Source: Polaromonas sp.
Lineage (GTDB): Bacteria > Pseudomonadota > Gammaproteobacteria > Burkholderiales > Burkholderiaceae_C
DNA length: 64,000 bases
Assembly (NCBI RefSeq): GCF_030689685.1
Contig: NZ_JAUYEY010000007.1
Span: 1 to 64,000, forward strand
Direction of reading: 5' to 3'
The position numbers and the translations under genes are program-made. Below, piece by piece: positions 1 to 64,000 of this stretch. Position 1 is the stretch's first letter, and each line of letters starts with the position of its first letter. The notes under the pieces are model-generated. The model did not search any database and was not told the DNA's origin. It worked only from the letters and a program-made list of their open reading frames with translations.

Positions 1-55
1 TTCATCAATCGGCTGTTCACCCGCAGCGACTGAACCAGTGCGGATTTGATAGGCC

Positions 56-220
56 AGGAGCCTGGGCGGCAGAAGGCGTCGAAGCGAAAAGTGGCCCCGG
101 CGAGGACAGTTTTTGCCGGGTTTGCAGCCTCATAGCCGTAGATATGGGGCAAAAAGCCGGTGAAAAATGGACCGTCGCGGCCGCTTTGCAGCCGACGTCC
201 CTTCTGCCGCCCAGGCTCCT
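56..220. repeat. 21-bp inverted repeat flanking a 123-bp spacer upstream of rlmB
   Basis: Bases 56-76 (AGGAGCCTGGGCGGCAGAAG plus G) are the exact reverse complement of 200-220. Partial complementarity continues inward (GTCG near 78-81 with CGAC near 193-196). The spacer shows no convincing gene. The stretch 1-33 ends in a stop in frame 1 and could be the last codons of an upstream gene, but ten codons cannot identify it. The structure could be a small non-autonomous mobile element or a long RNA hairpin in the rlmB leader; only the inverted repeat itself is seen. Confidence 0.7.
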
Positions 221-238
221 AGCAGTGATAATCCTGGC

Positions 239-988
239 ATGTCCTCTCCCCCCAAAGTTCTGTTCGGCTTTCATGCCGTCGGAGTGCGTATCAAAACCGC
301 ACCGCACTCCGTGTTCGAGGTGTTTTTCGACGCATCGCGCCGCGACGCACGCATGCGCCAATTTGTAGATCGGACCAAAGAGGCCGGTATCCGGCTGATC
401 GAGTCCGACGGGCTGCGCCTGGCCAAAATGTGCGGCAGCCATGGCCACCAAGGGGTGGTGGCGCGTGTTGATTCGCTGGCGCAGGTCAAGTCGCTGGACG
501 AGTTGCTGGAGCAGCTCGAAGCAGGGTCGGATGAGCCGCCGCTGCTGCTGGTGCTGGACGGTGTGACCGATCCGCACAACCTGGGCGCCTGCCTGCGGGT
601 GGCCGACGGCGCCGGTGCCCATGCGGTAATCGCGCCCAAGGACCATGCGGCCGGTATCAATGCGACGGTCGCCAAGGTGGCCAGCGGCGCTGCGGAAACC
701 ATGCCCTATTTCATGGTCACCAACCTGGCGCGCACCCTGGGCGAGCTCAAGGAACGCAACATCTGGTGCATAGGCACCAGTGATGACGCGCCCAAAACCA
801 TTTACGACGTCAAGCTGACCGGCCCCGTGGCGCTGGTGCTGGGTGCGGAAGGCGAGGGCATGCGCCAGCTCACGCGCAAGACCTGTGACGAGCTGGTCAG
901 CATTCCGATGCGCGGCGCGGTCGAAAGCCTGAACGTCTCGGTGGCCAGCGGCGTGTGCCTGTACGAGGCCTTGCGCCAGCGCACCTGA
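239..988 (+). CDS. rlmB: 23S rRNA 2'-O-ribose methyltransferase of the SpoU/TrmH family
   Basis: A 249-residue SpoU-family methyltransferase, predicted to methylate the 2'-OH of G2251 in 23S rRNA using S-adenosylmethionine. An N-terminal RNA-binding region (residues 5-75) precedes the knotted SPOUT domain. The three family motifs are intact: LDGVTDPHNLGACLR at 106-120, VLGAEGEGMR at 200-209 and SIPMRGAVESLNVSVASGV from 221. Length matches RlmB. The ATG at 239 is chosen because it gives the usual start MSSPPKVLFGFHAV; the open frame extends further upstream without homologous sequence. It faces the next gene with only 14 bases between the stops. Confidence 0.93.
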   Translation: MSSPPKVLFGFHAVGVRIKTAPHSVFEVFFDASRRDARMRQFVDRTKEAGIRLIESDGLRLAKMCGSHGHQGVVARVDSLAQVKSLDELLEQLEAGSDEPPLLLVLDGVTDPHNLGACLRVADGAGAHAVIAPKDHAAGINATVAKVASGAAETMPYFMVTNLARTLGELKERNIWCIGTSDDAPKTIYDVKLTGPVALVLGAEGEGMRQLTRKTCDELVSIPMRGAVESLNVSVASGVCLYEALRQRT

Positions 989-1002
989 CTCTGGCGAAGC
1001 TG

Positions 1003-3117
1003 TTAAAACAGGTAGCCGCCCACCCGCTGCAGCAGCGATTCAGCTTCGGCGTAGCGGCCCAGGCCCTGCAGCACACGGGCCAGGGCGAGGTCACTGCGGA
1101 CAATCAGTTCCGTGCTGATGACGGTGTTTTCAGCGGGGCTCAGGCCGGCGGTTGCCTGCGCCATGCGGCGATACTGATCAGCCTTGGCAGGCAAGCCACC
1201 GTTGGCATAAAGCAACGCCAGTTGCGTCAGGGCTTGCGCTTTTTCCAGGCCCGATTTTGTCTCCAACTGCGCTTGCAGGCTGCTGGTCATGGCGTCCATC
1301 TGTTCTTGCGCGGCAGCATCGGCGAGTTGGGCCACGCTGCGCAGCCATGACGCGCGTTCTGATAAGTTAGGATTTTTGCCGGCCTGTGCCAGGGCCGCAT
1401 CGAGGCTTTGTTTGGCCTTGTCGCTTTGCCCCAGTTGCTGCTTGATTTGATGGTCAATCGCGTACAGGCGCAGTTGCGACCACGCATCGGGCGCCTGTTT
1501 GATCAGCTCGTCGATTTGCCCCGCGCTGGCCTGGGCTTTTGACCACATACCGGCCTTGATTTTTGCGCTCGCTTCGTTGGCCAACACCTCCGCCATGGAA
1601 ACCGCCAGGTCACCCATGGCCGCGTTGGGTTGGCCAGGGCCGGTCACAGATTTCAGCGCATCGGCTGCCTGCGACAGAAAGTTTCTCGGTATCTCGGGCG
1701 CTATCTGCCCGCTTTGACTCAGAATGGATGCCACGCTGCCCAGCAGTTGCACACGCTCGGCCGCATTGTCCAGCGCCAGAATTTTGGCTTTCAGCACGTC
1801 GCTGACCACGCGTGCTGGGCCGATTTCGCGCCTTTGTATCGCCCATGCACGGGCTTTCAGGTCTGCGTTCCTGAGGGCAGCGGCGCCTTCGGGCTCCGCT
1901 GCCGCATTGCTAGCGGCCAGCGCCGCCTTCAAAACCTCTTGGGCGCGCGCCGACTGGCCGATTTCGGCCAGCACCCTGGCGAACTCGGCAGTCAAGACCT
2001 GCTTGGTTTGTTTGGGTACAGCAGTGGCGGTCGCGCCAGCGGCAGTTGGAGCGTCAGAAATTAGTTTATCCGCAAAAGTTGAGCCAGTGGCACCGTCAAC
2101 GGCTTTGTCAATACCGCTGTTCGGTGACTGGCCGCCAGCACTGCCGGCACCTGCGGATTTGCCACCCGCACCGGCGCCGGCCAGCGCCCGCTCGGCCGAG
2201 GTGTTGCCAACGGATTTGGCGAGCGTCTGGGAGGCCGCAACGGCTTGTTCAATGGTCAGTCCCTTGGCTCCGATTTTTTTGCCGCCAGCGGCTTGGATCA
2301 ATGGATCGTCAATGTCCGGATCGCCCGTGCCGACGCCAGCGCCGCCTCCGGCGCTATCTGCATCGGCGCCAGCGGCCTGGGCTGTTTTTTCCAGGCTGTC
2401 GGCACTCATGACTTTGGGCTGGCCGTCCTTGCTGCTGGCCGATTTGCCCCAGGGAAGGCCATCGGGTGACAAACCTTTGCCGCCGACGAAGGCCACCACC
2501 AGCAAAGCAAATACACCGACCACCTTCACCAGGCCCGAGACACCGCCTTTTTTCCGTTTGATTCCGTATTCCGCCTCTATTTCCTCGCGAACTTTGGCGC
2601 GCATGGCTGCTTCCATCATCTCGCGAGAGCGCTTGTCGCTGTCTTTGGCCGACTTGGCCTGCTGGTATTCGATCTTTCCGCGCTCTTGCTCCATCATCTT
2701 GCGCCGCAGGAGAAACTCGTCGGTGACTTTGTCCACGAAAATGCCGCAAGCCGGGCACTGGCGATTTTCTGGAAGGATCACCCGTTTTTGGCAAGCCGGG
2801 CAAGAGTAGGTGCCGTCGTAGCTGCCCGCCATTGCGGTCTGGATCGTCAGCAGCGGCGTGATGGTCACCAGCAGCCCGGCTTTGCTGAATTGCTCGTGCG
2901 CCACATCCGCTCTTTCGCGAGTCACACCCGCGCCTATTTTGGCCTGCGGGGAGCTGCGCAAAACCTGGATGAGGCGATCAACCTTGTCTGCAGCAATACC
3001 CGCTACATCACGCGCCAGGCGTTCAATCTCTTCAAGTTGTGCACCTGGAGGCACATTGATGACCACATCAAAAAGTGGTGTGTCCGATTCGATGGCGCCA
3101 GCTACGGGTTCAGACAT
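1003..3117 (-). CDS. Zinc-ribbon, single-pass membrane protein of unknown function
   Basis: A 704-residue protein I do not recognise as a named family. Residues 1-95 form a small alpha/beta-looking domain. Cys106, Cys109, Cys121 and Cys124 (two CPAC motifs) form a probable zinc ribbon. A charged, coiled-coil-like helix spans about 130-190, a hydrophobic segment at about 195-213 is a probable transmembrane helix, and a Gly/Ala-rich linker leads to an alanine-rich helical C-terminus (about 390-704) resembling degenerate TPRs. The start is supported by GGGAG about seven bases upstream. Orientation would put the zinc ribbon in the cytoplasm and the helical repeats in the periplasm; this is inference. 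Confidence 0.75.
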   Translation of the reverse strand: MSEPVAGAIESDTPLFDVVINVPPGAQLEEIERLARDVAGIAADKVDRLIQVLRSSPQAKIGAGVTRERADVAHEQFSKAGLLVTITPLLTIQTAMAGSYDGTYSCPACQKRVILPENRQCPACGIFVDKVTDEFLLRRKMMEQERGKIEYQQAKSAKDSDKRSREMMEAAMRAKVREEIEAEYGIKRKKGGVSGLVKVVGVFALLVVAFVGGKGLSPDGLPWGKSASSKDGQPKVMSADSLEKTAQAAGADADSAGGGAGVGTGDPDIDDPLIQAAGGKKIGAKGLTIEQAVAASQTLAKSVGNTSAERALAGAGAGGKSAGAGSAGGQSPNSGIDKAVDGATGSTFADKLISDAPTAAGATATAVPKQTKQVLTAEFARVLAEIGQSARAQEVLKAALAASNAAAEPEGAAALRNADLKARAWAIQRREIGPARVVSDVLKAKILALDNAAERVQLLGSVASILSQSGQIAPEIPRNFLSQAADALKSVTGPGQPNAAMGDLAVSMAEVLANEASAKIKAGMWSKAQASAGQIDELIKQAPDAWSQLRLYAIDHQIKQQLGQSDKAKQSLDAALAQAGKNPNLSERASWLRSVAQLADAAAQEQMDAMTSSLQAQLETKSGLEKAQALTQLALLYANGGLPAKADQYRRMAQATAGLSPAENTVISTELIVRSDLALARVLQGLGRYAEAESLLQRVGGYLF

Positions 3118-3267
3118 TCAAGCTCCCATTTGATTAAGCTTTATTGTATCTATATGTATCTGATTCTCTGTGACGATAAAAGTAAGAGCGATAGCCTGTC
3201 CTGTTGAGGGCGGAAACGGTGGTTGTCTGGCGGCAAAAACTCGGCGTTTAGGTGTCCAGCTTGGATC

Positions 3268-3840
3268 TCAAACCCAACCGAACCAGCCCAGCAAGGCGCC
3301 CGAACCGAGCAGCCACAACATATGCAGTCGGGTGCGCCACACCACGACTGCTGCTAAACCAGCGAGCAGGCCCACCGGCCAGTCTTTCAGGCCGGTGACG
3401 TTGGCACTGGCCAGGACCCAGCCGGTGGCGATCAGCAATGCAATCACGACCGGGGCCATGCCCTGCTTGAAGGCGCGCACCCAGCGCAAGTTGCGGTTGC
3501 GGTGGCCCCAACTGGCGGCCAGGTAAGTCAGGGTGGTGCTCGGCAGCAGGATGCCCAGCATGGTGACCAACACGCCGAACAGCCCCATCAGTGGTCCGCC
3601 AGCGTTCAGGCCCACATGCCAGCCTATCAGCGCGACAAACAGCACGTTGGGGCCGGGGGCGGCCTGCGCAATCGCCACCGAAGCGTTGAACTGTGGATCG
3701 CTCAGCCAATGCTGGCGGTCCACCAGGTAGCGGTGCATGTCGGGCGCGGTGGTGATGGCGCCGCCCACCGACAGCAGCGACAGGAGCATGAAATGCCCGA
3801 ACAGCGCCAGCCAGTCGCTCCATTGCAGGCTCAAGCTCAT
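3268..3840 (-). CDS. chrA: Chromate transporter, second half-subunit (CHR family)
   Basis: A 190-residue hydrophobic protein of the short-chain CHR family. It shows the N-terminal SVGGA segment, the QAAPGPNVLF motif typical of ChrA halves and about five or six membrane segments. Short-chain CHR proteins work as pairs to export chromate. Its ATG overlaps the stop of the preceding gene (ATGA at 3837-3840), so the two are translationally coupled. This is the normal two-gene arrangement, not a frameshift of a full-length ChrA. Substrate specificity for chromate is assigned by family only. The 150 bases between its stop and the previous gene hold no clear terminator. Confidence 0.88.
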   Translation of the reverse strand: MSLSLQWSDWLALFGHFMLLSLLSVGGAITTAPDMHRYLVDRQHWLSDPQFNASVAIAQAAPGPNVLFVALIGWHVGLNAGGPLMGLFGVLVTMLGILLPSTTLTYLAASWGHRNRNLRWVRAFKQGMAPVVIALLIATGWVLASANVTGLKDWPVGLLAGLAAVVVWRTRLHMLWLLGSGALLGWFGWV

Positions 3841-4421
3841 TGGTCCAGCTTCCTGTAGGTCAGGGTGCAGGCGGTCACGCCCAGCCCGAGCAGCACGTAG
3901 ACCAGCGGAAGCCGCAGCAGCGCGATGCCGCTGAAACACAGCACGGCCAGCGCGATGCACATCGGCAGGCCCAGAGGGTGTTTTTTCAGAGCGCCCATCA
4001 ACTTGAGCCCGGTGGCGGCGATCAAACCCGCAGCGACCGCGCCCATGCCGCGCAGCGCGCCGGCCACGCCGGGATGGCCGGCGAACTGCGCATAGACCAG
4101 GGCCAGCATCAGCACCACCAGCAAGGGCACGGTCAGCATGCCGGCCAGCGCCGCCATGGCACCACGCAGGCCAAAGTAGCGGTGGCCAATCATCAGCGAC
4201 AGGTTGACCACGTTGGGGCCGGGCATGATCTGCGCCACCGCCCATTCCTCGACAAATTCCTCCCGCGTCAGCCAGCGTTTTTTCTCGACCAACTCGCGCT
4301 GCACCACGGCCAGCACACCGCCGAACCCCTGTAGGGCCAGCAGCGTGAACGAGACAAACAGGTCGGTGAGTGACTTCGGTTGCGGATGTGTGTCTTCGTC
4401 GTCGGCAGGCTGGGCGGTCAT
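3837..4421 (-). CDS. chrA: Chromate transporter, first half-subunit (CHR family)
   Basis: A 194-residue membrane protein forming the first partner of the short-chain chromate transporter pair. After a polar N-terminus come the QGFGG motif (about residue 32), the RWLTREEF segment and the QIMPGPNVVNLS motif, all hallmarks of the CHR N-terminal domain, then hydrophobic helices. It overlaps the second half-gene by four bases. Both genes lie on the minus strand downstream of a repeat element at 4437-4494. Function in chromate efflux is family knowledge; no regulator of the chrB type is next to it. Confidence 0.88.
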   Translation of the reverse strand: MTAQPADDEDTHPQPKSLTDLFVSFTLLALQGFGGVLAVVQRELVEKKRWLTREEFVEEWAVAQIMPGPNVVNLSLMIGHRYFGLRGAMAALAGMLTVPLLVVLMLALVYAQFAGHPGVAGALRGMGAVAAGLIAATGLKLMGALKKHPLGLPMCIALAVLCFSGIALLRLPLVYVLLGLGVTACTLTYRKLDQ

Positions 4422-4436
4422 GGGCTGATTATCGCT

Positions 4437-4494
4437 GCTACGGATTTGATAGCTGCTGGCTCATGACTGACAGGGGTTGAGGTCCGATATGGCT
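4437..4494 (+). repeat. Dispersed ~60-bp palindromic element (family A), copy 1
   Basis: The copy begins GCTACGGATTTGATAGCTGC and ends with GGTTGAGGTCCGATATGGCT. The first half matches the family core GCTACT-N6-ATAGCTGC, and the end matches the GGGCTGGAGGCC-like tail. It lies just upstream of the chromate transporter pair, in non-coding DNA. Confidence 0.6.
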
Positions 4495-4584
4495 TGAAGA
4501 TGAAGGGGAAAAAAGGCAGACCAGCGTGATCGCGTCACGCTGCAGCGACCAGCAGCGCGAGATCGTGCTTCCGAAGCGGCCGCT

Positions 4585-5541
4585 TCACAGCCTGAGCGCC
4601 CAGGTTTCGCCGATGAGTTCCTTGCCGAAGCCAGTGTAGGGTTCGCTCCTGATGAGCTGGAAGCCGCGTCTGGCATAGATGTCTCGCGCGCTGCCCAGAC
4701 AGCTGTTGGTCCATAGCACCATTTTTTTGTAGCCCTTGCTGCGCGCAAAGGCGATACATTCATCGGTCAGCAGGGCACCCAGGCCCCGGCCGCGCGCCTG
4801 CGGCGTCAGGATCAGCATGCGCAACTGGGCTACGGTGGGGGATTTGCGCACCACGAACACCGACCCCACGCGCTGCCCCTCCAGTTCGGCGATCCAGCAG
4901 CGTTCCCAGTCCGGCTGGTGCTTGCGCAGGTAGCCGGCAACGATGTCCGCCACCAACGCTTCGAAGGCGCTGTTCCAGCCGTACTCGCGCGCATAAACTT
5001 CACCATGTTGTTGCACCACCCAGCCCATGTCACCGGGCTGAGGGTCACGCAGCAGCACGCCGGGTGAGGCTGCGCTGGCAGCCGCCGGTTCAAGCAGGCG
5101 CTGCACCGTGGCCAGCGCATCCGTCAAGGTCTGTTGCGCCGGTGCGGCCAGCGGTGTCAGCAGGGCAGCAGCCTCATCGCGCGAGCGTTGTTGCAGCGGC
5201 GCAAATACCTGGTAACCGGCGTCGGTCAGGCGCAACAGGCTTTGCCGCGCGTCGGCTGGTGAGGCCGTGCGCTCCATCCAGCCCTTTACCTCGAAGCGGC
5301 GCAGGATGCGGCTCAGGTAACCCGCGTCCAGTGCCAGGTCGCGTCCCAGCTCGGTCGCCGTCGGCTGGTCGCGATGCGCCAGTTCATAAAGCACCCGCAC
5401 CTCGGTCAGCGAAAACTCGCTGCCCAGGTAGGGGGCCAGCACACCGATGCGCTGGGTGTAAAAGCGGTTGAAGCCGCGCACGGCCTTGACGTGGGCGGTG
5501 GACACCGGGGGAGATGGAGCAGCCTTCATGGCAGCAATCAT
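4585..5541 (-). CDS. MarR-type regulator fused to a GNAT N-acetyltransferase
   Basis: A 318-residue two-domain protein. Residues about 15-150 are a winged-helix MarR domain (ELGRDLALDAGYLSRILRRFE recognition-helix region, then the DARQSLLRLT wing). Residues about 165-318 are a GNAT acetyltransferase with the acetyl-CoA loop LTPQARGRGLGALL and the terminal YARRGFQ segment. This fusion is known in proteobacteria, but its substrates are mostly undefined. ATG at 5541 is preferred; a TTG two codons upstream and an ATG at 5529 are alternatives. A palindrome directly upstream (5553-5565) suggests autoregulation. Confidence 0.88.
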   Translation of the reverse strand: MIAAMKAAPSPPVSTAHVKAVRGFNRFYTQRIGVLAPYLGSEFSLTEVRVLYELAHRDQPTATELGRDLALDAGYLSRILRRFEVKGWMERTASPADARQSLLRLTDAGYQVFAPLQQRSRDEAAALLTPLAAPAQQTLTDALATVQRLLEPAAASAASPGVLLRDPQPGDMGWVVQQHGEVYAREYGWNSAFEALVADIVAGYLRKHQPDWERCWIAELEGQRVGSVFVVRKSPTVAQLRMLILTPQARGRGLGALLTDECIAFARSKGYKKMVLWTNSCLGSARDIYARRGFQLIRSEPYTGFGKELIGETWALRL

Positions 5542-5552
5542 TCCCAAGTTAA

Positions 5553-5565
5553 TTGACTAAGTCAA
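5553..5565. promoter_or_regulatory. Palindromic operator upstream of the MarR-GNAT gene
   Basis: TTGACTAAGTCAA is a perfect odd-centred dyad 12 bases upstream of the chosen ATG, the classical position and size of an autoregulatory MarR site. Binding by the adjacent MarR-GNAT protein is inference. Confidence 0.5.
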
Positions 5566-5577
5566 GTAAATTGATTC

Positions 5578-6111
5578 TCAAGCGGCGTCTGCATCGCCGC
5601 GGCTAATCAGGGTGCGCAGGATTTTTTTCAATGCCGTGACATCGCGCTCGCTGAAGCCTTCAAGCAGCGCGTCTTCATGCAGCTTGGCCTGCGCCAGCAG
5701 TGCGGCGACCGTCGCGCGCCCCTGCCTGGTTTCGAACACCAGCGTGCGCCGTGCATCGGCCGGGTCGACGCCGCGTTGCACCCAGCCGGCTTTTTCCATG
5801 CGCTGCACCAGTTTGGTCAGGGTCGGTTGCTGCGCCAGGATCTCGCGTGCCAGCTCGCCGATGGTCAGGCCGTCGCCGTCCGACAGCGTGGCCAGCAAGC
5901 GCCATTCGAGTGAACCCAGGCCGGCGGCCTGCACCTGGGCGTGAAACTCGCGATAAACGGTGTGGCTGGCGCGCGCCAGCAGGTAAGACAGGTAGCCGTC
6001 AATGAACCTGTCAGGTGGGGCGGGGCAGTCCGGTGCGGGGTTGCGGCTCACGGTATGTCTTTCTGCGCCCACGATGGAGTTGGTGTGCTTGCGGATTACA
6101 TGAATATTCAT
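5578..6111 (-). CDS. MarR-family transcriptional regulator of the adjacent catabolic operon
   Basis: A MarR-family winged-helix repressor of up to 177 residues. The HTH is visible at TIGELAREILAQQPTLTKLVQRMEKAGWVQR (cited from about residue 81) followed by the wing DPADARRTLVFET. It is divergent from the flavin reductase/NicX-like operon, the same position as NicR and PicR in known pyridine-carboxylate clusters. The ATG at 6111 lies inside a palindrome (6100-6111) and only 13 bases from the divergent ATG, so translation may really begin at the GTG at 6051 (VSRNPAPD). It probably represses the divergent operon until a pathway intermediate binds. Confidence 0.85.
   Translation of the reverse strand: MNIHVIRKHTNSIVGAERHTVSRNPAPDCPAPPDRFIDGYLSYLLARASHTVYREFHAQVQAAGLGSLEWRLLATLSDGDGLTIGELAREILAQQPTLTKLVQRMEKAGWVQRGVDPADARRTLVFETRQGRATVAALLAQAKLHEDALLEGFSERDVTALKKILRTLISRGDADAA
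6100..6111. promoter_or_regulatory. Palindrome in the divergent MarR/flavin reductase promoter region
   Basis: ATGAATATTCAT is a perfect 12-base palindrome next to AT-rich sequence (TATATTAT) that could hold a -10 box for either direction. It sits between the divergent genes and is the obvious candidate operator for the MarR protein. If so, the regulator's start codon is more likely the GTG at 6051 than the ATG within the palindrome. Confidence 0.45.
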
Positions 6112-6124
6112 ATATTATGGACAG

Positions 6125-6643
6125 ATGAATGCCGCCTTGCAAGCCATCCCGCAGATCGCCTCACCCCCGGACAGCCGGGCGCTGCGCACGGCGCTGGGCC
6201 AGTTCGCCACCGGCATCACGGTGGTCACCACGCGAGCGGCGGACTGCGCCTTTGTGGGTCTCACGGTCAACTCGTTTTCGGCGCTGTCGCTGGAGCCGGC
6301 GTTGATCCTGTGGTCGCTGCGTGGCAGCTCGCCCAGCCTGCCGGTGTTTGAAAACGCAGAGCGGTTTGTCGTCAATGTGCTCGCTGAAGCCCAGGTCGAG
6401 ACATCGCGCAGGTTTGCCTTGCCGCTGGCCGACAAGTTCGACGGTGTGGCGCATGCTGAAAACGCCTGGGGCCAGCCGCTGATTCACGGCGCCGCTGCGT
6501 GGTTCGAATGCCGCACCGTGTCGCGGCAGATCGCCGGCGACCATTGCCTGTTCATTGCCGCGGTCGAGCGGTTTACGCTCTCCGATGCGGCTCCCTTGCT
6601 GTTTCATGCGGGCGGCTACTTCGCTCTCGGTTCACGTCTTTAA
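6125..6643 (+). CDS. Flavin reductase, partner of a two-component flavoenzyme
   Basis: A 172-residue member of the FMN-binding flavin reductase family (HpaC/NtaB-like). It shows the typical ALGQFATGITVVTT start, the VNSFSALSLEPALILWSL flavin-binding stretch, FVVNVL, and the terminal FHAGGYFAL motif with its conserved His-Gly-Gly-Tyr pattern altered to HAGGYF. Such enzymes reduce FMN or FAD with NAD(P)H and pass the free reduced flavin to a separate oxygenase. It opens a five-gene operon. The likely partner is the dehydrogenase-fold protein at 8497-9783. Confidence 0.88.
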   Translation: MNAALQAIPQIASPPDSRALRTALGQFATGITVVTTRAADCAFVGLTVNSFSALSLEPALILWSLRGSSPSLPVFENAERFVVNVLAEAQVETSRRFALPLADKFDGVAHAENAWGQPLIHGAAAWFECRTVSRQIAGDHCLFIAAVERFTLSDAAPLLFHAGGYFALGSRL

Positions 6644-6654
6644 GGAAGTTTTTC

Positions 6655-7701
6655 ATGCTGCAGGAACGAATTGAAGCCCGCTGGATTGACTGTTTTGTAG
6701 AGACCTTCGCGCTGTGCGGCGTGCAGGCCGGCGACACGGCGGCTATCCTGTCCGAGACGCAGTCGCGGCCGGTCAATGTGCAACTGGCCGAACTCGCGCT
6801 GGCGCGTCTGGGTGCGCGGGCTTTTCAGCTGGTGCTGGCCACGCCGCGGCTGGCTGCGCCTGTGCCCGTGCGCTCCACCGGTGCATCGGATGCCATCGGC
6901 CAGCTTGCTCCCGTGGTGCAGGCGCTGGCAGCCTGCACCTTTGTGGCCGATCTGACGGTGGAGGGCCTGCTGCACGCCGCCGAACTTCCCGCCATCCTGA
7001 AAGGCGGCACCCGTGTTTTGATGGTGTCCAACGAACATCCGGAAATCCTCGAGCGCTGCGTGCCCGATGCGGCGCTGGAGCCAAAGGTCAAGGCCGGCAT
7101 CAAGCTGCTGCGCCATGCCAAAGCCATGCATGTCACCTCGTCCGCAGGCACCGATCTGCGCATTTCACTGGAGGGCGCACGAGCCGGTGGCGGCTGGGGC
7201 TACACGGCAAAGCCGGGCACCATTTCCCATTGGCCCGGCGGCCTGTGTCTGGCGTTTCCGGCCAAAGGCAGCGTCAACGGCAAACTTGTGCTGGACCAGG
7301 GCGATGTCAACCTGACTTTCAAGCGCTACCTTGAAAACCCGGTGGTACTGACGATCAAGGACGACTTTGTGACCGACATCGCCGGACAACATGCCGATGC
7401 AGACCTGATGCGCAGCTACTGGGCCGCCTGGGGCGACCGCGAGGCCTATGCGGTGTCGCATGTGGGCTGGGGCATGAACCCGAAAGCGCGCTGGGACGCC
7501 ATGGCCTTTTATGACAAGAAAGACTTTAACGGCACCGAGTTGCGCGCCTTTGCCGGCAATTTTCTGTATTCGACCGGTGCCAACGAAGTCGCCGGGCGCC
7601 ATACGCTGGGGCATTTTGACCTGCCACTTCGAGCCTGCACCCTGAGCCTGGACGGTCAGGTCATCGTGGACGCTGGCCGCCTCACGGGCGAGTTGGCCTG
7701 A
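6655..7701 (+). CDS. NicX-like 2,5-dihydroxypyridine 5,6-dioxygenase (Fe-dependent, M29-like fold)
   Basis: A 348-residue protein of the NicX/aminopeptidase T-like family, near the 350 residues of NicX. NicX binds Fe(II) with His265, His318 and Asp320. Here His269 (AVSHVGWG) and the HFD triplet His320/Asp322 (TLGHFDLPL) occupy equivalent places, and His107 and His192 match two further active-site histidines of NicX. It should therefore open a hydroxylated ring, with 2,5-dihydroxypyridine to N-formylmaleamate as the model reaction; the true substrate may differ. ATG 6655 follows AAGGAAG. It lies 11 bases after the flavin reductase and 3 before the hydrolase. Confidence 0.8.
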   Translation: MLQERIEARWIDCFVETFALCGVQAGDTAAILSETQSRPVNVQLAELALARLGARAFQLVLATPRLAAPVPVRSTGASDAIGQLAPVVQALAACTFVADLTVEGLLHAAELPAILKGGTRVLMVSNEHPEILERCVPDAALEPKVKAGIKLLRHAKAMHVTSSAGTDLRISLEGARAGGGWGYTAKPGTISHWPGGLCLAFPAKGSVNGKLVLDQGDVNLTFKRYLENPVVLTIKDDFVTDIAGQHADADLMRSYWAAWGDREAYAVSHVGWGMNPKARWDAMAFYDKKDFNGTELRAFAGNFLYSTGANEVAGRHTLGHFDLPLRACTLSLDGQVIVDAGRLTGELA

Positions 7702-7704
7702 GCC

Positions 7705-8487
7705 ATGTGGCTGCCAGCCTATCTGGAGCAAGGGCAGGGCGATACCGCCGTTTTCCTGCTGCACGGTGTGGGGGGCGGCAAAGAGGCCTGGGCGCACAAC
7801 CAGCCGGTTCTGGCCGCGCAGGGGTTCAGAACCATTGCCTGGGACATGCCCGGCTACGGCGCATCACTGCCGCTGGCGACGTGTAGCAACGCCGCACTGG
7901 CAGGCGCTCTCAAAGCCCTGATCGACCACATTGACGCAAAACGCAACGTCCTACTGGGCCACAGCATGGGCGGCATGATTGCACAGGAACTGGCGGCCTT
8001 GCACCCGTCGCTGGTGCATGGCCTGATTCTTCACAGCACCTCGCCAGCCTTCGGCAAAGGCGATGGGGTCTGGCAGCAGCAGTTCTTGCAGAGCCGTTTT
8101 GAGCCGCTGGACCGGGGCTTGAATATGGCCGGCCTCGCCGCACAGCTAGTGCCTGGCATGTTTGCACCTGATGCCGCCCCGGCGCGCATCGCCGGGGCGG
8201 CTGCACTGATGGGCAAGGTGCCGGTGGCCAGCTACCGCGCCGCGCTGTCCGCCATCGTGTCCTTCAACCGGCTCGCTGATCTGGGGCGGATTGAGGTGCC
8301 AACCCTGTGCCTGGCTGGCGAGCTGGACAAAAACGCGCCGCCTGCCGTGGTGGAAAAGATGGCAAGCCGGATAAGCGACGCTGAATATGTCTGCCTCGCC
8401 GCTACCGGCCATATCGCCAATATCGAAGCGCCTGATCTTTTCAATCACGCCGTAGTGTCCTTTCTGAAAAAACATTTTTTGTCCTGA
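7705..8487 (+). CDS. Alpha/beta hydrolase, possible N-formylmaleamate deformylase analogue
   Basis: A 260-residue alpha/beta hydrolase. The oxyanion HGVGG segment is at residues 20-24, the nucleophile Ser87 lies in GHSMGG, Asp208 in AGELDKNAP and His236 in ATGHIANIE, giving a complete catalytic triad. In the nicotinate and picolinate pathways an enzyme of this fold (NicD/PicE) follows NicX and removes formate from N-formylmaleamate. Position directly after a NicX-like gene makes a ring-cleavage-product hydrolase likely, but no maleamate amidase or maleate isomerase is nearby, so the exact substrate is open. Confidence 0.82.
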   Translation: MWLPAYLEQGQGDTAVFLLHGVGGGKEAWAHNQPVLAAQGFRTIAWDMPGYGASLPLATCSNAALAGALKALIDHIDAKRNVLLGHSMGGMIAQELAALHPSLVHGLILHSTSPAFGKGDGVWQQQFLQSRFEPLDRGLNMAGLAAQLVPGMFAPDAAPARIAGAAALMGKVPVASYRAALSAIVSFNRLADLGRIEVPTLCLAGELDKNAPPAVVEKMASRISDAEYVCLAATGHIANIEAPDLFNHAVVSFLKKHFLS

Positions 8488-8496
8488 GGTACTGCC

Positions 8497-9783
8497 ATGT
8501 CCGCACTTCCCGTTTCCTCTTTGCCCAGCGCGCGTTACCTGCCGCCGTCGATCGCCGGCGACTACACCGAGCTCACGCCCAAACAGACGCAGCTGCTGGC
8601 CATCGCCGCCCGGCTGGGGCGCGAAAAATTTGCGCCACGTGCGCAGCAGATCGACCGCGACGCTGTGTTTCCGTTTGAGAACTATGCCGACCTGCGTGAG
8701 GCCGGTCTGCTGGGCATCTGCGTGCCCGAAGAACACGACGGCTGGGGCGCCGACTTTGCCACCTACGTCATGACTGCCGCCGAGATCGGCCGCCATTGCG
8801 GCGCCACGGCCTTGACCCTGAACATGCATGTGAGCTCGACCATGTGGACCGGCTTCATTGCCGATGACCTTGACATGACCGCCGAGCAACGCACCAACCA
8901 TGAAGCCCACAGAAAAGTGCATTACCAGCGAGTGGTGAAAGACGGCAAGGTGTATTCGCAGCCTTTTTCCGAGGGCGGGGCGGCTGCCGCAGGCAAGGCG
9001 CCGTTTGGCACCCTGGCCCGCAAGGTGGACGGTGGTTATATCGTCAACGGCAAGAAGATTTTTGCCTCACTGGCCGGTGCCGCCGACTACTACGGCATTT
9101 TGTGCACCCTGGACAAACCTGGCGCCACGCAGCGCGACTCGCTGTACCTGGCGGTCGATAAAAACCTGGAGGGCGTGAGTGTCACCGGCGACTGGGACCC
9201 GCTGGGCATGCGTGGCACGGTTTCGCGCACGCTGATTTTCAAAGATGTGTTTGTGCCCGAGATCGAACGCCTGATTCCGGAAGGGATCTACGCTCAGGCT
9301 GCGCTGCGCTGGCCACACATGTTTGCCACGCTGTCGCCAACCTACATGGGCATCGCCCAGGCGGCTTACGATTTCACCGTGCAGTACCTGCGCGGCGAAG
9401 TACCCGGCACGCCGCCGGTGAAACGCCGCATGTACCCGACCAAGCAGATTGCGGTGGCTGAAATGAAAGTGCGGCTGGAGCAAACCCGCGCGATTTTTCT
9501 GCAAAACGCCCGCGCCGCACGGGTTGATCCCTCCAAGGAAATTCGCCTTGGGCTTTACGCGGCGCACTACACCATCATGGAAAACGCCAACGAGATCTGC
9601 CGCCTGGCCGTGCGCACCTGCGGCGGCCAGTCCATGCTCAAGAGTCTGCCGCTGGAGCGTATGTACCGCGATTCGCGCTGCGGCTCGTTGATGCTGCCGT
9701 GGACCGCCGAGCTCTGCATCGACCGGCTGGGTCGCGAATGCCTGTACGAGGCCGGTGAACAGGACGAGCAGGCGGTGCTTTAA
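8497..9783 (+). CDS. Acyl-CoA dehydrogenase-fold flavoprotein lacking the catalytic Glu; candidate flavin monooxygenase
   Basis: A 428-residue acyl-CoA dehydrogenase-like protein: N-terminal helical domain, beta-domain near FSEGGAAAAGKAPFG and YIVNGKKIFASLA, then the helical C-terminal domain. Where medium- and short-chain dehydrogenases have Y-E-G-T with the catalytic Glu, this protein has LPWTAE (400-405). The alternative LCAD/IVD-type Glu before the Arg-Leu pair is also absent (LSPTYMG region). Loss of both bases argues against alpha,beta-dehydrogenation. The fold is shared with two-component flavin monooxygenases, and a flavin reductase is in the same operon, so an oxygenase role is plausible. 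This is inference from residues and context. Confidence 0.75.
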   Translation: MSALPVSSLPSARYLPPSIAGDYTELTPKQTQLLAIAARLGREKFAPRAQQIDRDAVFPFENYADLREAGLLGICVPEEHDGWGADFATYVMTAAEIGRHCGATALTLNMHVSSTMWTGFIADDLDMTAEQRTNHEAHRKVHYQRVVKDGKVYSQPFSEGGAAAAGKAPFGTLARKVDGGYIVNGKKIFASLAGAADYYGILCTLDKPGATQRDSLYLAVDKNLEGVSVTGDWDPLGMRGTVSRTLIFKDVFVPEIERLIPEGIYAQAALRWPHMFATLSPTYMGIAQAAYDFTVQYLRGEVPGTPPVKRRMYPTKQIAVAEMKVRLEQTRAIFLQNARAARVDPSKEIRLGLYAAHYTIMENANEICRLAVRTCGGQSMLKSLPLERMYRDSRCGSLMLPWTAELCIDRLGRECLYEAGEQDEQAVL

Positions 9784-9792
9784 TTTTCTGAC

Positions 9793-11268
9793 ATGACCCT
9801 CGCGCAGATCATTGATCGGCACGCGCAGGTCTCTCCGCAGCGGGTGGCCCTGCATGCAGCCGGGCAAGACATCAGCTACGCCGACCTGTGGCAGCGCATC
9901 CAGCGCGCGACCAGCGTTCTGCTGAAAGCCGGGGTACAACCGGGCGACCGGATGGCCTGGCTGGGCTTCAACGATCCGGCGATGTTGGTGCTTCTGTTTG
10001 CGTTGGCGCGAGTGGGCGGCATCTTGCTGCCACTGAATTACCGGCTCTCGGGCACCGAACACGCGGCCATTCTTGGCCATGCGGGTGTGCGCCTGCTGGT
10101 CACCGATGTATCCCATGCCGCTGCGGCCAGCGCGTTGTCCGCGCAGACGGGTTGCGCACTGCTGCATGTCGACGCGCTGTCTGTAGCCAGCGTCGGCATC
10201 GAGCTGACCGCCCTCAGCTCAGACCCCGCCGCATCTGCGCTGCTCGTCTATACCTCCGGCACCGGCGGACAACCCAAAGGCGTACTACATTCTCAAGCCG
10301 GTCTGGTCTGGAACTGCGTGATTGCCACCCACGCCCAGGAACTGACGCCTGACGACCATGTGCTCAGCACGCTGCCGATGTTTCATGTGGGTGGGTTGTG
10401 CATCCAGACCCTGCCTGCCTTGCACGCTGGTGCAACGGTCACGCTGCATGCGCGTTTTGAGGCGGGTGCCTGGCTGGCCGACGTGGCAAAGCGGCAACCC
10501 ACGTTGTCTTTGATGGTGCCCGCGACCTTGCGTGCGGTGCTGCACCACCCTGATTTTGCAAACACGGATATTTCATCCCTGAAGCTGCTGGTCGCAGGTT
10601 CATCGACCATTCCGGCGTCAATGATCAGCGCCATCCATGCCCGCGGCATCCCGGTCGGCCAGGTTTATGGCGCCACCGAAACCGGACCTGTATCCATCTA
10701 CCTGCGCCGTGAAGAAGCCATGCGGCATGCCGGATCGGTCGGCAAGGCAGGCATTCATGTTGAAGTGCAACTGGTCAAGGAAACCGGCGCGTCAGCAGCG
10801 ATTGGCGAGGTCGGTGAGATCTGGGTACGCGGCCCGAATTTATTGCAGGGCTATTGGGCAGACCCGGACAACCCGGCTTTTGCAGAGGGCTGGTTTCACA
10901 CCGGTGATCTTGCACGCCGGGACGAAGCCGGGTTTTACGAGATTGTGGGCCGCTCCAAAGACATGATCATCTCGGGGGGAGAAAACATCTACCCGGCGGA
11001 GATCGAAAACCTGCTGGCCGACTGCCCGAAGATTCGCGAGGCAGCCGTGGTCGGCCAGCCAGATGCCCGCTGGGGCGAGATCGTGGTGGCCGTGGTGGTT
11101 CGGGCGCCCGGCGCCGAGCTTGATGCGGCGCAAGTGATGCAGCTGTTCGACCAGCGGCTTGCGCGCTTCAAACACCCCAAGCGGGTCGTGTTTTGCGATG
11201 CCTTGCCCAAAACGGCCCTGGGCAAGGTGCAAAAGGCCGGCCTGCTGGCGGCCATCGCCGGTCAATAA
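9793..11268 (+). CDS. AMP-forming acyl/aryl-CoA ligase
   Basis: A 491-residue ANL-superfamily enzyme that should activate a carboxylic acid to its CoA thioester through an acyl-adenylate. Motifs in order: the P-loop YTSGTGGQPKG (about 153-163), YGATETG (about 293), WFHTGDLA (about 366), GRSKDMIISGGENIYPAEIE, and the terminal catalytic Lys in PKTALGKVQK. It ends the five-gene operon, nine bases after the previous gene, and its stop overlaps the convergent fadB-like gene by seven bases. The acid could be the operon's growth substrate or a ring-cleavage product; the sequence does not tell. Confidence 0.88.
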   Translation: MTLAQIIDRHAQVSPQRVALHAAGQDISYADLWQRIQRATSVLLKAGVQPGDRMAWLGFNDPAMLVLLFALARVGGILLPLNYRLSGTEHAAILGHAGVRLLVTDVSHAAAASALSAQTGCALLHVDALSVASVGIELTALSSDPAASALLVYTSGTGGQPKGVLHSQAGLVWNCVIATHAQELTPDDHVLSTLPMFHVGGLCIQTLPALHAGATVTLHARFEAGAWLADVAKRQPTLSLMVPATLRAVLHHPDFANTDISSLKLLVAGSSTIPASMISAIHARGIPVGQVYGATETGPVSIYLRREEAMRHAGSVGKAGIHVEVQLVKETGASAAIGEVGEIWVRGPNLLQGYWADPDNPAFAEGWFHTGDLARRDEAGFYEIVGRSKDMIISGGENIYPAEIENLLADCPKIREAAVVGQPDARWGEIVVAVVVRAPGAELDAAQVMQLFDQRLARFKHPKRVVFCDALPKTALGKVQKAGLLAAIAGQ

Positions 11269-13421
11269 ACCGGCTGGTGTTTTTTGATGCTGACCTTGAC
11301 CTGATCGCTGAGTAAGAACCCCGGGCCAAACTTGCTTGCAAGCTGGTCGGCCCGTTTGGCAAATGCGTCCAACCCCATGCCGTAGATAAACTGCATCGCA
11401 CCCCCGGTCCAGGCCGGAAAACCAATGCCAAAGATGGAGCCGATGTTGGCGTCGTGCACCGTCGTCAGAACGTTTTCACTCAGGCAGCGTGCGGTCTCCA
11501 CAGCCTGTCGGTACAGCAACCGGTCTTTGATGTCGGTGATGTCCCAGGACACGGCCGGTTTTTCGAACAGGGTTTTGAGCTCGGGCCAGAGGCTTTTCTT
11601 TGCGCCTTTTTCAGCCGGGTAGTCGTAAAAACCGGCACCGGCCGCCCGGCCATTGCGGTCAAACTCCTTGACCATGCGCTCCACAATCAGCTCGCCTGGC
11701 GTCGCGATATAGGTTTTTTCTTCAGCCGCGAAGTCGGCACGGGTCTGGTCCAGCACATGCACGCTCAGCGACAGCGCGGTTTCATCAAGTACCGCAAGCG
11801 GGCCGACCGGCATGCCGCATTGCATGCCGGCATTTTCTATCGCGGCTGCCGGAATACCTTCGCCCAGCATGGCCGCACCCTCCATCACAAAAGTGCCAAA
11901 GGTGCGGCTGGTGTAAAACCCGCGCGAGTCGTTGACCACGATGGGAATTTTGCCGAGTGCCTGCACATAGTCAAAGGCGCGCGCCACGGTTTCATCGTCG
12001 GTCTGCTTGCCGCGAATGATCTCAACCAGCTTCATCTTGTCCACCGGGCTGAAGAAGTGGATACCTATGAATTTTTCGGGCCTTGCGCTGGCCGTGGCCA
12101 GCCCGCTGATGGGAAGGGTAGAGGTGTTGGAGGCAAAAAATCCGCCAGGGGCCAGCAGCGGCTCGGCTTCTTGTGTGACTTTGGCTTTCAGGTCGCGGCG
12201 TTCAAACACTGCTTCAATGATCAGGTCGCAGCCCGCCAGCTCAGCGACCTGGTCGGTGGCGGTGATGCGCGAGAGCAGGGCGCTTTGATCGGGCGCGCTC
12301 ATGCGACCCTTGTCCACACGCTGCTGCGTGAGTTTGGCACTGTAAGCCTTGCCGACATCGGCCTTGTCCTGGCTGACATCCCTGAGAACGGTGCTGATGC
12401 CCCGGCTGGCCTGCACATACGCAATGCCTGCACCCATCATGCCCGCGCCCAGCAAGCCGACCTTTTGTGGCTTGTAGCGCGGAATGTCTTTGGGTCGCGA
12501 CTGGCCGGACTTGATCGCGTTCATGTTGAAGAAGAAGGTGTTGATCATCGCCTTGGCCACCGGCGTCACCGCCAGCCGGGCCAGATAGCGGCTTTCGATG
12601 CGCAGCGCGGTGTCGTAATCCACCTGCGCGCCTTCAACCATCGCCGCCAATGCCGCTTCAGGAGCGGGGTAAAGTCCGCGCGTCTTCTGCTTGAGCACGG
12701 CAGGCGCCACGCTGAGCATGCCCGCCAGCTTGGGACTGGAAGGCAAGCCGCCTGGCATCCTGTAGTTTTTGTCGTCCCACGGGTGATGGGCCGGCGCGGC
12801 GGCGCCATCGTGGGTGGCAATCCACGCCAGCGCCGCCGGACGGAGTGCGGCGGCATCGGGCACCAATTCGTGCACCAGACCCAGCTCCAGCGCCTCACGC
12901 GGGTTGAACAATTTGCTTTCCAGGATGTAGGGCTGCGCACCCATCAGGCCCAACAGACGTGTCATTTTGGTGATGCCGCTGGCGCCCGGAATCAGTCCGA
13001 GGGTGATCTCGGGCAGGCCGAACTGGATCTTTTTGTCATCGACCGCAATGCGGTAATGGCCGATCAGCGCCACCTCCCAGCCGCCGCCCAGCGCAGCGCC
13101 ATTGAGGCAGCTGACCACCGGCTTGCCCAGGGTTTCGAGCGTGCGAAAGTTTTTCTTCATGCGCTCGATTTCGGCAAACACCGCGCCCGCGTCGGACGCC
13201 TGGTTGCGCATCAGGCCCTTGAGGTCGGCACCGGCAAAAAAGGTGCTCTTGTTGGAGGCCAGCACGATGCCACGTATGGCTTCACGGTCTTTGAGCACCT
13301 GCGCGGTGACCTCGTTCAGGTCCTGCTGCCACTGCGCGCACATGGTGTTGACCGGCGAGCCTGGCTCGTCGAAGGTCAGGGTGGCAATGCCGTTGGCCAG
13401 TTCGTATTGAATGGTTTTCAT
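11262..13421 (-). CDS. FadB/FadJ-type bifunctional enoyl-CoA hydratase/3-hydroxyacyl-CoA dehydrogenase
   Basis: A 719-residue multifunctional beta-oxidation alpha-subunit. The N-terminal crotonase domain (1-190) has the oxyanion segments STFFAGADLKG and LNGAALGGGWE. The NAD-binding domain begins near 315 with GAGMMGAGIAYV and continues through NTSTLPI and GIHFFSPVDKMKLVEI. The C-terminal dehydrogenase domain includes VNDSRGFYTSRTF. It hydrates enoyl-CoA and oxidises the 3-hydroxyacyl-CoA. ATG 13421 shares its A with the thiolase stop (TGATG), so the pair is translationally coupled. ATG is chosen because the upstream open frame overlaps the thiolase. Confidence 0.92.
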   Translation of the reverse strand: MKTIQYELANGIATLTFDEPGSPVNTMCAQWQQDLNEVTAQVLKDREAIRGIVLASNKSTFFAGADLKGLMRNQASDAGAVFAEIERMKKNFRTLETLGKPVVSCLNGAALGGGWEVALIGHYRIAVDDKKIQFGLPEITLGLIPGASGITKMTRLLGLMGAQPYILESKLFNPREALELGLVHELVPDAAALRPAALAWIATHDGAAAPAHHPWDDKNYRMPGGLPSSPKLAGMLSVAPAVLKQKTRGLYPAPEAALAAMVEGAQVDYDTALRIESRYLARLAVTPVAKAMINTFFFNMNAIKSGQSRPKDIPRYKPQKVGLLGAGMMGAGIAYVQASRGISTVLRDVSQDKADVGKAYSAKLTQQRVDKGRMSAPDQSALLSRITATDQVAELAGCDLIIEAVFERRDLKAKVTQEAEPLLAPGGFFASNTSTLPISGLATASARPEKFIGIHFFSPVDKMKLVEIIRGKQTDDETVARAFDYVQALGKIPIVVNDSRGFYTSRTFGTFVMEGAAMLGEGIPAAAIENAGMQCGMPVGPLAVLDETALSLSVHVLDQTRADFAAEEKTYIATPGELIVERMVKEFDRNGRAAGAGFYDYPAEKGAKKSLWPELKTLFEKPAVSWDITDIKDRLLYRQAVETARCLSENVLTTVHDANIGSIFGIGFPAWTGGAMQFIYGMGLDAFAKRADQLASKFGPGFLLSDQVKVSIKKHQPVY

Positions 13422-14626
13422 CAGACTCTTTCGACAATCGTCGCGATACCCATGCCCCCACCGACACACAGCGTGGCCAGCCCGTACCGCAGCTTGCGCC
13501 TGTGCAACTCGTCAATCAGGGTGCTGAGGATCATGGCGCCGGTTGCGCCCAGCGGGTGGCCCATGGCAATCGCGCCGCCATTGACGTTGACCTTGTCGTG
13601 CGGCACCTTCATCTCCTTCATGAAACGCATCACCACGGCGGCAAAGGCTTCGTTCACTTCAAACAGGTCGATCTGGTCAATGCTCAAGCCAGCCTTGGCC
13701 AGCGCCTTGCGGGCGGCGGGCATGGGGCCGGTCAGCATGATGGTCGGGTCTGCGCCGCTCAACGCCGCCGCCACAATGCGGGCGCGCGGCGTGAAGCCAT
13801 GGACTTTCCCCGCCGCTTCCGAGCCGACCAGCACCGCAGCCGCGCCGTCTACGATGCCCGACGAGTTGCCGGCATGGTGCACATGGTGGATGCGTTCGAC
13901 CTGCGGGTACCGCGTCAGCGCCACCTGATCGAAACCCATGGCACCCAGCTGTTCAAAAGCCGGTTTGAGCGCGGCCAGGCCTTCCAGCGTGGTGTGCGGC
14001 TTGATGAATTCGTCCTGGGCCAGAATGGTTTGATCCAGAAAATCCTTGACGGGAACGACGGATCGGTCGAAGTAGCCCGCATCACGGGCTGTGGCGGCGC
14101 GCTTCTGGCTCTCCAGTGCAAAAGCGTCTACGTCGGCGCGGCTGAAACCTTCCAGAGTGGCAATCAAATCGGCGCCTATGCCTTGTGGCACAAACGCCGT
14201 GGCGCTGTTGGTCTCTGGGTCCTGCGCCCAGGCGCCGCCGTCTGAGCCAATCGGCACGCGGCTCATGCTTTCGACGCCGCCCGCAACCACCAGGTCTTCC
14301 CAACCGGAGCGCACCTTTTGTGCGGCCATGTTGACGGCCTCCAGGCCCGACGCGCAAAAGCGGTTGATCTGTACGCCAGAGGCGCGAAAGTCCCAGCCGG
14401 CTTTCAACGCAGCGACCTTGGCAATGACCGAGCCCTGCTCGCCGATAGGTGAGACCACACCCATCACCACGTCGTCGACCTGCGCCGTGTCAAAGCCATT
14501 GCGGTGCTGCAGCTCCGTTAACACGCCAGCCAGCAGATTGACGGGTTTGACCTCGTGCAGGCTGCCGTCTTTTTTGCCCTTGCCGCGTGGCGTGCGGATG
14601 GCGTCGTAGATGAATGCTTCGGTCAT
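13421..14626 (-). CDS. Acetyl-CoA C-acyltransferase (thiolase)
   Basis: A 401-residue thiolase, the FadA-like partner of the downstream FadB-like protein. The nucleophilic Cys lies in [12 protein letters not shown], with the ESMSRVPIG segment, the [15 protein letters not shown] His motif and the terminal CVGGGMGIA Cys motif all present. It cleaves 3-ketoacyl-CoA with CoA. ATG 14626 gives the usual [16 protein letters not shown] start and has AGGAG upstream; a longer frame to 14683 lacks homologous sequence. The 104-base gap to the divergent acyl-CoA dehydrogenase probably carries a shared control region, including a short AAGC-N4-GCTT dyad at 14678-14689. Confidence 0.93.
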
Positions 14627-14730
14627 GGGAGGCTCCTGCGGAAAAGAGGGTGCAGGAACGAGTATATTCATTTCACCAAGCAAACGCTTTCCATAAATAT
14701 GGCCCAGGCCTTCAACCCGACAGGTGACCC

Positions 14731-15894
14731 ATGATCGACCGTACCCTTTTCAACAGCGACCACGAGGCCTTCCGCGACGCCTTTCGCAAGTTTTGCGACA
14801 AGGAGATTGCGCCTTTCCACGAGGCATGGGAAGAACAGGGGTATGTGGACCGCGCGGTCTGGAACAAGGCTGGCGCGAACGGCTTTTTGTGCATGACCAT
14901 GCCGGAAGCCTATGGCGGATCGGGCGCCGACAAGCTGTACTCGGTGGTCCAGATGGAAGAGCTGGCACGCGGCGGTTTCAGTGGCATCGGCTACGGCCTG
15001 CACAGCGAAATTGTTGCGCCTTACATCCTCCACTACGGCACAGAGGCGCAAAAACTCAAGTACCTGCCCAAACTCGCAAGCGGCGAGATGGTAGGTGCGA
15101 TTGCGATGAGTGAACCCGCTGCGGGCTCCGACCTGCAAGGCGTGAAGACCACTGCGATCAAACAGGCCGATGGCAGCTACCTGCTCAATGGCAGCAAGAC
15201 TTTCATCACCAATGGCTGGCACGCTGACCTCGTGGTGGTGGTGGCCAAGACGAATCCGGCAGCGGGTGCCAAGGGCACCAGCTTGCTGCTGGTCGAGCGC
15301 GGCATGCCGGGTTTTTCGGTCGGCAAGCGCCTCAAAAAACTGGGACTCAAGGCGCAAGACACCTCGGAGTTGTTTTTCTCTGATGTGAGCGTTCCAGCGG
15401 CCAATCTGCTGGGCGGCGAAACGCATGAAAACCGTGGCTTCATCTGCCTGATGGAGCAACTACCGTGGGAGCGGCTGCAGATTGCCATCACAGCCGTCGC
15501 CTCGGCGCAGGCGGCCATCGACTGGACGGTGGCCTATGTGAAGGAGCGCAAGGTCTTCGGCCAGCCGGTGGCCAGCTACCAGAACACGCGCTATACCCTG
15601 GCCGAGTTGCAGACACAGGTGCAGGTGGCGCGCGTCTTCATCGACAAATGCACCGAACTTCTGGCCAGCGACAAGCTCGACACCGCGACCGCCAGCATGG
15701 CCAAGTACTGGACCACCGACCTGCAGTGCAAGGTCATGGACGAATGTGTGCAGTTATTCGGTGGTTACGGCTACATGTGGGAGTACCCCATCACCCGAGC
15801 TTACGCCGACGCGCGTGTGCAGCGGATTTACGGCGGCACCAACGAGATCATGAAAGAGGTGGTCTCGCGCGCGATGGGGCTGGGTGCCAAATAA
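14731..15894 (+). CDS. Acyl-CoA dehydrogenase (long-chain/isovaleryl type)
   Basis: A 387-residue FAD-dependent acyl-CoA dehydrogenase introducing the alpha,beta double bond of acyl-CoA. FAD-binding [15 protein letters not shown] (about 128-142) and TNGWHADL are present. The catalytic Glu is in the helix-G position used by long-chain and isovaleryl enzymes (LPWERLQIA), and the C-terminus has [12 protein letters not shown] with Gly where medium-chain enzymes have Glu. With the divergent thiolase and FadB-like genes it forms a complete beta-oxidation set. Acyl chain specificity cannot be read from the sequence. Confidence 0.93.
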
Positions 15895-16244
15895 GTTCCA
15901 CGCGATTCCTTTGCCGGTCAGGTTGTTCTTCACTGCATCGGTACAGCGTTGCGGCAGCTTCACGTTGTACGACAAAGCGTTTGAGGCGGTGTCTTGAAAA
16001 GTTCTAAAACCGATGTGTACTTGTGGCCTAAAGGCTTACTCATCGTGCGTATCTCAAAATGTGACACGAATTTGTCACAAGCGTCGCGCTTCAAAATTCC
16101 ATGTATCCGAACGTGACATCTCGTAATGAAAAGAATACGATCTCAGCGTGGCAGGTCGGGAGATCGGGGGAGTTTTTCTGCAGACACCTGATCACTCGAA
16201 CCACGACTTTAAAACTACCAAGACAACGAACACCGTTTTTCGTC
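15895..16244. other. 350-bp intergenic region with a TGTGACA dyad
   Basis: No gene was recognised. The TGTGACA (16060-16066) and TGTCACA (16073-16079) arms form a dyad with a six-base spacer, which could be an operator for the following gene; it does not have the TGTGA-N6-TCACA spacing of a CRP site. A short reverse-strand reading of about 25 residues at 15895-15975 (MSYNVKLPQRC...) might be a fragment, but it runs into the antisense of the dehydrogenase. Confidence 0.4.
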
Positions 16245-16856
16245 ATGTCATTCTTTCAAAACTTGTTTTCATCCTCACACGGTGGTGCCAAGGAAGTCGG
16301 CGTCGGGCAGGAGACCGGGCCTGTGAAGATGAATCTGGACGAACGCATGGCCTTTCGCCGAGAGATGCTTTTTGATTCGGTCAAAAGTACGATGGAAAGC
16401 CGGGGCATCTTGAGCGCGAGTTACCGCTTCAAAGTTGTGCGCGCTGACAGGCGTGGTCATAGCTTTGTCGTGATGGTGGATTTATCTACCGACTTCATGG
16501 ATGCCGAACAAGGCCATCAACGGTCCTTGATGGCGCTCGGCGAGGCCATCAAGAAAAACGCCTTGACCCGTTATGGCCTGGGTGTGGCGGCGGTGTACTG
16601 GCGCGTCAATGAAGAGATCACAGGTTTTGATCCCCAGCGCGCGAGCGATGCGGCCACGCATGGTGACACTTCCCCCGAAGCTGCGCGTTCTGCCAATCTG
16701 AAAAATTATGAACGTGCCACCGCGCAAGAGTTGGCCGCTTTTGAGGCCGCCTGGCAAAAAAACGGTCAGTTGTCTCTCGGCGACCGGACTTACTCATCCG
16801 ATCTGGCGCCGCTCGGTGGTCCCGACAGCAAGGACAGCGGCAAAGACAGCCGATAG
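16245..16856 (+). CDS. Conserved hypothetical protein
   Basis: A 203-residue soluble protein without a family I can name. A small alpha/beta core is suggested by residues about 25-125: a helix (NLDERMAFRREMLFDSVKS), a strand pair around YRFKVVRADRRGHSFVVMVDLS, and a following helix. The C-terminus is acidic and polar. The ATG at 16245 is preferred over upstream starts at 16101 and later because the N-terminal extension is compositionally unlike protein. It is followed by a 127-base gap before the methyltransferase gene. No membrane segment or signal peptide is seen. Confidence 0.65.
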   Translation: MSFFQNLFSSSHGGAKEVGVGQETGPVKMNLDERMAFRREMLFDSVKSTMESRGILSASYRFKVVRADRRGHSFVVMVDLSTDFMDAEQGHQRSLMALGEAIKKNALTRYGLGVAAVYWRVNEEITGFDPQRASDAATHGDTSPEAARSANLKNYERATAQELAAFEAAWQKNGQLSLGDRTYSSDLAPLGGPDSKDSGKDSR

Positions 16857-16983
16857 CTCCTCGCTTGCCGGTCGCTCCGCCCGATAATGGCGGTCTGTTC
16901 ACCGACCGGATTCCCGCCATGTTTTTTCCTGTTTTCTGCCTGCATCCGCCAGGCTTCTCCGGTCCGTCCCTGAAGGTCCCCGC

Positions 16984-18156
16984 GTGAGCGCGTCCCACCT
17001 CAACTGGCCCGAAGCCGGTGAAACGCGGTCTGCGCGGTGGCGCTCTGAAAGCGGGGCCCCGCCGCCCAAACGTGTGGTGCTTGCCGATGACTCCCTGACC
17101 GCCGATGCGGCCTTCCGGCTGGCCAGCGAAGGCACAGGCATGTTGTGGCGCGGCGACTTTCAAAATGCGCGCCTGCTGCTGCAGGCGCTGGCGCGGCGCA
17201 TCGACAAACCGCGAAAGACAAAAAGGGCCAAAGCGGACACCCCGACGCCATCTTCCGTTGATAACTTCAACCTGTACCGCCAGGCGCAGTCACAGCGTGC
17301 CCGCACGCTGGCAATGTTGCTGATCGAGTTTGACGGGGCGCATCACATCACGCTGCGGCGCGCGCCCGATGTGGTGCAGGCCTGCAGTGAGGTTTATGGT
17401 GCCGGCGATACCGCGCAGGGCAACTACGTGGCGCCGCTGCGCGAGCTGCAGGGCCTGATCGGTGCGCATGAGTGGCGCAAAAAGGGTGTAGCCATCGCGG
17501 CTCTGGGTGGGGACCGCATTCATCCGCACTATGGTGTGTTTGCGCCGGTGCGCGGGGACTATATGGAACTGCTGGCCCAGGCGCCGTTGCCGCCAGCGCT
17601 GTCTGCAGGCGGTGTGGCCTTCGACATCGGCACTGGCACCGGTGTGCTGGCCGCGCTGCTGGTGCGCCGTGGCGTTGCGCGGGTGGTGGCCACCGACACC
17701 GACCCGCGCGCGCTGGCCTGTGCGCGTGAGAACCTGGCACGGCTGGTACCGGGCGGACAGGTTGAGCTGGTGCAGGCCGACCTGTTTCCCGAGGGCGTGG
17801 CGCCCTTGGTTATTTGCAACCCGCCCTGGGTCCCGGCGCGGCCGAGTTCGCCGATAGAACACGCGGTGTACGACCCGGACAGCCGCATGTTGCGCGGTTT
17901 TCTCAATGGCCTGGCCGCGCATCTGGCGCCCGGCGGTGAAGGCTGGTTGATCCTGTCGGACCTGGCCGAACACCTGGGTTTGCGCTCACGCGCTGACTTG
18001 CTGGCCTGGATGGATGCCGCTGGCCTACAGCCGCTGCACCGGCTGGATGTGCAGCCCATCCATCCCAAGGCCGACGACCTGACCGATCCGCTGCATGCAG
18101 CACGCTCGGCCGAAGTCACCTCGCTATGGCGCCTGGTCGTGAAAACAGTGGCCTGA
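16984..18156 (+). CDS. Class I SAM-dependent methyltransferase with an NPPW motif
   Basis: A 390-residue methyltransferase. An N-terminal region (about 1-190) of unclear fold is followed by a Rossmann domain with the SAM motif FDIGTGTGVLAALL (about 213-226), the acidic TDTDPRAL and the NPPW active-site motif. NPPW/NPPY enzymes of this group modify exocyclic nitrogens of nucleobases or the glutamine of release factors, so an RNA or protein target is likely. The two-domain length resembles RlmG/RsmC-like or PrmC-like enzymes, but I cannot assign the target. Start is GTG; no strong Shine-Dalgarno site is seen. Confidence 0.82.
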   Translation: MSASHLNWPEAGETRSARWRSESGAPPPKRVVLADDSLTADAAFRLASEGTGMLWRGDFQNARLLLQALARRIDKPRKTKRAKADTPTPSSVDNFNLYRQAQSQRARTLAMLLIEFDGAHHITLRRAPDVVQACSEVYGAGDTAQGNYVAPLRELQGLIGAHEWRKKGVAIAALGGDRIHPHYGVFAPVRGDYMELLAQAPLPPALSAGGVAFDIGTGTGVLAALLVRRGVARVVATDTDPRALACARENLARLVPGGQVELVQADLFPEGVAPLVICNPPWVPARPSSPIEHAVYDPDSRMLRGFLNGLAAHLAPGGEGWLILSDLAEHLGLRSRADLLAWMDAAGLQPLHRLDVQPIHPKADDLTDPLHAARSAEVTSLWRLVVKTVA

Positions 18157-18530
18157 CGCACCTCCATGTCCCTCGGCACGGGCGCGTGGCGGCCTACCTG
18201 GCCAGCCAGCGGCGCATCGCTTTCAACGAAGACGACATCTTCCGGCGCTACCCCGAACTTGACGCCTGATTGGCGACTGCTTGAAGCGGTGAAGCAGGCT
18301 TGGTGGACCTGTTCGTGGCCCGCTTGCGCAGCGCTTTTGACGCAGCCGACATATGGCGTCTTCTCCTACATCTGCGCATGCATGTGCCTGACCGCAGGCC
18401 TGTGGGTGCGCGGTGAGGATGATTTTCTGACGGGGTTAAACCACGCAAACCCGGCGCTCACCTTGCCCTGTTTGCAGCGAGCTTGCCCCCGCTTCGTGAC
18501 CCTAACCATTCATCCTTAAGGAGCATCATC
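18157..18530. other. 374-bp region with possible decayed coding sequence
   Basis: No intact gene is supported. A short plus-strand frame at 18126-18269 (47 codons, ending RRYPELDA) overlaps the methyltransferase end, and a second open stretch from about 18300 (VDLFVARLRSAFDAAD...) has protein-like composition. They may be remains of a lost gene. The final 20 bases carry AAGGAG, the ribosome binding site of the next gene. Confidence 0.3.
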
Positions 18531-19490
18531 ATGGCACTTGACCATAAAGACAAAGATCTCAATCTCGACCCGATCACTGACGCGCCTGGCGCGCATCCCG
18601 TGGGAACCGGCCTGGGCGCGGCGGCCGGTGGCGCTGCTGCGGGTGCTGCGGCAGGCGCATTCGGCGGGCCTGTTGGCGCCGTAGCCGGTGCTGTGGTTGG
18701 CGCTGTTGTCGGCGGCCTCGGTGGCAAGGCAGTGGCCGAGGCCATCAACCCCACGGCCGAAGAGGCTTACTGGCGAGACCAGTACACGAAGGAGCCCTAT
18801 TACCAGTCAGGGCGCAGTTACGATGACTATGCGCCGGCCTACCGCCTGGGTCTGTACGGGCGCAGCAACCGCACCGGCACTTTTGACGACGCGCAAAGCG
18901 ATCTGTCGGTTTATTGGGACAGCAAGAAAGATCGGTCCACGCTTTCCTGGCCAGAGGCGGAAGCCGCCAGCCGCGCTGCCTGGACGCGTGTGGACCAGCA
19001 GCTTACCGGCAGCGAATCCGTCTCCGGCCAGGTTGCCGACAATGATGACGTGATCGACACCCTCAATGACTTGCTTGAATCCAGCCGCGATGGCGAGTAC
19101 GGTTTCACCGAGTGCGCGGAACATGTGAAGGCCCAGGACATCAAGACCCTGCTGCTGCGTCACGCCGACGAGTGCCGCGGCGCAGCGGCCGAGCTGGCCG
19201 GCCAGATCCGCCAGTTCGGCGGTGAACCGGACGAAGGCGGAACCACCAGCGGTGCACTGCATCGCGGCTGGGTCTCGGTGCGTGGCGCGCTCAGCGGCTA
19301 CACCGACCTGGCGATGCTGGAAGAGTGTGAGCGCGGCGAGGACGCGGCGCTTGCCCGTTACCGCAAGGCGCTCAAGGAAGAGGGTCTGCCTTCCGGCATA
19401 CGCGCATTGGTCGAGCGCCAGGCACAGGGGGCGCAGCGCAACCATGACCAGATCAAGGCCATGCGCGACGCGCTCAGGGCGGCATCCTGA
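18531..19490 (+). CDS. Glycine-zipper plus DUF2383/PA2169 four-helix-bundle protein
   Basis: A 319-residue protein with two visible parts. Residues about 20-65 are a Gly/Ala-rich zipper (repeated GAAAG/GAVAGAVVG), typical of membrane-inserting or oligomerising segments. Residues about 165-319 match the PA2169/DUF2383 ferritin-like four-helix bundle: DDVIDTLNDLLESSRDGEYGF, HADECRGAAAEL, GGTTSGALHRGWVSVRGAL and the final helix pair. Between them is a tyrosine-rich linker. The function of DUF2383 proteins is unknown. ATG 18531 has AAGGAG nine bases upstream. A strong terminator follows at 19512. Confidence 0.8.
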   Translation: MALDHKDKDLNLDPITDAPGAHPVGTGLGAAAGGAAAGAAAGAFGGPVGAVAGAVVGAVVGGLGGKAVAEAINPTAEEAYWRDQYTKEPYYQSGRSYDDYAPAYRLGLYGRSNRTGTFDDAQSDLSVYWDSKKDRSTLSWPEAEAASRAAWTRVDQQLTGSESVSGQVADNDDVIDTLNDLLESSRDGEYGFTECAEHVKAQDIKTLLLRHADECRGAAAELAGQIRQFGGEPDEGGTTSGALHRGWVSVRGALSGYTDLAMLEECERGEDAALARYRKALKEEGLPSGIRALVERQAQGAQRNHDQIKAMRDALRAAS

Positions 19491-19511
19491 TCTGTTCCTG
19501 ACAGGAACAAA

Positions 19512-19538
19512 AAAGCTGGCCTCGGCCAGCTTTTTTTA
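19512..19538. terminator. Rho-independent terminator, probably bidirectional
   Basis: AAAGCTGGCC-TC-GGCCAGCTTT forms a perfect 10-bp stem followed by a T-run on the plus strand. An A-run on the left side would give a T-run for the convergent gene at 19560-19991. Confidence 0.9.
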
Positions 19539-19559
19539 TGTTTGCAAGTTGCTGTCGGC

Positions 19560-19991
19560 TCAGTCTTTCGATCCGTGCTTGCCGCCGTGGTGGTCATCGT
19601 CGTGGTCGTCGTCGCCGTGGCCCTTGCCTCGGTGCTTGTCGTGTTTGTCCTTCTTGGGCTTTTTCTCTTTCACCGCGTAGCTGGTGTCACGCACCCAGTA
19701 GCCGGGTTGGCGGACATAGCCATTGCCGGTTTGCACCCAGTTGTCAGGCGCCCAGCGGTAACCGTCGCGTTTGCTCATGGCGCGGCCACGCACCCAGACA
19801 TGGCGGTCGCCGTTCCAGGCCCAGTAGCCGGGCGCCCAGGCCTGGGTTGGCGCCAGCACCGGTACCACTTCGTACAGGACAGGTGGCGGCGCTATTCCGA
19901 TATTGATGGTGACCTGCGCCAGCGCCGGGGCGGTGGCGCCCGCAAGCACGGCGGCCAGCAGGATTGTTTTCAGTGCGTGTTTGATGGTCAT
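19560..19991 (-). CDS. Secreted YXWGXW/WXXGXW-repeat protein with His/Asp-rich tail
   Basis: A 143-residue exported protein. The signal peptide is MTIKHALKTILLAAVLAGATAPALA with cleavage after ALA. The mature part carries tryptophan repeats of the YXWGXW type: APGYWAWNGDRHVWVRGR, YRWAPDNWVQ and RQPGYWVRD. The last 35 residues are Lys-rich then almost only His, Asp, Gly and Lys, which could bind divalent metals. Function of these repeat proteins is not established. It converges on the DUF2383 gene with the terminator between them. Confidence 0.82.
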   Translation of the reverse strand: MTIKHALKTILLAAVLAGATAPALAQVTINIGIAPPPVLYEVVPVLAPTQAWAPGYWAWNGDRHVWVRGRAMSKRDGYRWAPDNWVQTGNGYVRQPGYWVRDTSYAVKEKKPKKDKHDKHRGKGHGDDDHDDDHHGGKHGSKD

Positions 19992-20102
19992 GGGGATCTC
20001 CCTGGGGTTGTCGATGACAGTATTGGCGTGCTGTGCCTGCGGCGTACGCTTCGGCCGGTAAAGTTATGCATACCTGGGCAGGAGGTGTGCAAGGCTTTGT
20101 TT

Positions 20103-20160
20103 GCTATGGTTTCAATAGCTGTATATGTAATCTGGATATGGGCTGGTGCCATATTTGGCT
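20103..20160 (+). repeat. Dispersed palindromic element (family A), copy 2
   Basis: Starts GCTATGGTTTCAATAGCTG and ends ATGGGCTGGTGCCATATTTG. It lies in the gap between two minus-strand lipoprotein/secreted genes and touches the stop codon of the gene at 20159. Confidence 0.65.
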
Positions 20161-20503
20161 AGTTTTTCAGCCTGCTGCCGCAGTCCACTTGGGCGTTCAG
20201 CGTCGTGCCATGCCGGCCCAGGCTGCTGTCGGTGACCTTGCATCCCGATGCCTTCTCGATGGCTTTGACCATGGCGACGCTTTGTGAAGCAGAGTTTGGC
20301 CGGCCGGCAGGGGGCGTGGCAGTCCAGGTGCTGGCAGTGATCTGCTCGACCTGGTAGTTTTGGCCGTTGAGCTCGATGGTTTGCCATGTGCTGGTCTGCG
20401 CCATGCGCATTGCGCCGCAAGCCGACAGTACACCTGTGCCGAGCGCCAGCGCCAGCCATCCGGCCAGCCACTTGCCCTGCTGAACCGTCTGGCGCTTGTT
20501 CAG
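20159..20503 (-). CDS. Small lipoprotein, probably started from a CTG codon
   Basis: A 114-residue predicted lipoprotein: signal segment KWLAGWLALALGTGVLSACG with lipobox LSAC, then a short periplasmic domain with two further Cys (SGCKVTD and VDCGSRLKN) that could pair. No ATG, GTG or TTG lies in frame near the signal peptide. The only sensible start is CTG at 20503, whose CTGA overlaps the TGA stop of the upstream small lipoprotein, as in translationally coupled ATGA junctions. A much longer frame reaching 20668 would bury the signal peptide 65 residues in and overlap that upstream gene completely. Function unknown. Confidence 0.65.
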   Translation of the reverse strand: MNKRQTVQQGKWLAGWLALALGTGVLSACGAMRMAQTSTWQTIELNGQNYQVEQITASTWTATPPAGRPNSASQSVAMVKAIEKASGCKVTDSSLGRHGTTLNAQVDCGSRLKN

Positions 20504-20640
20504 ACAAGCCCCGGCAGGCTCAAGACGGCTTTGGGTTGCGGCACCAGCGGGGGCGTGTCCGGCGTTTTCGATTGGGGGCAGCCGCTCAGAAAGACCACGG
20601 CAAGTAGCGCAGACAGGGCGGGAAAAACACAGTAGATCAT
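20500..20640 (-). CDS. 46-residue lipoprotein
   Basis: A very short predicted lipoprotein of 46 residues: MIYCVFPALSALLAVVFLSG then the lipobox Cys, followed by a Pro-rich tail (PQSKTPDTPPLVPQP). ATG 20640 has GGGAG six bases upstream, a good ribosome binding site. Its stop TGA overlaps the CTG start of the next lipoprotein gene, so the two form a small operon. No function can be assigned. The coding call rests on the lipobox, the ribosome binding site and the overlap. Confidence 0.6.
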   Translation of the reverse strand: MIYCVFPALSALLAVVFLSGCPQSKTPDTPPLVPQPKAVLSLPGLV

Positions 20641-20817
20641 GGCAAGCTCCCGGCGGGATGAAAAACACTCTTTGATTGAACGACGGCTGCGGGCAAATGC
20701 ACCGATGATGGATGAACGATACGCACAGGTGGGCAGCAGCTCAAGAGCTAGCGGGCTGGGCTGGTGTCAGCGGACAACGCGTTGGCGTGTGATGGCGCGC
20801 CTACACGCCGCGCGCTA

Positions 20818-23385
20818 TCACCTTGCCGGAGCGCGCCCAGCGGCGAGTTTGAAGGCTATGGCCTTCATGGCGGCAGACAAGGGTGCCCGCGATGTTTCGT
20901 AAGCATCCCAGGGCGAATTACCCGTGGCCAGCCTCTCGCCGATGTTGCGGGTATCCCAGTGCGCAGCGTTTGTCAGGTCATCGAGCTCTTCCCAGGCCAC
21001 CGGCACAGACACACCCATGCCGGGCCGGGCTCGCGCCGACCAAGCGCAGACCGTCGTGGCGCCGAAACCGTTGCGCAGGTAGTCCGGGAAGATCTTGCCG
21101 ACCCGGTTGCGCGGCCCGCTTTTGGCAACAAAACGCTCGGGGATCACGCTGGACAGGTGCTGCACAATGGCCTGTGAAAATTTCTTGACCGTGTGCCAGT
21201 CATGCGAAGGCTTGAGCGGCACCACCACATGCAGGCCCTTGCCGCCGCTGGTTTTCAGAAAGCAGGGCAGGCCAAGTTGCTTCAGAAAGGCCTGCACCAG
21301 CTGGGCCGCTTCCTGCACTTGGACCCAGGCGACACCCTCGCCGGGGTCCAGGTCGAAGGTCATGCGGTCCGGCTTGCCGATGACGCGGGTGGTGGCGTTC
21401 CAGGTATGGAACTCCATCACGTTCAGTTGCGCCGACGCCAGCAGCGCTGCCACCGTCGCAATCTCCAGCAGCGGGCCATGGCCGGGGTCGAACTTCGGAT
21501 CAAGCAGCTTGATGCCGGGGATGCGCGTGGCCTCGGCGTGTTTCTGGAAAAACAACTCGCCGGTGATGCCGTCCGGGGCGCGCACCAGTGCCACCGGCCT
21601 GGCCTTCAGGTGCGGCAGGATCAGCGGCGCCACACGTGCGTAGTGTTCGATCAGTTCCAGTTTGGTGAAGCCGGTGCCGGGGTCGATGATGCGTTCCGGG
21701 TGGGTGACGCGCAACTTGCCGGTGCTGACCGGCGGCAAGGCTGGCGCAGCTTTTTTCGCAGTGGCTGGCGTTTTCGAGGCCATGGCTTTCTCCACAGGTA
21801 AGGCTGATTCACGCACGACCTTGCGTGCGGCTTTGTCGGCACGCAAACCCTGGAACACTGCATGGCGGATGTTGCCGGCGTGGGTCCATTGCGCAAAAAC
21901 GACCTCGGCCACCAGCTTGGGCTGCACCCAGTGGCCCTTGACCGAGGCCGGCAGGCCGGTAAATGCCGGGCGGGGTGTGGCCAGCGGCAGCAGAGCGGCC
22001 AGCAGGCTTTTGAGGGTTTTCTCGTCAAAGCCCGTGCCCACATTGCCGACATGTTGGAGCGCGCCGTGGTTGTTGTAGATACCGAGCAGCAGCGCGCCCA
22101 GGCCGGTGCGCGAACCTTGAGGCTCGGTGTAGCCGCCAATCACGAACTCCTGGCGCAACTGGGTCTTGACTTTGATCCAGTCGATGGAACGCCGCGAGAC
22201 ATAGGTTGATGCGGCGCGTTTACCAATCACGCCTTCCAGTCCCAAACGCGCCGCTGAATCGAGCAGGTCTTGCGCGCCGCTGTCAAAGGTTTCGCTGAAA
22301 CGCAGGTGATCCAGGCCGGCGCCGCTGACCAGACCGCGCAGCAGTTCGCGCCGTTCGGCCAGCGGCACCTGGCGCAGGTCATGGCCGTCGTAAAACGGCA
22401 TGTCGAACAGGTAATAAACAATTTGCGCGGTGCTGGCGCTGTCAAAGGCGTTTTGCAGCGCGCCGAAGTCGGGCATGCCATCCTCGCCGTGCACCACGAT
22501 CTCGCCATCCAGCCAGCCCGACTTCAGGCCCAGTTGCGACAGCGCGTTGACAAGTGCAGGAAGTTTGGCTGACCAATCGTGGCCGTTGCGCGTGAAACAC
22601 CGGATGGACGTGCCCGCTATGCGTGTCATCAGGCGGTAGCCGTCGAACTTGATTTCATAGAGCCAGTCGCCGTCGTTTTCGGGCACGGCCGTGACCAAGG
22701 TGGCCAACTCGGGCGCCAGTAAGGGCGGCAGTGCAGCCTTGAAGGCGTCCGGTGGCAGTGACCGCCGGATTTTGGCGGCGGCTTGTGTTGTCGGCTTTTT
22801 TGCTGCCGGGGATGTGACAGTTGTCCTTTTTCTGGGAGCGAGCGGCTGGCCGGTCAGCACGCTGTTGGGCAAGTCTTCCAGCACGTCGTAGTCGGCCGAT
22901 GGCTGGGCCTGGGCATCTTTTTCCTTGATCAGCAGCCAGGCCGGCTGGCGCTCGTCAACCTTGCCATGCATGCGCACCAGCGTCCAGTGGCCCTTGAGTT
23001 TGTCGCCCTGAAGTTCGAACTTGAGTTTGCCGCTTTTCAGCGCTTTCATGGGTTCGTCCACTGGCAACCAGATGCCCTGGTCCCAGATGATGACGTTGCC
23101 GGCGCCGTATAGCTTGTTTGGAATGTTGCCCTCAAACCGCGCATAGGAGATCGGGTGGTCTTCGACCTGCAGGGCCATGCGTTTGATCTTTGGGTCCAGA
23201 CTGGGGCCCTTGGGCACGGCCCAGCCGTCGAGTTCGAGTCGGAAGTCGTAGTGCAGCCGACTGGCGTCGTGTTTCTGGACCACAAAGCGCAAATTTTTCG
23301 AACTGCGTCCGCCCGTAGCTGGCTCCGGTGTGCGACGGAAATTCCGCTTGCTGTGGTAGCTCTCGAGACTGTCGACGGTGGCCAT
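20818..23385 (-). CDS. ligD: ATP-dependent multifunctional DNA ligase D
   Basis: An 855-residue LigD for non-homologous end joining. Domain order is 3'-phosphoesterase (about 25-185; the HDASRLHYDFRLEL motif), ATP-dependent ligase (about 220-545; nucleotidyl Lys in YEIKFDGYRL, then DGEIVV and EGVIGKRA), and the primase-polymerase domain (about 570-850; MTFDLDPGEG, LKTSGGKGLHVVVPL). The enzyme trims, fills and seals double-strand breaks recruited by Ku. ATG 23385 is chosen; a GTG at 23400 is an in-frame alternative. It lies a few bases after ku on the same strand. Lys- and Ala-rich linkers separate the domains. Confidence 0.95.
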   Translation of the reverse strand: MATVDSLESYHSKRNFRRTPEPATGGRSSKNLRFVVQKHDASRLHYDFRLELDGWAVPKGPSLDPKIKRMALQVEDHPISYARFEGNIPNKLYGAGNVIIWDQGIWLPVDEPMKALKSGKLKFELQGDKLKGHWTLVRMHGKVDERQPAWLLIKEKDAQAQPSADYDVLEDLPNSVLTGQPLAPRKRTTVTSPAAKKPTTQAAAKIRRSLPPDAFKAALPPLLAPELATLVTAVPENDGDWLYEIKFDGYRLMTRIAGTSIRCFTRNGHDWSAKLPALVNALSQLGLKSGWLDGEIVVHGEDGMPDFGALQNAFDSASTAQIVYYLFDMPFYDGHDLRQVPLAERRELLRGLVSGAGLDHLRFSETFDSGAQDLLDSAARLGLEGVIGKRAASTYVSRRSIDWIKVKTQLRQEFVIGGYTEPQGSRTGLGALLLGIYNNHGALQHVGNVGTGFDEKTLKSLLAALLPLATPRPAFTGLPASVKGHWVQPKLVAEVVFAQWTHAGNIRHAVFQGLRADKAARKVVRESALPVEKAMASKTPATAKKAAPALPPVSTGKLRVTHPERIIDPGTGFTKLELIEHYARVAPLILPHLKARPVALVRAPDGITGELFFQKHAEATRIPGIKLLDPKFDPGHGPLLEIATVAALLASAQLNVMEFHTWNATTRVIGKPDRMTFDLDPGEGVAWVQVQEAAQLVQAFLKQLGLPCFLKTSGGKGLHVVVPLKPSHDWHTVKKFSQAIVQHLSSVIPERFVAKSGPRNRVGKIFPDYLRNGFGATTVCAWSARARPGMGVSVPVAWEELDDLTNAAHWDTRNIGERLATGNSPWDAYETSRAPLSAAMKAIAFKLAAGRAPAR

Positions 23386-23406
23386 GGCGCGAGAGGCCAC
23401 GCAGCG

Positions 23407-24306
23407 TCAGGCCGCCTTGCGCCGTGCCGGTGCGGTCTTGGCCGCAGACTGACGAGCGGGTTTTACAGCAGCCTTTTTTGCCGGCACCTTGGCTGCCCCG
23501 CCCTTGTTGCGCAAGCTGCGCTGCAGCAATTCGGTAAGGTCGATGATCTTGGCACCAGAGTGGGCGGTAGCTTCCTCGTCCTCCTCGGGCTGCTCCACGG
23601 TTTCGACCTTGCCTTCCTTCACCTTTTGTTTGACCAGCGCCATGATGTCGTCCTTGAAGGAGTCGCTAAACTGGTCGGGCTGCCATTGACCGGTCATGTC
23701 GTCCACCAGTTGTTTCGCCATGGACAGTTCCTTGTCGCTCAGGCCGGCGGCTTTCGCGCCTTCGGGCGGCAGGTCCAGGTCTTCCCAGCTGCGGATGTCG
23801 GCGCCCCAGCGCAGCAGGTTCAGGATCAGCCCCGGACCAGATGGCACCAGAACGGCCAGGTGCTGCTTGGTCTGGATCACCACGCGCGCGATGCCGACGC
23901 GCTGGGTCTTGAGCAGCGTGTCGCGCAGCAGAGCGTAGACTTTTTTGCCCTTGTTGATAGGCGCAATGTAATAGGGCCGCTCCAAGTAGACAAAGGGGAT
24001 GTCCGTGTTCGGTACAAAACTCTCGATCTCGATGGTCTGTGTGGTCTTGGGGTAGGCTGCGGCAATTTCCTCGGGCGACAGCACCACGTACTGGCCGTCC
24101 TCGTAGGCGATGCCCTTGACGATGTTTCCTTGGTGATTTCCTTGCCGGTTTTTTTTGTTGATGCGTTTGTAGCCAACCGGGTCCATGCTGCGTTTGTCCA
24201 GCCAGTCGAAGTCAACCCCGCTCTCCGTGGTGGCGGAGTGAAGCAATACAGGAATATGCACCAGCCCGAAGCTGATGGCCCCTTTCCATAAAGCGCGTGA
24301 TGCCAT
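23407..24306 (-). CDS. ku: Non-homologous end-joining protein Ku
   Basis: A 299-residue bacterial Ku homodimer subunit that binds DNA ends and recruits LigD. The Ku core is clear from MASRALWKGAISFGLVHIPV through GYKRINKK, YVVLSPEEIAAA and the YYIAPINKGKKVYALLRD segment, with a basic Lys/Ala-rich tail (KVPAKKAAVKPARQSAAK) that often mediates DNA or LigD contacts. It is the first gene of a ku-ligD operon. Upstream 214 bases separate it from a divergent lipoprotein gene; nothing regulatory was recognised there. Confidence 0.95.
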   Translation of the reverse strand: MASRALWKGAISFGLVHIPVLLHSATTESGVDFDWLDKRSMDPVGYKRINKKNRQGNHQGNIVKGIAYEDGQYVVLSPEEIAAAYPKTTQTIEIESFVPNTDIPFVYLERPYYIAPINKGKKVYALLRDTLLKTQRVGIARVVIQTKQHLAVLVPSGPGLILNLLRWGADIRSWEDLDLPPEGAKAAGLSDKELSMAKQLVDDMTGQWQPDQFSDSFKDDIMALVKQKVKEGKVETVEQPEEDEEATAHSGAKIIDLTELLQRSLRNKGGAAKVPAKKAAVKPARQSAAKTAPARRKAA

Positions 24307-24520
24307 GGATCGACTTTAAGCAGGTGGGCAGGCTGGTCCTGTCGGTTGGCAACCGGCGATGCCGTAGGACGAGGGCCGCAGCCCGCGTGTGCAACACGAA
24401 GTAGCGACTCAAAATGAAACGGATGGCTTCGGGTCCAGGGCAGACGACAGGTGAATGTCCTACATCCAGATACAGCTCCTAAGCCTAAGCTGCCAATTCT
24501 TTCATTCACCGGAGAAAATC

Positions 24521-24976
24521 ATGATGACCTATCGTTACACCCTGCGCTCAGTCCTGGCGACCGGCGCCCTTGTTGTCCTCGTCGCGGGTTGCGGGATGAT
24601 GCCCGGTAAATCCAATCTGGTCACCTTGACCACGCAGATGCGCGGTGCCAACGAGGTCCCGCCTGCCGCCACCAACGCCACCGGCCAAGTGGATGCGGTG
24701 CTGAACAAGGAGTCCAACCTGCTCAAGTGGCAGTTGTCGTACAGCGGTTTGAGTGGTCCGGCGACCGCAGGTCACTTTCATGGCCCGGCCATGGTCGGAG
24801 CCAATGCAGGTGTTGCCCTTCCGTTCACGGGTGCCATGACCAGCCCCATGTCGGGAGAAGCCACGCTGACTGCGGCCCAAGCGGCTGACCTGCTGGCGGG
24901 CAGGTGGTATGCCAACATCCACACTGCAAAATTTCCGGGCGGCGAGATTCGCGGTCAGATGACTGTGCGTCCCTGA
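24521..24976 (+). CDS. CHRD-domain lipoprotein
   Basis: A 151-residue lipoprotein. Signal MMTYRYTLRSVLATGALVVLV with lipobox VAGC is followed by a CHRD domain: MRGANEVPPAATNATGQVDAVL, a central GHFHGPA motif and terminal RWYANIHTAKFPGGEIRGQ. These motifs define CHRD proteins, named after chordin, whose bacterial role is unknown. ATG 24521 has GGAG ten bases upstream. A terminator follows at 25001. Confidence 0.88.
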   Translation: MMTYRYTLRSVLATGALVVLVAGCGMMPGKSNLVTLTTQMRGANEVPPAATNATGQVDAVLNKESNLLKWQLSYSGLSGPATAGHFHGPAMVGANAGVALPFTGAMTSPMSGEATLTAAQAADLLAGRWYANIHTAKFPGGEIRGQMTVRP

Positions 24977-25000
24977 CACAGCGCGCCGTGTCCGGCACCA

Positions 25001-25024
25001 AGGCCAGGCGCCTGGCCTTTTTTA
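25001..25024 (+). terminator. Rho-independent terminator after the CHRD gene
   Basis: AGGCCAGG-CG-CCTGGCCT forms an 8-bp stem followed by a T-run (TTTTTTAT), 25 bases after the CHRD stop codon. Confidence 0.88.
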
Positions 25025-25137
25025 TTGGCGCGCAGGCCTACAGCTTTCTTGCCGACCTGCTGACGCGAGCGCCGCAGCTGCGGCTTAGGGTGAACGCTCA
25101 GGTTGCCCCCGCAGCCAGTTGCAAAGGAAGACAAGCC

Positions 25138-25338
25138 ATGAAATCAGGAAAACCGGCCCCGTCCGCTCCCACCACCAGCGGTCCCAAACATCCCAAGCCC
25201 CTGGGTAGCCAGCAAGCCCTTGCAGAGAAAGCCGCCAACAGCCAGGCCAGTGTCAAGGCTCGCGTGGAGTCGCAGAACATGCCCGACAAGCCGCCGCTGC
25301 ATCTTCAGAACCAGCCCAACAGCTCAGGCCGGAAGTAA
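25138..25338 (+). CDS. Small Pro/Ser-rich hypothetical protein
   Basis: A 66-residue polar, probably disordered protein (MKSGKPAPSAPTTSGPKHPK...), rich in Pro, Ser, Lys and Gln and with no signal peptide. The call rests on ATG 25138 with a clear AAAGGAAG ribosome binding site eleven bases upstream and its isolated position behind a terminator. Function unknown. Confidence 0.55.
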   Translation: MKSGKPAPSAPTTSGPKHPKPLGSQQALAEKAANSQASVKARVESQNMPDKPPLHLQNQPNSSGRK

Positions 25339-25396
25339 GGCATTTTCGACTGTCACCGTTGTAGCCCGGATTTGGCCGTCAAAAAAGGACTTTCCC

Positions 25397-25693
25397 ATGT
25401 CAAACAACTTTTCCTCACTGCTGGCTTCCCTGGTGCTGGGTGTAGCTGCTTCCGCCGCGCTGGCCCAGCCGGTGGCGATAGAAGAGCAGCTATTGGCCCG
25501 CGGTGCCGTGGCTGACACGACGCCGCAGCAACGCTACCGCACCGCCATCAATGAGGCGGGCGGTGGCTACAAGGTCTATCTGGAGGAATGTGGGGCCATG
25601 GCGGCGGCTGAGCGCACGGCCTGCCGGCGCGATGCCAAAGCCCTCCATGACCGCGACATGGCGGCTGCCCGCGCGATATTGCGCACCCGCTAA
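25397..25693 (+). CDS. Small periplasmic hypothetical protein
   Basis: A 98-residue exported protein. The signal peptide MSNNFSSLLASLVLGVAASAALA is cleaved after ALA. The mature part is a short helical segment with two Cys (LEECGAMAAAERTACRRDA) probably joined by a disulfide, with a CX11C spacing. I know no function for it. ATG 25397 gives an ideal signal peptide; the longer frame from 25220 overlaps the previous gene. Distance to the previous stop is 58 bases. Confidence 0.65.
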   Translation: MSNNFSSLLASLVLGVAASAALAQPVAIEEQLLARGAVADTTPQQRYRTAINEAGGGYKVYLEECGAMAAAERTACRRDAKALHDRDMAAARAILRTR

Positions 25694-25725
25694 AGCGCTT
25701 TAGCTGGCGTCCGGCCGGCCGATAG

Positions 25726-26109
25726 CTGCCGCACCTTCTCGCGCGCATCTGCGCACATCACTACGAGCGTCGGCTGTCCAAAACGCTGACCTGCCAGTTC
25801 AAAGGCAAACTGCTGGTGGTGATCACCCGCCCGGAGCAGCCGCGCTACGCGCTGCGATCACAACCGGTCAAGGTGATCGAGCATTTAGACGGATCGCTTG
25901 AGCTGCTGTGGGGCGAAGAGGCGCTGCCCTTTAAGACGTTTGAGCGGCATCAGCATTTGAGTGCTTCACGGGTAGCCGACGACAAGCTGCTCAATGGCCG
26001 GGTCGATGAGGTGTTGGCCAAAGAATCATTGCGCCTGCGCAAATTGCAGGCGCTGGTGGCCACTCAAAATGCCAAGCCGCGCTCACGCCCACCCCAGGTT
26101 GCGATCTGA
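25726..26109 (+). pseudogene. C-terminal fragment of an ISNCY-type transposase
   Basis: The reading LLARICAHHYERRLSKTLTC continues into LLVVITRPEQPRYALRSQPV and RVDEVLAKESLRLRK. It resembles the post-catalytic C-terminal part of ISNCY/integrase-like transposases (short beta-rich region after the DDE core). The frame is closed by a TAG at 25723-25725 and no catalytic domain lies upstream, so the gene is 5'-truncated. A standard start at 25816 would give only 97 residues. Family assignment is by resemblance. Confidence 0.6.
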
Positions 26110-26298
26110 GATCGGCCAATTTCAAAGTCAGCGCTTGAACTCGCCCGCCGTGGATAACTGAGTTGCCCACCGCTCCCCGGAATCGAGCCTACGGCCTGAC
26201 GCGCTGGCGCTTGCCGAAAGCCTTTGAGATAAAACTCAACCCCAAAAGGGGACATTTCTGCTTTGCAGAAAAGGGGACATTTCAATTTTGGGTTGACA
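25726..26298 (+). mobile_element. Insertion-sequence remnant: transposase 3' part plus right end
   Basis: A truncated transposase C-terminus (25726-26109) is followed by a 61-bp structure at 26236-26296 with inverted ends TCAACCCCAAAA and TTTTGGGTTGA. Inside are two GGGGACATTT blocks and a small TTTCTGC-TTT-GCAGAAA hairpin. Blocks of GGGGACATTT with TTTTGGGTTGACA are commonly seen at ends of IS elements in this bacterial group. I infer that this is the right end of the same element whose left part has been lost. The family (ISNCY-like) is a tentative reading. Confidence 0.55.
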
Positions 26299-26311
26299 TT
26301 GGCGGTTCAAT

Positions 26312-26354
26312 TGGTTGCGTCTGCAACCAGATGACTTATAGTTGTGGGCGCAAC
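26312..26354. promoter_or_regulatory. Paired GTTG-N6-CAAC operators around a promoter
   Basis: TGGTTGC-GTCT-GCAACCA (26312-26329) is a perfect 7-bp-arm palindrome. A second site GTTG-TGGGCG-CAAC (26341-26354) has the same GTTG-N6-CAAC form, 27 bp further on. A -10-like TATAGT (26337-26342) lies between them, with GTTGCG 17 bases upstream as a poor -35. The layout fits repression of the following operon by its own MarR protein. Confidence 0.6.
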
Positions 26355-26370
26355 CAACTAAATCCTCTTG

Positions 26371-27954
26371 ATGGCTATCCCTGTTTCCGCATTTCCCGCC
26401 CACGTTCCGGTGTTGATCGCTGGCGGCGGCCCGGTTGGCCTCACGCTGGCCGCCCTGCTGTCACGCCAGGGCATCGCCTGTCTGGTGGTTGAGGCCGATG
26501 ACGGCTACTGCAGCGGCAGCCGCGCCATCTGCCTGTCGCGCCGCTCGCAGGAAATCCTTGGCTGGGTCGGCGCCGACAAGCCGCTGGTGGGCAAGGGCCT
26601 GTCCTGGGTCGGTGGCCGCAGCTACTGGCGCGATGCCGAGGTGCTGCACTTCCAGATGCCCAGCGAGACCAGCCAGCGTTTTGCGCCCATGGTCAACATC
26701 CAGCAGTTTTATGTGGAGGAGTTCGCGCACCGCGCGGGGACCGAAGGCATGGATGTGCGCTGGTCCAGCCGCCTCACGGCGCTTCGTCAACTGGACGGTG
26801 GGGTCGAGGTTGAGGTGCAGGACGGCGCCGGCATACATACCGTGCGTGCCGACTGGGTGGTGGCTTGCGATGGCGGACGCAGCACCGTGCGCGAGCAGAT
26901 GGGCCTGCAACTGCAAGGCACACAGTACGACGGAAAATACGTGATCGTTGATATCGTGCAGAAGACAAAAAGGGCGGTCGAACGCCTGGCCTGGTTCGAC
27001 CCGCCGTCCAACCCCGGTTCCACCATCCTGATGCACCGCCAGCCGGATGACATCTGGCGCATCGATTACCAGATTCGCGACGACGACGACCCGCTGGAAG
27101 CCGTCAAGCCCGAAAACGTCTTGCCGCGCGTGCAAAGCCACCTGCGCATGATTGGTGAAGACGCGCCCTGGGAGCCGCTGTGGATTTCAATCTACAACGC
27201 CAAATGTTTGACGCTCGACAATTACCGCCACGGATGTGTATTTTTTGCCGGTGATGCCGCCCACCTGGTGCCGATCTTCGGCGTGCGCGGCCTCAACTCC
27301 GGGCTCGACGACGCCGGTAACCTGGCCTGGAAACTCGCCGCCGTGATCGAGGGCAGGGCAGCGGACAGCCTGCTCGATTCGTATTCCACCGAACGGGTGC
27401 ACGCCGCGCGCGAAAACATCGCCTACGGCGCGAAAAGCACCGAGTTCATGGCGCCGCCCAACTTCGCCTTCAAGCTGATGCGTGAAGCGACCCTGAGGTT
27501 GGCACTCAGCGACGAGAAGGTGCGTCCGCTGATCAACCCGCGCCAGTCTTCGCCCATCAGTTATATGGGCTCGCCACTCAACGGGCCGCAGTACGGTGAC
27601 TGGACCAGTGAACTCGCCGCCCCCGGCGCACCGGCGCCCGAGGCCCTGCTCGCCGGGCCGGACGGGCCGCTGCACCTGACGCAATGTTTCGGCCGCGACC
27701 TGTTGTGCCTGGTGTTTGCCGATGGCGCCTTGCCCGATGCGCTGCGCGCCTTGCCGCAGAAAGGCGTGGCGGTGCTTGCCATCGAGCCGGAAGCAGACAC
27801 ACAGGGCCAGGCGCGTGAACGCTACGGACTGCCCGATGCCACCGCCCAGGCGCTGGTATTGGTGCGGCCTGATGGTTATGTGATGGGCCGCTGGCGCGGG
27901 CTGGATCCTGCGCCGCTGCTGGCCGTGCTTGAAGAAAAAGGATTCGCCGAATGA
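26371..27954 (+). CDS. FAD-dependent aromatic-ring monooxygenase (MhpA/PheA-like)
   Basis: A 527-residue class A flavoprotein monooxygenase that should hydroxylate a phenolic ring with NAD(P)H and O2. Motifs: the FAD dinucleotide fold VLIAGGGPVGLTLAALL (about 14-30) with the acidic EADDGYCSGSRA, the DG motif ACDGGRSTVRE, and the GD motif VFFAGDAAHLVP followed by GLNSGLDDAGNLAWKL. A thioredoxin-like C-terminal domain is present, as in 3-(3-hydroxyphenyl)propionate and phenol hydroxylases. ATG 26371 overlaps no good ribosome binding site; a TTG one codon upstream is possible. The exact substrate is unknown. It starts a three-gene operon. Confidence 0.87.
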   Translation: MAIPVSAFPAHVPVLIAGGGPVGLTLAALLSRQGIACLVVEADDGYCSGSRAICLSRRSQEILGWVGADKPLVGKGLSWVGGRSYWRDAEVLHFQMPSETSQRFAPMVNIQQFYVEEFAHRAGTEGMDVRWSSRLTALRQLDGGVEVEVQDGAGIHTVRADWVVACDGGRSTVREQMGLQLQGTQYDGKYVIVDIVQKTKRAVERLAWFDPPSNPGSTILMHRQPDDIWRIDYQIRDDDDPLEAVKPENVLPRVQSHLRMIGEDAPWEPLWISIYNAKCLTLDNYRHGCVFFAGDAAHLVPIFGVRGLNSGLDDAGNLAWKLAAVIEGRAADSLLDSYSTERVHAARENIAYGAKSTEFMAPPNFAFKLMREATLRLALSDEKVRPLINPRQSSPISYMGSPLNGPQYGDWTSELAAPGAPAPEALLAGPDGPLHLTQCFGRDLLCLVFADGALPDALRALPQKGVAVLAIEPEADTQGQARERYGLPDATAQALVLVRPDGYVMGRWRGLDPAPLLAVLEEKGFAE

Positions 27955-28148
27955 CCGATGCCGATCTGGATTGCAGTTACACCGCCCTGTGCCAGGCGCT
28001 GGCAGCCGTGGGCGAGGCGCAGGCGCCGTTGCTGCTGTCCATGCTGAGCCTGTCGCTGATGAGCCGCTTCGATCAGGCCGACGAGGTGTTGTCCCTGATC
28101 GCCAATGCGCAGAAGCAGTGCGGCGCCGGAGCTGCAGATGCCGCGTAA
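27951..28148 (+). CDS. DUF2783 small protein
   Basis: A 65-residue all-helical protein of the DUF2783 type (LDCSYTALCQALAAVGEAQA, then LLLSMLSLSLMSRFDQADEV). Genes of this family repeatedly sit next to flavin monooxygenases of aromatic degradation, as here; their role is unknown. Its ATG overlaps the monooxygenase stop (ATGA), and its own stop overlaps the start of the MarR gene by 11 bases, so all three are coupled. It may be an accessory subunit or stabiliser; this is inference from conserved neighbourhood. Confidence 0.75.
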   Translation: MTDADLDCSYTALCQALAAVGEAQAPLLLSMLSLSLMSRFDQADEVLSLIANAQKQCGAGAADAA

Positions 28149-28587
28149 ACTCCCCGCCTTGCCGCCGCTGGACCGTTTCCTGAGCTACCGGCTGCACCTG
28201 GTCAACAAACTGACCGACAGGTTCAGCAGCGACGCTTATGCCGACGAGTTTGACCTGCCGGTGGGCGAGGCGCGCTGCCTGGCGGCGATTGGCAACTTCG
28301 CACCCCTGTCGGTGGTCGAGCTGGCGGCCAAAGCCAATCTCAACAAGGGCCAGGCCAGCCGCGCGGCCCAGGCGCTGGCCGAACGCGGGCTGGTCAGCAA
28401 GGACGCTAGCGCATCCGACGGCCGCAGCGTGGTACTGGCACCGACGGTTGCCGGGCGGGCACTCTGGAACCGGGTGATGGCGCTGATCGCGCGGCGCAAT
28501 GACGAAATTTTTAGCTGCCTGTCGGCTGCGGAACGCCGGCAACTGGGCGGGATGCTGGACCGTCTGATCACACACGCCAGGCGCTGA
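28138..28587 (+). CDS. MarR-family transcriptional regulator
   Basis: A 149-residue winged-helix regulator, third gene of the monooxygenase operon. The HTH is at LSVVELAAKANLNKGQASRAAQALAERGLV (about 58-87), followed by the wing KDASASDGRSVVLAPT. It probably represses the operon through the paired GTTG-N6-CAAC palindromes at 26312-26354 and is relieved by an aromatic ligand. ATG 28138 is chosen to give MPRKLPALPPLDRFLSYRL; upstream in-frame starts extend into DUF2783. The 125 bases after it show no clear terminator. Confidence 0.85.
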   Translation: MPRKLPALPPLDRFLSYRLHLVNKLTDRFSSDAYADEFDLPVGEARCLAAIGNFAPLSVVELAAKANLNKGQASRAAQALAERGLVSKDASASDGRSVVLAPTVAGRALWNRVMALIARRNDEIFSCLSAAERRQLGGMLDRLITHARR

Positions 28588-28712
28588 TTCGCGGTTTATG
28601 CACAGATTGCAGCGCTTTCCGGTGCCATTCGGGCCGGGAACAGGTCGAAAGTACCCATTCAGGGCGTACGCGAACGCGTAAAACCTTAAAATACGCGGTT
28701 CCCTAAAGTCCC

Positions 28713-31202
<2,490 letters not shown>

Positions 31203-31341
31203 TACTGCCTGATGTCATTGCGGGCCTGACCCGCCGTCCATGCTGGATCACCACGCCAGGTGTGTCGTGCGGCACGGATCCGGATCTGGTCCTGGATGAC
31301 CGTGCACGATGAGGGCTGATTCAGCCACTTCGTTTCATTTT

Positions 31342-31402
31342 CTCAGTAAAATCGGCCTCCAGCCCATATCAGGCGGGCGCGAGCAGCTATGTATTTAGTA
31401 GC
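31342..31402 (-). repeat. Dispersed palindromic element (family A), copy 3, full length
   Basis: On the minus strand it begins GCTACTAAATACATAGCTGC, continues TCGCGCCC, and ends ATGGGCTGGAGGCCGATTTT. This is one of the best-preserved copies and defines both ends of the element. It lies in the 229-base gap between ygiQ and the CYTH-CHAD gene; the rest of that gap shows nothing recognisable. Confidence 0.75.
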
Positions 31403-31431
31403 ATGAGTATTGCCGGCGAGCCGTTGATCCG

Positions 31432-32916
31432 CTAGTCCCAGAACGGCTTGACCTGCCGGGCGAACAGGTCGCAGGCTAGCTGGCACGCCTGCACATGCAC
31501 CTCCCGGCGCGCGCTGAGCCAGCCGACGCCGAAGAGGGCGCGCGGGTCGTGACCCGACAGCCCTTGCCAGACCTGCAGCGCCGCGACTTCGTCGTGGAAG
31601 ATGCCGAGCGCGTCCTGCAGCGGCTTGAGGGCCGCCAGGTAGGCGGCGGCCTTGCGCCTGGCAAACAGGGCTTGCGCGAACTCGGACAGATAACGCAGGC
31701 GCTTGAGGCGCTTGCGCAGCCCGTGTTGCTCGGCTTCGGGCAGGTCGGTGAATTGGCGGCCCTGCGCCAGCACCTGCTTGTGCAGGCGGGTCAGGCGTTT
31801 GCGCAGGAATTTCTTTGGCGATGTGTGGTCGGGCGCAGACGCGTCCTGGCCAGGGACGGCGTGAACAAAACCGACGAGGCCCAGCAAAGCCTGCTGGAAA
31901 ACCGGCGAGTGCACCGATCGGGCGGCGCTGGGCAGGACGCCCAGCGCCGCCTGCCAGTCCAGCGGCGGCCCGCCGGCGGCTTCGATCCGGCCCTGCAAGG
32001 TCTGCATCAGGTAGTCGCGGTCGCGGTGCTGGCCCAGCGCACGAAAAACATCGGCCAGTGGATCCTCCCACGGCCCGCCCCAGCCGCCGGCCAGCGGCTC
32101 GAGTTCGCGCAGCGCGGTGCGCAGCCGGCGCAGGCCCACGCGCAGCTGGTGGATGTGGTCCTCGCCCGCGCAGCCGCCGGCCACCTCGCTGGCGTTGCCG
32201 AGCACCTGGTCCAGGCAGGCGGCCACCACCGCAGCCACTACATCGCGGTTGGATGCGCGGCGGCTGTAGCGTGGCGCCTGGGCCGTGACGGCGGCGCCGT
32301 AGGCCTGGCCCAGCGCCAGGCGCTGGCCCTTCATGGACTTGCTCACGCTGCTGAGCCAGAGCTTGTGCTTGAGACACCAGGTCTGTGCCAGGGCCACGGC
32401 GCTTGCAGGCGGGCCTTGCTTGAGCTCAATTTCCAGTTCACAGATGGGCGTGCTTTGCCCGCCGGCTTTGACATGGCCCCGGTCCAGCGCAAGCTCCACC
32501 AGCGCCCCGCCTGTGCGCACCAGCCGCGTTTGGCGCACGATGTCGGTTTCATAAACAAGCGCCAGATCGGGAAAGGCTTCGTTGGGTTTCAGTTTCAGGG
32601 CCTCGCGAATGCGCTCGCCCACGGGCTCGCCATCGTGCCGCGCCAGGTCCAACAAGGGCGTGCCACGCGCGCCCAGCGTGACGTTGTGCTCCAGCCGCTC
32701 CAATGTGCGGCTGCCGGGGGCTTTAGCCGTCTGCACCCATTGCCGCCCTTCTTTTCGCAGACGCACCACCACACCGCATGCTGCGAGGGCCTGATCGGAG
32801 GTGTCGTAATAGCGTGCTTGCAGGCGCTGCTGCAAGACCTGGCCGCGGCGCAACGCGGCTTCCAGTGCCTTCAACTGGAGGGTCGGGATTTCAAGCTTGA
32901 GTTCAAATTCGGTCAT
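31432..32916 (-). CDS. CYTH-CHAD domain protein (inorganic triphosphatase-like)
   Basis: A 494-residue protein. The N-terminal CYTH domain (about 1-205) starts with the metal- and phosphate-binding EFELK (ExExK) at residues 3-7, with further basic and acidic tunnel residues (VVRLRKEGRQWVQTAK, ELEIELKQGP). The C-terminal CHAD domain (about 225-494) is helical and His/Arg-rich, with the defining HQLRVGLRRLRTALR and RKRLKRLRYLSEF segments. CYTH proteins hydrolyse triphosphates, and CHAD binds polyphosphate. ATG 32916 is preferred over upstream alternatives because it starts directly with the ExExK motif. The gene stands alone. Confidence 0.9.
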   Translation of the reverse strand: MTEFELKLEIPTLQLKALEAALRRGQVLQQRLQARYYDTSDQALAACGVVVRLRKEGRQWVQTAKAPGSRTLERLEHNVTLGARGTPLLDLARHDGEPVGERIREALKLKPNEAFPDLALVYETDIVRQTRLVRTGGALVELALDRGHVKAGGQSTPICELEIELKQGPPASAVALAQTWCLKHKLWLSSVSKSMKGQRLALGQAYGAAVTAQAPRYSRRASNRDVVAAVVAACLDQVLGNASEVAGGCAGEDHIHQLRVGLRRLRTALRELEPLAGGWGGPWEDPLADVFRALGQHRDRDYLMQTLQGRIEAAGGPPLDWQAALGVLPSAARSVHSPVFQQALLGLVGFVHAVPGQDASAPDHTSPKKFLRKRLTRLHKQVLAQGRQFTDLPEAEQHGLRKRLKRLRYLSEFAQALFARRKAAAYLAALKPLQDALGIFHDEVAALQVWQGLSGHDPRALFGVGWLSARREVHVQACQLACDLFARQVKPFWD

Positions 32917-33052
32917 GGGCAGCGTGGCAATTTGGAGCAGAGCCGACCATCCTACGCGCCCTGGGGCGTGCTGCACACGCAGGCGGCTACACACGAGCGC
33001 TGCGTGGGGCTTCTAGATGAAACAGGCCGCAGCCCTTCATTCGCGGGCGCAG

Positions 33053-33110
33053 ATAGCTACTACTTTGATAGCAGCCCTACGCTACAAAAGCTTGCGCAGG
33101 CGTTCCAAAG
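33053..33110 (+). repeat. Dispersed palindromic element (family A), copy 4
   Basis: Starts GCTACTACTTTGATAGCAGC and contains a GCGCAGGCG inner segment; the second half is divergent. It occupies the 277-base gap upstream of the CYTH-CHAD gene, which otherwise shows nothing recognisable. Confidence 0.55.
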
Positions 33111-33193
33111 CCTCTTGGTCGCAGTAGTCTGTCCTGGTTTTGAGCAGACCCTCTACGCACCACGTGCCTACCAACAACAGCGCAGGGGGCATC

Positions 33194-34780
33194 TCACGCC
33201 GACACGCGCGCCCAGACTTTGAGCGCGTCCGCCACCTCAATGATCGTCCCGCTCCAATCTTCCAGATCCGATTGCCGGAACAGGCGCGTAGCTGGATACC
33301 AAGGAGAGTCCGTTCTGTTCAGGAGCCAGCGCCAGTCCGTGCCTATCGCGGGCAAAAGCACCCAGCAGGGCTTACCCAAGGCGCCGGCAAGATGCGTCAT
33401 GGCTGTGTCTACGCAGATCACGAGGTCGAGCTGACTCACGATGGCGGCCGCATCGGCAAAGTCCTGCATCTGCGCACCCAGCGCCACGAGTGATTGACCA
33501 GCCGGTGGTTGCGAGGCCTCGTCTTCACCCTGTCCCTTTTGAAGGCTGATAAAGGTCACGCCGGGGGCTGACCAGAGCGGTGCCAGGCTGGTAAGGCCCG
33601 GCAAGGATCGGTTGCCATCGTTTTTGTGCCCGGCGCTGCCTTTCCATACCAGGCCTACCTTGCGCCCTGCTGCGGGCAACCGTTGACGCCACTGCGCCAC
33701 ACGGGCGGGCAGAGCGTGCACATAGGGCAGCGGCACCAGGGGAATGGTCTCCGCCGTGGTTGCGAAATGCAGTGGCACGCTCAGAACAAAGGACCAGTAG
33801 TCGTGAGGGGGGATCTGTGTCTGATCGGTCAAGACCGCATCCACGCCCTCGACTGTTTCAAGCAAGGGCGCCAGCGGCAGCCCGCAAACAACAGTCAGGC
33901 GCGAGACGCCACGCGCTTTAAGCAGGGCCGCATACCGGACGAACTGGATGTAGTCACCGAACCCCTGCTCAGGCCAGATCAACAGTGATTTGCCGGCCAG
34001 TGATTCGCCTTGCCATTGTGGCGAGGCCAGCTTGGGAATTCTGGCGACAGCTTCCTTTTTTTTCGGAGCGTAGCGGGACTCGTACAGTGGCCAGGCTTCA
34101 TCGAAGCGCGACATGCTCAAGAGCAGAAGACTTAGATTGAAGCGGGCGTCGACATATTCGGGCTTGAGCGCCAGAGCGCGTTGATAGGCCACCTCGGCCT
34201 CGGGCAGGCGGCTGCTGTCCTTGAACAGGACGCCCAGGTTGTTGTGGGCGTCGGCGAAATCAGGCTGAATTTCCAGGGCGCGCCGATACGCCGCTTCAGC
34301 CTCTGGCAGGCGGTTGGTATCCTTGAACAGGACGCCCAGGTTGTTGTGGGCGTCGGCGAAACCAGGCTGAATCTCCAGGGCGCGCCGATATGCCGCTTCG
34401 GCTTGGGGCAGGCGCTTGCTGTCCCTGTACAGCACGCCCAGATTGTTGTGGGCGTCGGCGTAGTCCGGTTTGATCGCAACGGCGTGCCGGTAGGCCGCCT
34501 CTGCCTCGGGCAGACGCCCGCTTTCCTTGAGTACCGTGCCCAGGTTGCCTAGAAAAAAAACGTCTTCCTTCAGGGTCAGCGCTTTGCAAATCATCTGTTC
34601 GGCCGCAGCAAGATTTCCTTTTTGCAGGTGCACCACGCCAAGCAGATGCGTCGCGGATGCGTGGTGGTCATTTAAGGACAAGACGTGCAAGTAGCCATGC
34701 TCTGCCTCGGACAGTTGTCCGGCTTGATGAGCCGAGAGTGCGGCCTGAAAGAGCTCTAGTGCGGTTGCGGGGTCGGACAA
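33194..34780 (-). CDS. TPR protein with a glycosyltransferase-9-like C-terminal domain
   Basis: A 528-residue protein. Residues 1-240 contain about six tetratricopeptide repeats; three are nearly identical (ADAHNNLGVLFKD, RLPEAEAAYRRALEIQP). Residues about 265-520 resemble the glycosyltransferase family 9/SPINDLY-type fold: LLIWPEQGFGDYIQFVRY, KVGLVWKGSAGHKND and the nucleotide-sugar-type DLVICVDTAMTHLAGALGKPCWVLLP. Such TPR-GT proteins are common in betaproteobacteria and may glycosylate proteins or flagellin. The nearly identical 102-bp DNA units (34225-34460) could change in number by recombination. No signal peptide. Confidence 0.8.
   Translation of the reverse strand: MSDPATALELFQAALSAHQAGQLSEAEHGYLHVLSLNDHHASATHLLGVVHLQKGNLAAAEQMICKALTLKEDVFFLGNLGTVLKESGRLPEAEAAYRHAVAIKPDYADAHNNLGVLYRDSKRLPQAEAAYRRALEIQPGFADAHNNLGVLFKDTNRLPEAEAAYRRALEIQPDFADAHNNLGVLFKDSSRLPEAEVAYQRALALKPEYVDARFNLSLLLLSMSRFDEAWPLYESRYAPKKKEAVARIPKLASPQWQGESLAGKSLLIWPEQGFGDYIQFVRYAALLKARGVSRLTVVCGLPLAPLLETVEGVDAVLTDQTQIPPHDYWSFVLSVPLHFATTAETIPLVPLPYVHALPARVAQWRQRLPAAGRKVGLVWKGSAGHKNDGNRSLPGLTSLAPLWSAPGVTFISLQKGQGEDEASQPPAGQSLVALGAQMQDFADAAAIVSQLDLVICVDTAMTHLAGALGKPCWVLLPAIGTDWRWLLNRTDSPWYPATRLFRQSDLEDWSGTIIEVADALKVWARVSA
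34225..34460. repeat. Near-identical 102-bp tandem units coding TPRs
   Basis: The block beginning AGGACGCCCAGGTTGTTGTG recurs at about 34227 and 34329, and a diverged third unit starts about 34431. Each unit encodes one 34-residue TPR. High DNA identity implies recent duplication or gene conversion. Confidence 0.8.
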
Positions 34781-34816
34781 TGCTTTTTCTCCTGCCAGAG
34801 GCGGTGCGGGAATGTT

Positions 34817-35719
34817 TCAGGCCGGCAGCGTATGCATCGGAATATCCTCATCCACCGCCAGCTTGTCCAGTTGCCCGCAGGTGTGCGAGAGAAAGAAAGC
34901 AGCGACGGCTTCATGTGTGCTGGGGGCGAACATGGTTGCCATGTCTTTCATCGCCACGCCGGCCGCCGCACACAAACTCGCCGCAAAATGCGGCTCCAGC
35001 GCTGCCACTGCCACGCGGCCGTTCTTGCACGGGTAGACGCGGTAACCGGCGTGGCCACCGCCGACGGCCGCGCCGGGTTTGGTCAGGCCCCAGGCGCGCG
35101 GCAGGCCGAGGTAACTCGCCGCTTCGGACAGGGCGACTTCGAGGAACACGCCTTGCGGATGTGGATCGCCGGTGCCGGCATAAGGCTCGCGCTGGCGCAG
35201 CACGGCCTGCAGCACAGCTTCGCTGGCCATCACCGAGCCGCCCATGTCGGCGTAGAGCGTGGGCGGCAGTTCCAGGCCGGCCACCAGGTCGTTGTCGGCC
35301 ATGTAGGTCAGGTCGTGGCCGGGGGCTTCACCGAGTGCGCCGGGCGCACCAACGATGGCGACGTGGGACAGCGCGGGGTTCAGGGTGTGGATCTTCTTCC
35401 AGCCGAGGCCGAGCTTTTCAATCGCCGAGGGGCGGAAGGAGGTCAGCAGGACATCGGTTTTGGCGAGCTCGCGCTGCAGCACCTTTTGCCCGCCCTCGGT
35501 TTTCAGGTCGGCCGTCAGCACCTTCACGCCTTCATGCAGTTCTGCGTAGGCGGCGGGGTTGTACAGGCCCATGGGATCGCCTGCGGGCGGCTCCAGCTTG
35601 AGGCAAGTCGCGCCCATGCGGCGGCAGCGCATCAGCGCGGCGGGGCCGGGCAGGTTGAGTGCCAGGCTCAGGATGCGCACGTCCTGCAGCGGAAGAAAAG
35701 AGGGATGAGGGGAAGGCAT
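34817..35719 (-). CDS. CaiB/BaiF-family CoA-transferase or racemase
   Basis: A 300-residue class III CoA-transferase-like protein, shorter than the roughly 400 residues of most family members. Conserved features are the N-terminal RILSLALNLPGPAALMRCRRMGATCLKLEPP, the ADLKTEGGQ segment, SFRPSAIEKLGLGW, GHDLTYMADN and the YADMGGSVMASEAVL motif. The short form resembles alpha-methylacyl-CoA racemase-like members. It may move CoA between carboxylates or epimerise a branched acyl-CoA; context does not decide. ATG 35719 gives the normal N-terminus; a longer frame to 35803 has no homologous sequence. Confidence 0.82.
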   Translation of the reverse strand: MPSPHPSFLPLQDVRILSLALNLPGPAALMRCRRMGATCLKLEPPAGDPMGLYNPAAYAELHEGVKVLTADLKTEGGQKVLQRELAKTDVLLTSFRPSAIEKLGLGWKKIHTLNPALSHVAIVGAPGALGEAPGHDLTYMADNDLVAGLELPPTLYADMGGSVMASEAVLQAVLRQREPYAGTGDPHPQGVFLEVALSEAASYLGLPRAWGLTKPGAAVGGGHAGYRVYPCKNGRVAVAALEPHFAASLCAAAGVAMKDMATMFAPSTHEAVAAFFLSHTCGQLDKLAVDEDIPMHTLPA

Positions 35720-35859
35720 GGTAAAGGGCTCCTGCGTTCGGCGGACAAAGGGGTACCGCCATGGTTTTAAGACTGACCTTACCAGAGTCATCAAGCGCGC
35801 CACGTCCGATCCGGGTCAGCTTGGCCTGATTAAAAGAGATGAAAAATTAAAATAATTTA

Positions 35860-35890
35860 TGTTTTACAGTAATTAGTTATTGTTTTACAG
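35860..35890. promoter_or_regulatory. Two direct repeats TGTTTTACAG spaced 21 bp
   Basis: TGTTTTACAG occurs at 35860-35869 and 35881-35890, two helical turns apart, in a very AT-rich 90-base stretch just upstream of the DUF2975 gene. This fits a tandem operator, possibly for the HTH protein encoded by the second gene of that operon. Confidence 0.5.
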
Positions 35891-35932
35891 ATAATAATTC
35901 GGCATACTGGCCACCTCATCACAAGGTGCCTT

Positions 35933-36502
35933 ATGAAAACCACATTGACCGCCACCACGCTGTCGGGACCGGAGGTGCAGCGCCTGAACAGCGCTTTCGC
36001 CTGGGTTTGCGCCTTGCTGTCTGTGACCTTGCCGCTGGCGGTGCTGTACCAACTGATGACCACGCCGACCGAAGGCTTGTTGCTGCGCGCCGGTGTCAGT
36101 CTGTCAGCGGTGCAGGTCGCGATGCTGGACGTGGCGCTATGGCAGCGCCTGCTGGCGGTGGGCCTGGGCATGCTGCCAGTTTGCTGCGCGTCCTATGGCC
36201 TGGTTTGCGCGATGCGCTGTTTTTCTGGCTTCTCGCAGGGCGAGTACTTCAGCCTGCGCACGGTGCGTTGCCTGCGCGGTTTTGCCGCCGGCATTTTTGC
36301 GCCGGTGGTCGCGGGCTTTTTTGTGGCCATGGCGATCAGTGTGGTGCTGACCCTGGGTGCGCCTGCCGGGCAGCGCGCGCTGGCTGTGGGCCTGGGCAGC
36401 AACGAGCTGATCACCCTGCTGTTTGCCGGCATGGTCTGGCAGATTGCTGCGGTGATGTCGCGCGCCGTGGCGCTGGCGGAAGAAAACGCGCAGTTCGTCT
36501 GA
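35933..36502 (+). CDS. DUF2975-family membrane protein
   Basis: A 189-residue protein with four hydrophobic segments (about 22-42, 75-100, 120-145, 160-180), matching DUF2975 integral membrane proteins. The CFSGFSQGEYFSLRTVRCLRGF loop is the family's most conserved part (F..G.yFs...i..lr). Genes of this family are typically followed by a YozG-like HTH regulator, as seen here 10 bases downstream. The role is unknown, although a membrane-linked signalling pair is often suggested. ATG 35933 follows an AAGGTG ribosome binding site. Confidence 0.82.
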   Translation: MKTTLTATTLSGPEVQRLNSAFAWVCALLSVTLPLAVLYQLMTTPTEGLLLRAGVSLSAVQVAMLDVALWQRLLAVGLGMLPVCCASYGLVCAMRCFSGFSQGEYFSLRTVRCLRGFAAGIFAPVVAGFFVAMAISVVLTLGAPAGQRALAVGLGSNELITLLFAGMVWQIAAVMSRAVALAEENAQFV

Positions 36503-36512
36503 TCACAAGCAC

Positions 36513-36734
36513 GTGTCCATCGTTGTCAAACTCGATGTGATGCTCGCTCAGCGCAAGGCCCGGTCCAAGGACCTGGCGGCGTATGTCGGCATCACCGAAG
36601 CCAATCTGTCGCTGCTCAAGCAGGGCAAGGTGAAGAGTGTGCGCTTTGACACGCTGATGAAGATCTGCGAGTTTCTTGATTGCCAGCCGGGGGATTTGCT
36701 GGTGCATGAAGCTGAGGGCGACGTTCAGAGATGA
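36513..36734 (+). CDS. YozG-like XRE/Cro helix-turn-helix regulator
   Basis: A 73-residue HTH protein (SKDLAAYVGITEANLSLLKQ is the HTH, residues about 18-37; FDTLMKICEFLDCQPGDLL completes the domain). It starts from GTG at 36513. Small Cro/CI-type proteins of this kind are paired with DUF2975 membrane proteins in many bacteria and probably regulate their own operon, here perhaps through the direct repeats at 35860-35890. Three tandem CCCCGA hexamers follow the stop (36739-36757). Confidence 0.82.
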   Translation: MSIVVKLDVMLAQRKARSKDLAAYVGITEANLSLLKQGKVKSVRFDTLMKICEFLDCQPGDLLVHEAEGDVQR

Positions 36735-36767
36735 CACCCGACCCCGACCCCGACCCCGGCTTGCGGC

Positions 36768-38925
<2,158 letters not shown>

Positions 38926-38935
38926 GCGGCTGTTT

Positions 38936-41900
38936 TTACGGCGCCGATGGCAGGGTAAAGAAAAATGTGGCGCCCAGGTCTGGCGCCGCTTCGGCCCAGA
39001 TATGGCCGCCGTGGCGCCCGATGACCCGGGCTACCGTGGCCAGGCCGATTCCGGTTCCGGCGTAGTCGGCCACCTCATGCAATCGCTGGAAGGTGCCGAA
39101 AAGCTTGTCGGCATAAGCCATGTCAAAGCCGGCGCCGTTGTCACGCACATAAAAAGCACCACCCGGCCGGAGCCTGCCGACGGAGATTTCTGCGAACGGT
39201 CGGCGCGCACTGAATTTCCAGGCGTTACCGAGCAGGTTTTCCATCACCGAGCAAATCAGCCGGCTGTCGCCTTGCACCAGCAACCCCGGCTCGACACTGA
39301 AGTTGAGCTTGCGTTCAGGCTCTGCAGACTGCAGGCGCTCAAGAATCTCTGTGCTGACTGCGCTCAGATCGATGGGTTCGAGCTGCAACTCCTGCCGTGC
39401 CACATGCGCCAGCGTCAGCAGGCCTTCAATCAATTGCCCCATTTTTTCCACGCCGGCCTGAATGCGCGTCAGGTAGTGCCGCACCTTGCCGTTCTGCTGG
39501 GCATCGAGCTCTTTGGAAAGTAGCCGGCTGAAACCGTCTACAGACGTCAGCGGCGAGCGCAGGTCGTGCGACACCGAGTAGGAAAAGGCTTCCAGTTCTG
39601 CGTTGGACAGCCGTAGCGCCGCCTCTATGGCCTTGGTCTCGGTGACATCCACGTCGATGCCGACCCAGAAGGACACCTCGCCCATTTCATTAAAAACGGG
39701 TGAAGCCCGGTAAGACATGGTGTGGTAGGTGCCGCCGTGGCCGCGCAGTCGGCGTATGCCGGTATACGGGCTGAGGTTTTTGCAGGAGTTGATCCAGTTT
39801 TGTGACATGGCTGCAATGTCGTCAGGATGCACCAGATCGACCCAGCCATAACCATGCCAGTCGGGTGGCGCCCCTCCGGCGATCTCGTACCAGGCGCGGC
39901 TGAGAAAGGTGGCTGAGCCGCGCGCATCGACGGTCCAGATGGGTTGGGGCGCCTGCTCGGCGAGCGTGCGAAAAAGTGCCTCCTGGCGTGACAGTTCGAG
40001 AGTACGCTGGGTGATCTTTTCCTCCAGGCCACTGTTGAGGTTCCGGACTTCGGCCAGCAGGTTGACGTTTTCAATCGCAATGGCAGTGAGTTGGGCCAGT
40101 TCGGTGGCGACGTATTCGTCCTGCTGCGTGAAATCGCCGCCCTGTTTGTCCGACATCTGCAGGAATCCGATATTTGTGCCTGCACGACCGGTCAGCGGAA
40201 CCGTCAGCCAGCCGCTGACCGGGTAGGCGCCGATGTGTCTGCCAAAAGCGCGCCAATCCGGATGCGCCATCAGTTCGGTCTGGGTCATGCGCAGCGGGCG
40301 GTTGGTGTCGCAGACAACGGTCTGGATGCTGTTGGCGTGCGGATCGTCCATCAGCTGCTGGTAGCTCGCGTAACTGTCCGAGAGGGCGAGCGCCGTGATA
40401 TTCCCACCCGGATTGCCTTTGCCGGAAAGGCCGATCACCGCCTGCTGCGCGCCCAGAATCACGCGCACCTGTTCTGCGGCCTCGTGCATCGTCGCCTCCA
40501 GCGTCTGGTGCCGGGTGATGGTCTGGGCTGCCTCTGCGGTGCGTTGCAGAGTATGCAGCTGGGCCTTGACTTCCTGCTCTGCCTGGACGCGCAAGGTGAC
40601 ATCCTGCAGCGCACCCTGCATGCGCACGATGTTGCCGCTGGCGTCGCGCACGGCTTGACCCATGGACCGCACCCAGATGCTGCGCCCGGTGCCAGTCAAC
40701 ATCTCCACCTCGATATCAAAAGGTGTGCCGTGTTCGATGCAGGCCTGAGTGGCGACGGTCGCCAGCGCCTGCGACTGCGGCGCACACAGGCCAATGGCTG
40801 ACTCCAGCGTGGGTGCGCTGCCTTCGGACAATTCAAGAACGAAGGAGGCTTCGTCTGACCATAAAAATCGTCGTTCCGGCAATTCCAGTGCCCAGCCGCC
40901 TAGCCGGGAGAGTTGACCCGCCATGCGGAGCAGTCCGGTTTTGGCGTGCAGAGAGGCTTCGGCCTGTTTCAGATCGTCGATGTCGGTGGAGGTGCCGTAC
41001 CAGGAAACGATGTACCCGGCGGCGTCGCGATTGGGCAGGATGCGCGCCAGTTGCCAGCGGTAGCTTGCGTCGCCGCAGAGAAGGCGATGCTCGTTGTGCA
41101 TACTTTGCCCGGTGTCGATGGCGCCAAGAAAATCTTCCATGGTTTTTGCCAGGTCATCGGGGTGAATCCGCCTGAACCAGCCCCCGTTCAGGGACGCTTC
41201 CACGGGTTGCCCGGTGACACGGCTCCATTGGTCGTTGATGAAAACCATGAAACCGCTGGCGTCGGTGATAAACATAATTTGTGGCATGGCCTGCGCCAAC
41301 TGGCGAAAACGCAGTTCCGTGCGTTCGCGCTGCTGCGCATACCGCAAGAGAAGCACCGATAGCAACGTAACGGTCATAGCTGCGGCAAACCAGATCAGCC
41401 AGGTCAGTGTTGCAAAACGCTTCCACGGGGCCAGCACATTTTCATAGGGCGACCCCCCGACAACAATGAGCTCGGGATAGGGTTCCAGTCCGCGATAGGC
41501 GACCATGCGGAGACGGGCGTCAAATGCGCTGGTCGCGGTGAAAGTGCCCTGCGGGCTTTTGGCGAACTCCGAAAACAGGGGCAGGTCGGGGAAAGCCTTG
41601 CCCATAGCGCTGTCTTCCATGGGGCTATGCATCATCAGCACGCCATCCTTGCGAAACAGTGCAATCGCGCCGCCTTTAGCGAGGTTGATGCTGCGCCAGA
41701 GTTTGTCGAAGTAGGGCGGCTCGACGGCAGCGACAATCACTCCAGAAAATGCCTCGCCGCTGGTACGCAACGGCCTCGATGCACTGATCAGCCAGGTCCC
41801 CGTTGAGCGGCTGCGCACGGGGGCGCTGAGATGAAATTGTGTGACCGGTCGTTGCTTGTAAATCTGAAAGTACTCACGGTCGGCCAGCGAGATACCAATA

Positions 41901-42319
41901 TTGCCGGTGTCCGAGTCGAACAGGATGCGGCCCTCCGCGTCCAGCACCCAGATGGCGCGCACGAAGGGCAGCACCGTCAGTTGCTCGCGCAGCATGGATC
42001 GGACCGAGTTTTCGTCAAACCTTTTTTCAGCTTGCAGTGCTTGCAGCTGGCTGACCGCAAGCTGCAGGCGTTGATCGACGGTCTGGAAGGTACGGCTGGT
42101 CTGCTCTTCAATCACCTGAATCAGGGACTGGGTCAGAATCTCGCCTGAACGCAGCGCTTCGCCGCGGAGGTAGAAAAGCGCGATGGCAACGGCGCAGGCC
42201 GATACGATGACCAGGCCGCCCGCCAGCCAGGCAATAGGCCGGACGATGGAGGGCTGTGGTGAGCCGGAGGGCCACAGGTAGGGCGGAGAGGCTGCCTCAA
42301 CTTGCCAGGGCCAACGCAT
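38936..42319 (-). CDS. Large membrane sensor histidine kinase (dCache-PAS-PAS-GAF-PAS-HisKA-HATPase)
   Basis: A 1127-residue kinase. Two membrane segments (about 28-50 and 305-327) bracket a periplasmic double-Cache-like sensor (about 55-300; LDAEGRILFDSDTG, GIALFRKDGVLMM-like segments). The cytoplasmic part holds PAS domains at about 345-470 and 480-600, a GAF domain around 620-790 and a further PAS at about 820-900. HisKA follows with phospho-acceptor His918 in VSHDLRSPL, then a HATPase with ENLLGNAWKF, DNGAGFD and GTGIGLA. No receiver domain or response regulator gene is adjacent, so the partner is unknown. It converges with pobR. Confidence 0.9.
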   Translation of the reverse strand: MRWPWQVEAASPPYLWPSGSPQPSIVRPIAWLAGGLVIVSACAVAIALFYLRGEALRSGEILTQSLIQVIEEQTSRTFQTVDQRLQLAVSQLQALQAEKRFDENSVRSMLREQLTVLPFVRAIWVLDAEGRILFDSDTGNIGISLADREYFQIYKQRPVTQFHLSAPVRSRSTGTWLISASRPLRTSGEAFSGVIVAAVEPPYFDKLWRSINLAKGGAIALFRKDGVLMMHSPMEDSAMGKAFPDLPLFSEFAKSPQGTFTATSAFDARLRMVAYRGLEPYPELIVVGGSPYENVLAPWKRFATLTWLIWFAAAMTVTLLSVLLLRYAQQRERTELRFRQLAQAMPQIMFITDASGFMVFINDQWSRVTGQPVEASLNGGWFRRIHPDDLAKTMEDFLGAIDTGQSMHNEHRLLCGDASYRWQLARILPNRDAAGYIVSWYGTSTDIDDLKQAEASLHAKTGLLRMAGQLSRLGGWALELPERRFLWSDEASFVLELSEGSAPTLESAIGLCAPQSQALATVATQACIEHGTPFDIEVEMLTGTGRSIWVRSMGQAVRDASGNIVRMQGALQDVTLRVQAEQEVKAQLHTLQRTAEAAQTITRHQTLEATMHEAAEQVRVILGAQQAVIGLSGKGNPGGNITALALSDSYASYQQLMDDPHANSIQTVVCDTNRPLRMTQTELMAHPDWRAFGRHIGAYPVSGWLTVPLTGRAGTNIGFLQMSDKQGGDFTQQDEYVATELAQLTAIAIENVNLLAEVRNLNSGLEEKITQRTLELSRQEALFRTLAEQAPQPIWTVDARGSATFLSRAWYEIAGGAPPDWHGYGWVDLVHPDDIAAMSQNWINSCKNLSPYTGIRRLRGHGGTYHTMSYRASPVFNEMGEVSFWVGIDVDVTETKAIEAALRLSNAELEAFSYSVSHDLRSPLTSVDGFSRLLSKELDAQQNGKVRHYLTRIQAGVEKMGQLIEGLLTLAHVARQELQLEPIDLSAVSTEILERLQSAEPERKLNFSVEPGLLVQGDSRLICSVMENLLGNAWKFSARRPFAEISVGRLRPGGAFYVRDNGAGFDMAYADKLFGTFQRLHEVADYAGTGIGLATVARVIGRHGGHIWAEAAPDLGATFFFTLPSAP

Positions 42320-42443
42320 GAATGTAGCCTTTCAGTTCGACGCGGACACCCATGTGTCCCGGTCCCCCAGCACCGCACCGGGCAAGTCATGATGCCATGC
42401 GGGGCGGGCTTTGTCGATTATGCGGTTGACCCCCGGCGCGCGG

Positions 42444-43160
42444 CTAAACGCCGAGGTATTGCGCCAGAAGTTCCGGGTTTGCACGCAGCTCGGCAGAGCT
42501 GCCTTCAAACACCACTTCACCCTTGACAAGGATGATATTGCGGTCGGTGATCTGGCTGACGTGTTTCCAGTTTTTGTCAACGATCACGCTGCTGATGCCC
42601 GTGTCGCGTACCAATTGGCAGATCCGCCAGATCTCGCGCGCAATCAGCGGGGCCAGGCCTTCGGTGGCTTCATCTAGGATCAGCACGTCGGGGTTGGTCA
42701 TCAGGGCCCGGCCTATGGTGAGCATCTGCTGCTCGCCGCCCGATAGCTGCTGGCCGCCGTGGCTCAGGCGTTCCTTCAGGCGCGGGAAGGTCTCCAGCAC
42801 GCGTTCGTAGGTCCAGTCGCGTTGGCCATGGGTTCCCGCACGCGCCGCCATCTTGAGATTTTCGACCACGCTGAGGTTGCCGAAGATGCCCCGGCCCTCA
42901 GGCACATAAGCAATGCCGAGTTGCGAAATCTCATAAGGCGCACGCCCCATCATCGGCTTGCCCATGATGTCCACACTGCCCGAGCGCGGCTTGACCAGGC
43001 CCATGATGCTTTTGAGCAAGGTGCTTTTGCCCATGCCGTTGCGTCCCATCAGACCTATGGTCTCACCGCGCGCGACAGAAAAGTCGATGCCGCGCAGGAT
43101 GTGGCTGGCGCCGTAGCAGGTGTGGATGCCTTTGGCCTTGATCAGTAAATCGTTGGTCAT
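42444..43160 (-). CDS. livF: Branched-chain-type ABC transporter ATP-binding protein LivF
   Basis: A 238-residue ABC ATPase. Walker A is GRNGMGKST (about 38-46), signature LSGGEQQML, Walker B DVLILDEATEGLAP, and the switch His is replaced by Asn in VDKNWKHV (most LivF proteins carry a similar change in this segment). It is the last gene of the minus-strand transporter operon beside the benzoate genes. Together with LivG it drives uptake, here probably of benzoate or a related aromatic acid. ATG 43160 is used. Confidence 0.92.
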   Translation of the reverse strand: MTNDLLIKAKGIHTCYGASHILRGIDFSVARGETIGLMGRNGMGKSTLLKSIMGLVKPRSGSVDIMGKPMMGRAPYEISQLGIAYVPEGRGIFGNLSVVENLKMAARAGTHGQRDWTYERVLETFPRLKERLSHGGQQLSGGEQQMLTIGRALMTNPDVLILDEATEGLAPLIAREIWRICQLVRDTGISSVIVDKNWKHVSQITDRNIILVKGEVVFEGSSAELRANPELLAQYLGV

Positions 43161-43200
43161 GGTTTTGTACGGCCGCCGCGCCGGGCCGTCCCAAGCAAGG

Positions 43201-43251
43201 CCAGCCCCCTCGGGGGGCAGCGCATTACACGAAGTGAAAAGCGTGGGGGCA
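43201..43251. repeat. Stop-codon-abutting 3' element (family B), copy 1, after livG
   Basis: Read in the direction of livG, GCCCCCACGCTTTTCACTTC follows the stop codon after two bases and the element ends CTGCCCCCCGAGGGGGCTGG. The C6/G5 inverted repeat could fold as a hairpin. It lies in the livG-livF gap. Confidence 0.8.
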
Positions 43252-43998
43252 TCAGTGCTCCCCGAGGTAGGCGGCCTGAACGCCCGCGTCGGCGCGGATC
43301 GCCGCCGGTGTGCCTGAGGCAATCACCTTGCCGTCCACCATCACGGTCAGCCGGTCAGCCAGCGTGAAGACCGCGTCCATGTCATGTTCAACCAGCAGGA
43401 TGCCATGTTCTTTTTTCAGGGACAGCAGCAGCGCGACCATGCGTTCGGCTTCAAGTGCGCCCATGCCAGCCAGCGGTTCGTCGAGCAGCAGCACCTGCGG
43501 CCCGGTCGCCAGCGTCATGGCGATCTCGAGCTGGCGCTGCTCTCCGTGGCTGATGGTGCCGGCCACGGCGTTTTTCTGGTGCTCAAGGCCAGAAAGCTCC
43601 AAAGCCCTTGTGGCGCTTGCGTTGACAGCTATGAAATCAGTAGCGCGGCTGAGCCAGCGGGCGGCATGGGGCTGACGCGATTGGGCGGCCAAACGGACGT
43701 TGTCCCAAACGCTGAAGGGCAGAAAAATATTGGTTTTCTGGTAGCTGCGGCCCAGGCCCTGACGTGAGATTTTTTCGGGGTTCCAGCCGGTGACCTCGGT
43801 GTCGCCGAGTTGTACCGAGCCAGAGGTGGGCGGCAGATCGCCAGACAGCAGATTGGTCAGGGTTGATTTGCCGGCGCCATTCGGGCCGATCACCGCATGA
43901 ATGTGCTGGCGCTGCAAATCAATGGACACATCGTTCACGGCAGCCAGGCCGCCGAAACGTTTGGTCAGGTTGCGGGCAGAAAGCAGGACTTCACCCAT
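43252..43998 (-). CDS. livG: Branched-chain-type ABC transporter ATP-binding protein LivG
   Basis: A 248-residue ABC ATPase. Walker A is GPNGAGKST (about 39-47), the Q-loop segment YQKTNIF, the signature SHGEQRQLEIAM, Walker B QVLLLDEPLAGMG and the switch His in LVEHDMD. The C-terminal segment GVQAAYLGEH is typical of LivG. Residues about 116-132 are encoded by a copy of the family A palindromic element (43605-43650) read in frame; length is still normal. Its start overlaps the livM stop by eight bases. Confidence 0.92.
   Translation of the reverse strand: MGEVLLSARNLTKRFGGLAAVNDVSIDLQRQHIHAVIGPNGAGKSTLTNLLSGDLPPTSGSVQLGDTEVTGWNPEKISRQGLGRSYQKTNIFLPFSVWDNVRLAAQSRQPHAARWLSRATDFIAVNASATRALELSGLEHQKNAVAGTISHGEQRQLEIAMTLATGPQVLLLDEPLAGMGALEAERMVALLLSLKKEHGILLVEHDMDAVFTLADRLTVMVDGKVIASGTPAAIRADAGVQAAYLGEH
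43605..43650 (-). repeat. Family A element inside the livG coding sequence, copy 5
   Basis: Minus strand: GCTACTGATTTCATAGCTGT begins the element and AAGGGCTTTGGAGCTTTC ends it. It is translated in the livG frame as ATDFIAVNASATRALELSG. Confidence 0.6.
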
Positions 43999-45013
43999 GG
44001 TCAGCTTTCCGTGAGTTGCCGAAGCGCTGAACCAGGCCGAGGATGCCGCGCGGCGCAAAGGTCACCAGCAACACGATGAACAGGCCCATCCAGAGTTGCC
44101 AGTGTTTGCCGAGGTTGACGCTACCGATGTGCGGCAGGTCTTTGAACACATGCAGCAAATACTCGAAAGCAAAAGCGCCGACGATGGCGCCGGCAAAGTT
44201 GCCCATGCCGCCCAGGATCACCATCATGATGCCGTGCGCGCTCATGTGGAAACCCATGAGTTCGGGGTTGATGTAGCCGGTCTGTGTGCCCCACAAGTAA
44301 CCGGCCAGGCCCGCCAGCGCACCGGCCAGCGTGAAGGCCGTCAGCTTGTAGCGGAAGGTGCCGAAACCCATGGCGCGCATGCGGTGCTCGTTGACACGGA
44401 TGCCGGCCAGCGCACGGCCAAACGGGCTCCACAGCAGGCGGCGCAAAAAGGCGTAGACCACCAGCAGCACGGCCAGTGTGAAGTAGTACAGCGTGCGCTT
44501 GTTGTCCAGATCCCACCAGGCGAAGGGCGTCCAGCCGAACAGCGCAATCATTGGCTTGAAGTTGATGTACAGGCCGTCAGAGCCGCCCAGCACCTTGTTG
44601 TCGAAAAACAGAAAGAACACCATCTGCGCAAAGGCCATGGTCACCATGATGAAGTAGATGCCATGGGTGCGGACGACGAAGAAGCCGATGATCAGCGCGC
44701 CCAGCCCGGAGGCCAACACGGCCAGCGGCAAGGTCCACCATAAGCTGACCGCTTCGCCCTGCGGCATCATGAAAGCCAGCGCATATCCGGCCAGGCCGAA
44801 GTAGGCGGCATGGCCCAGCGACACGAGGCCGGTGACGCCTTGCAGCAGGTCCAGGCTCATCGCAAAAATCGCCATGATCATCATGCGCGTGACCATCTGC
44901 ACATAGAAGTCGGTGCCGGAGAACGGAAAGGCGGCGAGGGCAACCAGGCCCAGGGCGAGCGCCACCTGCACGCCGCGCGGCAGGACTTCGAGATTTGCTT
45001 TGGCGGCGCTCAT
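43991..45013 (-). CDS. livM: Branched-chain-type ABC transporter permease LivM
   Basis: A 340-residue permease with about nine hydrophobic segments. The N-terminal MAIFAMSLDLLQGVTGLVSLGHAAYFGLAGYA and the cytoplasmic EAA-like loop FGRALAGIRVNEHRMRAMGF are diagnostic of LivM. ATG 45013 (MSAAKANLEVLPRG) is preferred to the TTG at 45031. It pairs with LivH to form the membrane pore. The gene overlaps livG and is separated from livH by 115 bases carrying a family B element. Confidence 0.92.
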   Translation of the reverse strand: MSAAKANLEVLPRGVQVALALGLVALAAFPFSGTDFYVQMVTRMMIMAIFAMSLDLLQGVTGLVSLGHAAYFGLAGYALAFMMPQGEAVSLWWTLPLAVLASGLGALIIGFFVVRTHGIYFIMVTMAFAQMVFFLFFDNKVLGGSDGLYINFKPMIALFGWTPFAWWDLDNKRTLYYFTLAVLLVVYAFLRRLLWSPFGRALAGIRVNEHRMRAMGFGTFRYKLTAFTLAGALAGLAGYLWGTQTGYINPELMGFHMSAHGIMMVILGGMGNFAGAIVGAFAFEYLLHVFKDLPHIGSVNLGKHWQLWMGLFIVLLVTFAPRGILGLVQRFGNSRKADHG

Positions 45014-45070
45014 CTGTAATTTCCAGGACAAGCGCAGTCAATTTTCCGACGGGCCGCCCCTAGGAAAATT

Positions 45071-45118
45071 AGCCCCTTGAGGGGGCAGCGCATTACACGA
45101 AGTGAAAAGCGTGGGGGC
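45071..45118. repeat. Stop-codon-abutting 3' element (family B), copy 2, after livH
   Basis: In the livH direction the element begins ten bases after the stop with GCCCCCACGCTTTTCACTTC and ends with CCCCCTCAAGGGG. It is almost identical to copy 1. Confidence 0.8.
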
Positions 45119-45128
45119 TGCGAGCGAT

Positions 45129-45992
45129 TCATTGTTTGAACAAGCCTTCAGGTTTCCAGAGAAGGACCGCCGCCATCAGCATGTAGACCAGCATGCCGGC
45201 CACCTGCGGCAGCAACACCTTGCCGAAGGTGTCGACCAGGCCGACCAGCAGCGCGGCAATCATGGCGCCGCGCACCGAACCGATGCCACCGATCACCACC
45301 ACCACAAAACACATGATCAGCACCTGCGAGCCCATGTTGGGGTAGACGCTGGCCACCGGCGCGGCAATCATGCCGGCCACTGCAGCCAGCGTGACGCCGA
45401 GGGCAAATACCACCGCATGGATCAGCTTGATGTTGATGCCCAGCGCACCGGCCATGTCGCGGTTGAAGGCGCCGGCGCGAATTTTCATGCCGAGCCGGGT
45501 TTTGGAGATCAGGAGGTACAGCCCGACCGCCAAGGCAATACACACGGCCGACATGAACAGGCGGTAGACCGGGTAGGACAGGTTGTCAGTCAGCGGGATC
45601 GATGCGCTGAGCAGCTCGGGAATAGGCACACCGTGCACGTCGTCGCCCCAGAGGATGGAACGCAGCTCTTCAAAGATGTAGATCAGCCCGAAGGTCAGCA
45701 GCACCTGATCGAGGTGATCCCGGTGGTAGAAGTGGCGAAACAACAGCCATTCAAGCGCCAGCCCAAAAATCGCCGAGAGTACGGCGCCGACCAGGATGGC
45801 CAGCGTCAGGCTGCCGAAATACGCGCTGAGCGACCAGGCGAGGTAGGCCCCCAGCATGTAAAAGCTGCCATGCGCGAGGTTGACCACGCCCATGATGCCG
45901 AAGATCAGCGTCAGCCCGGCCGCCAGCATGAACAGCAGCAGACCATATTGCACGCTGTTGAGCAGCTGGATGAGAAAGTTGGCGAGATCCAT
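45129..45992 (-). CDS. livH: Branched-chain-type ABC transporter permease LivH
   Basis: A 287-residue permease with about eight hydrophobic segments. GLTLIFGIMGVVNLAHGSFYMLGAY near the N-terminus and the central GMKIRAGAFNRDMAGALGINI loop are characteristic of LivH. It forms the translocation channel with LivM. It follows the binding-protein gene after a 217-base gap containing a terminator-like hairpin (46057-46083) and a family B element. That layout should make permease expression lower than binding-protein expression. Confidence 0.92.
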   Translation of the reverse strand: MDLANFLIQLLNSVQYGLLLFMLAAGLTLIFGIMGVVNLAHGSFYMLGAYLAWSLSAYFGSLTLAILVGAVLSAIFGLALEWLLFRHFYHRDHLDQVLLTFGLIYIFEELRSILWGDDVHGVPIPELLSASIPLTDNLSYPVYRLFMSAVCIALAVGLYLLISKTRLGMKIRAGAFNRDMAGALGINIKLIHAVVFALGVTLAAVAGMIAAPVASVYPNMGSQVLIMCFVVVVIGGIGSVRGAMIAALLVGLVDTFGKVLLPQVAGMLVYMLMAAVLLWKPEGLFKQ

Positions 45993-46056
45993 CGATGCGT
46001 TACGTGTTCAGTGGGAAGGGTTCATCCAGCGCGTGTTCCCACGCAAGCTCTGTACC

Positions 46057-46083
46057 AAAAAAATAGGAGGTCCGAGAACCTCC
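46057..46083 (-). terminator. Terminator or attenuator between the binding protein and livH
   Basis: Minus strand: GGAGGT-TCTCGG-ACCTCC followed by TATTTTTTT is a standard Rho-independent hairpin. Its position inside the transporter operon suggests partial read-through to livHMGF. Confidence 0.75.
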
Positions 46084-46160
46084 CGTTGCACCCGAAGATC
46101 GCTCACATGATTCCCAGACCAGCCGGGGCCGCAGTCCGGCTCTGCCGGCCGCAGGCGCAG

Positions 46161-46209
46161 CGGCCCCCTCGGGGGGCAGGGCGCTACACGCAGTGAGCAA
46201 CCGTGGGGG
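46161..46209. repeat. Stop-codon-abutting 3' element (family B), copy 3, after the binding protein
   Basis: In the gene direction CCCCCACGGTTGCTCACTGC directly follows the TGA stop codon and the element ends CCCTGCCCCCCGAGGGGGCC. Confidence 0.8.
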
Positions 46210-47409
46210 TCATGTCATCTTGCAGCCAGCGCCGGAGTCGGCGAGGGCTTTGGCGGCAATGCCCAAGACCTTGTTTTCCTTGTTCTCCACGACACGCAGA
46301 TAAATGTCCTGCACCGGGTTGTGCGACTTGCTCATGGTCCACTTGCCGCGCGGGCTATCGATCACGGCGGACTCCATCGCCTTGTACAGCGCCGGTTTGC
46401 TGTTCAAGTCACCCTTGACGGCGTTGGCGCCCTGGACCAGCAGCAGGCCGGTGTCGTAACCCTGCACCGCGTAGACGTCGGGCTGCATCTTGAAGCGGCT
46501 GGCATAGGCTGTGCGGAAGGCCTTGTTGCGCGGCGTGTCCAGCGAGTCGCTGTAATGCATGGTTGTGATGATGCCGTCAGCAGCGGGACCGGCCGCGTCA
46601 AGCACGCCTTCGGTCAGGAAACCGGAGCCATACAGTGGGATCTTGCCCTTGAGGCCGGCGGCGGCGTAGTCGCGGATGAACTTGGCGGCGCCGCCACCGG
46701 CGAAGAAGCAGGCCACAGCGTCGGGCTTGAGCGCGGCGATTTCAGTCAGCAATGCCTGGAACTCGACGTTGGGGAAGGGCAGGCCCAACTCTTTGATGAT
46801 GGTGCCGCCGGCGGCGGTGTAGCTCTCTTTGAAGCCTTCAAAGGCTTCGTCGCCTGCAGCGTATTTCCAGGTGATCCAGACGGCTTTTTTGTGGCCCCTG
46901 GCGACCATGGCCTGGCCCAGCGCGCGCGTGGGCTGCGAGTTGGCGAAGGAGGTGCGGAACACGTTGGGCGCGCAAAGGCTGCGTGTGGCGGCATGTACAC
47001 CAGCGTTCGGGATCAGGCTGAGCACGCCGGAGTCGCGTGCGACTTTCTGGATGCCCATTTGCACGCCCGAGTGAACGGTGCCGACCAGCACATCGACCTT
47101 GTCGCGCTGCACCAGCTTGTTGGCGTTTTCGATGCCTTTGGAAGGGTCGGATTCATCGTCCACCTTGAAGTATTCAATCTCGCGGCCACCGAGCTTGCCG
47201 CCTTGCTGGTCGATCGCCAGGCGAAAGCCGTTTTCAATGGCGACGCCGAGTTGCGCAAATGTGCCGGTGTAGGGCAGCATGAAACCCACGCGCACCTTGC
47301 TGGACTGCGCCCGCACAATTTGCGGGAGCAGCAGGCCGGTCGATGCCACGCCGATGACGGCAGCACTCTGGCTCAAGATCAAACGGCGTGAAGAAAGACG
47401 TGAGGTCAT
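46210..47409 (-). CDS. Periplasmic substrate-binding protein of the ABC transporter
   Basis: A 399-residue type I periplasmic binding protein (Peripla_BP_6/LivK-like). The signal peptide is twin-arginine-like (SSRRLILSQSAAVIGVAS..., cleavage after VRAQ). The mature start KVRVGFMLPYTGTFAQLG and the GREIEYFKVDDESDP, VDVLVGTVHS and GYDTGLLL segments match the family. Position next to benzoate-CoA ligase suggests an aromatic acid such as benzoate as ligand, rather than an amino acid. The family B element begins right after its stop. The 158 bases upstream carry a repeated GGTTTTTCACnnG block and no certain promoter. Confidence 0.92.
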   Translation of the reverse strand: MTSRLSSRRLILSQSAAVIGVASTGLLLPQIVRAQSSKVRVGFMLPYTGTFAQLGVAIENGFRLAIDQQGGKLGGREIEYFKVDDESDPSKGIENANKLVQRDKVDVLVGTVHSGVQMGIQKVARDSGVLSLIPNAGVHAATRSLCAPNVFRTSFANSQPTRALGQAMVARGHKKAVWITWKYAAGDEAFEGFKESYTAAGGTIIKELGLPFPNVEFQALLTEIAALKPDAVACFFAGGGAAKFIRDYAAAGLKGKIPLYGSGFLTEGVLDAAGPAADGIITTMHYSDSLDTPRNKAFRTAYASRFKMQPDVYAVQGYDTGLLLVQGANAVKGDLNSKPALYKAMESAVIDSPRGKWTMSKSHNPVQDIYLRVVENKENKVLGIAAKALADSGAGCKMT

Positions 47410-47567
47410 GGAAAAACTCCTGGTTGAGGCGGAAGAGAAAGCACTGAACTGTCTGGATGTTAACGGCGCAACGGGTGAAAAACCCTAGTGAAAAACCCGA
47501 GATTGAAGTTTAAATTGTTTACATATGAAGCAATTTCTTTGCCAACACGGAAACTTTGCCTGGACTG

Positions 47568-49145
47568 TCAGCTTTGCGCCTGGCGCAGCTTGAAACGCTG
47601 GATCTTGCCAGTGGCCGTTTTGGGCAATTCCGGCACAAACTCAATCCAGCGCGGGTACTTGTAGGGCGCGAGCTGCTGCTTGACATGGGCCTTGAGCTCA
47701 TCGGCGGTGGCGGACTGCCCGGTCTTGAGCACCACGCAGGCTTTTGGTTTGATCAGTTCGTCGTTGTCCGCGATGCCGATCACCGCCACCTCAAGCACCG
47801 CCGGGTGCGTCATCAGGCAGGCCTCGACCTCAAACGGTGACACGTAGATGCCGCCCACCTTGAGCATGTCGTCGCTGCGGCCGCTGTAGGTGTAATAGCC
47901 GTCGGCATCGACCGTGTATTTGTCGCCGCTGCGGGTCCAGTCACCGACAAAGGTGGCCTTGGTTTTGGCGCGGTTGTTCCAGTACATCAGGGCGGAACTC
48001 GGTCCGCTGATCTGCAACTCGCCGATTTCGCCGATGCTGCAGTCGCGTCCGTCGTCGCCCACGATGCGCAGTGCGTAACCAGGCACGGCCTTGCCGGTGC
48101 TGCCGTAGCGCACCTGGCCTGGGCGGTTGCTCAGGAAGATATGCAGCATCTCGGTCGAGCCGATGCCGTCGAGGATGTCACAGCCGTATTGCGCGGTCCA
48201 CTTTTTGCCGATCTCGGCCGGCAGGGCCTCGCCGGCGCTGGTGCAGACGCGCAGGTTCAGTTCATTCTTTGGCGGACGCGCCGGGTCAGCCAGCAAGGCC
48301 GCGTACAGCGTGGGCACGCCATAAAAGATGGTCGGCTGGTGTTTCTTCAGGATGGCGAAGACCTCGGCCGGTGTCGGGCGTGCCGGCAGCAGCACGGCGG
48401 TGGCGCCCACACTCATCGGGAAGGTCAGGCCGTTGCCCAGGCCGTAGGCGAAAAACAGCTTGGCGGCGGAGTAGACGACGTCGGACTCCTGGATGCCCAG
48501 CACGCCCCGCCCGTAGAGCTCGGCGGTTTGGATCAGGTGACTGTGAAGATGCACCGTGCCTTTGGGCGTACCGGTGGAGCCGCTCGAATACAGCCAGAAA
48601 CAGGCGTCGTCAGCGCAGGTAGGCGCTATTGTTTTAGTAGCTGCTTGTGCCCGTACCATATGGGCAAGAGCCGTATTTGATACCGAATCATCGCCGGCGG
48701 TGATGACCGTGCGCAGCGTCTGGATCTGACCGATCAGCGGCTCAAACGCGGGCAGCAGGGCTTGGGAGACGATCAGGCCCTGGGCGCGCGAGTCGCGCAG
48801 CATGAAGTCGAAGTCTTTGGTGGTCAACAGGGTGTTGGCCGCCACTGGCACCACCCCGGCCAGGATGCAGCCGAGGAAGGCCACCGGCCACTCGGGCGTG
48901 TCCAGCATCGCCAGCAGGATGCGGCTTTCGGGCGCAAAACCCTGGGCGCGCAGGGCGTTGGCAAAGCGGTACGCCTGGTCGTCCAGTTCGCCGTAGCTCA
49001 GCGTGGCGCCGCTGGCAGCGTCGATGAAGGCCAGCTTGTCGGGGCGGCCGGTATTGCGCGCCAGCAGGTCATGGGCGGCGTTGTAGTCGCGGGGAATGTC
49101 CACCCGGGGTGGGCTGGCACTGTGGTCGGCGCGGCTCAGGTTCAT
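47568..49145 (-). CDS. bclA: Benzoate-CoA ligase (AMP-forming)
   Basis: A 525-residue ANL enzyme of the benzoate-CoA ligase subfamily, making benzoyl-CoA from benzoate, CoA and ATP for the box pathway. Motifs are the P-loop YSSGSTGTPKG, FFAYGLGNGLTFP, the GSTEMLH acyl-binding segment, GRSDDMLKVGGIYVSPFEVE and the catalytic Lys in PKTATGKIQRFKL. The aromatic-ligase features and the neighbouring boxC/boxB support benzoate as substrate. Residues about 155-176 (SVSNTALAHMVRAQAATKTI) are encoded by a family A element read in frame, in the linker before the P-loop. ATG 49145 has a GGAGA site. Confidence 0.92.
   Translation of the reverse strand: MNLSRADHSASPPRVDIPRDYNAAHDLLARNTGRPDKLAFIDAASGATLSYGELDDQAYRFANALRAQGFAPESRILLAMLDTPEWPVAFLGCILAGVVPVAANTLLTTKDFDFMLRDSRAQGLIVSQALLPAFEPLIGQIQTLRTVITAGDDSVSNTALAHMVRAQAATKTIAPTCADDACFWLYSSGSTGTPKGTVHLHSHLIQTAELYGRGVLGIQESDVVYSAAKLFFAYGLGNGLTFPMSVGATAVLLPARPTPAEVFAILKKHQPTIFYGVPTLYAALLADPARPPKNELNLRVCTSAGEALPAEIGKKWTAQYGCDILDGIGSTEMLHIFLSNRPGQVRYGSTGKAVPGYALRIVGDDGRDCSIGEIGELQISGPSSALMYWNNRAKTKATFVGDWTRSGDKYTVDADGYYTYSGRSDDMLKVGGIYVSPFEVEACLMTHPAVLEVAVIGIADNDELIKPKACVVLKTGQSATADELKAHVKQQLAPYKYPRWIEFVPELPKTATGKIQRFKLRQAQS
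48620..48678 (+). repeat. Family A element inside bclA, copy 6
   Basis: Plus strand: GCTATTGTTTTAGTAGCTGC, then TTGTGCCC-N8-GGGCAAGAGCC and GTATTTGATAC. Both halves of the consensus are present. It is translated from the minus strand in the bclA frame without a stop. Confidence 0.7.
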
Positions 49146-49173
49146 TTGGGTCTCCGGATGCTCTCTTTTTTAT

Positions 49174-49221
49174 AGCTGCCTGCGCCTGCTGAGCATGGGC
49201 TGGAGCCTTGTTTGGCTTAGA
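49174..49221 (+). repeat. Dispersed palindromic element (family A), copy 7
   Basis: TTTTATAGCTGCCTGCGCCT is followed by ATGGGCTGGAGCCTTGTTTG. It fills most of the 78-base gap between the flavodoxin gene and bclA. Confidence 0.65.
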
Positions 49222-49223
49222 AC

Positions 49224-49715
49224 TCAGGTCGCGGCTTCGGTGCTGTCGGTGCTGGCCAGCACCTGCGCCAGCCATTGTCGGCACCACGCGGCGCCTTCGG
49301 TTTCTGGCAGGGTGCCGCTGCTGGCGTCATGGATCCAGAGGTCACCGATGCGCCGGGCGCCCAGGCCCTGCAGGCGTTCGTCGAACTTCTTGCCGCCGAA
49401 GGCAAAGGTCTGCTGATAGGTGCGGTCGCCGAGCGCGATCACGCCGTAACGCACATGGCCGAGAAACTTGGGCTGGCTGTCCAGCGAGTCGTACAGGGCG
49501 CGGGCATTGTCGGGAACGTCGCCTTGGCCATAAGTCGAGGTGCAAATGAGATATATCTCATCTTCTTCAGTGCCCGTGTCAAACACGCGGCTGTCCAAAC
49601 CGTCCATCAACTGCACTTCAATATCAGGAACCAGATCGGCGCAATCCATCTGGATCGCCTGCGCAACATAGTCGGCCGTACTGGTCATGGTGCCTACAAG
49701 AATTTTGAGTTTCAT
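49224..49715 (-). CDS. Flavodoxin-like FMN protein (MioC-like)
   Basis: A 163-residue flavodoxin-fold protein. The phosphate-binding loop GTMTSTADYVA (about 8-18), the STYGQGDVPDNARALYDSL loop and the HVRYGVIALGDRTYQQTFAFGGKKFDE segment are all typical of MioC/sulfite-reductase-type flavodoxin domains. It should carry electrons on FMN. It is divergent from boxR and upstream of bclA on the same strand, an unusual member of a box cluster. Because no boxA reductase is in the window, a role as electron donor for BoxB is possible; this is inference. Confidence 0.85.
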   Translation of the reverse strand: MKLKILVGTMTSTADYVAQAIQMDCADLVPDIEVQLMDGLDSRVFDTGTEEDEIYLICTSTYGQGDVPDNARALYDSLDSQPKFLGHVRYGVIALGDRTYQQTFAFGGKKFDERLQGLGARRIGDLWIHDASSGTLPETEGAAWCRQWLAQVLASTDSTEAAT

Positions 49716-49767
49716 GGGGGGCTGTCATCCTGAGCCGGTTAAGGGCGAAAAAGATGCAATAAACTGC

Positions 49768-49804
49768 TTGACGGTTAATTAATATGAAGTATACTGCAAT
49801 ATTG
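49768..49804 (+). promoter_or_regulatory. boxR promoter with TGCA-type operator motifs
   Basis: TTGACG (49768-49773), a 16-base spacer and TATACT (49790-49795) form a good sigma-70 promoter for boxR. TGCA occurs at 49755 and 49795, and CAATATTG (49797-49804) is a perfect palindrome at the expected start of transcription. BoxR and BzdR bind TGCA-type sequences at their own promoters, so an autoregulatory BoxR operator is likely here. Confidence 0.65.
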
Positions 49805-49841
49805 ATCTAGCGCAAATACTTTTTATAAAAAGTGGTGTTCC

Positions 49842-50780
49842 ATGCAAGTCATGTCTGAAAGCGAAGCCAAAGCCACCCTCGCCGAGCTGGGCGCCCGGGT
49901 TCGCGCCTGGCGCGCACGCCGCGGCATGACACGCAAGGCGCTGGCCACCGATTCCGGGCTGAGCGAGCGCTTTCTGGCCGACGTTGAAAGCGGCAAGGGC
50001 AATGTCTCGATCAACTCGCTGGAAGCCGCTGCCCGCGCGCTGAACATTTCTATTCTTGACCTGATGCAGGACGCACCGCGCCCGGCGCTGGCCCGTGTAC
50101 AGGGCCTGCTGGGCCGACTCGACGACACGCAACTGGATCAGGCCTACGCGCTGCTCGGTGGCACCTTCGGCCTCAGTGAATCCTCCGGACGCGAGGCGCG
50201 CATCGCCCTGATCGGCCTGCGCGGCGCCGGAAAATCCACCCTGGGCCTGCAACTGGCCACCGCGCGCGGCGTGCCCTTTGTCGAGCTGGACCGCGAAATT
50301 GAGTGCGAGGCCGGCACCAGCATGAATGAAATTTTGCTGCTGCATGGGCAGGCCGGTTACCGCCGCTACGAACGCCGCGCGCTGTTCCGTATTGTCGAAG
50401 ACCACGCCGACGGCGTCGTCATGACCACTGGCGGCAGCATCGTCAGCGAGCGCGAGACTTTTGACCTGCTGCAAAGCCGCTTCTATTGCGTCTGGCTCAA
50501 GGCCAGCCCGGAAGAGCACATGGCCCGCGTGGTGGCCCAAGGCGACATGCGGCCCTTCGACAGCACGCGCGGCGCGACCAGCGAAGCGATGGAAGATTTG
50601 CGCCGCATCCTGGCCAGCCGCGAGAGCCTGTATGCACGCGCCGACGCGGTGGTGGACACCTCTGCCCGCACGCTTAAACAAAGCCTCAAAGACATGGAGC
50701 GTGCTGTTCCTGCATCTACCGTTTGGGCTGAGCCCTTCGACAAGCTCAGGACAGGCCCGGCTCAGGGCGAACGGAATTAA
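49842..50780 (+). CDS. boxR: BoxR, XRE/shikimate-kinase-like repressor of the box pathway
   Basis: A 312-residue two-domain regulator. Residues about 12-75 are a Cro/CI-type HTH (TRKALATDSGLSERFLADVE) and 118-295 a shikimate-kinase-like domain with P-loop GLRGAGKS at 125-132. Proteins of this BzdR/BoxR type repress benzoate genes and respond to benzoyl-CoA. The C-terminal 16 or so residues (WAEPFDKLRTGPAQGERN) come from a common intergenic repeat (50733-50776), so the native stop has been lost or displaced. ATG 49842 and ATG 49851 are both possible starts. boxC follows after 23 bases. Confidence 0.92.
   Translation: MQVMSESEAKATLAELGARVRAWRARRGMTRKALATDSGLSERFLADVESGKGNVSINSLEAAARALNISILDLMQDAPRPALARVQGLLGRLDDTQLDQAYALLGGTFGLSESSGREARIALIGLRGAGKSTLGLQLATARGVPFVELDREIECEAGTSMNEILLLHGQAGYRRYERRALFRIVEDHADGVVMTTGGSIVSERETFDLLQSRFYCVWLKASPEEHMARVVAQGDMRPFDSTRGATSEAMEDLRRILASRESLYARADAVVDTSARTLKQSLKDMERAVPASTVWAEPFDKLRTGPAQGERN
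50733..50776. repeat. CCTTCGACAAGCTCAGGAC repeat forming the boxR 3' end (family D)
   Basis: GAGCCCTTCGACAAGCTCAG then GGCTCAGGGCGAACGG. This motif is a frequent short repeat of proteobacterial intergenic DNA. Here it is read as PFDKLRTGPAQGER in the boxR frame. Confidence 0.75.
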
Positions 50781-50803
50781 ATGAACTTAACGGAGACCTC
50801 CCC

Positions 50804-52516
50804 ATGAACGCCATGACAGAACCCTTGCTGTTCAAAAAAACGATCAACGGCCAGGAACGCGAGCTGGTGAGCTTTGCCACCCATCCCAGCAAGTACCAGC
50901 ACTGGACCTTGAGCGTCGAGGGCGCTGAACCGGATGTGGCGCGCCTGAAGCTCGACATCAACGAGGACGGCGGTATCAAGCCCGGCTACAAACTCAAGCT
51001 CAACAGCTACGACCTCGGCGTGGACATCGAGCTGCATGACGCCATCAACCGCATCCGTTTCGAGCATCCGTCCGTCAAGGTGGTGGTGTTCGAGTCCGGC
51101 AAGGAAAAGATCTGGTGCTCGGGCGCCAACATCTACATGTTGGGCCTGTCCACCCACGGCTGGAAGGTCAACTTCTGCAAGTTCACCAACGAAACCCGCA
51201 ACGGCCTGGAAGACTCCTCGCGCCACGATGGCCTCAAAGCCATTGCCGCTGTGACCGGTGCCTGCGCCGGCGGCGGCTACGAGCTGGCGCTGGCCTGCGA
51301 CCGCATCGTGATGGTCGACGACCGCTCCAGCACCGTGAGCCTGCCCGAGGTGCCGTTGCTCGGCGTCTTGCCCGGCACCGGCGGCCTGACCCGCGTGACC
51401 GACAAGCGCAAGGTGCGCCGCGACCTGGCCGACATCTTCTGCACCACCAGCGAAGGCGTGCGCGCCGACCGCGCGAAGGACTGGAAACTGATCGATACAC
51501 ATGCCAAGCCGCAGCAGTTCGGCGCTTTGCTTGCTACTGAAATAGAAGCGCTCCGCGCCCAGTCCACAAGGGCTGCGGGCTCAAAAGGCATTGAACTGAC
51601 GCCGCTGAAGGTGCTCATCGACGATGCTGGCTACCACTACAGCGTGGTCGATGCGCTGGTGGACCGCGCCACCCGTATTGCCACCATCACCGTCAAGGCA
51701 CCGGTGGCAGCGATCGAGTCCACCGCTGCATCGATTGAAGCTGCCGGTGCCGACTGGTACCCGCTCAAGCTGCAGCGTGAACTCGACGATGCCATCCTGA
51801 ACCTGCGCACCAACGAACTCGAGGTCGGCACCTGGGTCATCAAGACGACGGGCGACGCCGGCCAGGTGATCCGCATGGACGAAGTGCTGGCCAGACTCAA
51901 GGACCACTGGCTGGTGAAGGAAACCACCGGCGCGCTGCGCCGCACGCTGGCCCGCATCGACGTGACCAGCCGTTCGCTGATCGCCCTTAGCGATGCTGGC
52001 TCGTGTTTTGCGGGGACCTTTTACGAACTGGCGCTGGCCTGCGACCGCATCTACATGCTGGACCTGCCGGACTCTCCCGATGTCGCGCCTGCGCTGCAAT
52101 TGAGCCCGGCCAACTTTGGCTGGTTCCCGGCAGTCAACGGCTTGACGCGGCTACAGACGCGTTTTTACGAAGACGCAGACACCATTGACCAGCTTCAGAA
52201 GTTGGGCGACAGCAAGCTGCGCGCCGACCAGGCGCTGGAGCTTGGCCTGGTGACTCTCACACCGGACGACATCGACTGGGACGACGAAATCCGCATCATG
52301 CTGGAAGAGCGTGCCTCGATGTCGCCCGACGCCATGACCGGCATGGAAGCCTCGCTGCGTTTTCCCGGCAAGGAGACCATGGAAACACGCGTGTTCGGTC
52401 GCCTCTCGGCCTGGCAGAACTGGATTTTCATTCGCCCGAATGCAGTGGGTGAAGAGGGTGCATTGAAGCTCTTCGGCACTGGCAAGAAGGCCAAATTTGA
52501 CTGGAAGAGGGTCTAA
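50804..52516 (+). CDS. boxC: Benzoyl-CoA-dihydrodiol lyase (2,3-epoxybenzoyl-CoA ring-opening enzyme)
   Basis: A 570-residue double-crotonase enzyme of the aerobic benzoyl-CoA pathway. It hydrolytically opens 2,3-epoxybenzoyl-CoA to 3,4-dehydroadipyl-CoA semialdehyde plus formate. The first crotonase domain has KIWCSGANIYMLG and GACAGGGYELALACDRI, the second SDAGSCFAGTFYELALACDRIYML. Length matches BoxC (about 550-560), with extra sequence at residues about 242-261 (LLATEIEALRAQSTRAAGSK), which is a family A element read in frame. ATG 50804 has CGGAG upstream. Confidence 0.95.
   Translation: MNAMTEPLLFKKTINGQERELVSFATHPSKYQHWTLSVEGAEPDVARLKLDINEDGGIKPGYKLKLNSYDLGVDIELHDAINRIRFEHPSVKVVVFESGKEKIWCSGANIYMLGLSTHGWKVNFCKFTNETRNGLEDSSRHDGLKAIAAVTGACAGGGYELALACDRIVMVDDRSSTVSLPEVPLLGVLPGTGGLTRVTDKRKVRRDLADIFCTTSEGVRADRAKDWKLIDTHAKPQQFGALLATEIEALRAQSTRAAGSKGIELTPLKVLIDDAGYHYSVVDALVDRATRIATITVKAPVAAIESTAASIEAAGADWYPLKLQRELDDAILNLRTNELEVGTWVIKTTGDAGQVIRMDEVLARLKDHWLVKETTGALRRTLARIDVTSRSLIALSDAGSCFAGTFYELALACDRIYMLDLPDSPDVAPALQLSPANFGWFPAVNGLTRLQTRFYEDADTIDQLQKLGDSKLRADQALELGLVTLTPDDIDWDDEIRIMLEERASMSPDAMTGMEASLRFPGKETMETRVFGRLSAWQNWIFIRPNAVGEEGALKLFGTGKKAKFDWKRV
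51528..51585 (+). repeat. Family A element inside boxC, copy 8
   Basis: GCTACTGAAATAGAAGCGCT, then CCGCGCCC-N8-AAGGGCTGCGGGCTC. It is translated in the boxC frame without a stop. Confidence 0.65.
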
Positions 52517-52525
52517 TTTTCTTTC

Positions 52526-52624
52526 TCCCTCTCCCGCTGGGAGAGGGCAGGGGTGAGGGCTCCCCGACTCGGCGTTAAAAGCCGCAGGCACCCTCACCCT
52601 AACCCTCTCCCAGGGGGAGAGGGA
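52526..52624. repeat. Inverted pair of REP-like GAGAGGG elements between boxC and boxB (family C)
   Basis: A direct copy (52526-52561: CCCTCTCCCGCTGGGAGAGG, then AGGGGTGAGGG) and an inverted copy (52588-52624: CCCTCACCCTAACCCTCTCC) face each other across 26 bases. The pair can form a long hairpin in the boxC-boxB transcript, much like a BIME. Confidence 0.88.
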
Positions 52625-52660
52625 ACAGATACCGAGTGACTGAATTTTTTAGGAAACACC

Positions 52661-54085
52661 ATGAGCACCATTGACCTGCAAGCCCTGATCCCCAACAACG
52701 TCAACCTCGGCGAAAACCGCCAGCTACAACGCGCGCTTGAGCACTGGCAACCGGCCTTCATGAGCTGGTGGGACGAGATGGGCCCGAGCGACTTCAATGC
52801 CAAAGAGGTGTACCTGCGCACGGCTGTCGGTGTGGATGCATCGGGCTGGGCCAGCTACGGCTACACCCCCATGCCCGACTACCGCTGGGGCATTTTTCTG
52901 GCTGACCAGGAAGAAAACCGCAAGATCGGTTTTGGCGACCACATGGGCCAGGACGTCTGGCAGGAAGTGCCGGGCGAGTACCGCAGTGCCTTCCGCCGTT
53001 TGATCGTGACCCAGGGCGATACCGAGCCGGCATCCGTCGAGCAACAGCGCTTGCTGGGCCACACCGCGCCTTCTTTATACGACCTGCGCAACCTGTTCCA
53101 GGTCAATGTCGAGGAAGGCCGGCACCTGTGGGCCATGGTTTACCTGCTGCATGCGCACTTCGGCCGCGACGGTCGCGAAGAAGCCGAAGAGCTGCTGACG
53201 CGGCACAGCGGCGACGCCGACAAGCCGCGCATCCTGGGCACCTTCAACGAGCCCATGGACAACTGGCTGAGCTTCTTCATGTTCACTTACTTCACCGACC
53301 GCGACGGCAAGTTCCAGCTCAAGAGCTTTGCCGAAAGCGCGTTTGACCCGCTGGCGCGCACCACGCGTTTCATGCTGACCGAAGAAGCGCATCACATGTT
53401 TGTCGGCGAGACCGGCATTGGCCGCGTGATCAAACGCACGCTGGAAGTGATGAAAGAACTGGACACCGACAACGTCGACACCCTGCGCAAGGCCGGCGTG
53501 ATCGATTTACCGACGGTCCAGAAGTTCATGAACTTCTGGTTCACCTCTTCGCTGGACCTGTTCGGCTCGGAAGCGTCATCGAACGCCGCCAACTATTTCA
53601 GCAACGGCATCAAGGGCCGCCCCGACGAAGCCAAGTTCGCCGACCACGTCGAACTCGAAAGCGAGATGACCATCCAGGTGCCGGACGGCAAGGGCGGCCT
53701 GAAGAGCGAAACGATTTCCACGCGCAACGGCATGAACGAGATCACGCGCCTCGAATACGTGAAAGACTGCAATGTCGGCGTGACGCGCTGGAACATGGCG
53801 ATCAAACGCGCCGGGGTGGACTTCGAACTGAGCCTGCCAAACACGCGTTTTCGCCGCAGCGTCGGCGCCTGGGCCAGCGTGCAGACTGACCCGCAGGGCC
53901 AGCCGATCAGCGAAGCCGAATTTCAGGCCAAAAAAGACCTGTGGTTGCCCACCGACGAAGACAAAACCTTCATCCACAGCCTGATGCAGCGCGTGACAGA
54001 GCCCGGCAAGATGGCCGGCTGGATCGCGCCGCCGGACCGCGGTATCAATGCCAATGCGATTGAGTACGAATACGTGAAGCTGTAA
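52661..54085 (+). CDS. boxB: Benzoyl-CoA 2,3-epoxidase, oxygenase component BoxB
   Basis: A 474-residue di-iron oxygenase that epoxidises benzoyl-CoA at C2-C3, normally with electrons from BoxA. The ferritin-like core shows two E-x-x-H iron-binding motifs, EEGRH at 151-155 and EEAHH at 241-245, as in known BoxB proteins of nearly the same length (about 473). ATG 52661 follows AGGAAAC. A REP pair separates it from boxC. A family B element starts directly after its stop codon. No boxA follows; instead a toxin-antitoxin pair on the other strand ends the cluster. Confidence 0.95.
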   Translation: MSTIDLQALIPNNVNLGENRQLQRALEHWQPAFMSWWDEMGPSDFNAKEVYLRTAVGVDASGWASYGYTPMPDYRWGIFLADQEENRKIGFGDHMGQDVWQEVPGEYRSAFRRLIVTQGDTEPASVEQQRLLGHTAPSLYDLRNLFQVNVEEGRHLWAMVYLLHAHFGRDGREEAEELLTRHSGDADKPRILGTFNEPMDNWLSFFMFTYFTDRDGKFQLKSFAESAFDPLARTTRFMLTEEAHHMFVGETGIGRVIKRTLEVMKELDTDNVDTLRKAGVIDLPTVQKFMNFWFTSSLDLFGSEASSNAANYFSNGIKGRPDEAKFADHVELESEMTIQVPDGKGGLKSETISTRNGMNEITRLEYVKDCNVGVTRWNMAIKRAGVDFELSLPNTRFRRSVGAWASVQTDPQGQPISEAEFQAKKDLWLPTDEDKTFIHSLMQRVTEPGKMAGWIAPPDRGINANAIEYEYVKL

Positions 54086-54130
54086 GCCCCCACGGTGACT
54101 CACTGCGCCCGCGGTTCGGCAATGCCGGTT
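54086..54130. repeat. Stop-codon-abutting 3' element (family B), copy 4, after boxB
   Basis: GCCCCCACGGTGACTCACTG follows the boxB TAA with no gap; the second half is diverged. Orientation relative to the gene is the same as in the other copies. Confidence 0.7.
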
Positions 54131-54174
54131 CCCAGACCCCGGCTCGTGCCTGCATTCCAGTCAGTTACCGTCCG

Positions 54175-54516
54175 CTAGTTGCGAAGCAATCGGCGCAATA
54201 GCAAAGCCTGCATGTCGCGCCTGCCATCGACGATCAGGTACACATAGACCTGCTGGTTGACGACCCGGTAAACCACGCGGTACGGCTTGAAGTAAGTCTC
54301 GCGGTAGTCCCGAATACCGATGGCCAGCAGTTCCTTGGTCACAGCGCTGCGTTCGGGAAATATCGCCAGCGTTGCGAGGAGTTTCTCTATGGCTGCCAGC
54401 ACATGGGCTGCCTTCGCAGGGGCATCGTGCTCGGCAATGTAGTCGCAGATTTCTTCCAGGTCGCGCAGCGCGTCTTCGGTCAGTACGACTTCATACCGCA
54501 CCGGCTTGTCCGTCAT
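54175..54516 (-). CDS. RelE/ParE-family toxin
   Basis: A 113-residue RelE/ParE-type toxin. The segments YEVVLTEDALRDLEEICDYI, GIRDYRETYFKPYRVVYRV and VYVYLIVDGRRDMQALLLRRL match the family fold, with conserved basic residues near the C-terminus (Arg-rich). RelE toxins cut mRNA in the ribosome, while ParE members block gyrase; sequence alone does not decide. It follows its antitoxin by six bases. Its stop is 86 bases from boxB, convergent. Confidence 0.88.
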   Translation of the reverse strand: MTDKPVRYEVVLTEDALRDLEEICDYIAEHDAPAKAAHVLAAIEKLLATLAIFPERSAVTKELLAIGIRDYRETYFKPYRVVYRVVNQQVYVYLIVDGRRDMQALLLRRLLRN

Positions 54517-54522
54517 GCTGGC

Positions 54523-54798
54523 TCAGGCTTTGGCGGCGCGTGCGCGAATGCGGGCAATGGCTTGTGCCGCCGGTACAACCCGGCCTTGCTCAATTTGCTG
54601 ATTACCCAAGGCCAGGATTTTCAGCAAGGCCAGCGTTTCCTGGCTATTTTCGTAAGAAGCAATGTCCTGAATGACCGCTGTAGCCTCACCGTTTTGCGTG
54701 ATCACCATGGGCTCGCGCTGCTCGGCAATATCGCGCAAAACTTGAGCCGCATTGGCTTTGAGGTAGCTGATAGGTTTGATCTGGGTGGAGTAACGCAT
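54523..54798 (-). CDS. Phd/YefM-family antitoxin
   Basis: A 91-residue Phd/YefM antitoxin, first gene of the pair. The N-terminal PISYLKANAAQVLRDIAEQREPMVITQNGEATAVIQ is the family DNA-binding and dimerisation domain; the C-terminal helix (RVVPAAQAIARIRARAAKA) should wrap the toxin. It neutralises the toxin and represses the operon, probably at the 7-bp-arm inverted repeat immediately upstream (54802-54822). Confidence 0.9.
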   Translation of the reverse strand: MRYSTQIKPISYLKANAAQVLRDIAEQREPMVITQNGEATAVIQDIASYENSQETLALLKILALGNQQIEQGRVVPAAQAIARIRARAAKA

Positions 54799-54801
54799 GG
54801 A

Positions 54802-54822
54802 CTGAATATAGTCTTTATTCAG
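54802..54822. promoter_or_regulatory. Antitoxin operator upstream of the toxin-antitoxin pair
   Basis: CTGAATA-TAGTCTT-TATTCAG is a perfect 7-bp inverted repeat four bases upstream of the antitoxin ATG, the normal place for an autoregulatory Phd/YefM operator. Confidence 0.7.
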
Positions 54823-54915
54823 TCTTCCAGCAAGCAGCGGAGCGGGCGCGTCAGGCGTTACTGCGCTCGAAGTGGTCGTTGACGACGAGGCTTGGCGCGC
54901 GCGGTGCGGTACTTT

Positions 54916-54992
<77 letters not shown>

Positions 54993-55028
54993 AAAAGCGG
55001 CTAAAGGCGAATGTAAACGCAGATGCGC

Positions 55029-55053
55029 AAAAAGCCCACAGAGTGAGCTTTTT
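55029..55053. terminator. Terminator hairpin between tRNA-Pro and tRNA-Arg
   Basis: AAAAAGCCCAC-AGA-GTGAGCTTTTT forms an 11-bp stem with one G-U pair and works for either strand. It ends the tRNA-Pro transcript, so the two tRNAs are probably transcribed separately. Confidence 0.75.
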
Positions 55054-55067
55054 GCGATGGATTTTTT

Positions 55068-55144
55068 TGGTCGGAGTACAAGGATTCGAACCTTGGACCC
55101 CCTGGTCCCAAACCAGGTGCGCTACCAGACTGCGCCACACTCCG
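55068..55144 (-). tRNA. tRNA-Pro (anticodon TGG)
   Basis: Minus strand: acceptor CGGAGTG pairs with TACTCCG, D-arm GGCGCAGTCTGGTAGCGC, anticodon loop TTTGGGA with TGG between CCTGG and CCAGG, T-arm AAGGTTCGAATCCTT, encoded CCA. It reads CCN codons through wobble. Confidence 0.97.
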
Positions 55145-55232
55145 ACAAGTCCAAGATTATAGCCCGAAGCGCGGACCGGCTGGCGAACGGGTGCGGATTT
55201 ATTTGCCTTAGGGGCAGGGCGAGTTGTCCCGG

Positions 55233-56354
55233 CTAGCGCCTGGGAAGGTCGATGGAAAACACGCAGCCTGAACCCGGCAGATCGCGAACCGTCAGAACAC
55301 CCTTGTTGGCCTCAACGCTGCGCCGGCAAATAGACAAGCCGAGTCCGACACCGGATTTGTCGGCACCGTTTTGTTTGAACGGCAAAAACAGGTCTTCCGG
55401 ATTGCCTGGCGGCAGACCGCCGCAATGATCCTGCACATCCAGGCGGATGCGGTCACCCACGATGTGTACGCTTAGTGACACGCGTGTGCCATGTCCGGTG
55501 AACTTGAAGGCGTTTTGCAGCAGGTTGCCGAGGGCCGAGGACAGCAATCCCTCGTCCACTTCGACAAACAGTTGGGGGTCTATCTCTGCCACGGACAGTT
55601 CGCAACCGCGGGATTGGGCTTCCAGCGCTGCGGTCGATTGAATGCCGGCAATGAAGTCGGCCAGATTGATGCGCCGGGAACGAGACGGCAGCCCTGCAGC
55701 CATTCGCACGTCAGCCAGTGAGTGATCAACAATGCTTTTCAGACTCTGCAGGCTGCGATCCAGCACACCGCCGGTTGCCCCGTTGAAGCCCACTGCACCC
55801 AATTTGATATAGCTGACGGCGAGCATCGCGGTATTGATGTGGTTGCGCAGTTCATGGGCGACAAAGCCCAGGCGCTGGTTCAGTGCCTGGCTCTCCCTGT
55901 CGTCGCTGATCATTTTTCGCTGGTGCGAGAACTCAGTCACGGCATCGGCAATGCCGTTGTCCAGGCAGCGGTTGAGCGTGCGGAATTCTTCGGTCTCAAT
56001 CGTGGCATCGAGTTCAGAGGCCAGGTCGGTGATGGCCTGGCACAAATCGCCATAGTCATGAACCACCTGCTCAACCGTGAAGCCGTGCAGGGACAATTCC
56101 CGCCCGTGCTGTGTTGCCGCTTCGCCCAACTCGGAAAACTGTGAGGGACCGCCCGCAGCGCCTGACACAGCCATGCCTTGTTGCGAAGAGGCCGTTTGTT
56201 CAATCTTCAGGGTCTTGATCAACTGGTCCAGAAAGAGTGGTATTCCGAACTCGAGTTCTTTGTGATCGGGTTGTGGGACAAACCTTCTGGCGCTCTTTGA
56301 TTTGCAGCGATCAATCAGCGATGTGCGGTGAAGGGAAAGAAATTCGTGGAGCAT
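55233..56354 (-). CDS. Soluble sensor histidine kinase
   Basis: A 373-residue cytoplasmic kinase with no membrane segment. A helical N-terminal sensory region (about 1-150, resembling RsbRD-type globin-like N-domains) leads to HisKA with phospho-acceptor His167 in GFVAHELRNHIN. The HATPase has the N-box SALGNLLQNAFKFT, the G1-like QDHCGGLPPGNPEDLF and the G2 GVGLGLSICRRSVE. No response regulator lies next to it. It is isolated between the tRNAs and the truncated GST gene. Confidence 0.88.
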   Translation of the reverse strand: MLHEFLSLHRTSLIDRCKSKSARRFVPQPDHKELEFGIPLFLDQLIKTLKIEQTASSQQGMAVSGAAGGPSQFSELGEAATQHGRELSLHGFTVEQVVHDYGDLCQAITDLASELDATIETEEFRTLNRCLDNGIADAVTEFSHQRKMISDDRESQALNQRLGFVAHELRNHINTAMLAVSYIKLGAVGFNGATGGVLDRSLQSLKSIVDHSLADVRMAAGLPSRSRRINLADFIAGIQSTAALEAQSRGCELSVAEIDPQLFVEVDEGLLSSALGNLLQNAFKFTGHGTRVSLSVHIVGDRIRLDVQDHCGGLPPGNPEDLFLPFKQNGADKSGVGLGLSICRRSVEANKGVLTVRDLPGSGCVFSIDLPRR

Positions 56355-56455
56355 CCTTCAGCCTATCCCCATTTCGCCGGCCCGACTGTGCGGCAGCGCA
56401 CAATCGGGATGACGGCCCTGAAAAGAGGCGGAAAATACCGGGGGTTGCCGGAAAA

Positions 56456-56611
56456 TCAGTGCTTCTCGTATTGCGTCTTGCCAAACAGCACCTCACGTGC
56501 CTTGTCATCGGTAATGGGACGCCTTAAATCCGCCAACACCTGGACGCCACGCTGCACCGCTGGCCGCGCGGCGATCCCGTTCGGCGTGGGCCATGAATAA
56601 ACTGTAAGCAT
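56456..56611 (-). pseudogene. Glutathione S-transferase gene reduced by internal deletion
   Basis: The 51-codon frame starts MLTVYSWPTPNG, the N-terminus of GSTs of the YfcG/YghU-like type, and jumps directly to IAARPAVQRGVQVLADLRRP and a tail ending in GKTQYEKH, the C-terminus of the same kind of protein. About 150 or more residues between them are missing while the frame is preserved. ATG at 56611 and TGA at 56456 are intact. The product cannot hold a complete thioredoxin domain or a helical domain. The surrounding 313-base gap is otherwise empty. Confidence 0.75.
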
Positions 56612-56667
56612 GAATACGACCTTTGGATTTATGATGACTGCAGGACTGTAAAAGAAATGCCCGAATC

Positions 56668-57348
56668 ATGTTTGAGCGCCTGAAGAGAGTCTTTGCACCG
56701 AGCGCTGCGCCCCCTGAGATGGTGCGCGCCGACGCGGTGTCAGAGTGGGCTGGCACGCATGGATTCAGCTACTCTAGTCAGGGAAAAGACCAGGGCTGGG
56801 TGCTCAGCGGGAAAATCCGGGGCAAACCCTGGAAGCTCGAAAGCGGCGCTTCCGCGCGCGACTACATCCGCGGTGAAGAGTTGCGTGCCCGGGCTGAGCT
56901 TGGCGTCGATGGCGACATGTCGGTGCTGATCATGAGCCGCCCGCTCAAGGAGACGCTGGAAAAGCGGGCCTACGCGATTTACACCGACACACTGCAAACC
57001 ACCGCCGACCCCAGCCTGCCGGAAGAAATGCGCTGGCTGGCCATGTATGAAGAGTTTGGCTGGAGCAGTCTGGTACCGGATTTCTGGGAGCGCTACACGG
57101 TGTTGGCTGATCAGCGCGACCACGCGCTGGCCTGGATAGACAGCAACCTGGCAGAGTTGCTGCTGCACTGGCCGCAACCGGGGGTTAGTGCACAAACGCC
57201 GTTCATCCTCATGTTGCTGCGCGGAAAGGCTTACCTGCGCATGCAGTACAGCCCAGGCGATATTGCCACCCTGCAGCATGCTGCGGTGATTTTCACCAGT
57301 GCCTGCGAAGCTGCGCTGGTTGGCGCCAAGCCTGATATTTCACTTTGA
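56668..57348 (+). CDS. Conserved hypothetical protein
   Basis: A 226-residue soluble protein I do not recognise. It has an N-terminal mixed alpha/beta part (about 1-95; MFERLKRVFAPSAAPPEM, SYSSQGKDQGWVLSGKIRGKPW), a linker and a helical C-terminal half with several Trp (MRWLAMYEEFGWSSLVPDFWERY). No signal peptide or membrane segment is visible. It is isolated; the preceding gene is the GST remnant on the opposite strand, and the following gap contains a family A element. Composition is like the neighbours. Confidence 0.65.
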   Translation: MFERLKRVFAPSAAPPEMVRADAVSEWAGTHGFSYSSQGKDQGWVLSGKIRGKPWKLESGASARDYIRGEELRARAELGVDGDMSVLIMSRPLKETLEKRAYAIYTDTLQTTADPSLPEEMRWLAMYEEFGWSSLVPDFWERYTVLADQRDHALAWIDSNLAELLLHWPQPGVSAQTPFILMLLRGKAYLRMQYSPGDIATLQHAAVIFTSACEAALVGAKPDISL

Positions 57349-57390
57349 TCCGGGTCGGTCTACCCTGTGTCAGGAAACCACGGGTAATTT

Positions 57391-57452
57391 CTAATAAAAA
57401 ATGGCGCCAGCCCTTCAGGGACGGGCGCCAACAGCTATAAAAGTTATAGCGA
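57391..57452 (-). repeat. Dispersed palindromic element (family A), copy 9, full length
   Basis: Minus strand: GCTATAACTTTTATAGCTGT, TGGCGCCC-N8-GGGCTGGCGCCA and TTTTTTATTAG. Both halves are present. The TGGCGCC/GGCGCCA part forms a hairpin. It lies between a plus-strand gene and a minus-strand gene that converge. Confidence 0.7.
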
Positions 57453-57460
57453 ATTGAGGT

Positions 57461-58720
57461 TTAGCTGCCGCGCGTGATCGGCATCTCGACCTCGCCCGGC
57501 AGGCTCAGATGTTTCGCCAGCTCCAGCTTGGCCAGTGAGGCGCGGTGCACTTCGTCCGGGCCATCGGCCAGGCGCAGGGTGCGTTGGTGCGCATAGGCAT
57601 AAGCCAACGGGAAGTCGTCCGATACACCACCGCCGCCATGCGCCTGGATCGCCCAGTCGATGATCTGGCAGGCCATGTTGGGCGCCACCACCTTGATCAT
57701 CGCGATCTCTGCCTTGGCGACCTTGTTGCCCACGGTGTCCATCATGTAGGCGGCTTTCAGCGTCAGCAAGCGGGCCTGGTCGATCATGCAGCGGGCGTCG
57801 GCAATGCGTTCGTGCCAGACCGACTGGCGCGCCACCGGCTTGCCGAAAGCCACGCGGCTGTTCAGGCGTTTGCACATCAGCTCGAGCGCGCGCTCGGCAA
57901 TGCCGATGCTGCGCATGCAGTGGTGGATGCGTCCGGGGCCAAGGCGGCCTTGCGCGATTTCAAAACCACGGCCTTCGCCAAGCAGCAGGTTTCCCACCGG
58001 CACCCGCACATTGGCCAGCCGCACTTCCATGTGGCCGTGCGGCGCGTCGTCGTAGCCGAACACACTCAGAGGGCGGATCACGGTGATGCCAGGCGCATTG
58101 GCCGGCACCAGAATCATGGACTGCTGCTCATGGCGACCGGCGTCGGGGTTGGTCTTGCCCATCACGATGTAGATCGCACAGCGTGGATCGCCCGCGCCGG
58201 ACGACCACCATTTCAGGCCGTTGATCACGTAGTCGTCGCCGTCACGCTCGATGCGGCATTGGATGTTGGTCGCGTCCGAGGAGGCCACTTCGGGCTCGGT
58301 CATCAGAAAGGCCGAGCGGATCTCGCCCTTGAGCAGGGGTTCGAGCCAGCGGTCCTTGTTGGCTTCAGAACCGTAACGCGCAATGGTTTCCATGTTGCCG
58401 GTGTCGGGCGCCGAGCAGTTGAAAATCTCGGGTGCAAAAGGCACACGCCCCATGATCTCGCAGAGCGGCGCGTATTCCAGGTTGGACAGGCCCTCCGGTG
58501 CACGCGGGGAGTGCGGCAAAAACAGGTTCCACAGCTCGGCGGCTCTGGCCTTGGGCTTGAGCTCTTCAATGAGGGTGGTCGGAATCCAGGCATTGCCCTT
58601 GGCGCGGTTCTCGGCGATTTCGCGGAAGAAACGCGCCTCGTTCGGGTAAACATGCTGGTCCATGAAGGCCAGCAGGCGGGCCTGCATGTCCTGGACCTTG
58701 GGGGTGTAGTTGAAATCCAT
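57461..58720 (-). CDS. Acyl-CoA dehydrogenase of the ACAD10/11-like group
   Basis: A 419-residue acyl-CoA dehydrogenase. FAD-binding [17 protein letters not shown] (about 150-166) and [11 protein letters not shown] are typical of the ACAD10/11-like bacterial group, as are [24 protein letters not shown] and the C-terminal [13 protein letters not shown] 58720 gives [16 protein letters not shown]. Homologues in animals and in some bacteria act with an APH-like kinase: the kinase phosphorylates the 4-hydroxy group of hydroxyacyl-CoA and the dehydrogenase domain eliminates phosphate. The kinase gene lies directly upstream here, so this role is likely but inferred. Confidence 0.9.
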
Positions 58721-58761
58721 GGTTATCTCCTGAAGTGGCGTCGTCGTGATAGGGAAGAGCT

Positions 58762-59862
58762 TCAAGTGCTCTGTGATTGGCTCTTCTGTGCAAAGTCCCA
58801 GGCCATGCGCGCCAGTGCCGGTGCGCCTTTGGCCGAAGCAACGGCCTGGGCACTGGCGGCGGTGCCGGCCTCGACGCGTTTGGCGATGCCCTGCAAAATC
58901 GCGGCGAGGCGGAACAGGTTGTAGGCGAGGTAAAAATTCCAATCGGCCTTGACCAGCGCGGGGCTGGCAAAACCGGTGCGTTCGCAGTACAGACGGATGT
59001 ACTCGGCTTCCGTCGGAATGCCCAGGCTGACGACGTCCAGGCCGCCGATGCCGCGGAAAGCGCCCGGCGGAATGTGCCAGGCCATGCAGTGGTAGCTGAA
59101 GTCGGCCAGCGGGTGGCCGAGGGTGGACAGTTCCCAGTCGAGCACCGCCAGCACGCGTGGTTCGGTCGGGTGGAACATCAGGTTATCGAGCCGGAAGTCG
59201 CCATGCACGATGGAGACCATGGCCCCATCCCGCGCGCTGGCCGGAATGTTGGCTGGCAACCAGGCCATCAGCTGGTCCATCTCGGGGATGGGTTCGGTGA
59301 TGGAGGCGGTGTACTGCTTGCTCCAGCGGCCGATCTGGCGCTCAAAGTAATTGCCGGGCTTGCCGTAGTCGGCCAGCCCGCGTTCGGCAAACTTCACCTT
59401 GTGCAGAGCGGCGATCACGCGGTTCATCTCGGTGTAGATCTCGGCGCGCTCAGTATTTGTCATACCGGGCAGCGACTGGTCCCACAAAACGCGGCCCTCG
59501 ACAAATTCCATCACGTAAAAGGCGCGGCCGATCACGGCCTCGTCCTCGCACAGGCAGTACATTTTTGCCACCGGCACGTCGGTGTCCTGCAGGCCGCTCA
59601 TGACCTTGAATTCGCGCTCGACCGCATGTGCCGAGGGCAGCAGTTTGGCCACCGGGCCGGGTTTGGCGCGCATCACGTAGGCGCGTGCCGGGGTGATCAG
59701 CTTGTAGGTCGGGTTCGACTGGCCACCCTTGAAGATTTCGGCGCTCAGCGGACCTTCAAAGCCGTCGAGGTTTTTATCGAGGTAAGCGCTGAGCGCGGCG
59801 ATATCAAAGGCATGTTGGCCCGAGACCTCGCGCGTGCCCAGGAAATGGTCGAAGTTGCCCAT
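58762..59862 (-). CDS. APH/ACAD10-like phosphotransferase
   Basis: A 366-residue kinase-fold protein of the aminoglycoside phosphotransferase (APH) type. The nucleotide-binding N-lobe shows [12 protein letters not shown] and YVMRAKP. The catalytic loop is [12 protein letters not shown] and the metal-binding motif [16 protein letters not shown]. The same domain forms the N-terminus of ACAD10/11, where it phosphorylates 4-hydroxyacyl-CoA. It lies 41 bases before the acyl-CoA dehydrogenase gene and three bases after the Crp/Fnr-like gene. An aminoglycoside-resistance role is unlikely given this context. Confidence 0.9.
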
Positions 59863-59865
59863 GCT

Positions 59866-60591
59866 TTATCTTTCCAGATCGGCTTCAGAAATACGCAGCA
59901 AGGCTTCGCGGTTGCGCACCACCAAACCGCCGGGCTCGATGCGGATCGCATCCTCGCGCTCCATGGCCTTGAGCTCCTGGTTCACGCGCTGGCGCGAGGC
60001 ACCCAGCAGTTGTGCCAGCTCTTCCTGCGCCAGTTGCAGGCCAATGCGCACCTCGCGTCCGTCGCTGAGGCTGCTGACGCCGTAACTGCGCACCAGGTGC
60101 AGCAGCTGTTTGGCCAGCCGCGCGCGCAGGGGCAGGGTGTTCAGGTCTTCCACCAAGCCGTAAAGCTGGCGGATGCGGCGCGCATGCAGGCGCAGCATCG
60201 CTTCGTACAGCTCCACATGCGTCGCCAGGATTTTTTTGAAATCGGCTTTGGCCACGCACAGGATGGTGGTTTCGCCATGCGCATAGGCGTCGTGGGTGCG
60301 CCGGTCGCCGTCGAAGATCGCCACATCGCCGAACCAGATACCCGGCTCCACATAGGTCAGGGTGATCTGCTTGCCCGAGATCGAGGTCGAACTCACGCGC
60401 ACCGCACCTTTGGCGCAGGCAATCCATTGTTCCGGCGGGTCGCCGCGGGCGGCGATCAGTTCGGCATCCTTGAATCGTTGGACGTAAGCGCATCGAAGTA
60501 TGTCGTGCCTGAGTGAGGGGGAGAGAGATGAAAACCAACGGCCACCGTTGATGGCTTCTCGTTCGTCTATCGTAAGAATGGGATCGTCCAT
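59866..60591 (-). CDS. Crp/Fnr-family transcriptional regulator
   Basis: A 241-residue regulator. The N-terminal cyclic-nucleotide-binding fold spans about 20-145 (IAARGDPPEQWIACAKGAVRVSS, GIWFGDVAIFDGDRR). The typical cAMP-contacting Arg-Ser-pair segment is altered, and no Fnr-type Cys cluster is present. The winged HTH is at about 175-235 (LAQEELAQLLGASRQRVNQELKAMEREDAI). It is the first gene of a three-gene operon and probably controls it. The effector is unknown. Confidence 0.9.
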   Translation of the reverse strand: MDDPILTIDEREAINGGRWFSSLSPSLRHDILRCAYVQRFKDAELIAARGDPPEQWIACAKGAVRVSSTSISGKQITLTYVEPGIWFGDVAIFDGDRRTHDAYAHGETTILCVAKADFKKILATHVELYEAMLRLHARRIRQLYGLVEDLNTLPLRARLAKQLLHLVRSYGVSSLSDGREVRIGLQLAQEELAQLLGASRQRVNQELKAMEREDAIRIEPGGLVVRNREALLRISEADLER

Positions 60592-60699
60592 GGCCTGTCT
60601 TTTGGGTGACTCACAAGGCTTCTATTGTCGCGCCAGCGACGACGTTGGTGACGCCCACCTGTCGCCTCGGTGTCCGTGCAGCCACGTGCTGCCGGCTGC
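60592..60699. other. Short gap upstream of the Crp/Fnr operon
   Basis: Contains a GTCGC-GCCA-GCGAC mini-dyad (about 60629-60642). No clear promoter boxes were recognised; the region probably carries the promoter of the Crp/Fnr-kinase-dehydrogenase operon. Confidence 0.35.
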
Positions 60700-61479
60700 T
60701 CAGTCGTAACGGGGCGTGCGTTTTTCAAGGAAGGCCGAGATGCCTTCGCCGCCGTTGGGCTGGTGCAGATTGCGCACGAAGTGCGCACGCTCGGCGTCCA
60801 TCTGCTGGCCCAGGGTGCTGCCTGAGGCGTCGTTGATCAGTTCCTTGATGCTCGCCAGTGCATTGGGCGCACGGGTGTTGAGTGTGTCCGCCAGCTTAAG
60901 GGCTTCGCTCAGTGCATCGCCGGGGGTCACACAACGGTTGACCAGCCCGAGCGCCTGTAGCCGCTGCGCACTGATACGCTCCCCACACATCAGCAATTCG
61001 GTCACCGCCTGGCGCGGCAGGGCGCGGCTCAATGCCCAACTGCCGCCACCATCTGGCGACAGCGCGACGCTGCTGTAAGCCATGACAAACACGGCGTTGT
61101 CGGCAGCAACCACGAAGTCGCAGGCCAGTGCCAGTGAAAACCCGGCACCCGCCGCCGCGCCCTCAACAGCCGCGATGACCGGCTTGGGAAAGGTGCGTAT
61201 CGAATCGATCCAGCTATGCAGGCCGTTAATGCTTTGCGCCTGCACCTCCTGCGGCTGCTCACGGTTGGCCAGCAGGCGCTGCAGGTTACCGCCCGCGCAG
61301 AAGGTGCTGCCTTCGCCGGTGATCACCACGCTGCGGATCTCCGGGTTGTTTTCGGCAGCGTTGAGCGCCTCGACACCGGCGGCGTAAATCTCCGGGCTCA
61401 AGGCATTGCGGACGTCCGGGTTGCTCAGGGTCAGCACCAGCGTGGCGCCGTCGCTGGTGCTTTTGAGTGCGCCTGCCAT
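60700..61479 (-). CDS. Crotonase-family enoyl-CoA hydratase/isomerase (PaaG-like)
   Basis: A 259-residue crotonase. The two oxyanion segments are GSTFCAGGNLQ and AVEGAAAGAGFSLALACD. Of the two hydratase Glu positions, the second is replaced by Asp in VALSPDGGGSWALSRAL, the pattern of PaaG-type isomerases and related enzymes rather than of classical hydratases. So a double-bond isomerase or ring-enol-CoA role is possible. ATG 61479 gives MAGALKSTSDGATLVLTL. It follows the 3-hydroxyacyl-CoA dehydrogenase gene with a family B element in the 162-base gap. Confidence 0.88.
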   Translation of the reverse strand: MAGALKSTSDGATLVLTLSNPDVRNALSPEIYAAGVEALNAAENNPEIRSVVITGEGSTFCAGGNLQRLLANREQPQEVQAQSINGLHSWIDSIRTFPKPVIAAVEGAAAGAGFSLALACDFVVAADNAVFVMAYSSVALSPDGGGSWALSRALPRQAVTELLMCGERISAQRLQALGLVNRCVTPGDALSEALKLADTLNTRAPNALASIKELINDASGSTLGQQMDAERAHFVRNLHQPNGGEGISAFLEKRTPRYD

Positions 61480-61585
61480 GTTAGTTGTTCCAATCCAGCG
61501 AAATGGGGAGGGCGTGCGGAACTCGGCCCTTTGCACAGTGCCTTGCAAGCAGGGGCCGTGGATCCAGCTTCGCCGGTCCACAGGC

Positions 61586-61641
61586 GCCGCCCCCTTGAGG
61601 GGGGAAGGTGCTACACGCAGTGAGCATCCGACGGGGGGGAG
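61586..61641. repeat. Stop-codon-abutting 3' element (family B), copy 5, after the 3-hydroxyacyl-CoA dehydrogenase
   Basis: In the gene direction it begins next to the TGA with CTCCCCCCCGTCGG, then GCTCACTGCGTGTAGCACCT, and ends CCCCCCTCAAGGGGGCGG. Confidence 0.8.
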
Positions 61642-63162
61642 TCATGGTTCTTGGTGCATCAGGCTCAGGCCGATGGCGCCGCGCCGGCGCAGCCACGGGG
61701 AAGGGCGGTAACGCGGGTCGCCGTAGACCGTTTGCATGTTGAACAGCACTTCCAGGATGTTGGTCGGACCGTAGCGGTCGCCCATGGCCAGCGGCCCCAG
61801 TGGATAACCGAGGCCGAGCGTGACTGCGGTTTCCAGGTCTTTGGGGGTGCAGATGCCCTGTTGGCAGATGTCACTGGCGATGTTGACGATGGTGGCCACC
61901 ACACGCTGTGTCACGAAGCCGCCGCTGTCGCGGATCACGCTGACGGCCTTGCCATCAAGCGCAAACAGGGCGTGCGCGGCATCGCGCATGTCGCTGCGGG
62001 TGGCAGGGTTGGTGGCCAGCACGCGGCGCTTGGTAGCCGCATCGTCGATCAGCATGTCGATGCCTATGGTTCTGGCGGGGTCCAGCCGCTCGACCACCGC
62101 CACCGTGGTGATGTCAAAGCCCAGTGGCGCCACCAGCACCAGCGCGTTCATTGAGGGCGAGGCACCGGTTTCGATGTTCGCGCCCAGGTTCTTCAGCAAC
62201 TGCAGCAACTCCGAACGGCGTGCGGCGCGCGGCGAGACCCAGGCCGGTGGCATCTCGGCGACGGTCGGGGCCGGTGGTTCAGGCGCGAGCTGGGCGGCGC
62301 CGTCCTGGTAGCGGTAAAAACCTTCACCGGTTTTGCGGCCCAGCATGCCGCCGGCCAGGCGCTGCGCGGTGATCACACTGGGGCGGTAACGCGGCTCGTC
62401 GTAATACTGCTGGTAGACCGACTCCATGACCGGGTGTGACACATCCAGCGCGGTCAGATCCATCAGCTCGAACGGGCCGAGCTTGAAGCCGGCCTGGTCC
62501 TTGAGGATGCGGTCTATGGTGGCGAAATCGGCAATGCCTTCGCTGACCACGCGCAAGGCCTCTGTGCCATAGCCGCGCCCGGCGTGGTTGACGATGAAGC
62601 CGGGCGTGTCCTGGGCCTGCACCGGCGTGTGCCCCATTTGGCGCGCGTACGCGGCAAGGCCCTCACAGGTGGCTGCGCTCGTCTTCAGCCCGGCAATCAC
62701 CTCTACCACCTTCATGAGCGGCACGGGGTTGAAAAAATGATAGCCGGCAAAGCGGTCAGGGTGCTTCAATCCGGCGGCAATAGCCGTGACGGACAGCGAA
62801 GATGTGTTGGTGGCCAAAACGGCTTGCGGAGAAATAACATTTTCCAACGATAAAAACAGTGATTTTTTTACATCCAAATGTTCTACAACGGCCTCGACCA
62901 CCAGATCGCAATCGGACAGGGCCTCCAGTCCGGCGGCCGGCAGCAGACGGGCCTTGTAGGTGGTCGCCAATGCGGGGTCCAGACGGCCTTTGTCAACCAG
63001 CTTGTCCCACTGGATGAGCAGCGCGTCGCGCGCCTGGCCGGCGGCCTCGGTTTGTGCATCAAACAACCTGACCAGGCTGCCTGCTTGCGCTGCCAGTTGG
63101 GCGATGCCTCGGCCCATGGCGCCAGTGCCAACAATGCCTACAGTTTTATAGAGTGGGTTCAT
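61642..63162 (-). CDS. 3-Hydroxyacyl-CoA dehydrogenase (PaaH-like, double C-terminal domain)
   Basis: A 506-residue NAD-dependent 3-hydroxyacyl-CoA dehydrogenase of the long PaaH/PaaC type. NAD-binding GIVGTGAMGRGIAQLAAQAG is at residues 9-28, followed by VVEAVVEHLDVKK, ATNTSSLSVT, GYHFFNPVPLMKVVEV and TPGFIVNHAGRGYG. A second, partly duplicated C-terminal domain ends the protein (SGGFVTQRVVATIVNIASDI). It oxidises 3-hydroxyadipyl-CoA-like or fatty 3-hydroxyacyl-CoA and works with the crotonase just downstream. With box-pathway products (3-hydroxyadipyl-CoA) in the same region it may serve benzoate degradation; inference. Confidence 0.92.
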   Translation of the reverse strand: MNPLYKTVGIVGTGAMGRGIAQLAAQAGSLVRLFDAQTEAAGQARDALLIQWDKLVDKGRLDPALATTYKARLLPAAGLEALSDCDLVVEAVVEHLDVKKSLFLSLENVISPQAVLATNTSSLSVTAIAAGLKHPDRFAGYHFFNPVPLMKVVEVIAGLKTSAATCEGLAAYARQMGHTPVQAQDTPGFIVNHAGRGYGTEALRVVSEGIADFATIDRILKDQAGFKLGPFELMDLTALDVSHPVMESVYQQYYDEPRYRPSVITAQRLAGGMLGRKTGEGFYRYQDGAAQLAPEPPAPTVAEMPPAWVSPRAARRSELLQLLKNLGANIETGASPSMNALVLVAPLGFDITTVAVVERLDPARTIGIDMLIDDAATKRRVLATNPATRSDMRDAAHALFALDGKAVSVIRDSGGFVTQRVVATIVNIASDICQQGICTPKDLETAVTLGLGYPLGPLAMGDRYGPTNILEVLFNMQTVYGDPRYRPSPWLRRRGAIGLSLMHQEP

Positions 63163-63389
63163 GGAAAAGTATTATCACGCAGCACTAGAGGGGGCTTGCG
63201 GGCGAAATCTCAGTGCATTTTTACCCTGAGATATAGTTTTGCCGCATCCCTGCAAGGGGTAAACTTGTTCGACAGGCGTTACGGCTCCTTACAGTTGGCG
63301 GTGGTCCCTGGTATTTTCATGAAACGCTCGGTCCATTATTTCAGGCCTGTCTGGTTTGAAGTCCGTGCACCCTGTCTGCGCGTTCTTTT
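63163..63389. other. 227-bp divergent intergenic region
   Basis: Nothing definite: it must contain the promoters of the minus-strand dehydrogenase and the plus-strand FimV-like gene. No strong dyad or terminator was found. Confidence 0.3.
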
Positions 63390-64000
63390 ATGAAGTTGGG
63401 CTATGCCAGAATCAGCCAAGTGATTATCTTTTTACATTTGTTCAAAAAGCGCTGTCTTCTTGCTGTCGGCCTGGGCATGTGTGCGGCGGCGGGAGCCTTG
63501 GCCATCACGCTGGGGCCCAATACCCGCTCGGCTGTGCTGGGTCAGCCGCTGGACATCTCCGTGCAGATGATGCTCGAATCAGGCGATGATCAACAGGCCT
63601 TGTGTCTGGAGGCGAGTGTTTTTTATGTGGACAAGCAACTGGACAAATCACAGGTTCAGGTGTCGCTGGAAAAATCCTCCAATGCACAGCAGTCGCTGAT
63701 ACGTATTCGTTCCACCTCGCTTGTTGAAGGGCCGGTGGTCACGGTTCATCTGCGCGCCGGTTGCGTGCAAAAAACCGTGCGTCGCTATGTGGTGCTTGCA
63801 GCCGCCAAGCCGCGTTCAATTGCTCCGGGCGCTGATGCCTCGTCGCAGGTGGGTGGCACCCCCCTGTCGGGAGCAACTCAAGATAACCCGCAGGGCATTG
63901 AAAAGATCCAAGCCCTGGAGGGCGAATTGCGCCAGTTGCGTGACGAGCTGCAGAACACCCAGTCGGCGTTGGATGCAAGCAAGGAACAGCTTCAACTGGC
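63390..64000 (+). CDS. FimV-like protein, N-terminal part, runs off the right edge
   Basis: An incomplete 203-codon N-terminus without a stop before the window ends. After a signal-type hydrophobic segment (CLLAVGLGMCAAAGALA) comes a periplasmic domain starting ITLGPNTRSAVLGQPLDISV with the paired Cys of ALCLEAS and AGCVQK. A Gln/Ser-rich linker leads to a coiled coil (IEKIQALEGELRQLRDELQ). The layout (signal, small beta domain similar to the FimV N-domain, coiled coil) fits the FimV/HubP family, which organises type IV pili and cell poles. ATG 63390 is used; an in-frame GTG lies 30 bases downstream. Confidence 0.7.
   Translation, partial: MKLGYARISQVIIFLHLFKKRCLLAVGLGMCAAAGALAITLGPNTRSAVLGQPLDISVQMMLESGDDQQALCLEASVFYVDKQLDKSQVQVSLEKSSNAQQSLIRIRSTSLVEGPVVTVHLRAGCVQKTVRRYVVLAAAKPRSIAPGADASSQVGGTPLSGATQDNPQGIEKIQALEGELRQLRDELQNTQSALDASKEQLQL

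Follow-up and report, generated by a model that had tools for sequence, protein, structure and literature searches.

A conserved operon with a NicX-family protein and an acyl-CoA-dehydrogenase-fold flavoenzyme in Polaromonas, and its possible role in aerobic anthranilate catabolism

RESULTS

Gene content and layout of the operon

The window, meaning the whole 64,000-nucleotide stretch of Polaromonas sp. DNA that was analyzed, holds an operon at 6125-11268 on the forward strand beside a divergent MarR-family gene (Table 1). An earlier interpretation made without database searches, here called the sequence-only reading, had placed six genes of these families at these positions, packed with gaps of 3 to 11 bases. 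Gene calls and Pfam agreed on all six, and the gaps between the operon genes measured 11, 3, 9, and 9 bases. Genes for FadJ, a thiolase, and an acyl-CoA dehydrogenase come next, at 11262-15894 (Pfam/NCBIfam).

Table 1. Features of the operon region, with the evidence for each assignment
Feature	Position	Strand	Evidence
MarR-family regulator, probable local repressor	5578..6111	-	PF12802 6.7e-14, also PF01047
Candidate MarR operator, palindrome ATGAATATTCAT	6100..6111		TGAAWWTTCA pattern
Flavin reductase, HpaC/HsaB/FerA-like	6125..6643	+	PF01613 4.4e-37
NicX-family Fe(II) ring-cleavage dioxygenase (predicted), separate clade	6655..7701	+	PDB 7cn3 match, model, iron ligands, tree
Alpha/beta hydrolase, Ser-Asp-His triad, PcaD/MhpC/BphD-like range	7705..8487	+	PF00561 2.4e-30; TIGR02427 below cut-off
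ACADox, acyl-CoA-dehydrogenase-fold flavoenzyme, probable oxygenase	8497..9783	+	PF02771/PF02770/PF00441, AF2, Foldseek
AMP-forming acyl-CoA ligase	9793..11268	+	PF00501 1e-78

The complete catalytic triad that had been claimed for the hydrolase was recovered (S87 in 76/76, D208 in 75/76, and H236 in 75/76 sequences), and the PDB matches of this protein were weak and broad. For the AMP ligase, the closest solved structure was a feruloyl-CoA synthetase/fatty-acyl-CoA synthase at 347 bits; anthranilate-CoA ligase 4wv3 scored 138 bits.

The ATG of the longest MarR open reading frame falls inside the palindrome, so the true start is probably internal; called MarR homologues are mostly about 144-177 aa. 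The pattern TGAAWWTTCA, picked after a first inspection of the loci, was found upstream in 38/48 loci with MarR, 0/48 loci without MarR, and 3/1920 shuffles. Across the 4.1-Mb genome, ATGAAWWTTCAT occurs at a single site, as does a reversed control pattern. On these sequence patterns, the 12-bp palindrome is a candidate MarR operator, and its tracking with MarR makes regulation easily testable.

The NicX-like protein belongs to a separate clade with an altered substrate pocket

At an E threshold of 0.001, neither Pfam nor NCBIfam gave a match for the NicX-like protein. By phmmer it matched NicX (PDB 7cn3) over residues 13-343 with an E value of 1.3e-58, and its AF2 model (pLDDT 91) aligned by Foldseek to NicX with a TM score of 0.90-0.91, compared with 0.49-0.60 for the M29 enzymes AmpT, PepS, and aminopeptidase S. 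Clustering with M29 rather than NicX had been named by the sequence-only reading as one outcome that would refute it; sequence and fold both sided with NicX and ruled out an M29 aminopeptidase. The family is currently mislabeled as peptidase M29 in the plasmid records examined.

Conservation was examined across 99 clade sequences, a count that includes near-identical Polaromonas and Pandoraea rows. All four NicX iron ligands are retained, with equivalents of His265, Ser302, His318, and Asp320 in 99, 99, 98, and 97 of the 99; the fourth ligand, Ser302, corresponds to Ser306 here (99/99). The residues singled out by the sequence-only reading are likewise present and conserved (H269 in 99, H320 in 98, D322 in 97, H107 in 99, and H192 in 98). 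At the position of NicX Glu177, by contrast with an outgroup that carries Glu in 6/8 rows and Gln in 2, no clade member (0/99) has Glu, and G, V, T, S, or N is found instead. A passage of PMC7910607 describes Glu177 of NicX as binding N1 and O1 of DHP. In a tree built by a quick method, the clade sits on a long branch outside NicX; the method warned that long branches meet in this tree.

ACADox is a probable reduced-flavin oxygenase

The AF2 model of ACADox (pLDDT 88.6) had as its best Foldseek matches 5gj7, a putative acyl-CoA dehydrogenase, and 5z8t, a flavin-containing monooxygenase. The catalytic Glu of acyl-CoA dehydrogenases, which we take to lie at either the C-terminal or the isovaleryl-type position, is missing: the aligned positions read LMLPWT and WPHMF, with residues 397-399 modeled at pLDDT <50. 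A canonical acyl-CoA dehydrogenase was rejected on this ground. The NCBIfam models matched by the flavin reductase, none of them above cut-off, describe reductase components of two-component monooxygenases, and the reductase is likely the partner of ACADox. The acyl-CoA dehydrogenase (ACAD) fold, the lack of the catalytic Glu, and the reductase gene alongside are the structural marks of group D two-component flavin monooxygenases, and they uphold the proposal of a two-component-type flavoenzyme; from fold and model, ACADox is a probable reduced-flavin oxygenase. A search of phage records with ACADox returned 21 records, all at <60% identity.

The gene set is conserved and occurs in variants

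In 54/80 GTDB loci, genes for the hydrolase, ACADox, and the ligase were all found no more than 9 kb from the NicX-like gene, and this recurrence indicates that the association is more than chance. It also bears out the link to a CoA ligase pointed out by the sequence-only reading and shows it to be conserved. All three were not found together in 26/80 loci, several of them on short contigs, nor in any of the eight Acidimicrobiia loci. The gene set extends beyond Comamonadaceae; the sequence-only reading had missed this, as well as the palindrome and the ligase-lacking variant described below. FadJ and thiolase adjoin directly in L002-L010 only; FadJ lies farther off in L017 and is a fragment at the contig end in L012, and all these loci are from Comamonadaceae. 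The two genes were rejected as part of the pathway because of this limited adjacency. At the three Pseudomonadales clusters, the neighbors (P450, amidase, and Rieske oxygenase) were inconsistent.

In a sister variant, a glutamine-synthetase-like gene replaces the ligase. A class-I amidotransferase-like gene, below cut-off, is present in variant locus L127, and a gentisate/5-aminosalicylate-dioxygenase-like cupin in 4/8 variant loci. PMC4539516 describes the aniline pathway as using a pair of the glutamine synthetase and amidotransferase kind on an aromatic amine. The glutamine-synthetase-like protein here showed no particular closeness to its aniline-pathway counterpart, and its homology was too general for a specific aniline-type assignment.

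Kynurenine and aminobenzoyl-CoA genes accompany the cluster

The informative genes among the typed neighbors were kynA, kynB, kynU, and the 2-aminobenzoyl-CoA monooxygenase/reductase (ACMR) family; no known pyridine-pathway gene was found among the selected neighbor genes typed at related clusters. The three kyn genes scored above the NCBIfam cut-off in L046. They adjoin the flavin-reductase/MarR genes in 17/17 Pandoraea loci and in L118, a genome from the same taxonomic order, where an Lrp-type gene sits between MarR and kynB. Since Pandoraea and L118 fall in one supported clade, their kyn link may be one event. In Shinella (L141), a variant cluster shares a stretch of about 25 kb with a benzoate-CoA-ligase-family gene, kynA, kynU, and ACMR; the variant has four plasmid loci, and within the stretches fetched only the one from Shinella showed kyn genes. 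ACMR lay within 12 kb in 6/80 GTDB loci and 4/15 fetched phylum-sample loci, on separate tree branches.

Co-occurrence was counted in a sample of 398 genomes, uncorrected for kinship. ACMR (E<=1e-150) was present in 19/19 clade-positive genomes and 52/379 others, with 18 over the family cut-off; KynA (E<=1e-50) in 17/19 and 78/379; and KynU (E<=1e-30) in 17/19 and 93/379, respectively. Among 12 sampled genomes of the window's family, KynA was found in 12, ACMR in 11, and the NicX-like clade in only 4. ACMR was absent from 13/49 other cluster-bearing locus genomes, including three Pseudomonadales genomes that carry the whole cluster and also lack KynU. The strict dependence on ACMR suggested by the 19/19 is weakened by these 13 genomes. 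In the window's own genome, KynA-KynU-KynB lie together, ACMR is on another contig and not in the operon, and no anthranilate 1,2-dioxygenase was found over cut-off.

DISCUSSION

A proposed role in anthranilate breakdown

We see an even chance that the operon is used aerobically to degrade anthranilate, or an aminobenzoate very similar to it, in the lower part of the tryptophan-kynurenine route. The kyn and ACMR neighbors, the genome co-occurrence, the kyn and ACMR genes of the window's own genome, the loss of Glu177, and the glutamine-synthetase-like variant with its cupins all point this way. Against it, the ligase is nearer to feruloyl-CoA synthetase than to anthranilate-CoA ligase, and most of the genomes already possess ACMR to process anthraniloyl-CoA, which would make the operon redundant or leave it a different function. 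Further points against it are the cluster-bearing genomes that lack ACMR, the Acidimicrobiia loci without the three-gene set, the possible single origin of the kyn link in Pandoraea and L118, the kyn genes showing at only one variant plasmid locus, the co-occurrence counts being uncorrected for kinship, the general homology of the glutamine-synthetase-like protein, and the inconsistent Pseudomonadales neighbors.

NicX cleaves 2,5-dihydroxypyridine between C5 and C6, giving N-formylmaleamate. In the proposed pathway, the flavin reductase would supply reduced flavin to ACADox, which would add a hydroxyl group to the aminobenzoate, as free acid or CoA thioester, at the position para to its amino group. 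This would give 2-amino-5-hydroxybenzoate (5-hydroxyanthranilate) or the corresponding CoA ester, whose ring would then be cleaved next to the hydroxylated carbon by the NicX-like Fe(II) enzyme, comparable to the NicX reaction, with the substrate carboxylate filling the space left by Glu177. The hydrolase would take off formate or the thioester; the role of the AMP ligase would be to form a CoA thioester, whether at the first step or on the open-chain product. With MarR bound at the 12-bp palindrome, the operon would stay repressed as long as the substrate, or its CoA ester, is absent.

To our knowledge, the sole substrate reported for the NicX family is a dihydroxypyridine. More tentatively, and with somewhat less than even confidence, we propose that this NicX-family branch has turned into an aminophenol dioxygenase for benzenoid rings, directly opening 5-hydroxyanthranilate or its CoA ester, and that, with ACADox as a 5-hydroxylase of anthranilate or anthraniloyl-CoA, constitutes a further aerobic anthranilate pathway across Proteobacteria. 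The proposed pathway would come in CoA-ligase and glutamine-synthetase-like versions, and the NicX branch is also present in Acidimicrobiia.

Other readings of the operon

A salvage role, in which the NicX-like enzyme and hydrolase consume 5-hydroxyanthraniloyl-CoA leaked from ACMR while ACADox and the ligase handle the same side product, is unlikely in our view. It shares its ring-cleavage substrate with the anthranilate reading and differs in the source. It fits the presence of ACMR in every clade-positive sample genome and next to the cluster in several lineages, and PMC3534580 reports that 5-hydroxyanthraniloyl-CoA forms when NADH is limiting and that anthranilate-grown Arthrobacter cells contained a CoA ester of this composition. 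Salvage would, however, need no dedicated oxygenase with its own flavin reductase, and the NicX clade occurs without ACMR in the 13/49 locus genomes, three of them with the full cluster.

The sequence-only reading had favored a new N-heteroaromatic pathway, with ACADox hydroxylating a pyridine and the NicX-like enzyme opening its ring. The shared NicX fold agrees with this, as do the kept iron ligands and the equivalents of NicX His105 and His189, and nicotinate clusters contain alpha/beta hydrolases of the NicD type as well as MarR regulators. These clusters are also marked by a nearby NicC/PicB-type hydroxylase, NicF maleamate amidase, and NicE isomerase, none of which was found among the ten genes scanned at 4585-15894, as that reading had itself remarked. 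With Glu177 replaced in 99/99 sequences, the clade separate, and the typed kyn and ACMR neighbors benzenoid with no nicotinate or picolinate gene among them, a pyridine substrate was not supported and is now distinctly unlikely.

We regard as quite improbable a pathway for another 2-substituted benzoate (salicylate to gentisate) or a different aromatic acid, with anthranilate genes nearby merely through pathway clustering. The ACMR family model bears the name salicylyl-CoA 5-hydroxylase/oxidoreductase, some clusters have gentisate-dioxygenase-like cupins nearby, and the ligase is feruloyl-CoA-synthetase-like; yet the kyn genes provide a route to anthranilate rather than salicylate, ACMR lies within about 11 kb of KynA in at least 14 of 71 ACMR genomes, and the glutamine-synthetase-like variant suggests an amine.

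Very improbable is a fatty-acid or lignin-acid operon with an incidental NicX-like protein, a ligase activating an acyl acid, and ACADox as a dehydrogenase: the downstream FadJ, thiolase, and acyl-CoA dehydrogenase genes and the ferulate- or fatty-acid-using relatives of the ligase fit it, but the NicX-hydrolase-ACADox-ligase set recurs without FadJ/thiolase and ACADox lacks the catalytic Glu. Homarine catabolism was also considered and dropped; nothing at the loci pointed there, and no such operon is described in the open-licence papers searched.

Significance

Anthranilate is a meeting point of tryptophan, indole, and quinaldine breakdown, and its established aerobic routes run through catechol, gentisate, 3-hydroxyanthranilate, and 2-aminobenzoyl-CoA. 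If true, our proposal would add an extra aerobic route, give the NicX fold a benzenoid substrate, name a mislabeled family that has no Pfam or NCBIfam model, and offer a testable answer for the fate of 5-hydroxyanthraniloyl-CoA, a side product of ACMR. A description of the operon was not found in the open-licence literature searched under the themes of NicX, anthranilate, 5-hydroxyanthranilate, aminobenzoyl-CoA, and kynureninase.

Comparison with known systems

NicX of Pseudomonas putida KT2440 (PDB 7cn3/7cup) is alike in fold (TM 0.90) at 35-36% identity, and the clade keeps its iron ligands, His105, and His189. The clade differs in its phylogenetic separation, in typed neighbor genes that are not pyridine genes, and at several positions: Asp188 is mostly A/S/T, R/K73 is present in 99/99 sequences, Arg38 is present in 99/99 (1/8 in the outgroup), and the two residues flanking Cys76 are missing, as they also are in 2/8 outgroup rows.

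ACADox shares its fold and a linked flavin reductase with the group D monooxygenases HsaA, HPAH C2, DszC, and KijD3. It differs in an identity of about 20-28%, in NCBIfam scores all far below cut-off, and in conserved motifs of its own (QPFSE, FASL, and YRDSRCGxLMLPW). TdaE of tropone biosynthesis, described in part of PMC8283759, is an ACAD-fold oxygenase acting on a CoA ester. At 23% identity and E 0.007 in a two-sequence comparison, a close relationship was rejected; TdaE acts as an internal oxygenase and uses no external reductase, whereas the operon here encodes a flavin reductase. ACADox may still use a TdaE-like CoA-ester oxygenolysis chemistry.

The aerobic 2-aminobenzoyl-CoA (abm) pathway of Azoarcus evansii likewise involves an aminobenzoate, an AMP ligase, and a flavin-dependent oxygenase, and the operon is often accompanied in genomes by the monooxygenase/reductase family of that pathway. 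As outlined in PMC4539516, the abm pathway yields a non-aromatic 2-amino-5-oxo-cyclohexene product followed by beta-oxidation, whereas the operon here encodes an ACAD-fold flavoenzyme of the two-component type together with a NicX-type enzyme. Nocardia opaca, in the account given in part of the same source, converts 5-hydroxyanthranilate to gentisate prior to cleavage; a para-hydroxylated anthranilate intermediate is common to that route and ours, whereas direct cleavage is proposed here.

Operon layout and upstream palindrome

The six open reading frames of the operon, in a genome of 4.1 Mb, lie where the sequence-only reading had placed them, with gaps of 11, 3, 9, and 9 bases along the plus-strand genes. 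Pfam and NCBIfam support five of the six; the exception, the NicX-like protein, matched neither and instead matched NicX, the 2,5-dihydroxypyridine 5,6-dioxygenase (PDB 7cn3, E 1.3e-58). Among the best 80 of 519 relatives, those closest to it in the tree are from Polaromonas (91%). The downstream FadJ-like, thiolase, and acyl-CoA dehydrogenase genes abut the operon in loci L002-L010 only; FadJ lies farther away in L017, and L012 ends in a FadJ-like fragment.

Features of the operon and of nearby genes in the window
Feature	Position	Strand	Remark
704-aa ORF	1003-3117	-	No Pfam match at 1e-5
Two adjacent genes	3268-4421	-	Chromate-transporter domain
MarR-GNAT acetyltransferase domain fusion	4585-5547	-	Adjoins operon; kept there in Polaromonas loci
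MarR	within 5578-11268	-	Pfam and NCBIfam
Palindrome ATGAATATTCAT	6100-6111		Upstream of operon
Flavin reductase	within 5578-11268	+	First plus-strand gene
NicX-like protein	6655-7701	+	Second
Alpha/beta hydrolase	within 5578-11268	+	Third
Acyl-CoA-dehydrogenase-fold protein (ACADox)	8497-9783	+	Fourth
AMP ligase	9793-11268	+	Fifth
FadJ-like, thiolase, acyl-CoA dehydrogenase genes	11262-15894		Downstream of operon
Canonical acyl-CoA dehydrogenase	14731-15894

A palindrome of the ATGAATATTCAT type, with a variable AT centre, was found upstream at 38 of the 48 MarR-bearing loci versus 0 of the 48 that lack MarR, and in 3 of 1,920 shuffled upstream regions, figures that overstate independence because the pattern was picked after viewing the same, related loci; two loci whose upstream sequence was short were left out. 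The window's own genome has a single ATGAAWWTTCAT site, at this operon, and the 11 genomes searched have one to three palindrome sites each; a reversed control pattern was absent from ten of these and occurred once in the eleventh, the window's own. As the longest MarR ORF begins inside the palindrome, the real start probably lies farther inside that ORF.

Fold and active site of the NicX-like protein

The sequence-only reading had called the dioxygenase NicX-like, a view that grouping with M29 aminopeptidases would have overturned; it stands, since the AlphaFold2 model (37 sequences, pLDDT 91.0) has a TM score of 0.90 against NicX versus 0.49-0.60 against M29 peptidases. In a quick tree of 89 rows, the protein and its relatives (the clade) are set off from NicX and its relatives by a branch of 2.16 (SH-aLRT 98), with the root uncertain because of long branches.

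We aligned 107 sequences, comprising 99 clade members (many near-identical) and 8 outgroup sequences, including part of 7cn3. The four NicX iron ligands are retained in 99, 99, 98, and 97 of the 99, and the equivalents of His105 and His189 in 99 and 98; in the outgroup, His105 is matched in three of eight, the remaining five having Phe. The clade is marked by Arg38 (99/99 versus 1/8), by R/K73 (99/99 versus 0/8), and by a two-residue gap at NicX Tyr75-Cys76 (99/99; outgroup 2/8), though model residues 67-75, R73 among them, have pLDDT below 50. Glu177 of NicX touches N1 and O1 of dihydroxypyridine, as described in PMC7910607. This position is Glu or Gln in all eight outgroup sequences and V (43), G (38), T (8), S (7), or N (3) in the clade, where the Asp188 position is chiefly A, S, or T. 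Loss of the Glu177 carboxylate would leave room for a substrate carboxylate, or thioester, where the pyridine nitrogen sat.

At 6433-7509 (-) and 5403-6428 (-) of L043, a locus that has the full cluster, an additional and divergent member of the NicX family (34% to that of the window) lies next to a gentisate-dioxygenase-like cupin, which in turn adjoins an ACMR-family gene.

ACADox and conservation of the cluster

The AlphaFold2 model of ACADox (35 sequences, pLDDT 88.6) has the acyl-CoA dehydrogenase fold. Its top two Foldseek matches, at 27-28% identity, are 5gj7, a putative acyl-CoA dehydrogenase, and 5z8t, whose title reads flavin-containing monooxygenase, with true acyl-CoA dehydrogenases just behind. 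ACADox has no Glu at either of the two positions of the catalytic Glu in acyl-CoA dehydrogenases, although its C-terminal motif is modelled poorly at 397-399. It fits, together with the operon's flavin reductase gene, a putative two-component oxygenase. Close kinship with TdaE (23%, E 0.007) or with an HsaA-like protein of locus L121 (21%) was rejected.

Of the GTDB loci of the best 80 of 519 relatives that were confirmed, 69 have the hydrolase near the NicX-like gene, 64 have ACADox there, and 60 have the ligase; 54 combine all three, and the remaining 26 include contigs of just 3-5 kb. Record titles place the loci in, among others, Burkholderiales, Minwuiaceae, Kordiimonadales, Rhodospirillaceae, Pseudomonadales, and Acidimicrobiia, the last with all three partners in none of eight loci (L027, L034, L039, L049, L054, L055, L065, L070). 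A sister group at 55-58% identity, on rhizobial plasmids and in three genera of two families (L082-L084, L125-L129), has the NicX-like gene, ACADox, a longer hydrolase, TetR, and a glutamine-synthetase-like gene, with an APC permease in six of eight, and is without a ligase of the window type; flavin-reductase-like genes were found in those loci inspected.

In L020 (10001-12330), L023, and L074, clade genes lie near ABC-transporter-like genes and an acyl-CoA dehydrogenase-like gene ~50-54% like the window's canonical one, with neither ACADox nor this ligase within the stretch examined. The cluster adjoins an LIV-type ABC transporter, an M81/MlrC peptidase-like gene, and an MTTB-family methyltransferase in L048, L053, L071, and L080 (Minwuia/Kordiimonadales).

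Association with kynurenine-pathway and ACMR genes

ACMR here denotes the family of model NF006101 (bifunctional salicylyl-CoA 5-hydroxylase/oxidoreductase), which presumably includes 2-aminobenzoyl-CoA monooxygenase/reductase. Across 398 genomes of the phylum, 19 are clade-positive (≥55% identity, own genome counted). With kinship ignored, ACMR (E≤1e-150) occurs in 19/19 of these versus 52/379 others, KynA (E≤1e-50) in 17/19 versus 78/379, and KynU (E≤1e-30) in 17/19 versus 93/379. The ACMR family cut-off is exceeded in 18 of the 19, with G042 below; G042 and G289 have neither KynA nor KynU at these thresholds. Sampled genomes of the window's family have KynA in 12/12, ACMR in 11/12, and the clade in four, and one genus (g110) has ACMR in nine genomes, six of them with the clade. 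The own genome carries KynA-KynU-KynB together on one contig and ACMR on another (L136 and L135), and nothing in it scored above the cut-off for the large subunit of anthranilate 1,2-dioxygenase.

In a second set, 49 genomes from the 80 GTDB loci, ACMR is full or nearly full in 33, partial in three, and absent or represented by single-domain relatives only in 13. These comprise seven Acidimicrobiia, three Pseudomonadales in which the cluster is complete, and the genomes of L029, L031, and L072. KynU occurs in 34 of the 49 and in none of those three Pseudomonadales. As far as can be judged from assemblies of unstated completeness, the cluster can therefore exist without ACMR and without kynureninase.

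In all 17 Pandoraea loci, the flavin reductase and MarR genes, then kynB, kynU, and kynA, lie across the promoter region; in L046, all three Kyn products exceed NCBIfam cut-offs. L118 (G328, same order) has the same genes, with KynA 75% identical and an Lrp-type regulator in between. As both fall in one supported clade, we count this linkage as perhaps one event. Shinella L141 is a separate event: ~25 kb hold the glutamine-synthetase variant, a benzoate-CoA-ligase-family gene (above cut-off), kynA, kynU, and ACMR. The variant's other three plasmid loci have no kyn gene in the stretches examined, and Sinorhizobium L142 has a weak ACMR-family match (30%) and nothing stronger.

ACMR lies within 12 kb in L013, L015, L018, L025, L043, and L058, and also in L120, L121, L127, and L128; in 8 of the 19 clade-positive genomes, from three genera (5, 2, and 1 genomes), ACMR and the NicX-like gene are no more than ~16 kb apart. 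In G289 the NicX-like gene is isolated, and hydrolase and ACADox relatives sit ~10 kb from ACMR on a different contig (L139). L120 and L121 embed the set in a larger cluster (gene types from typed proteins for L121, by likeness for L120) with ACMR, crotonase, SDR-like, octopine-dehydrogenase-like, 3-hydroxyacyl-CoA-dehydrogenase-like, dihydroxy-acid-dehydratase-like, and 3-hydroxyisobutyrate-dehydrogenase-like genes, an NMT1-type ABC transporter, and a second two-component (HsaA-like) monooxygenase.

Candidate substrate

Kynureninase yields anthranilate, and we take ACMR to act on its CoA ester. Gentisate/5-aminosalicylate-dioxygenase-like cupins, scoring under family cut-offs, lie near some clusters. 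As we read them, the common denominator of kynureninase, ACMR, the glutamine-synthetase variant, and these cupins is a para-hydroxylated aminobenzoate. PMC3534580 reports 5-hydroxyanthraniloyl-CoA as an ACMR product under NADH limitation, and 5-hydroxyanthranilate is given as a Nocardia intermediate in a review (PMC4539516).

We give anthranilate/5-hydroxyanthranilate about an even chance of being the operon's substrate. Against it, the ligase is closest to feruloyl-CoA synthetase, the operon would be redundant with ACMR, and some cluster-bearing genomes are without ACMR or kynureninase; these points set the weights of all the readings. A salvage version of the 5-hydroxyanthranilate reading is unlikely. 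A pyridine substrate is less probable again, and another benzoate slightly less so. The ligase may act either first or last.

In the L127 variant, an amidotransferase-like gene accompanies the glutamine-synthetase-like gene, and the two recall the pair of the aniline pathway that acts on an aromatic amine, as outlined in PMC4539516.
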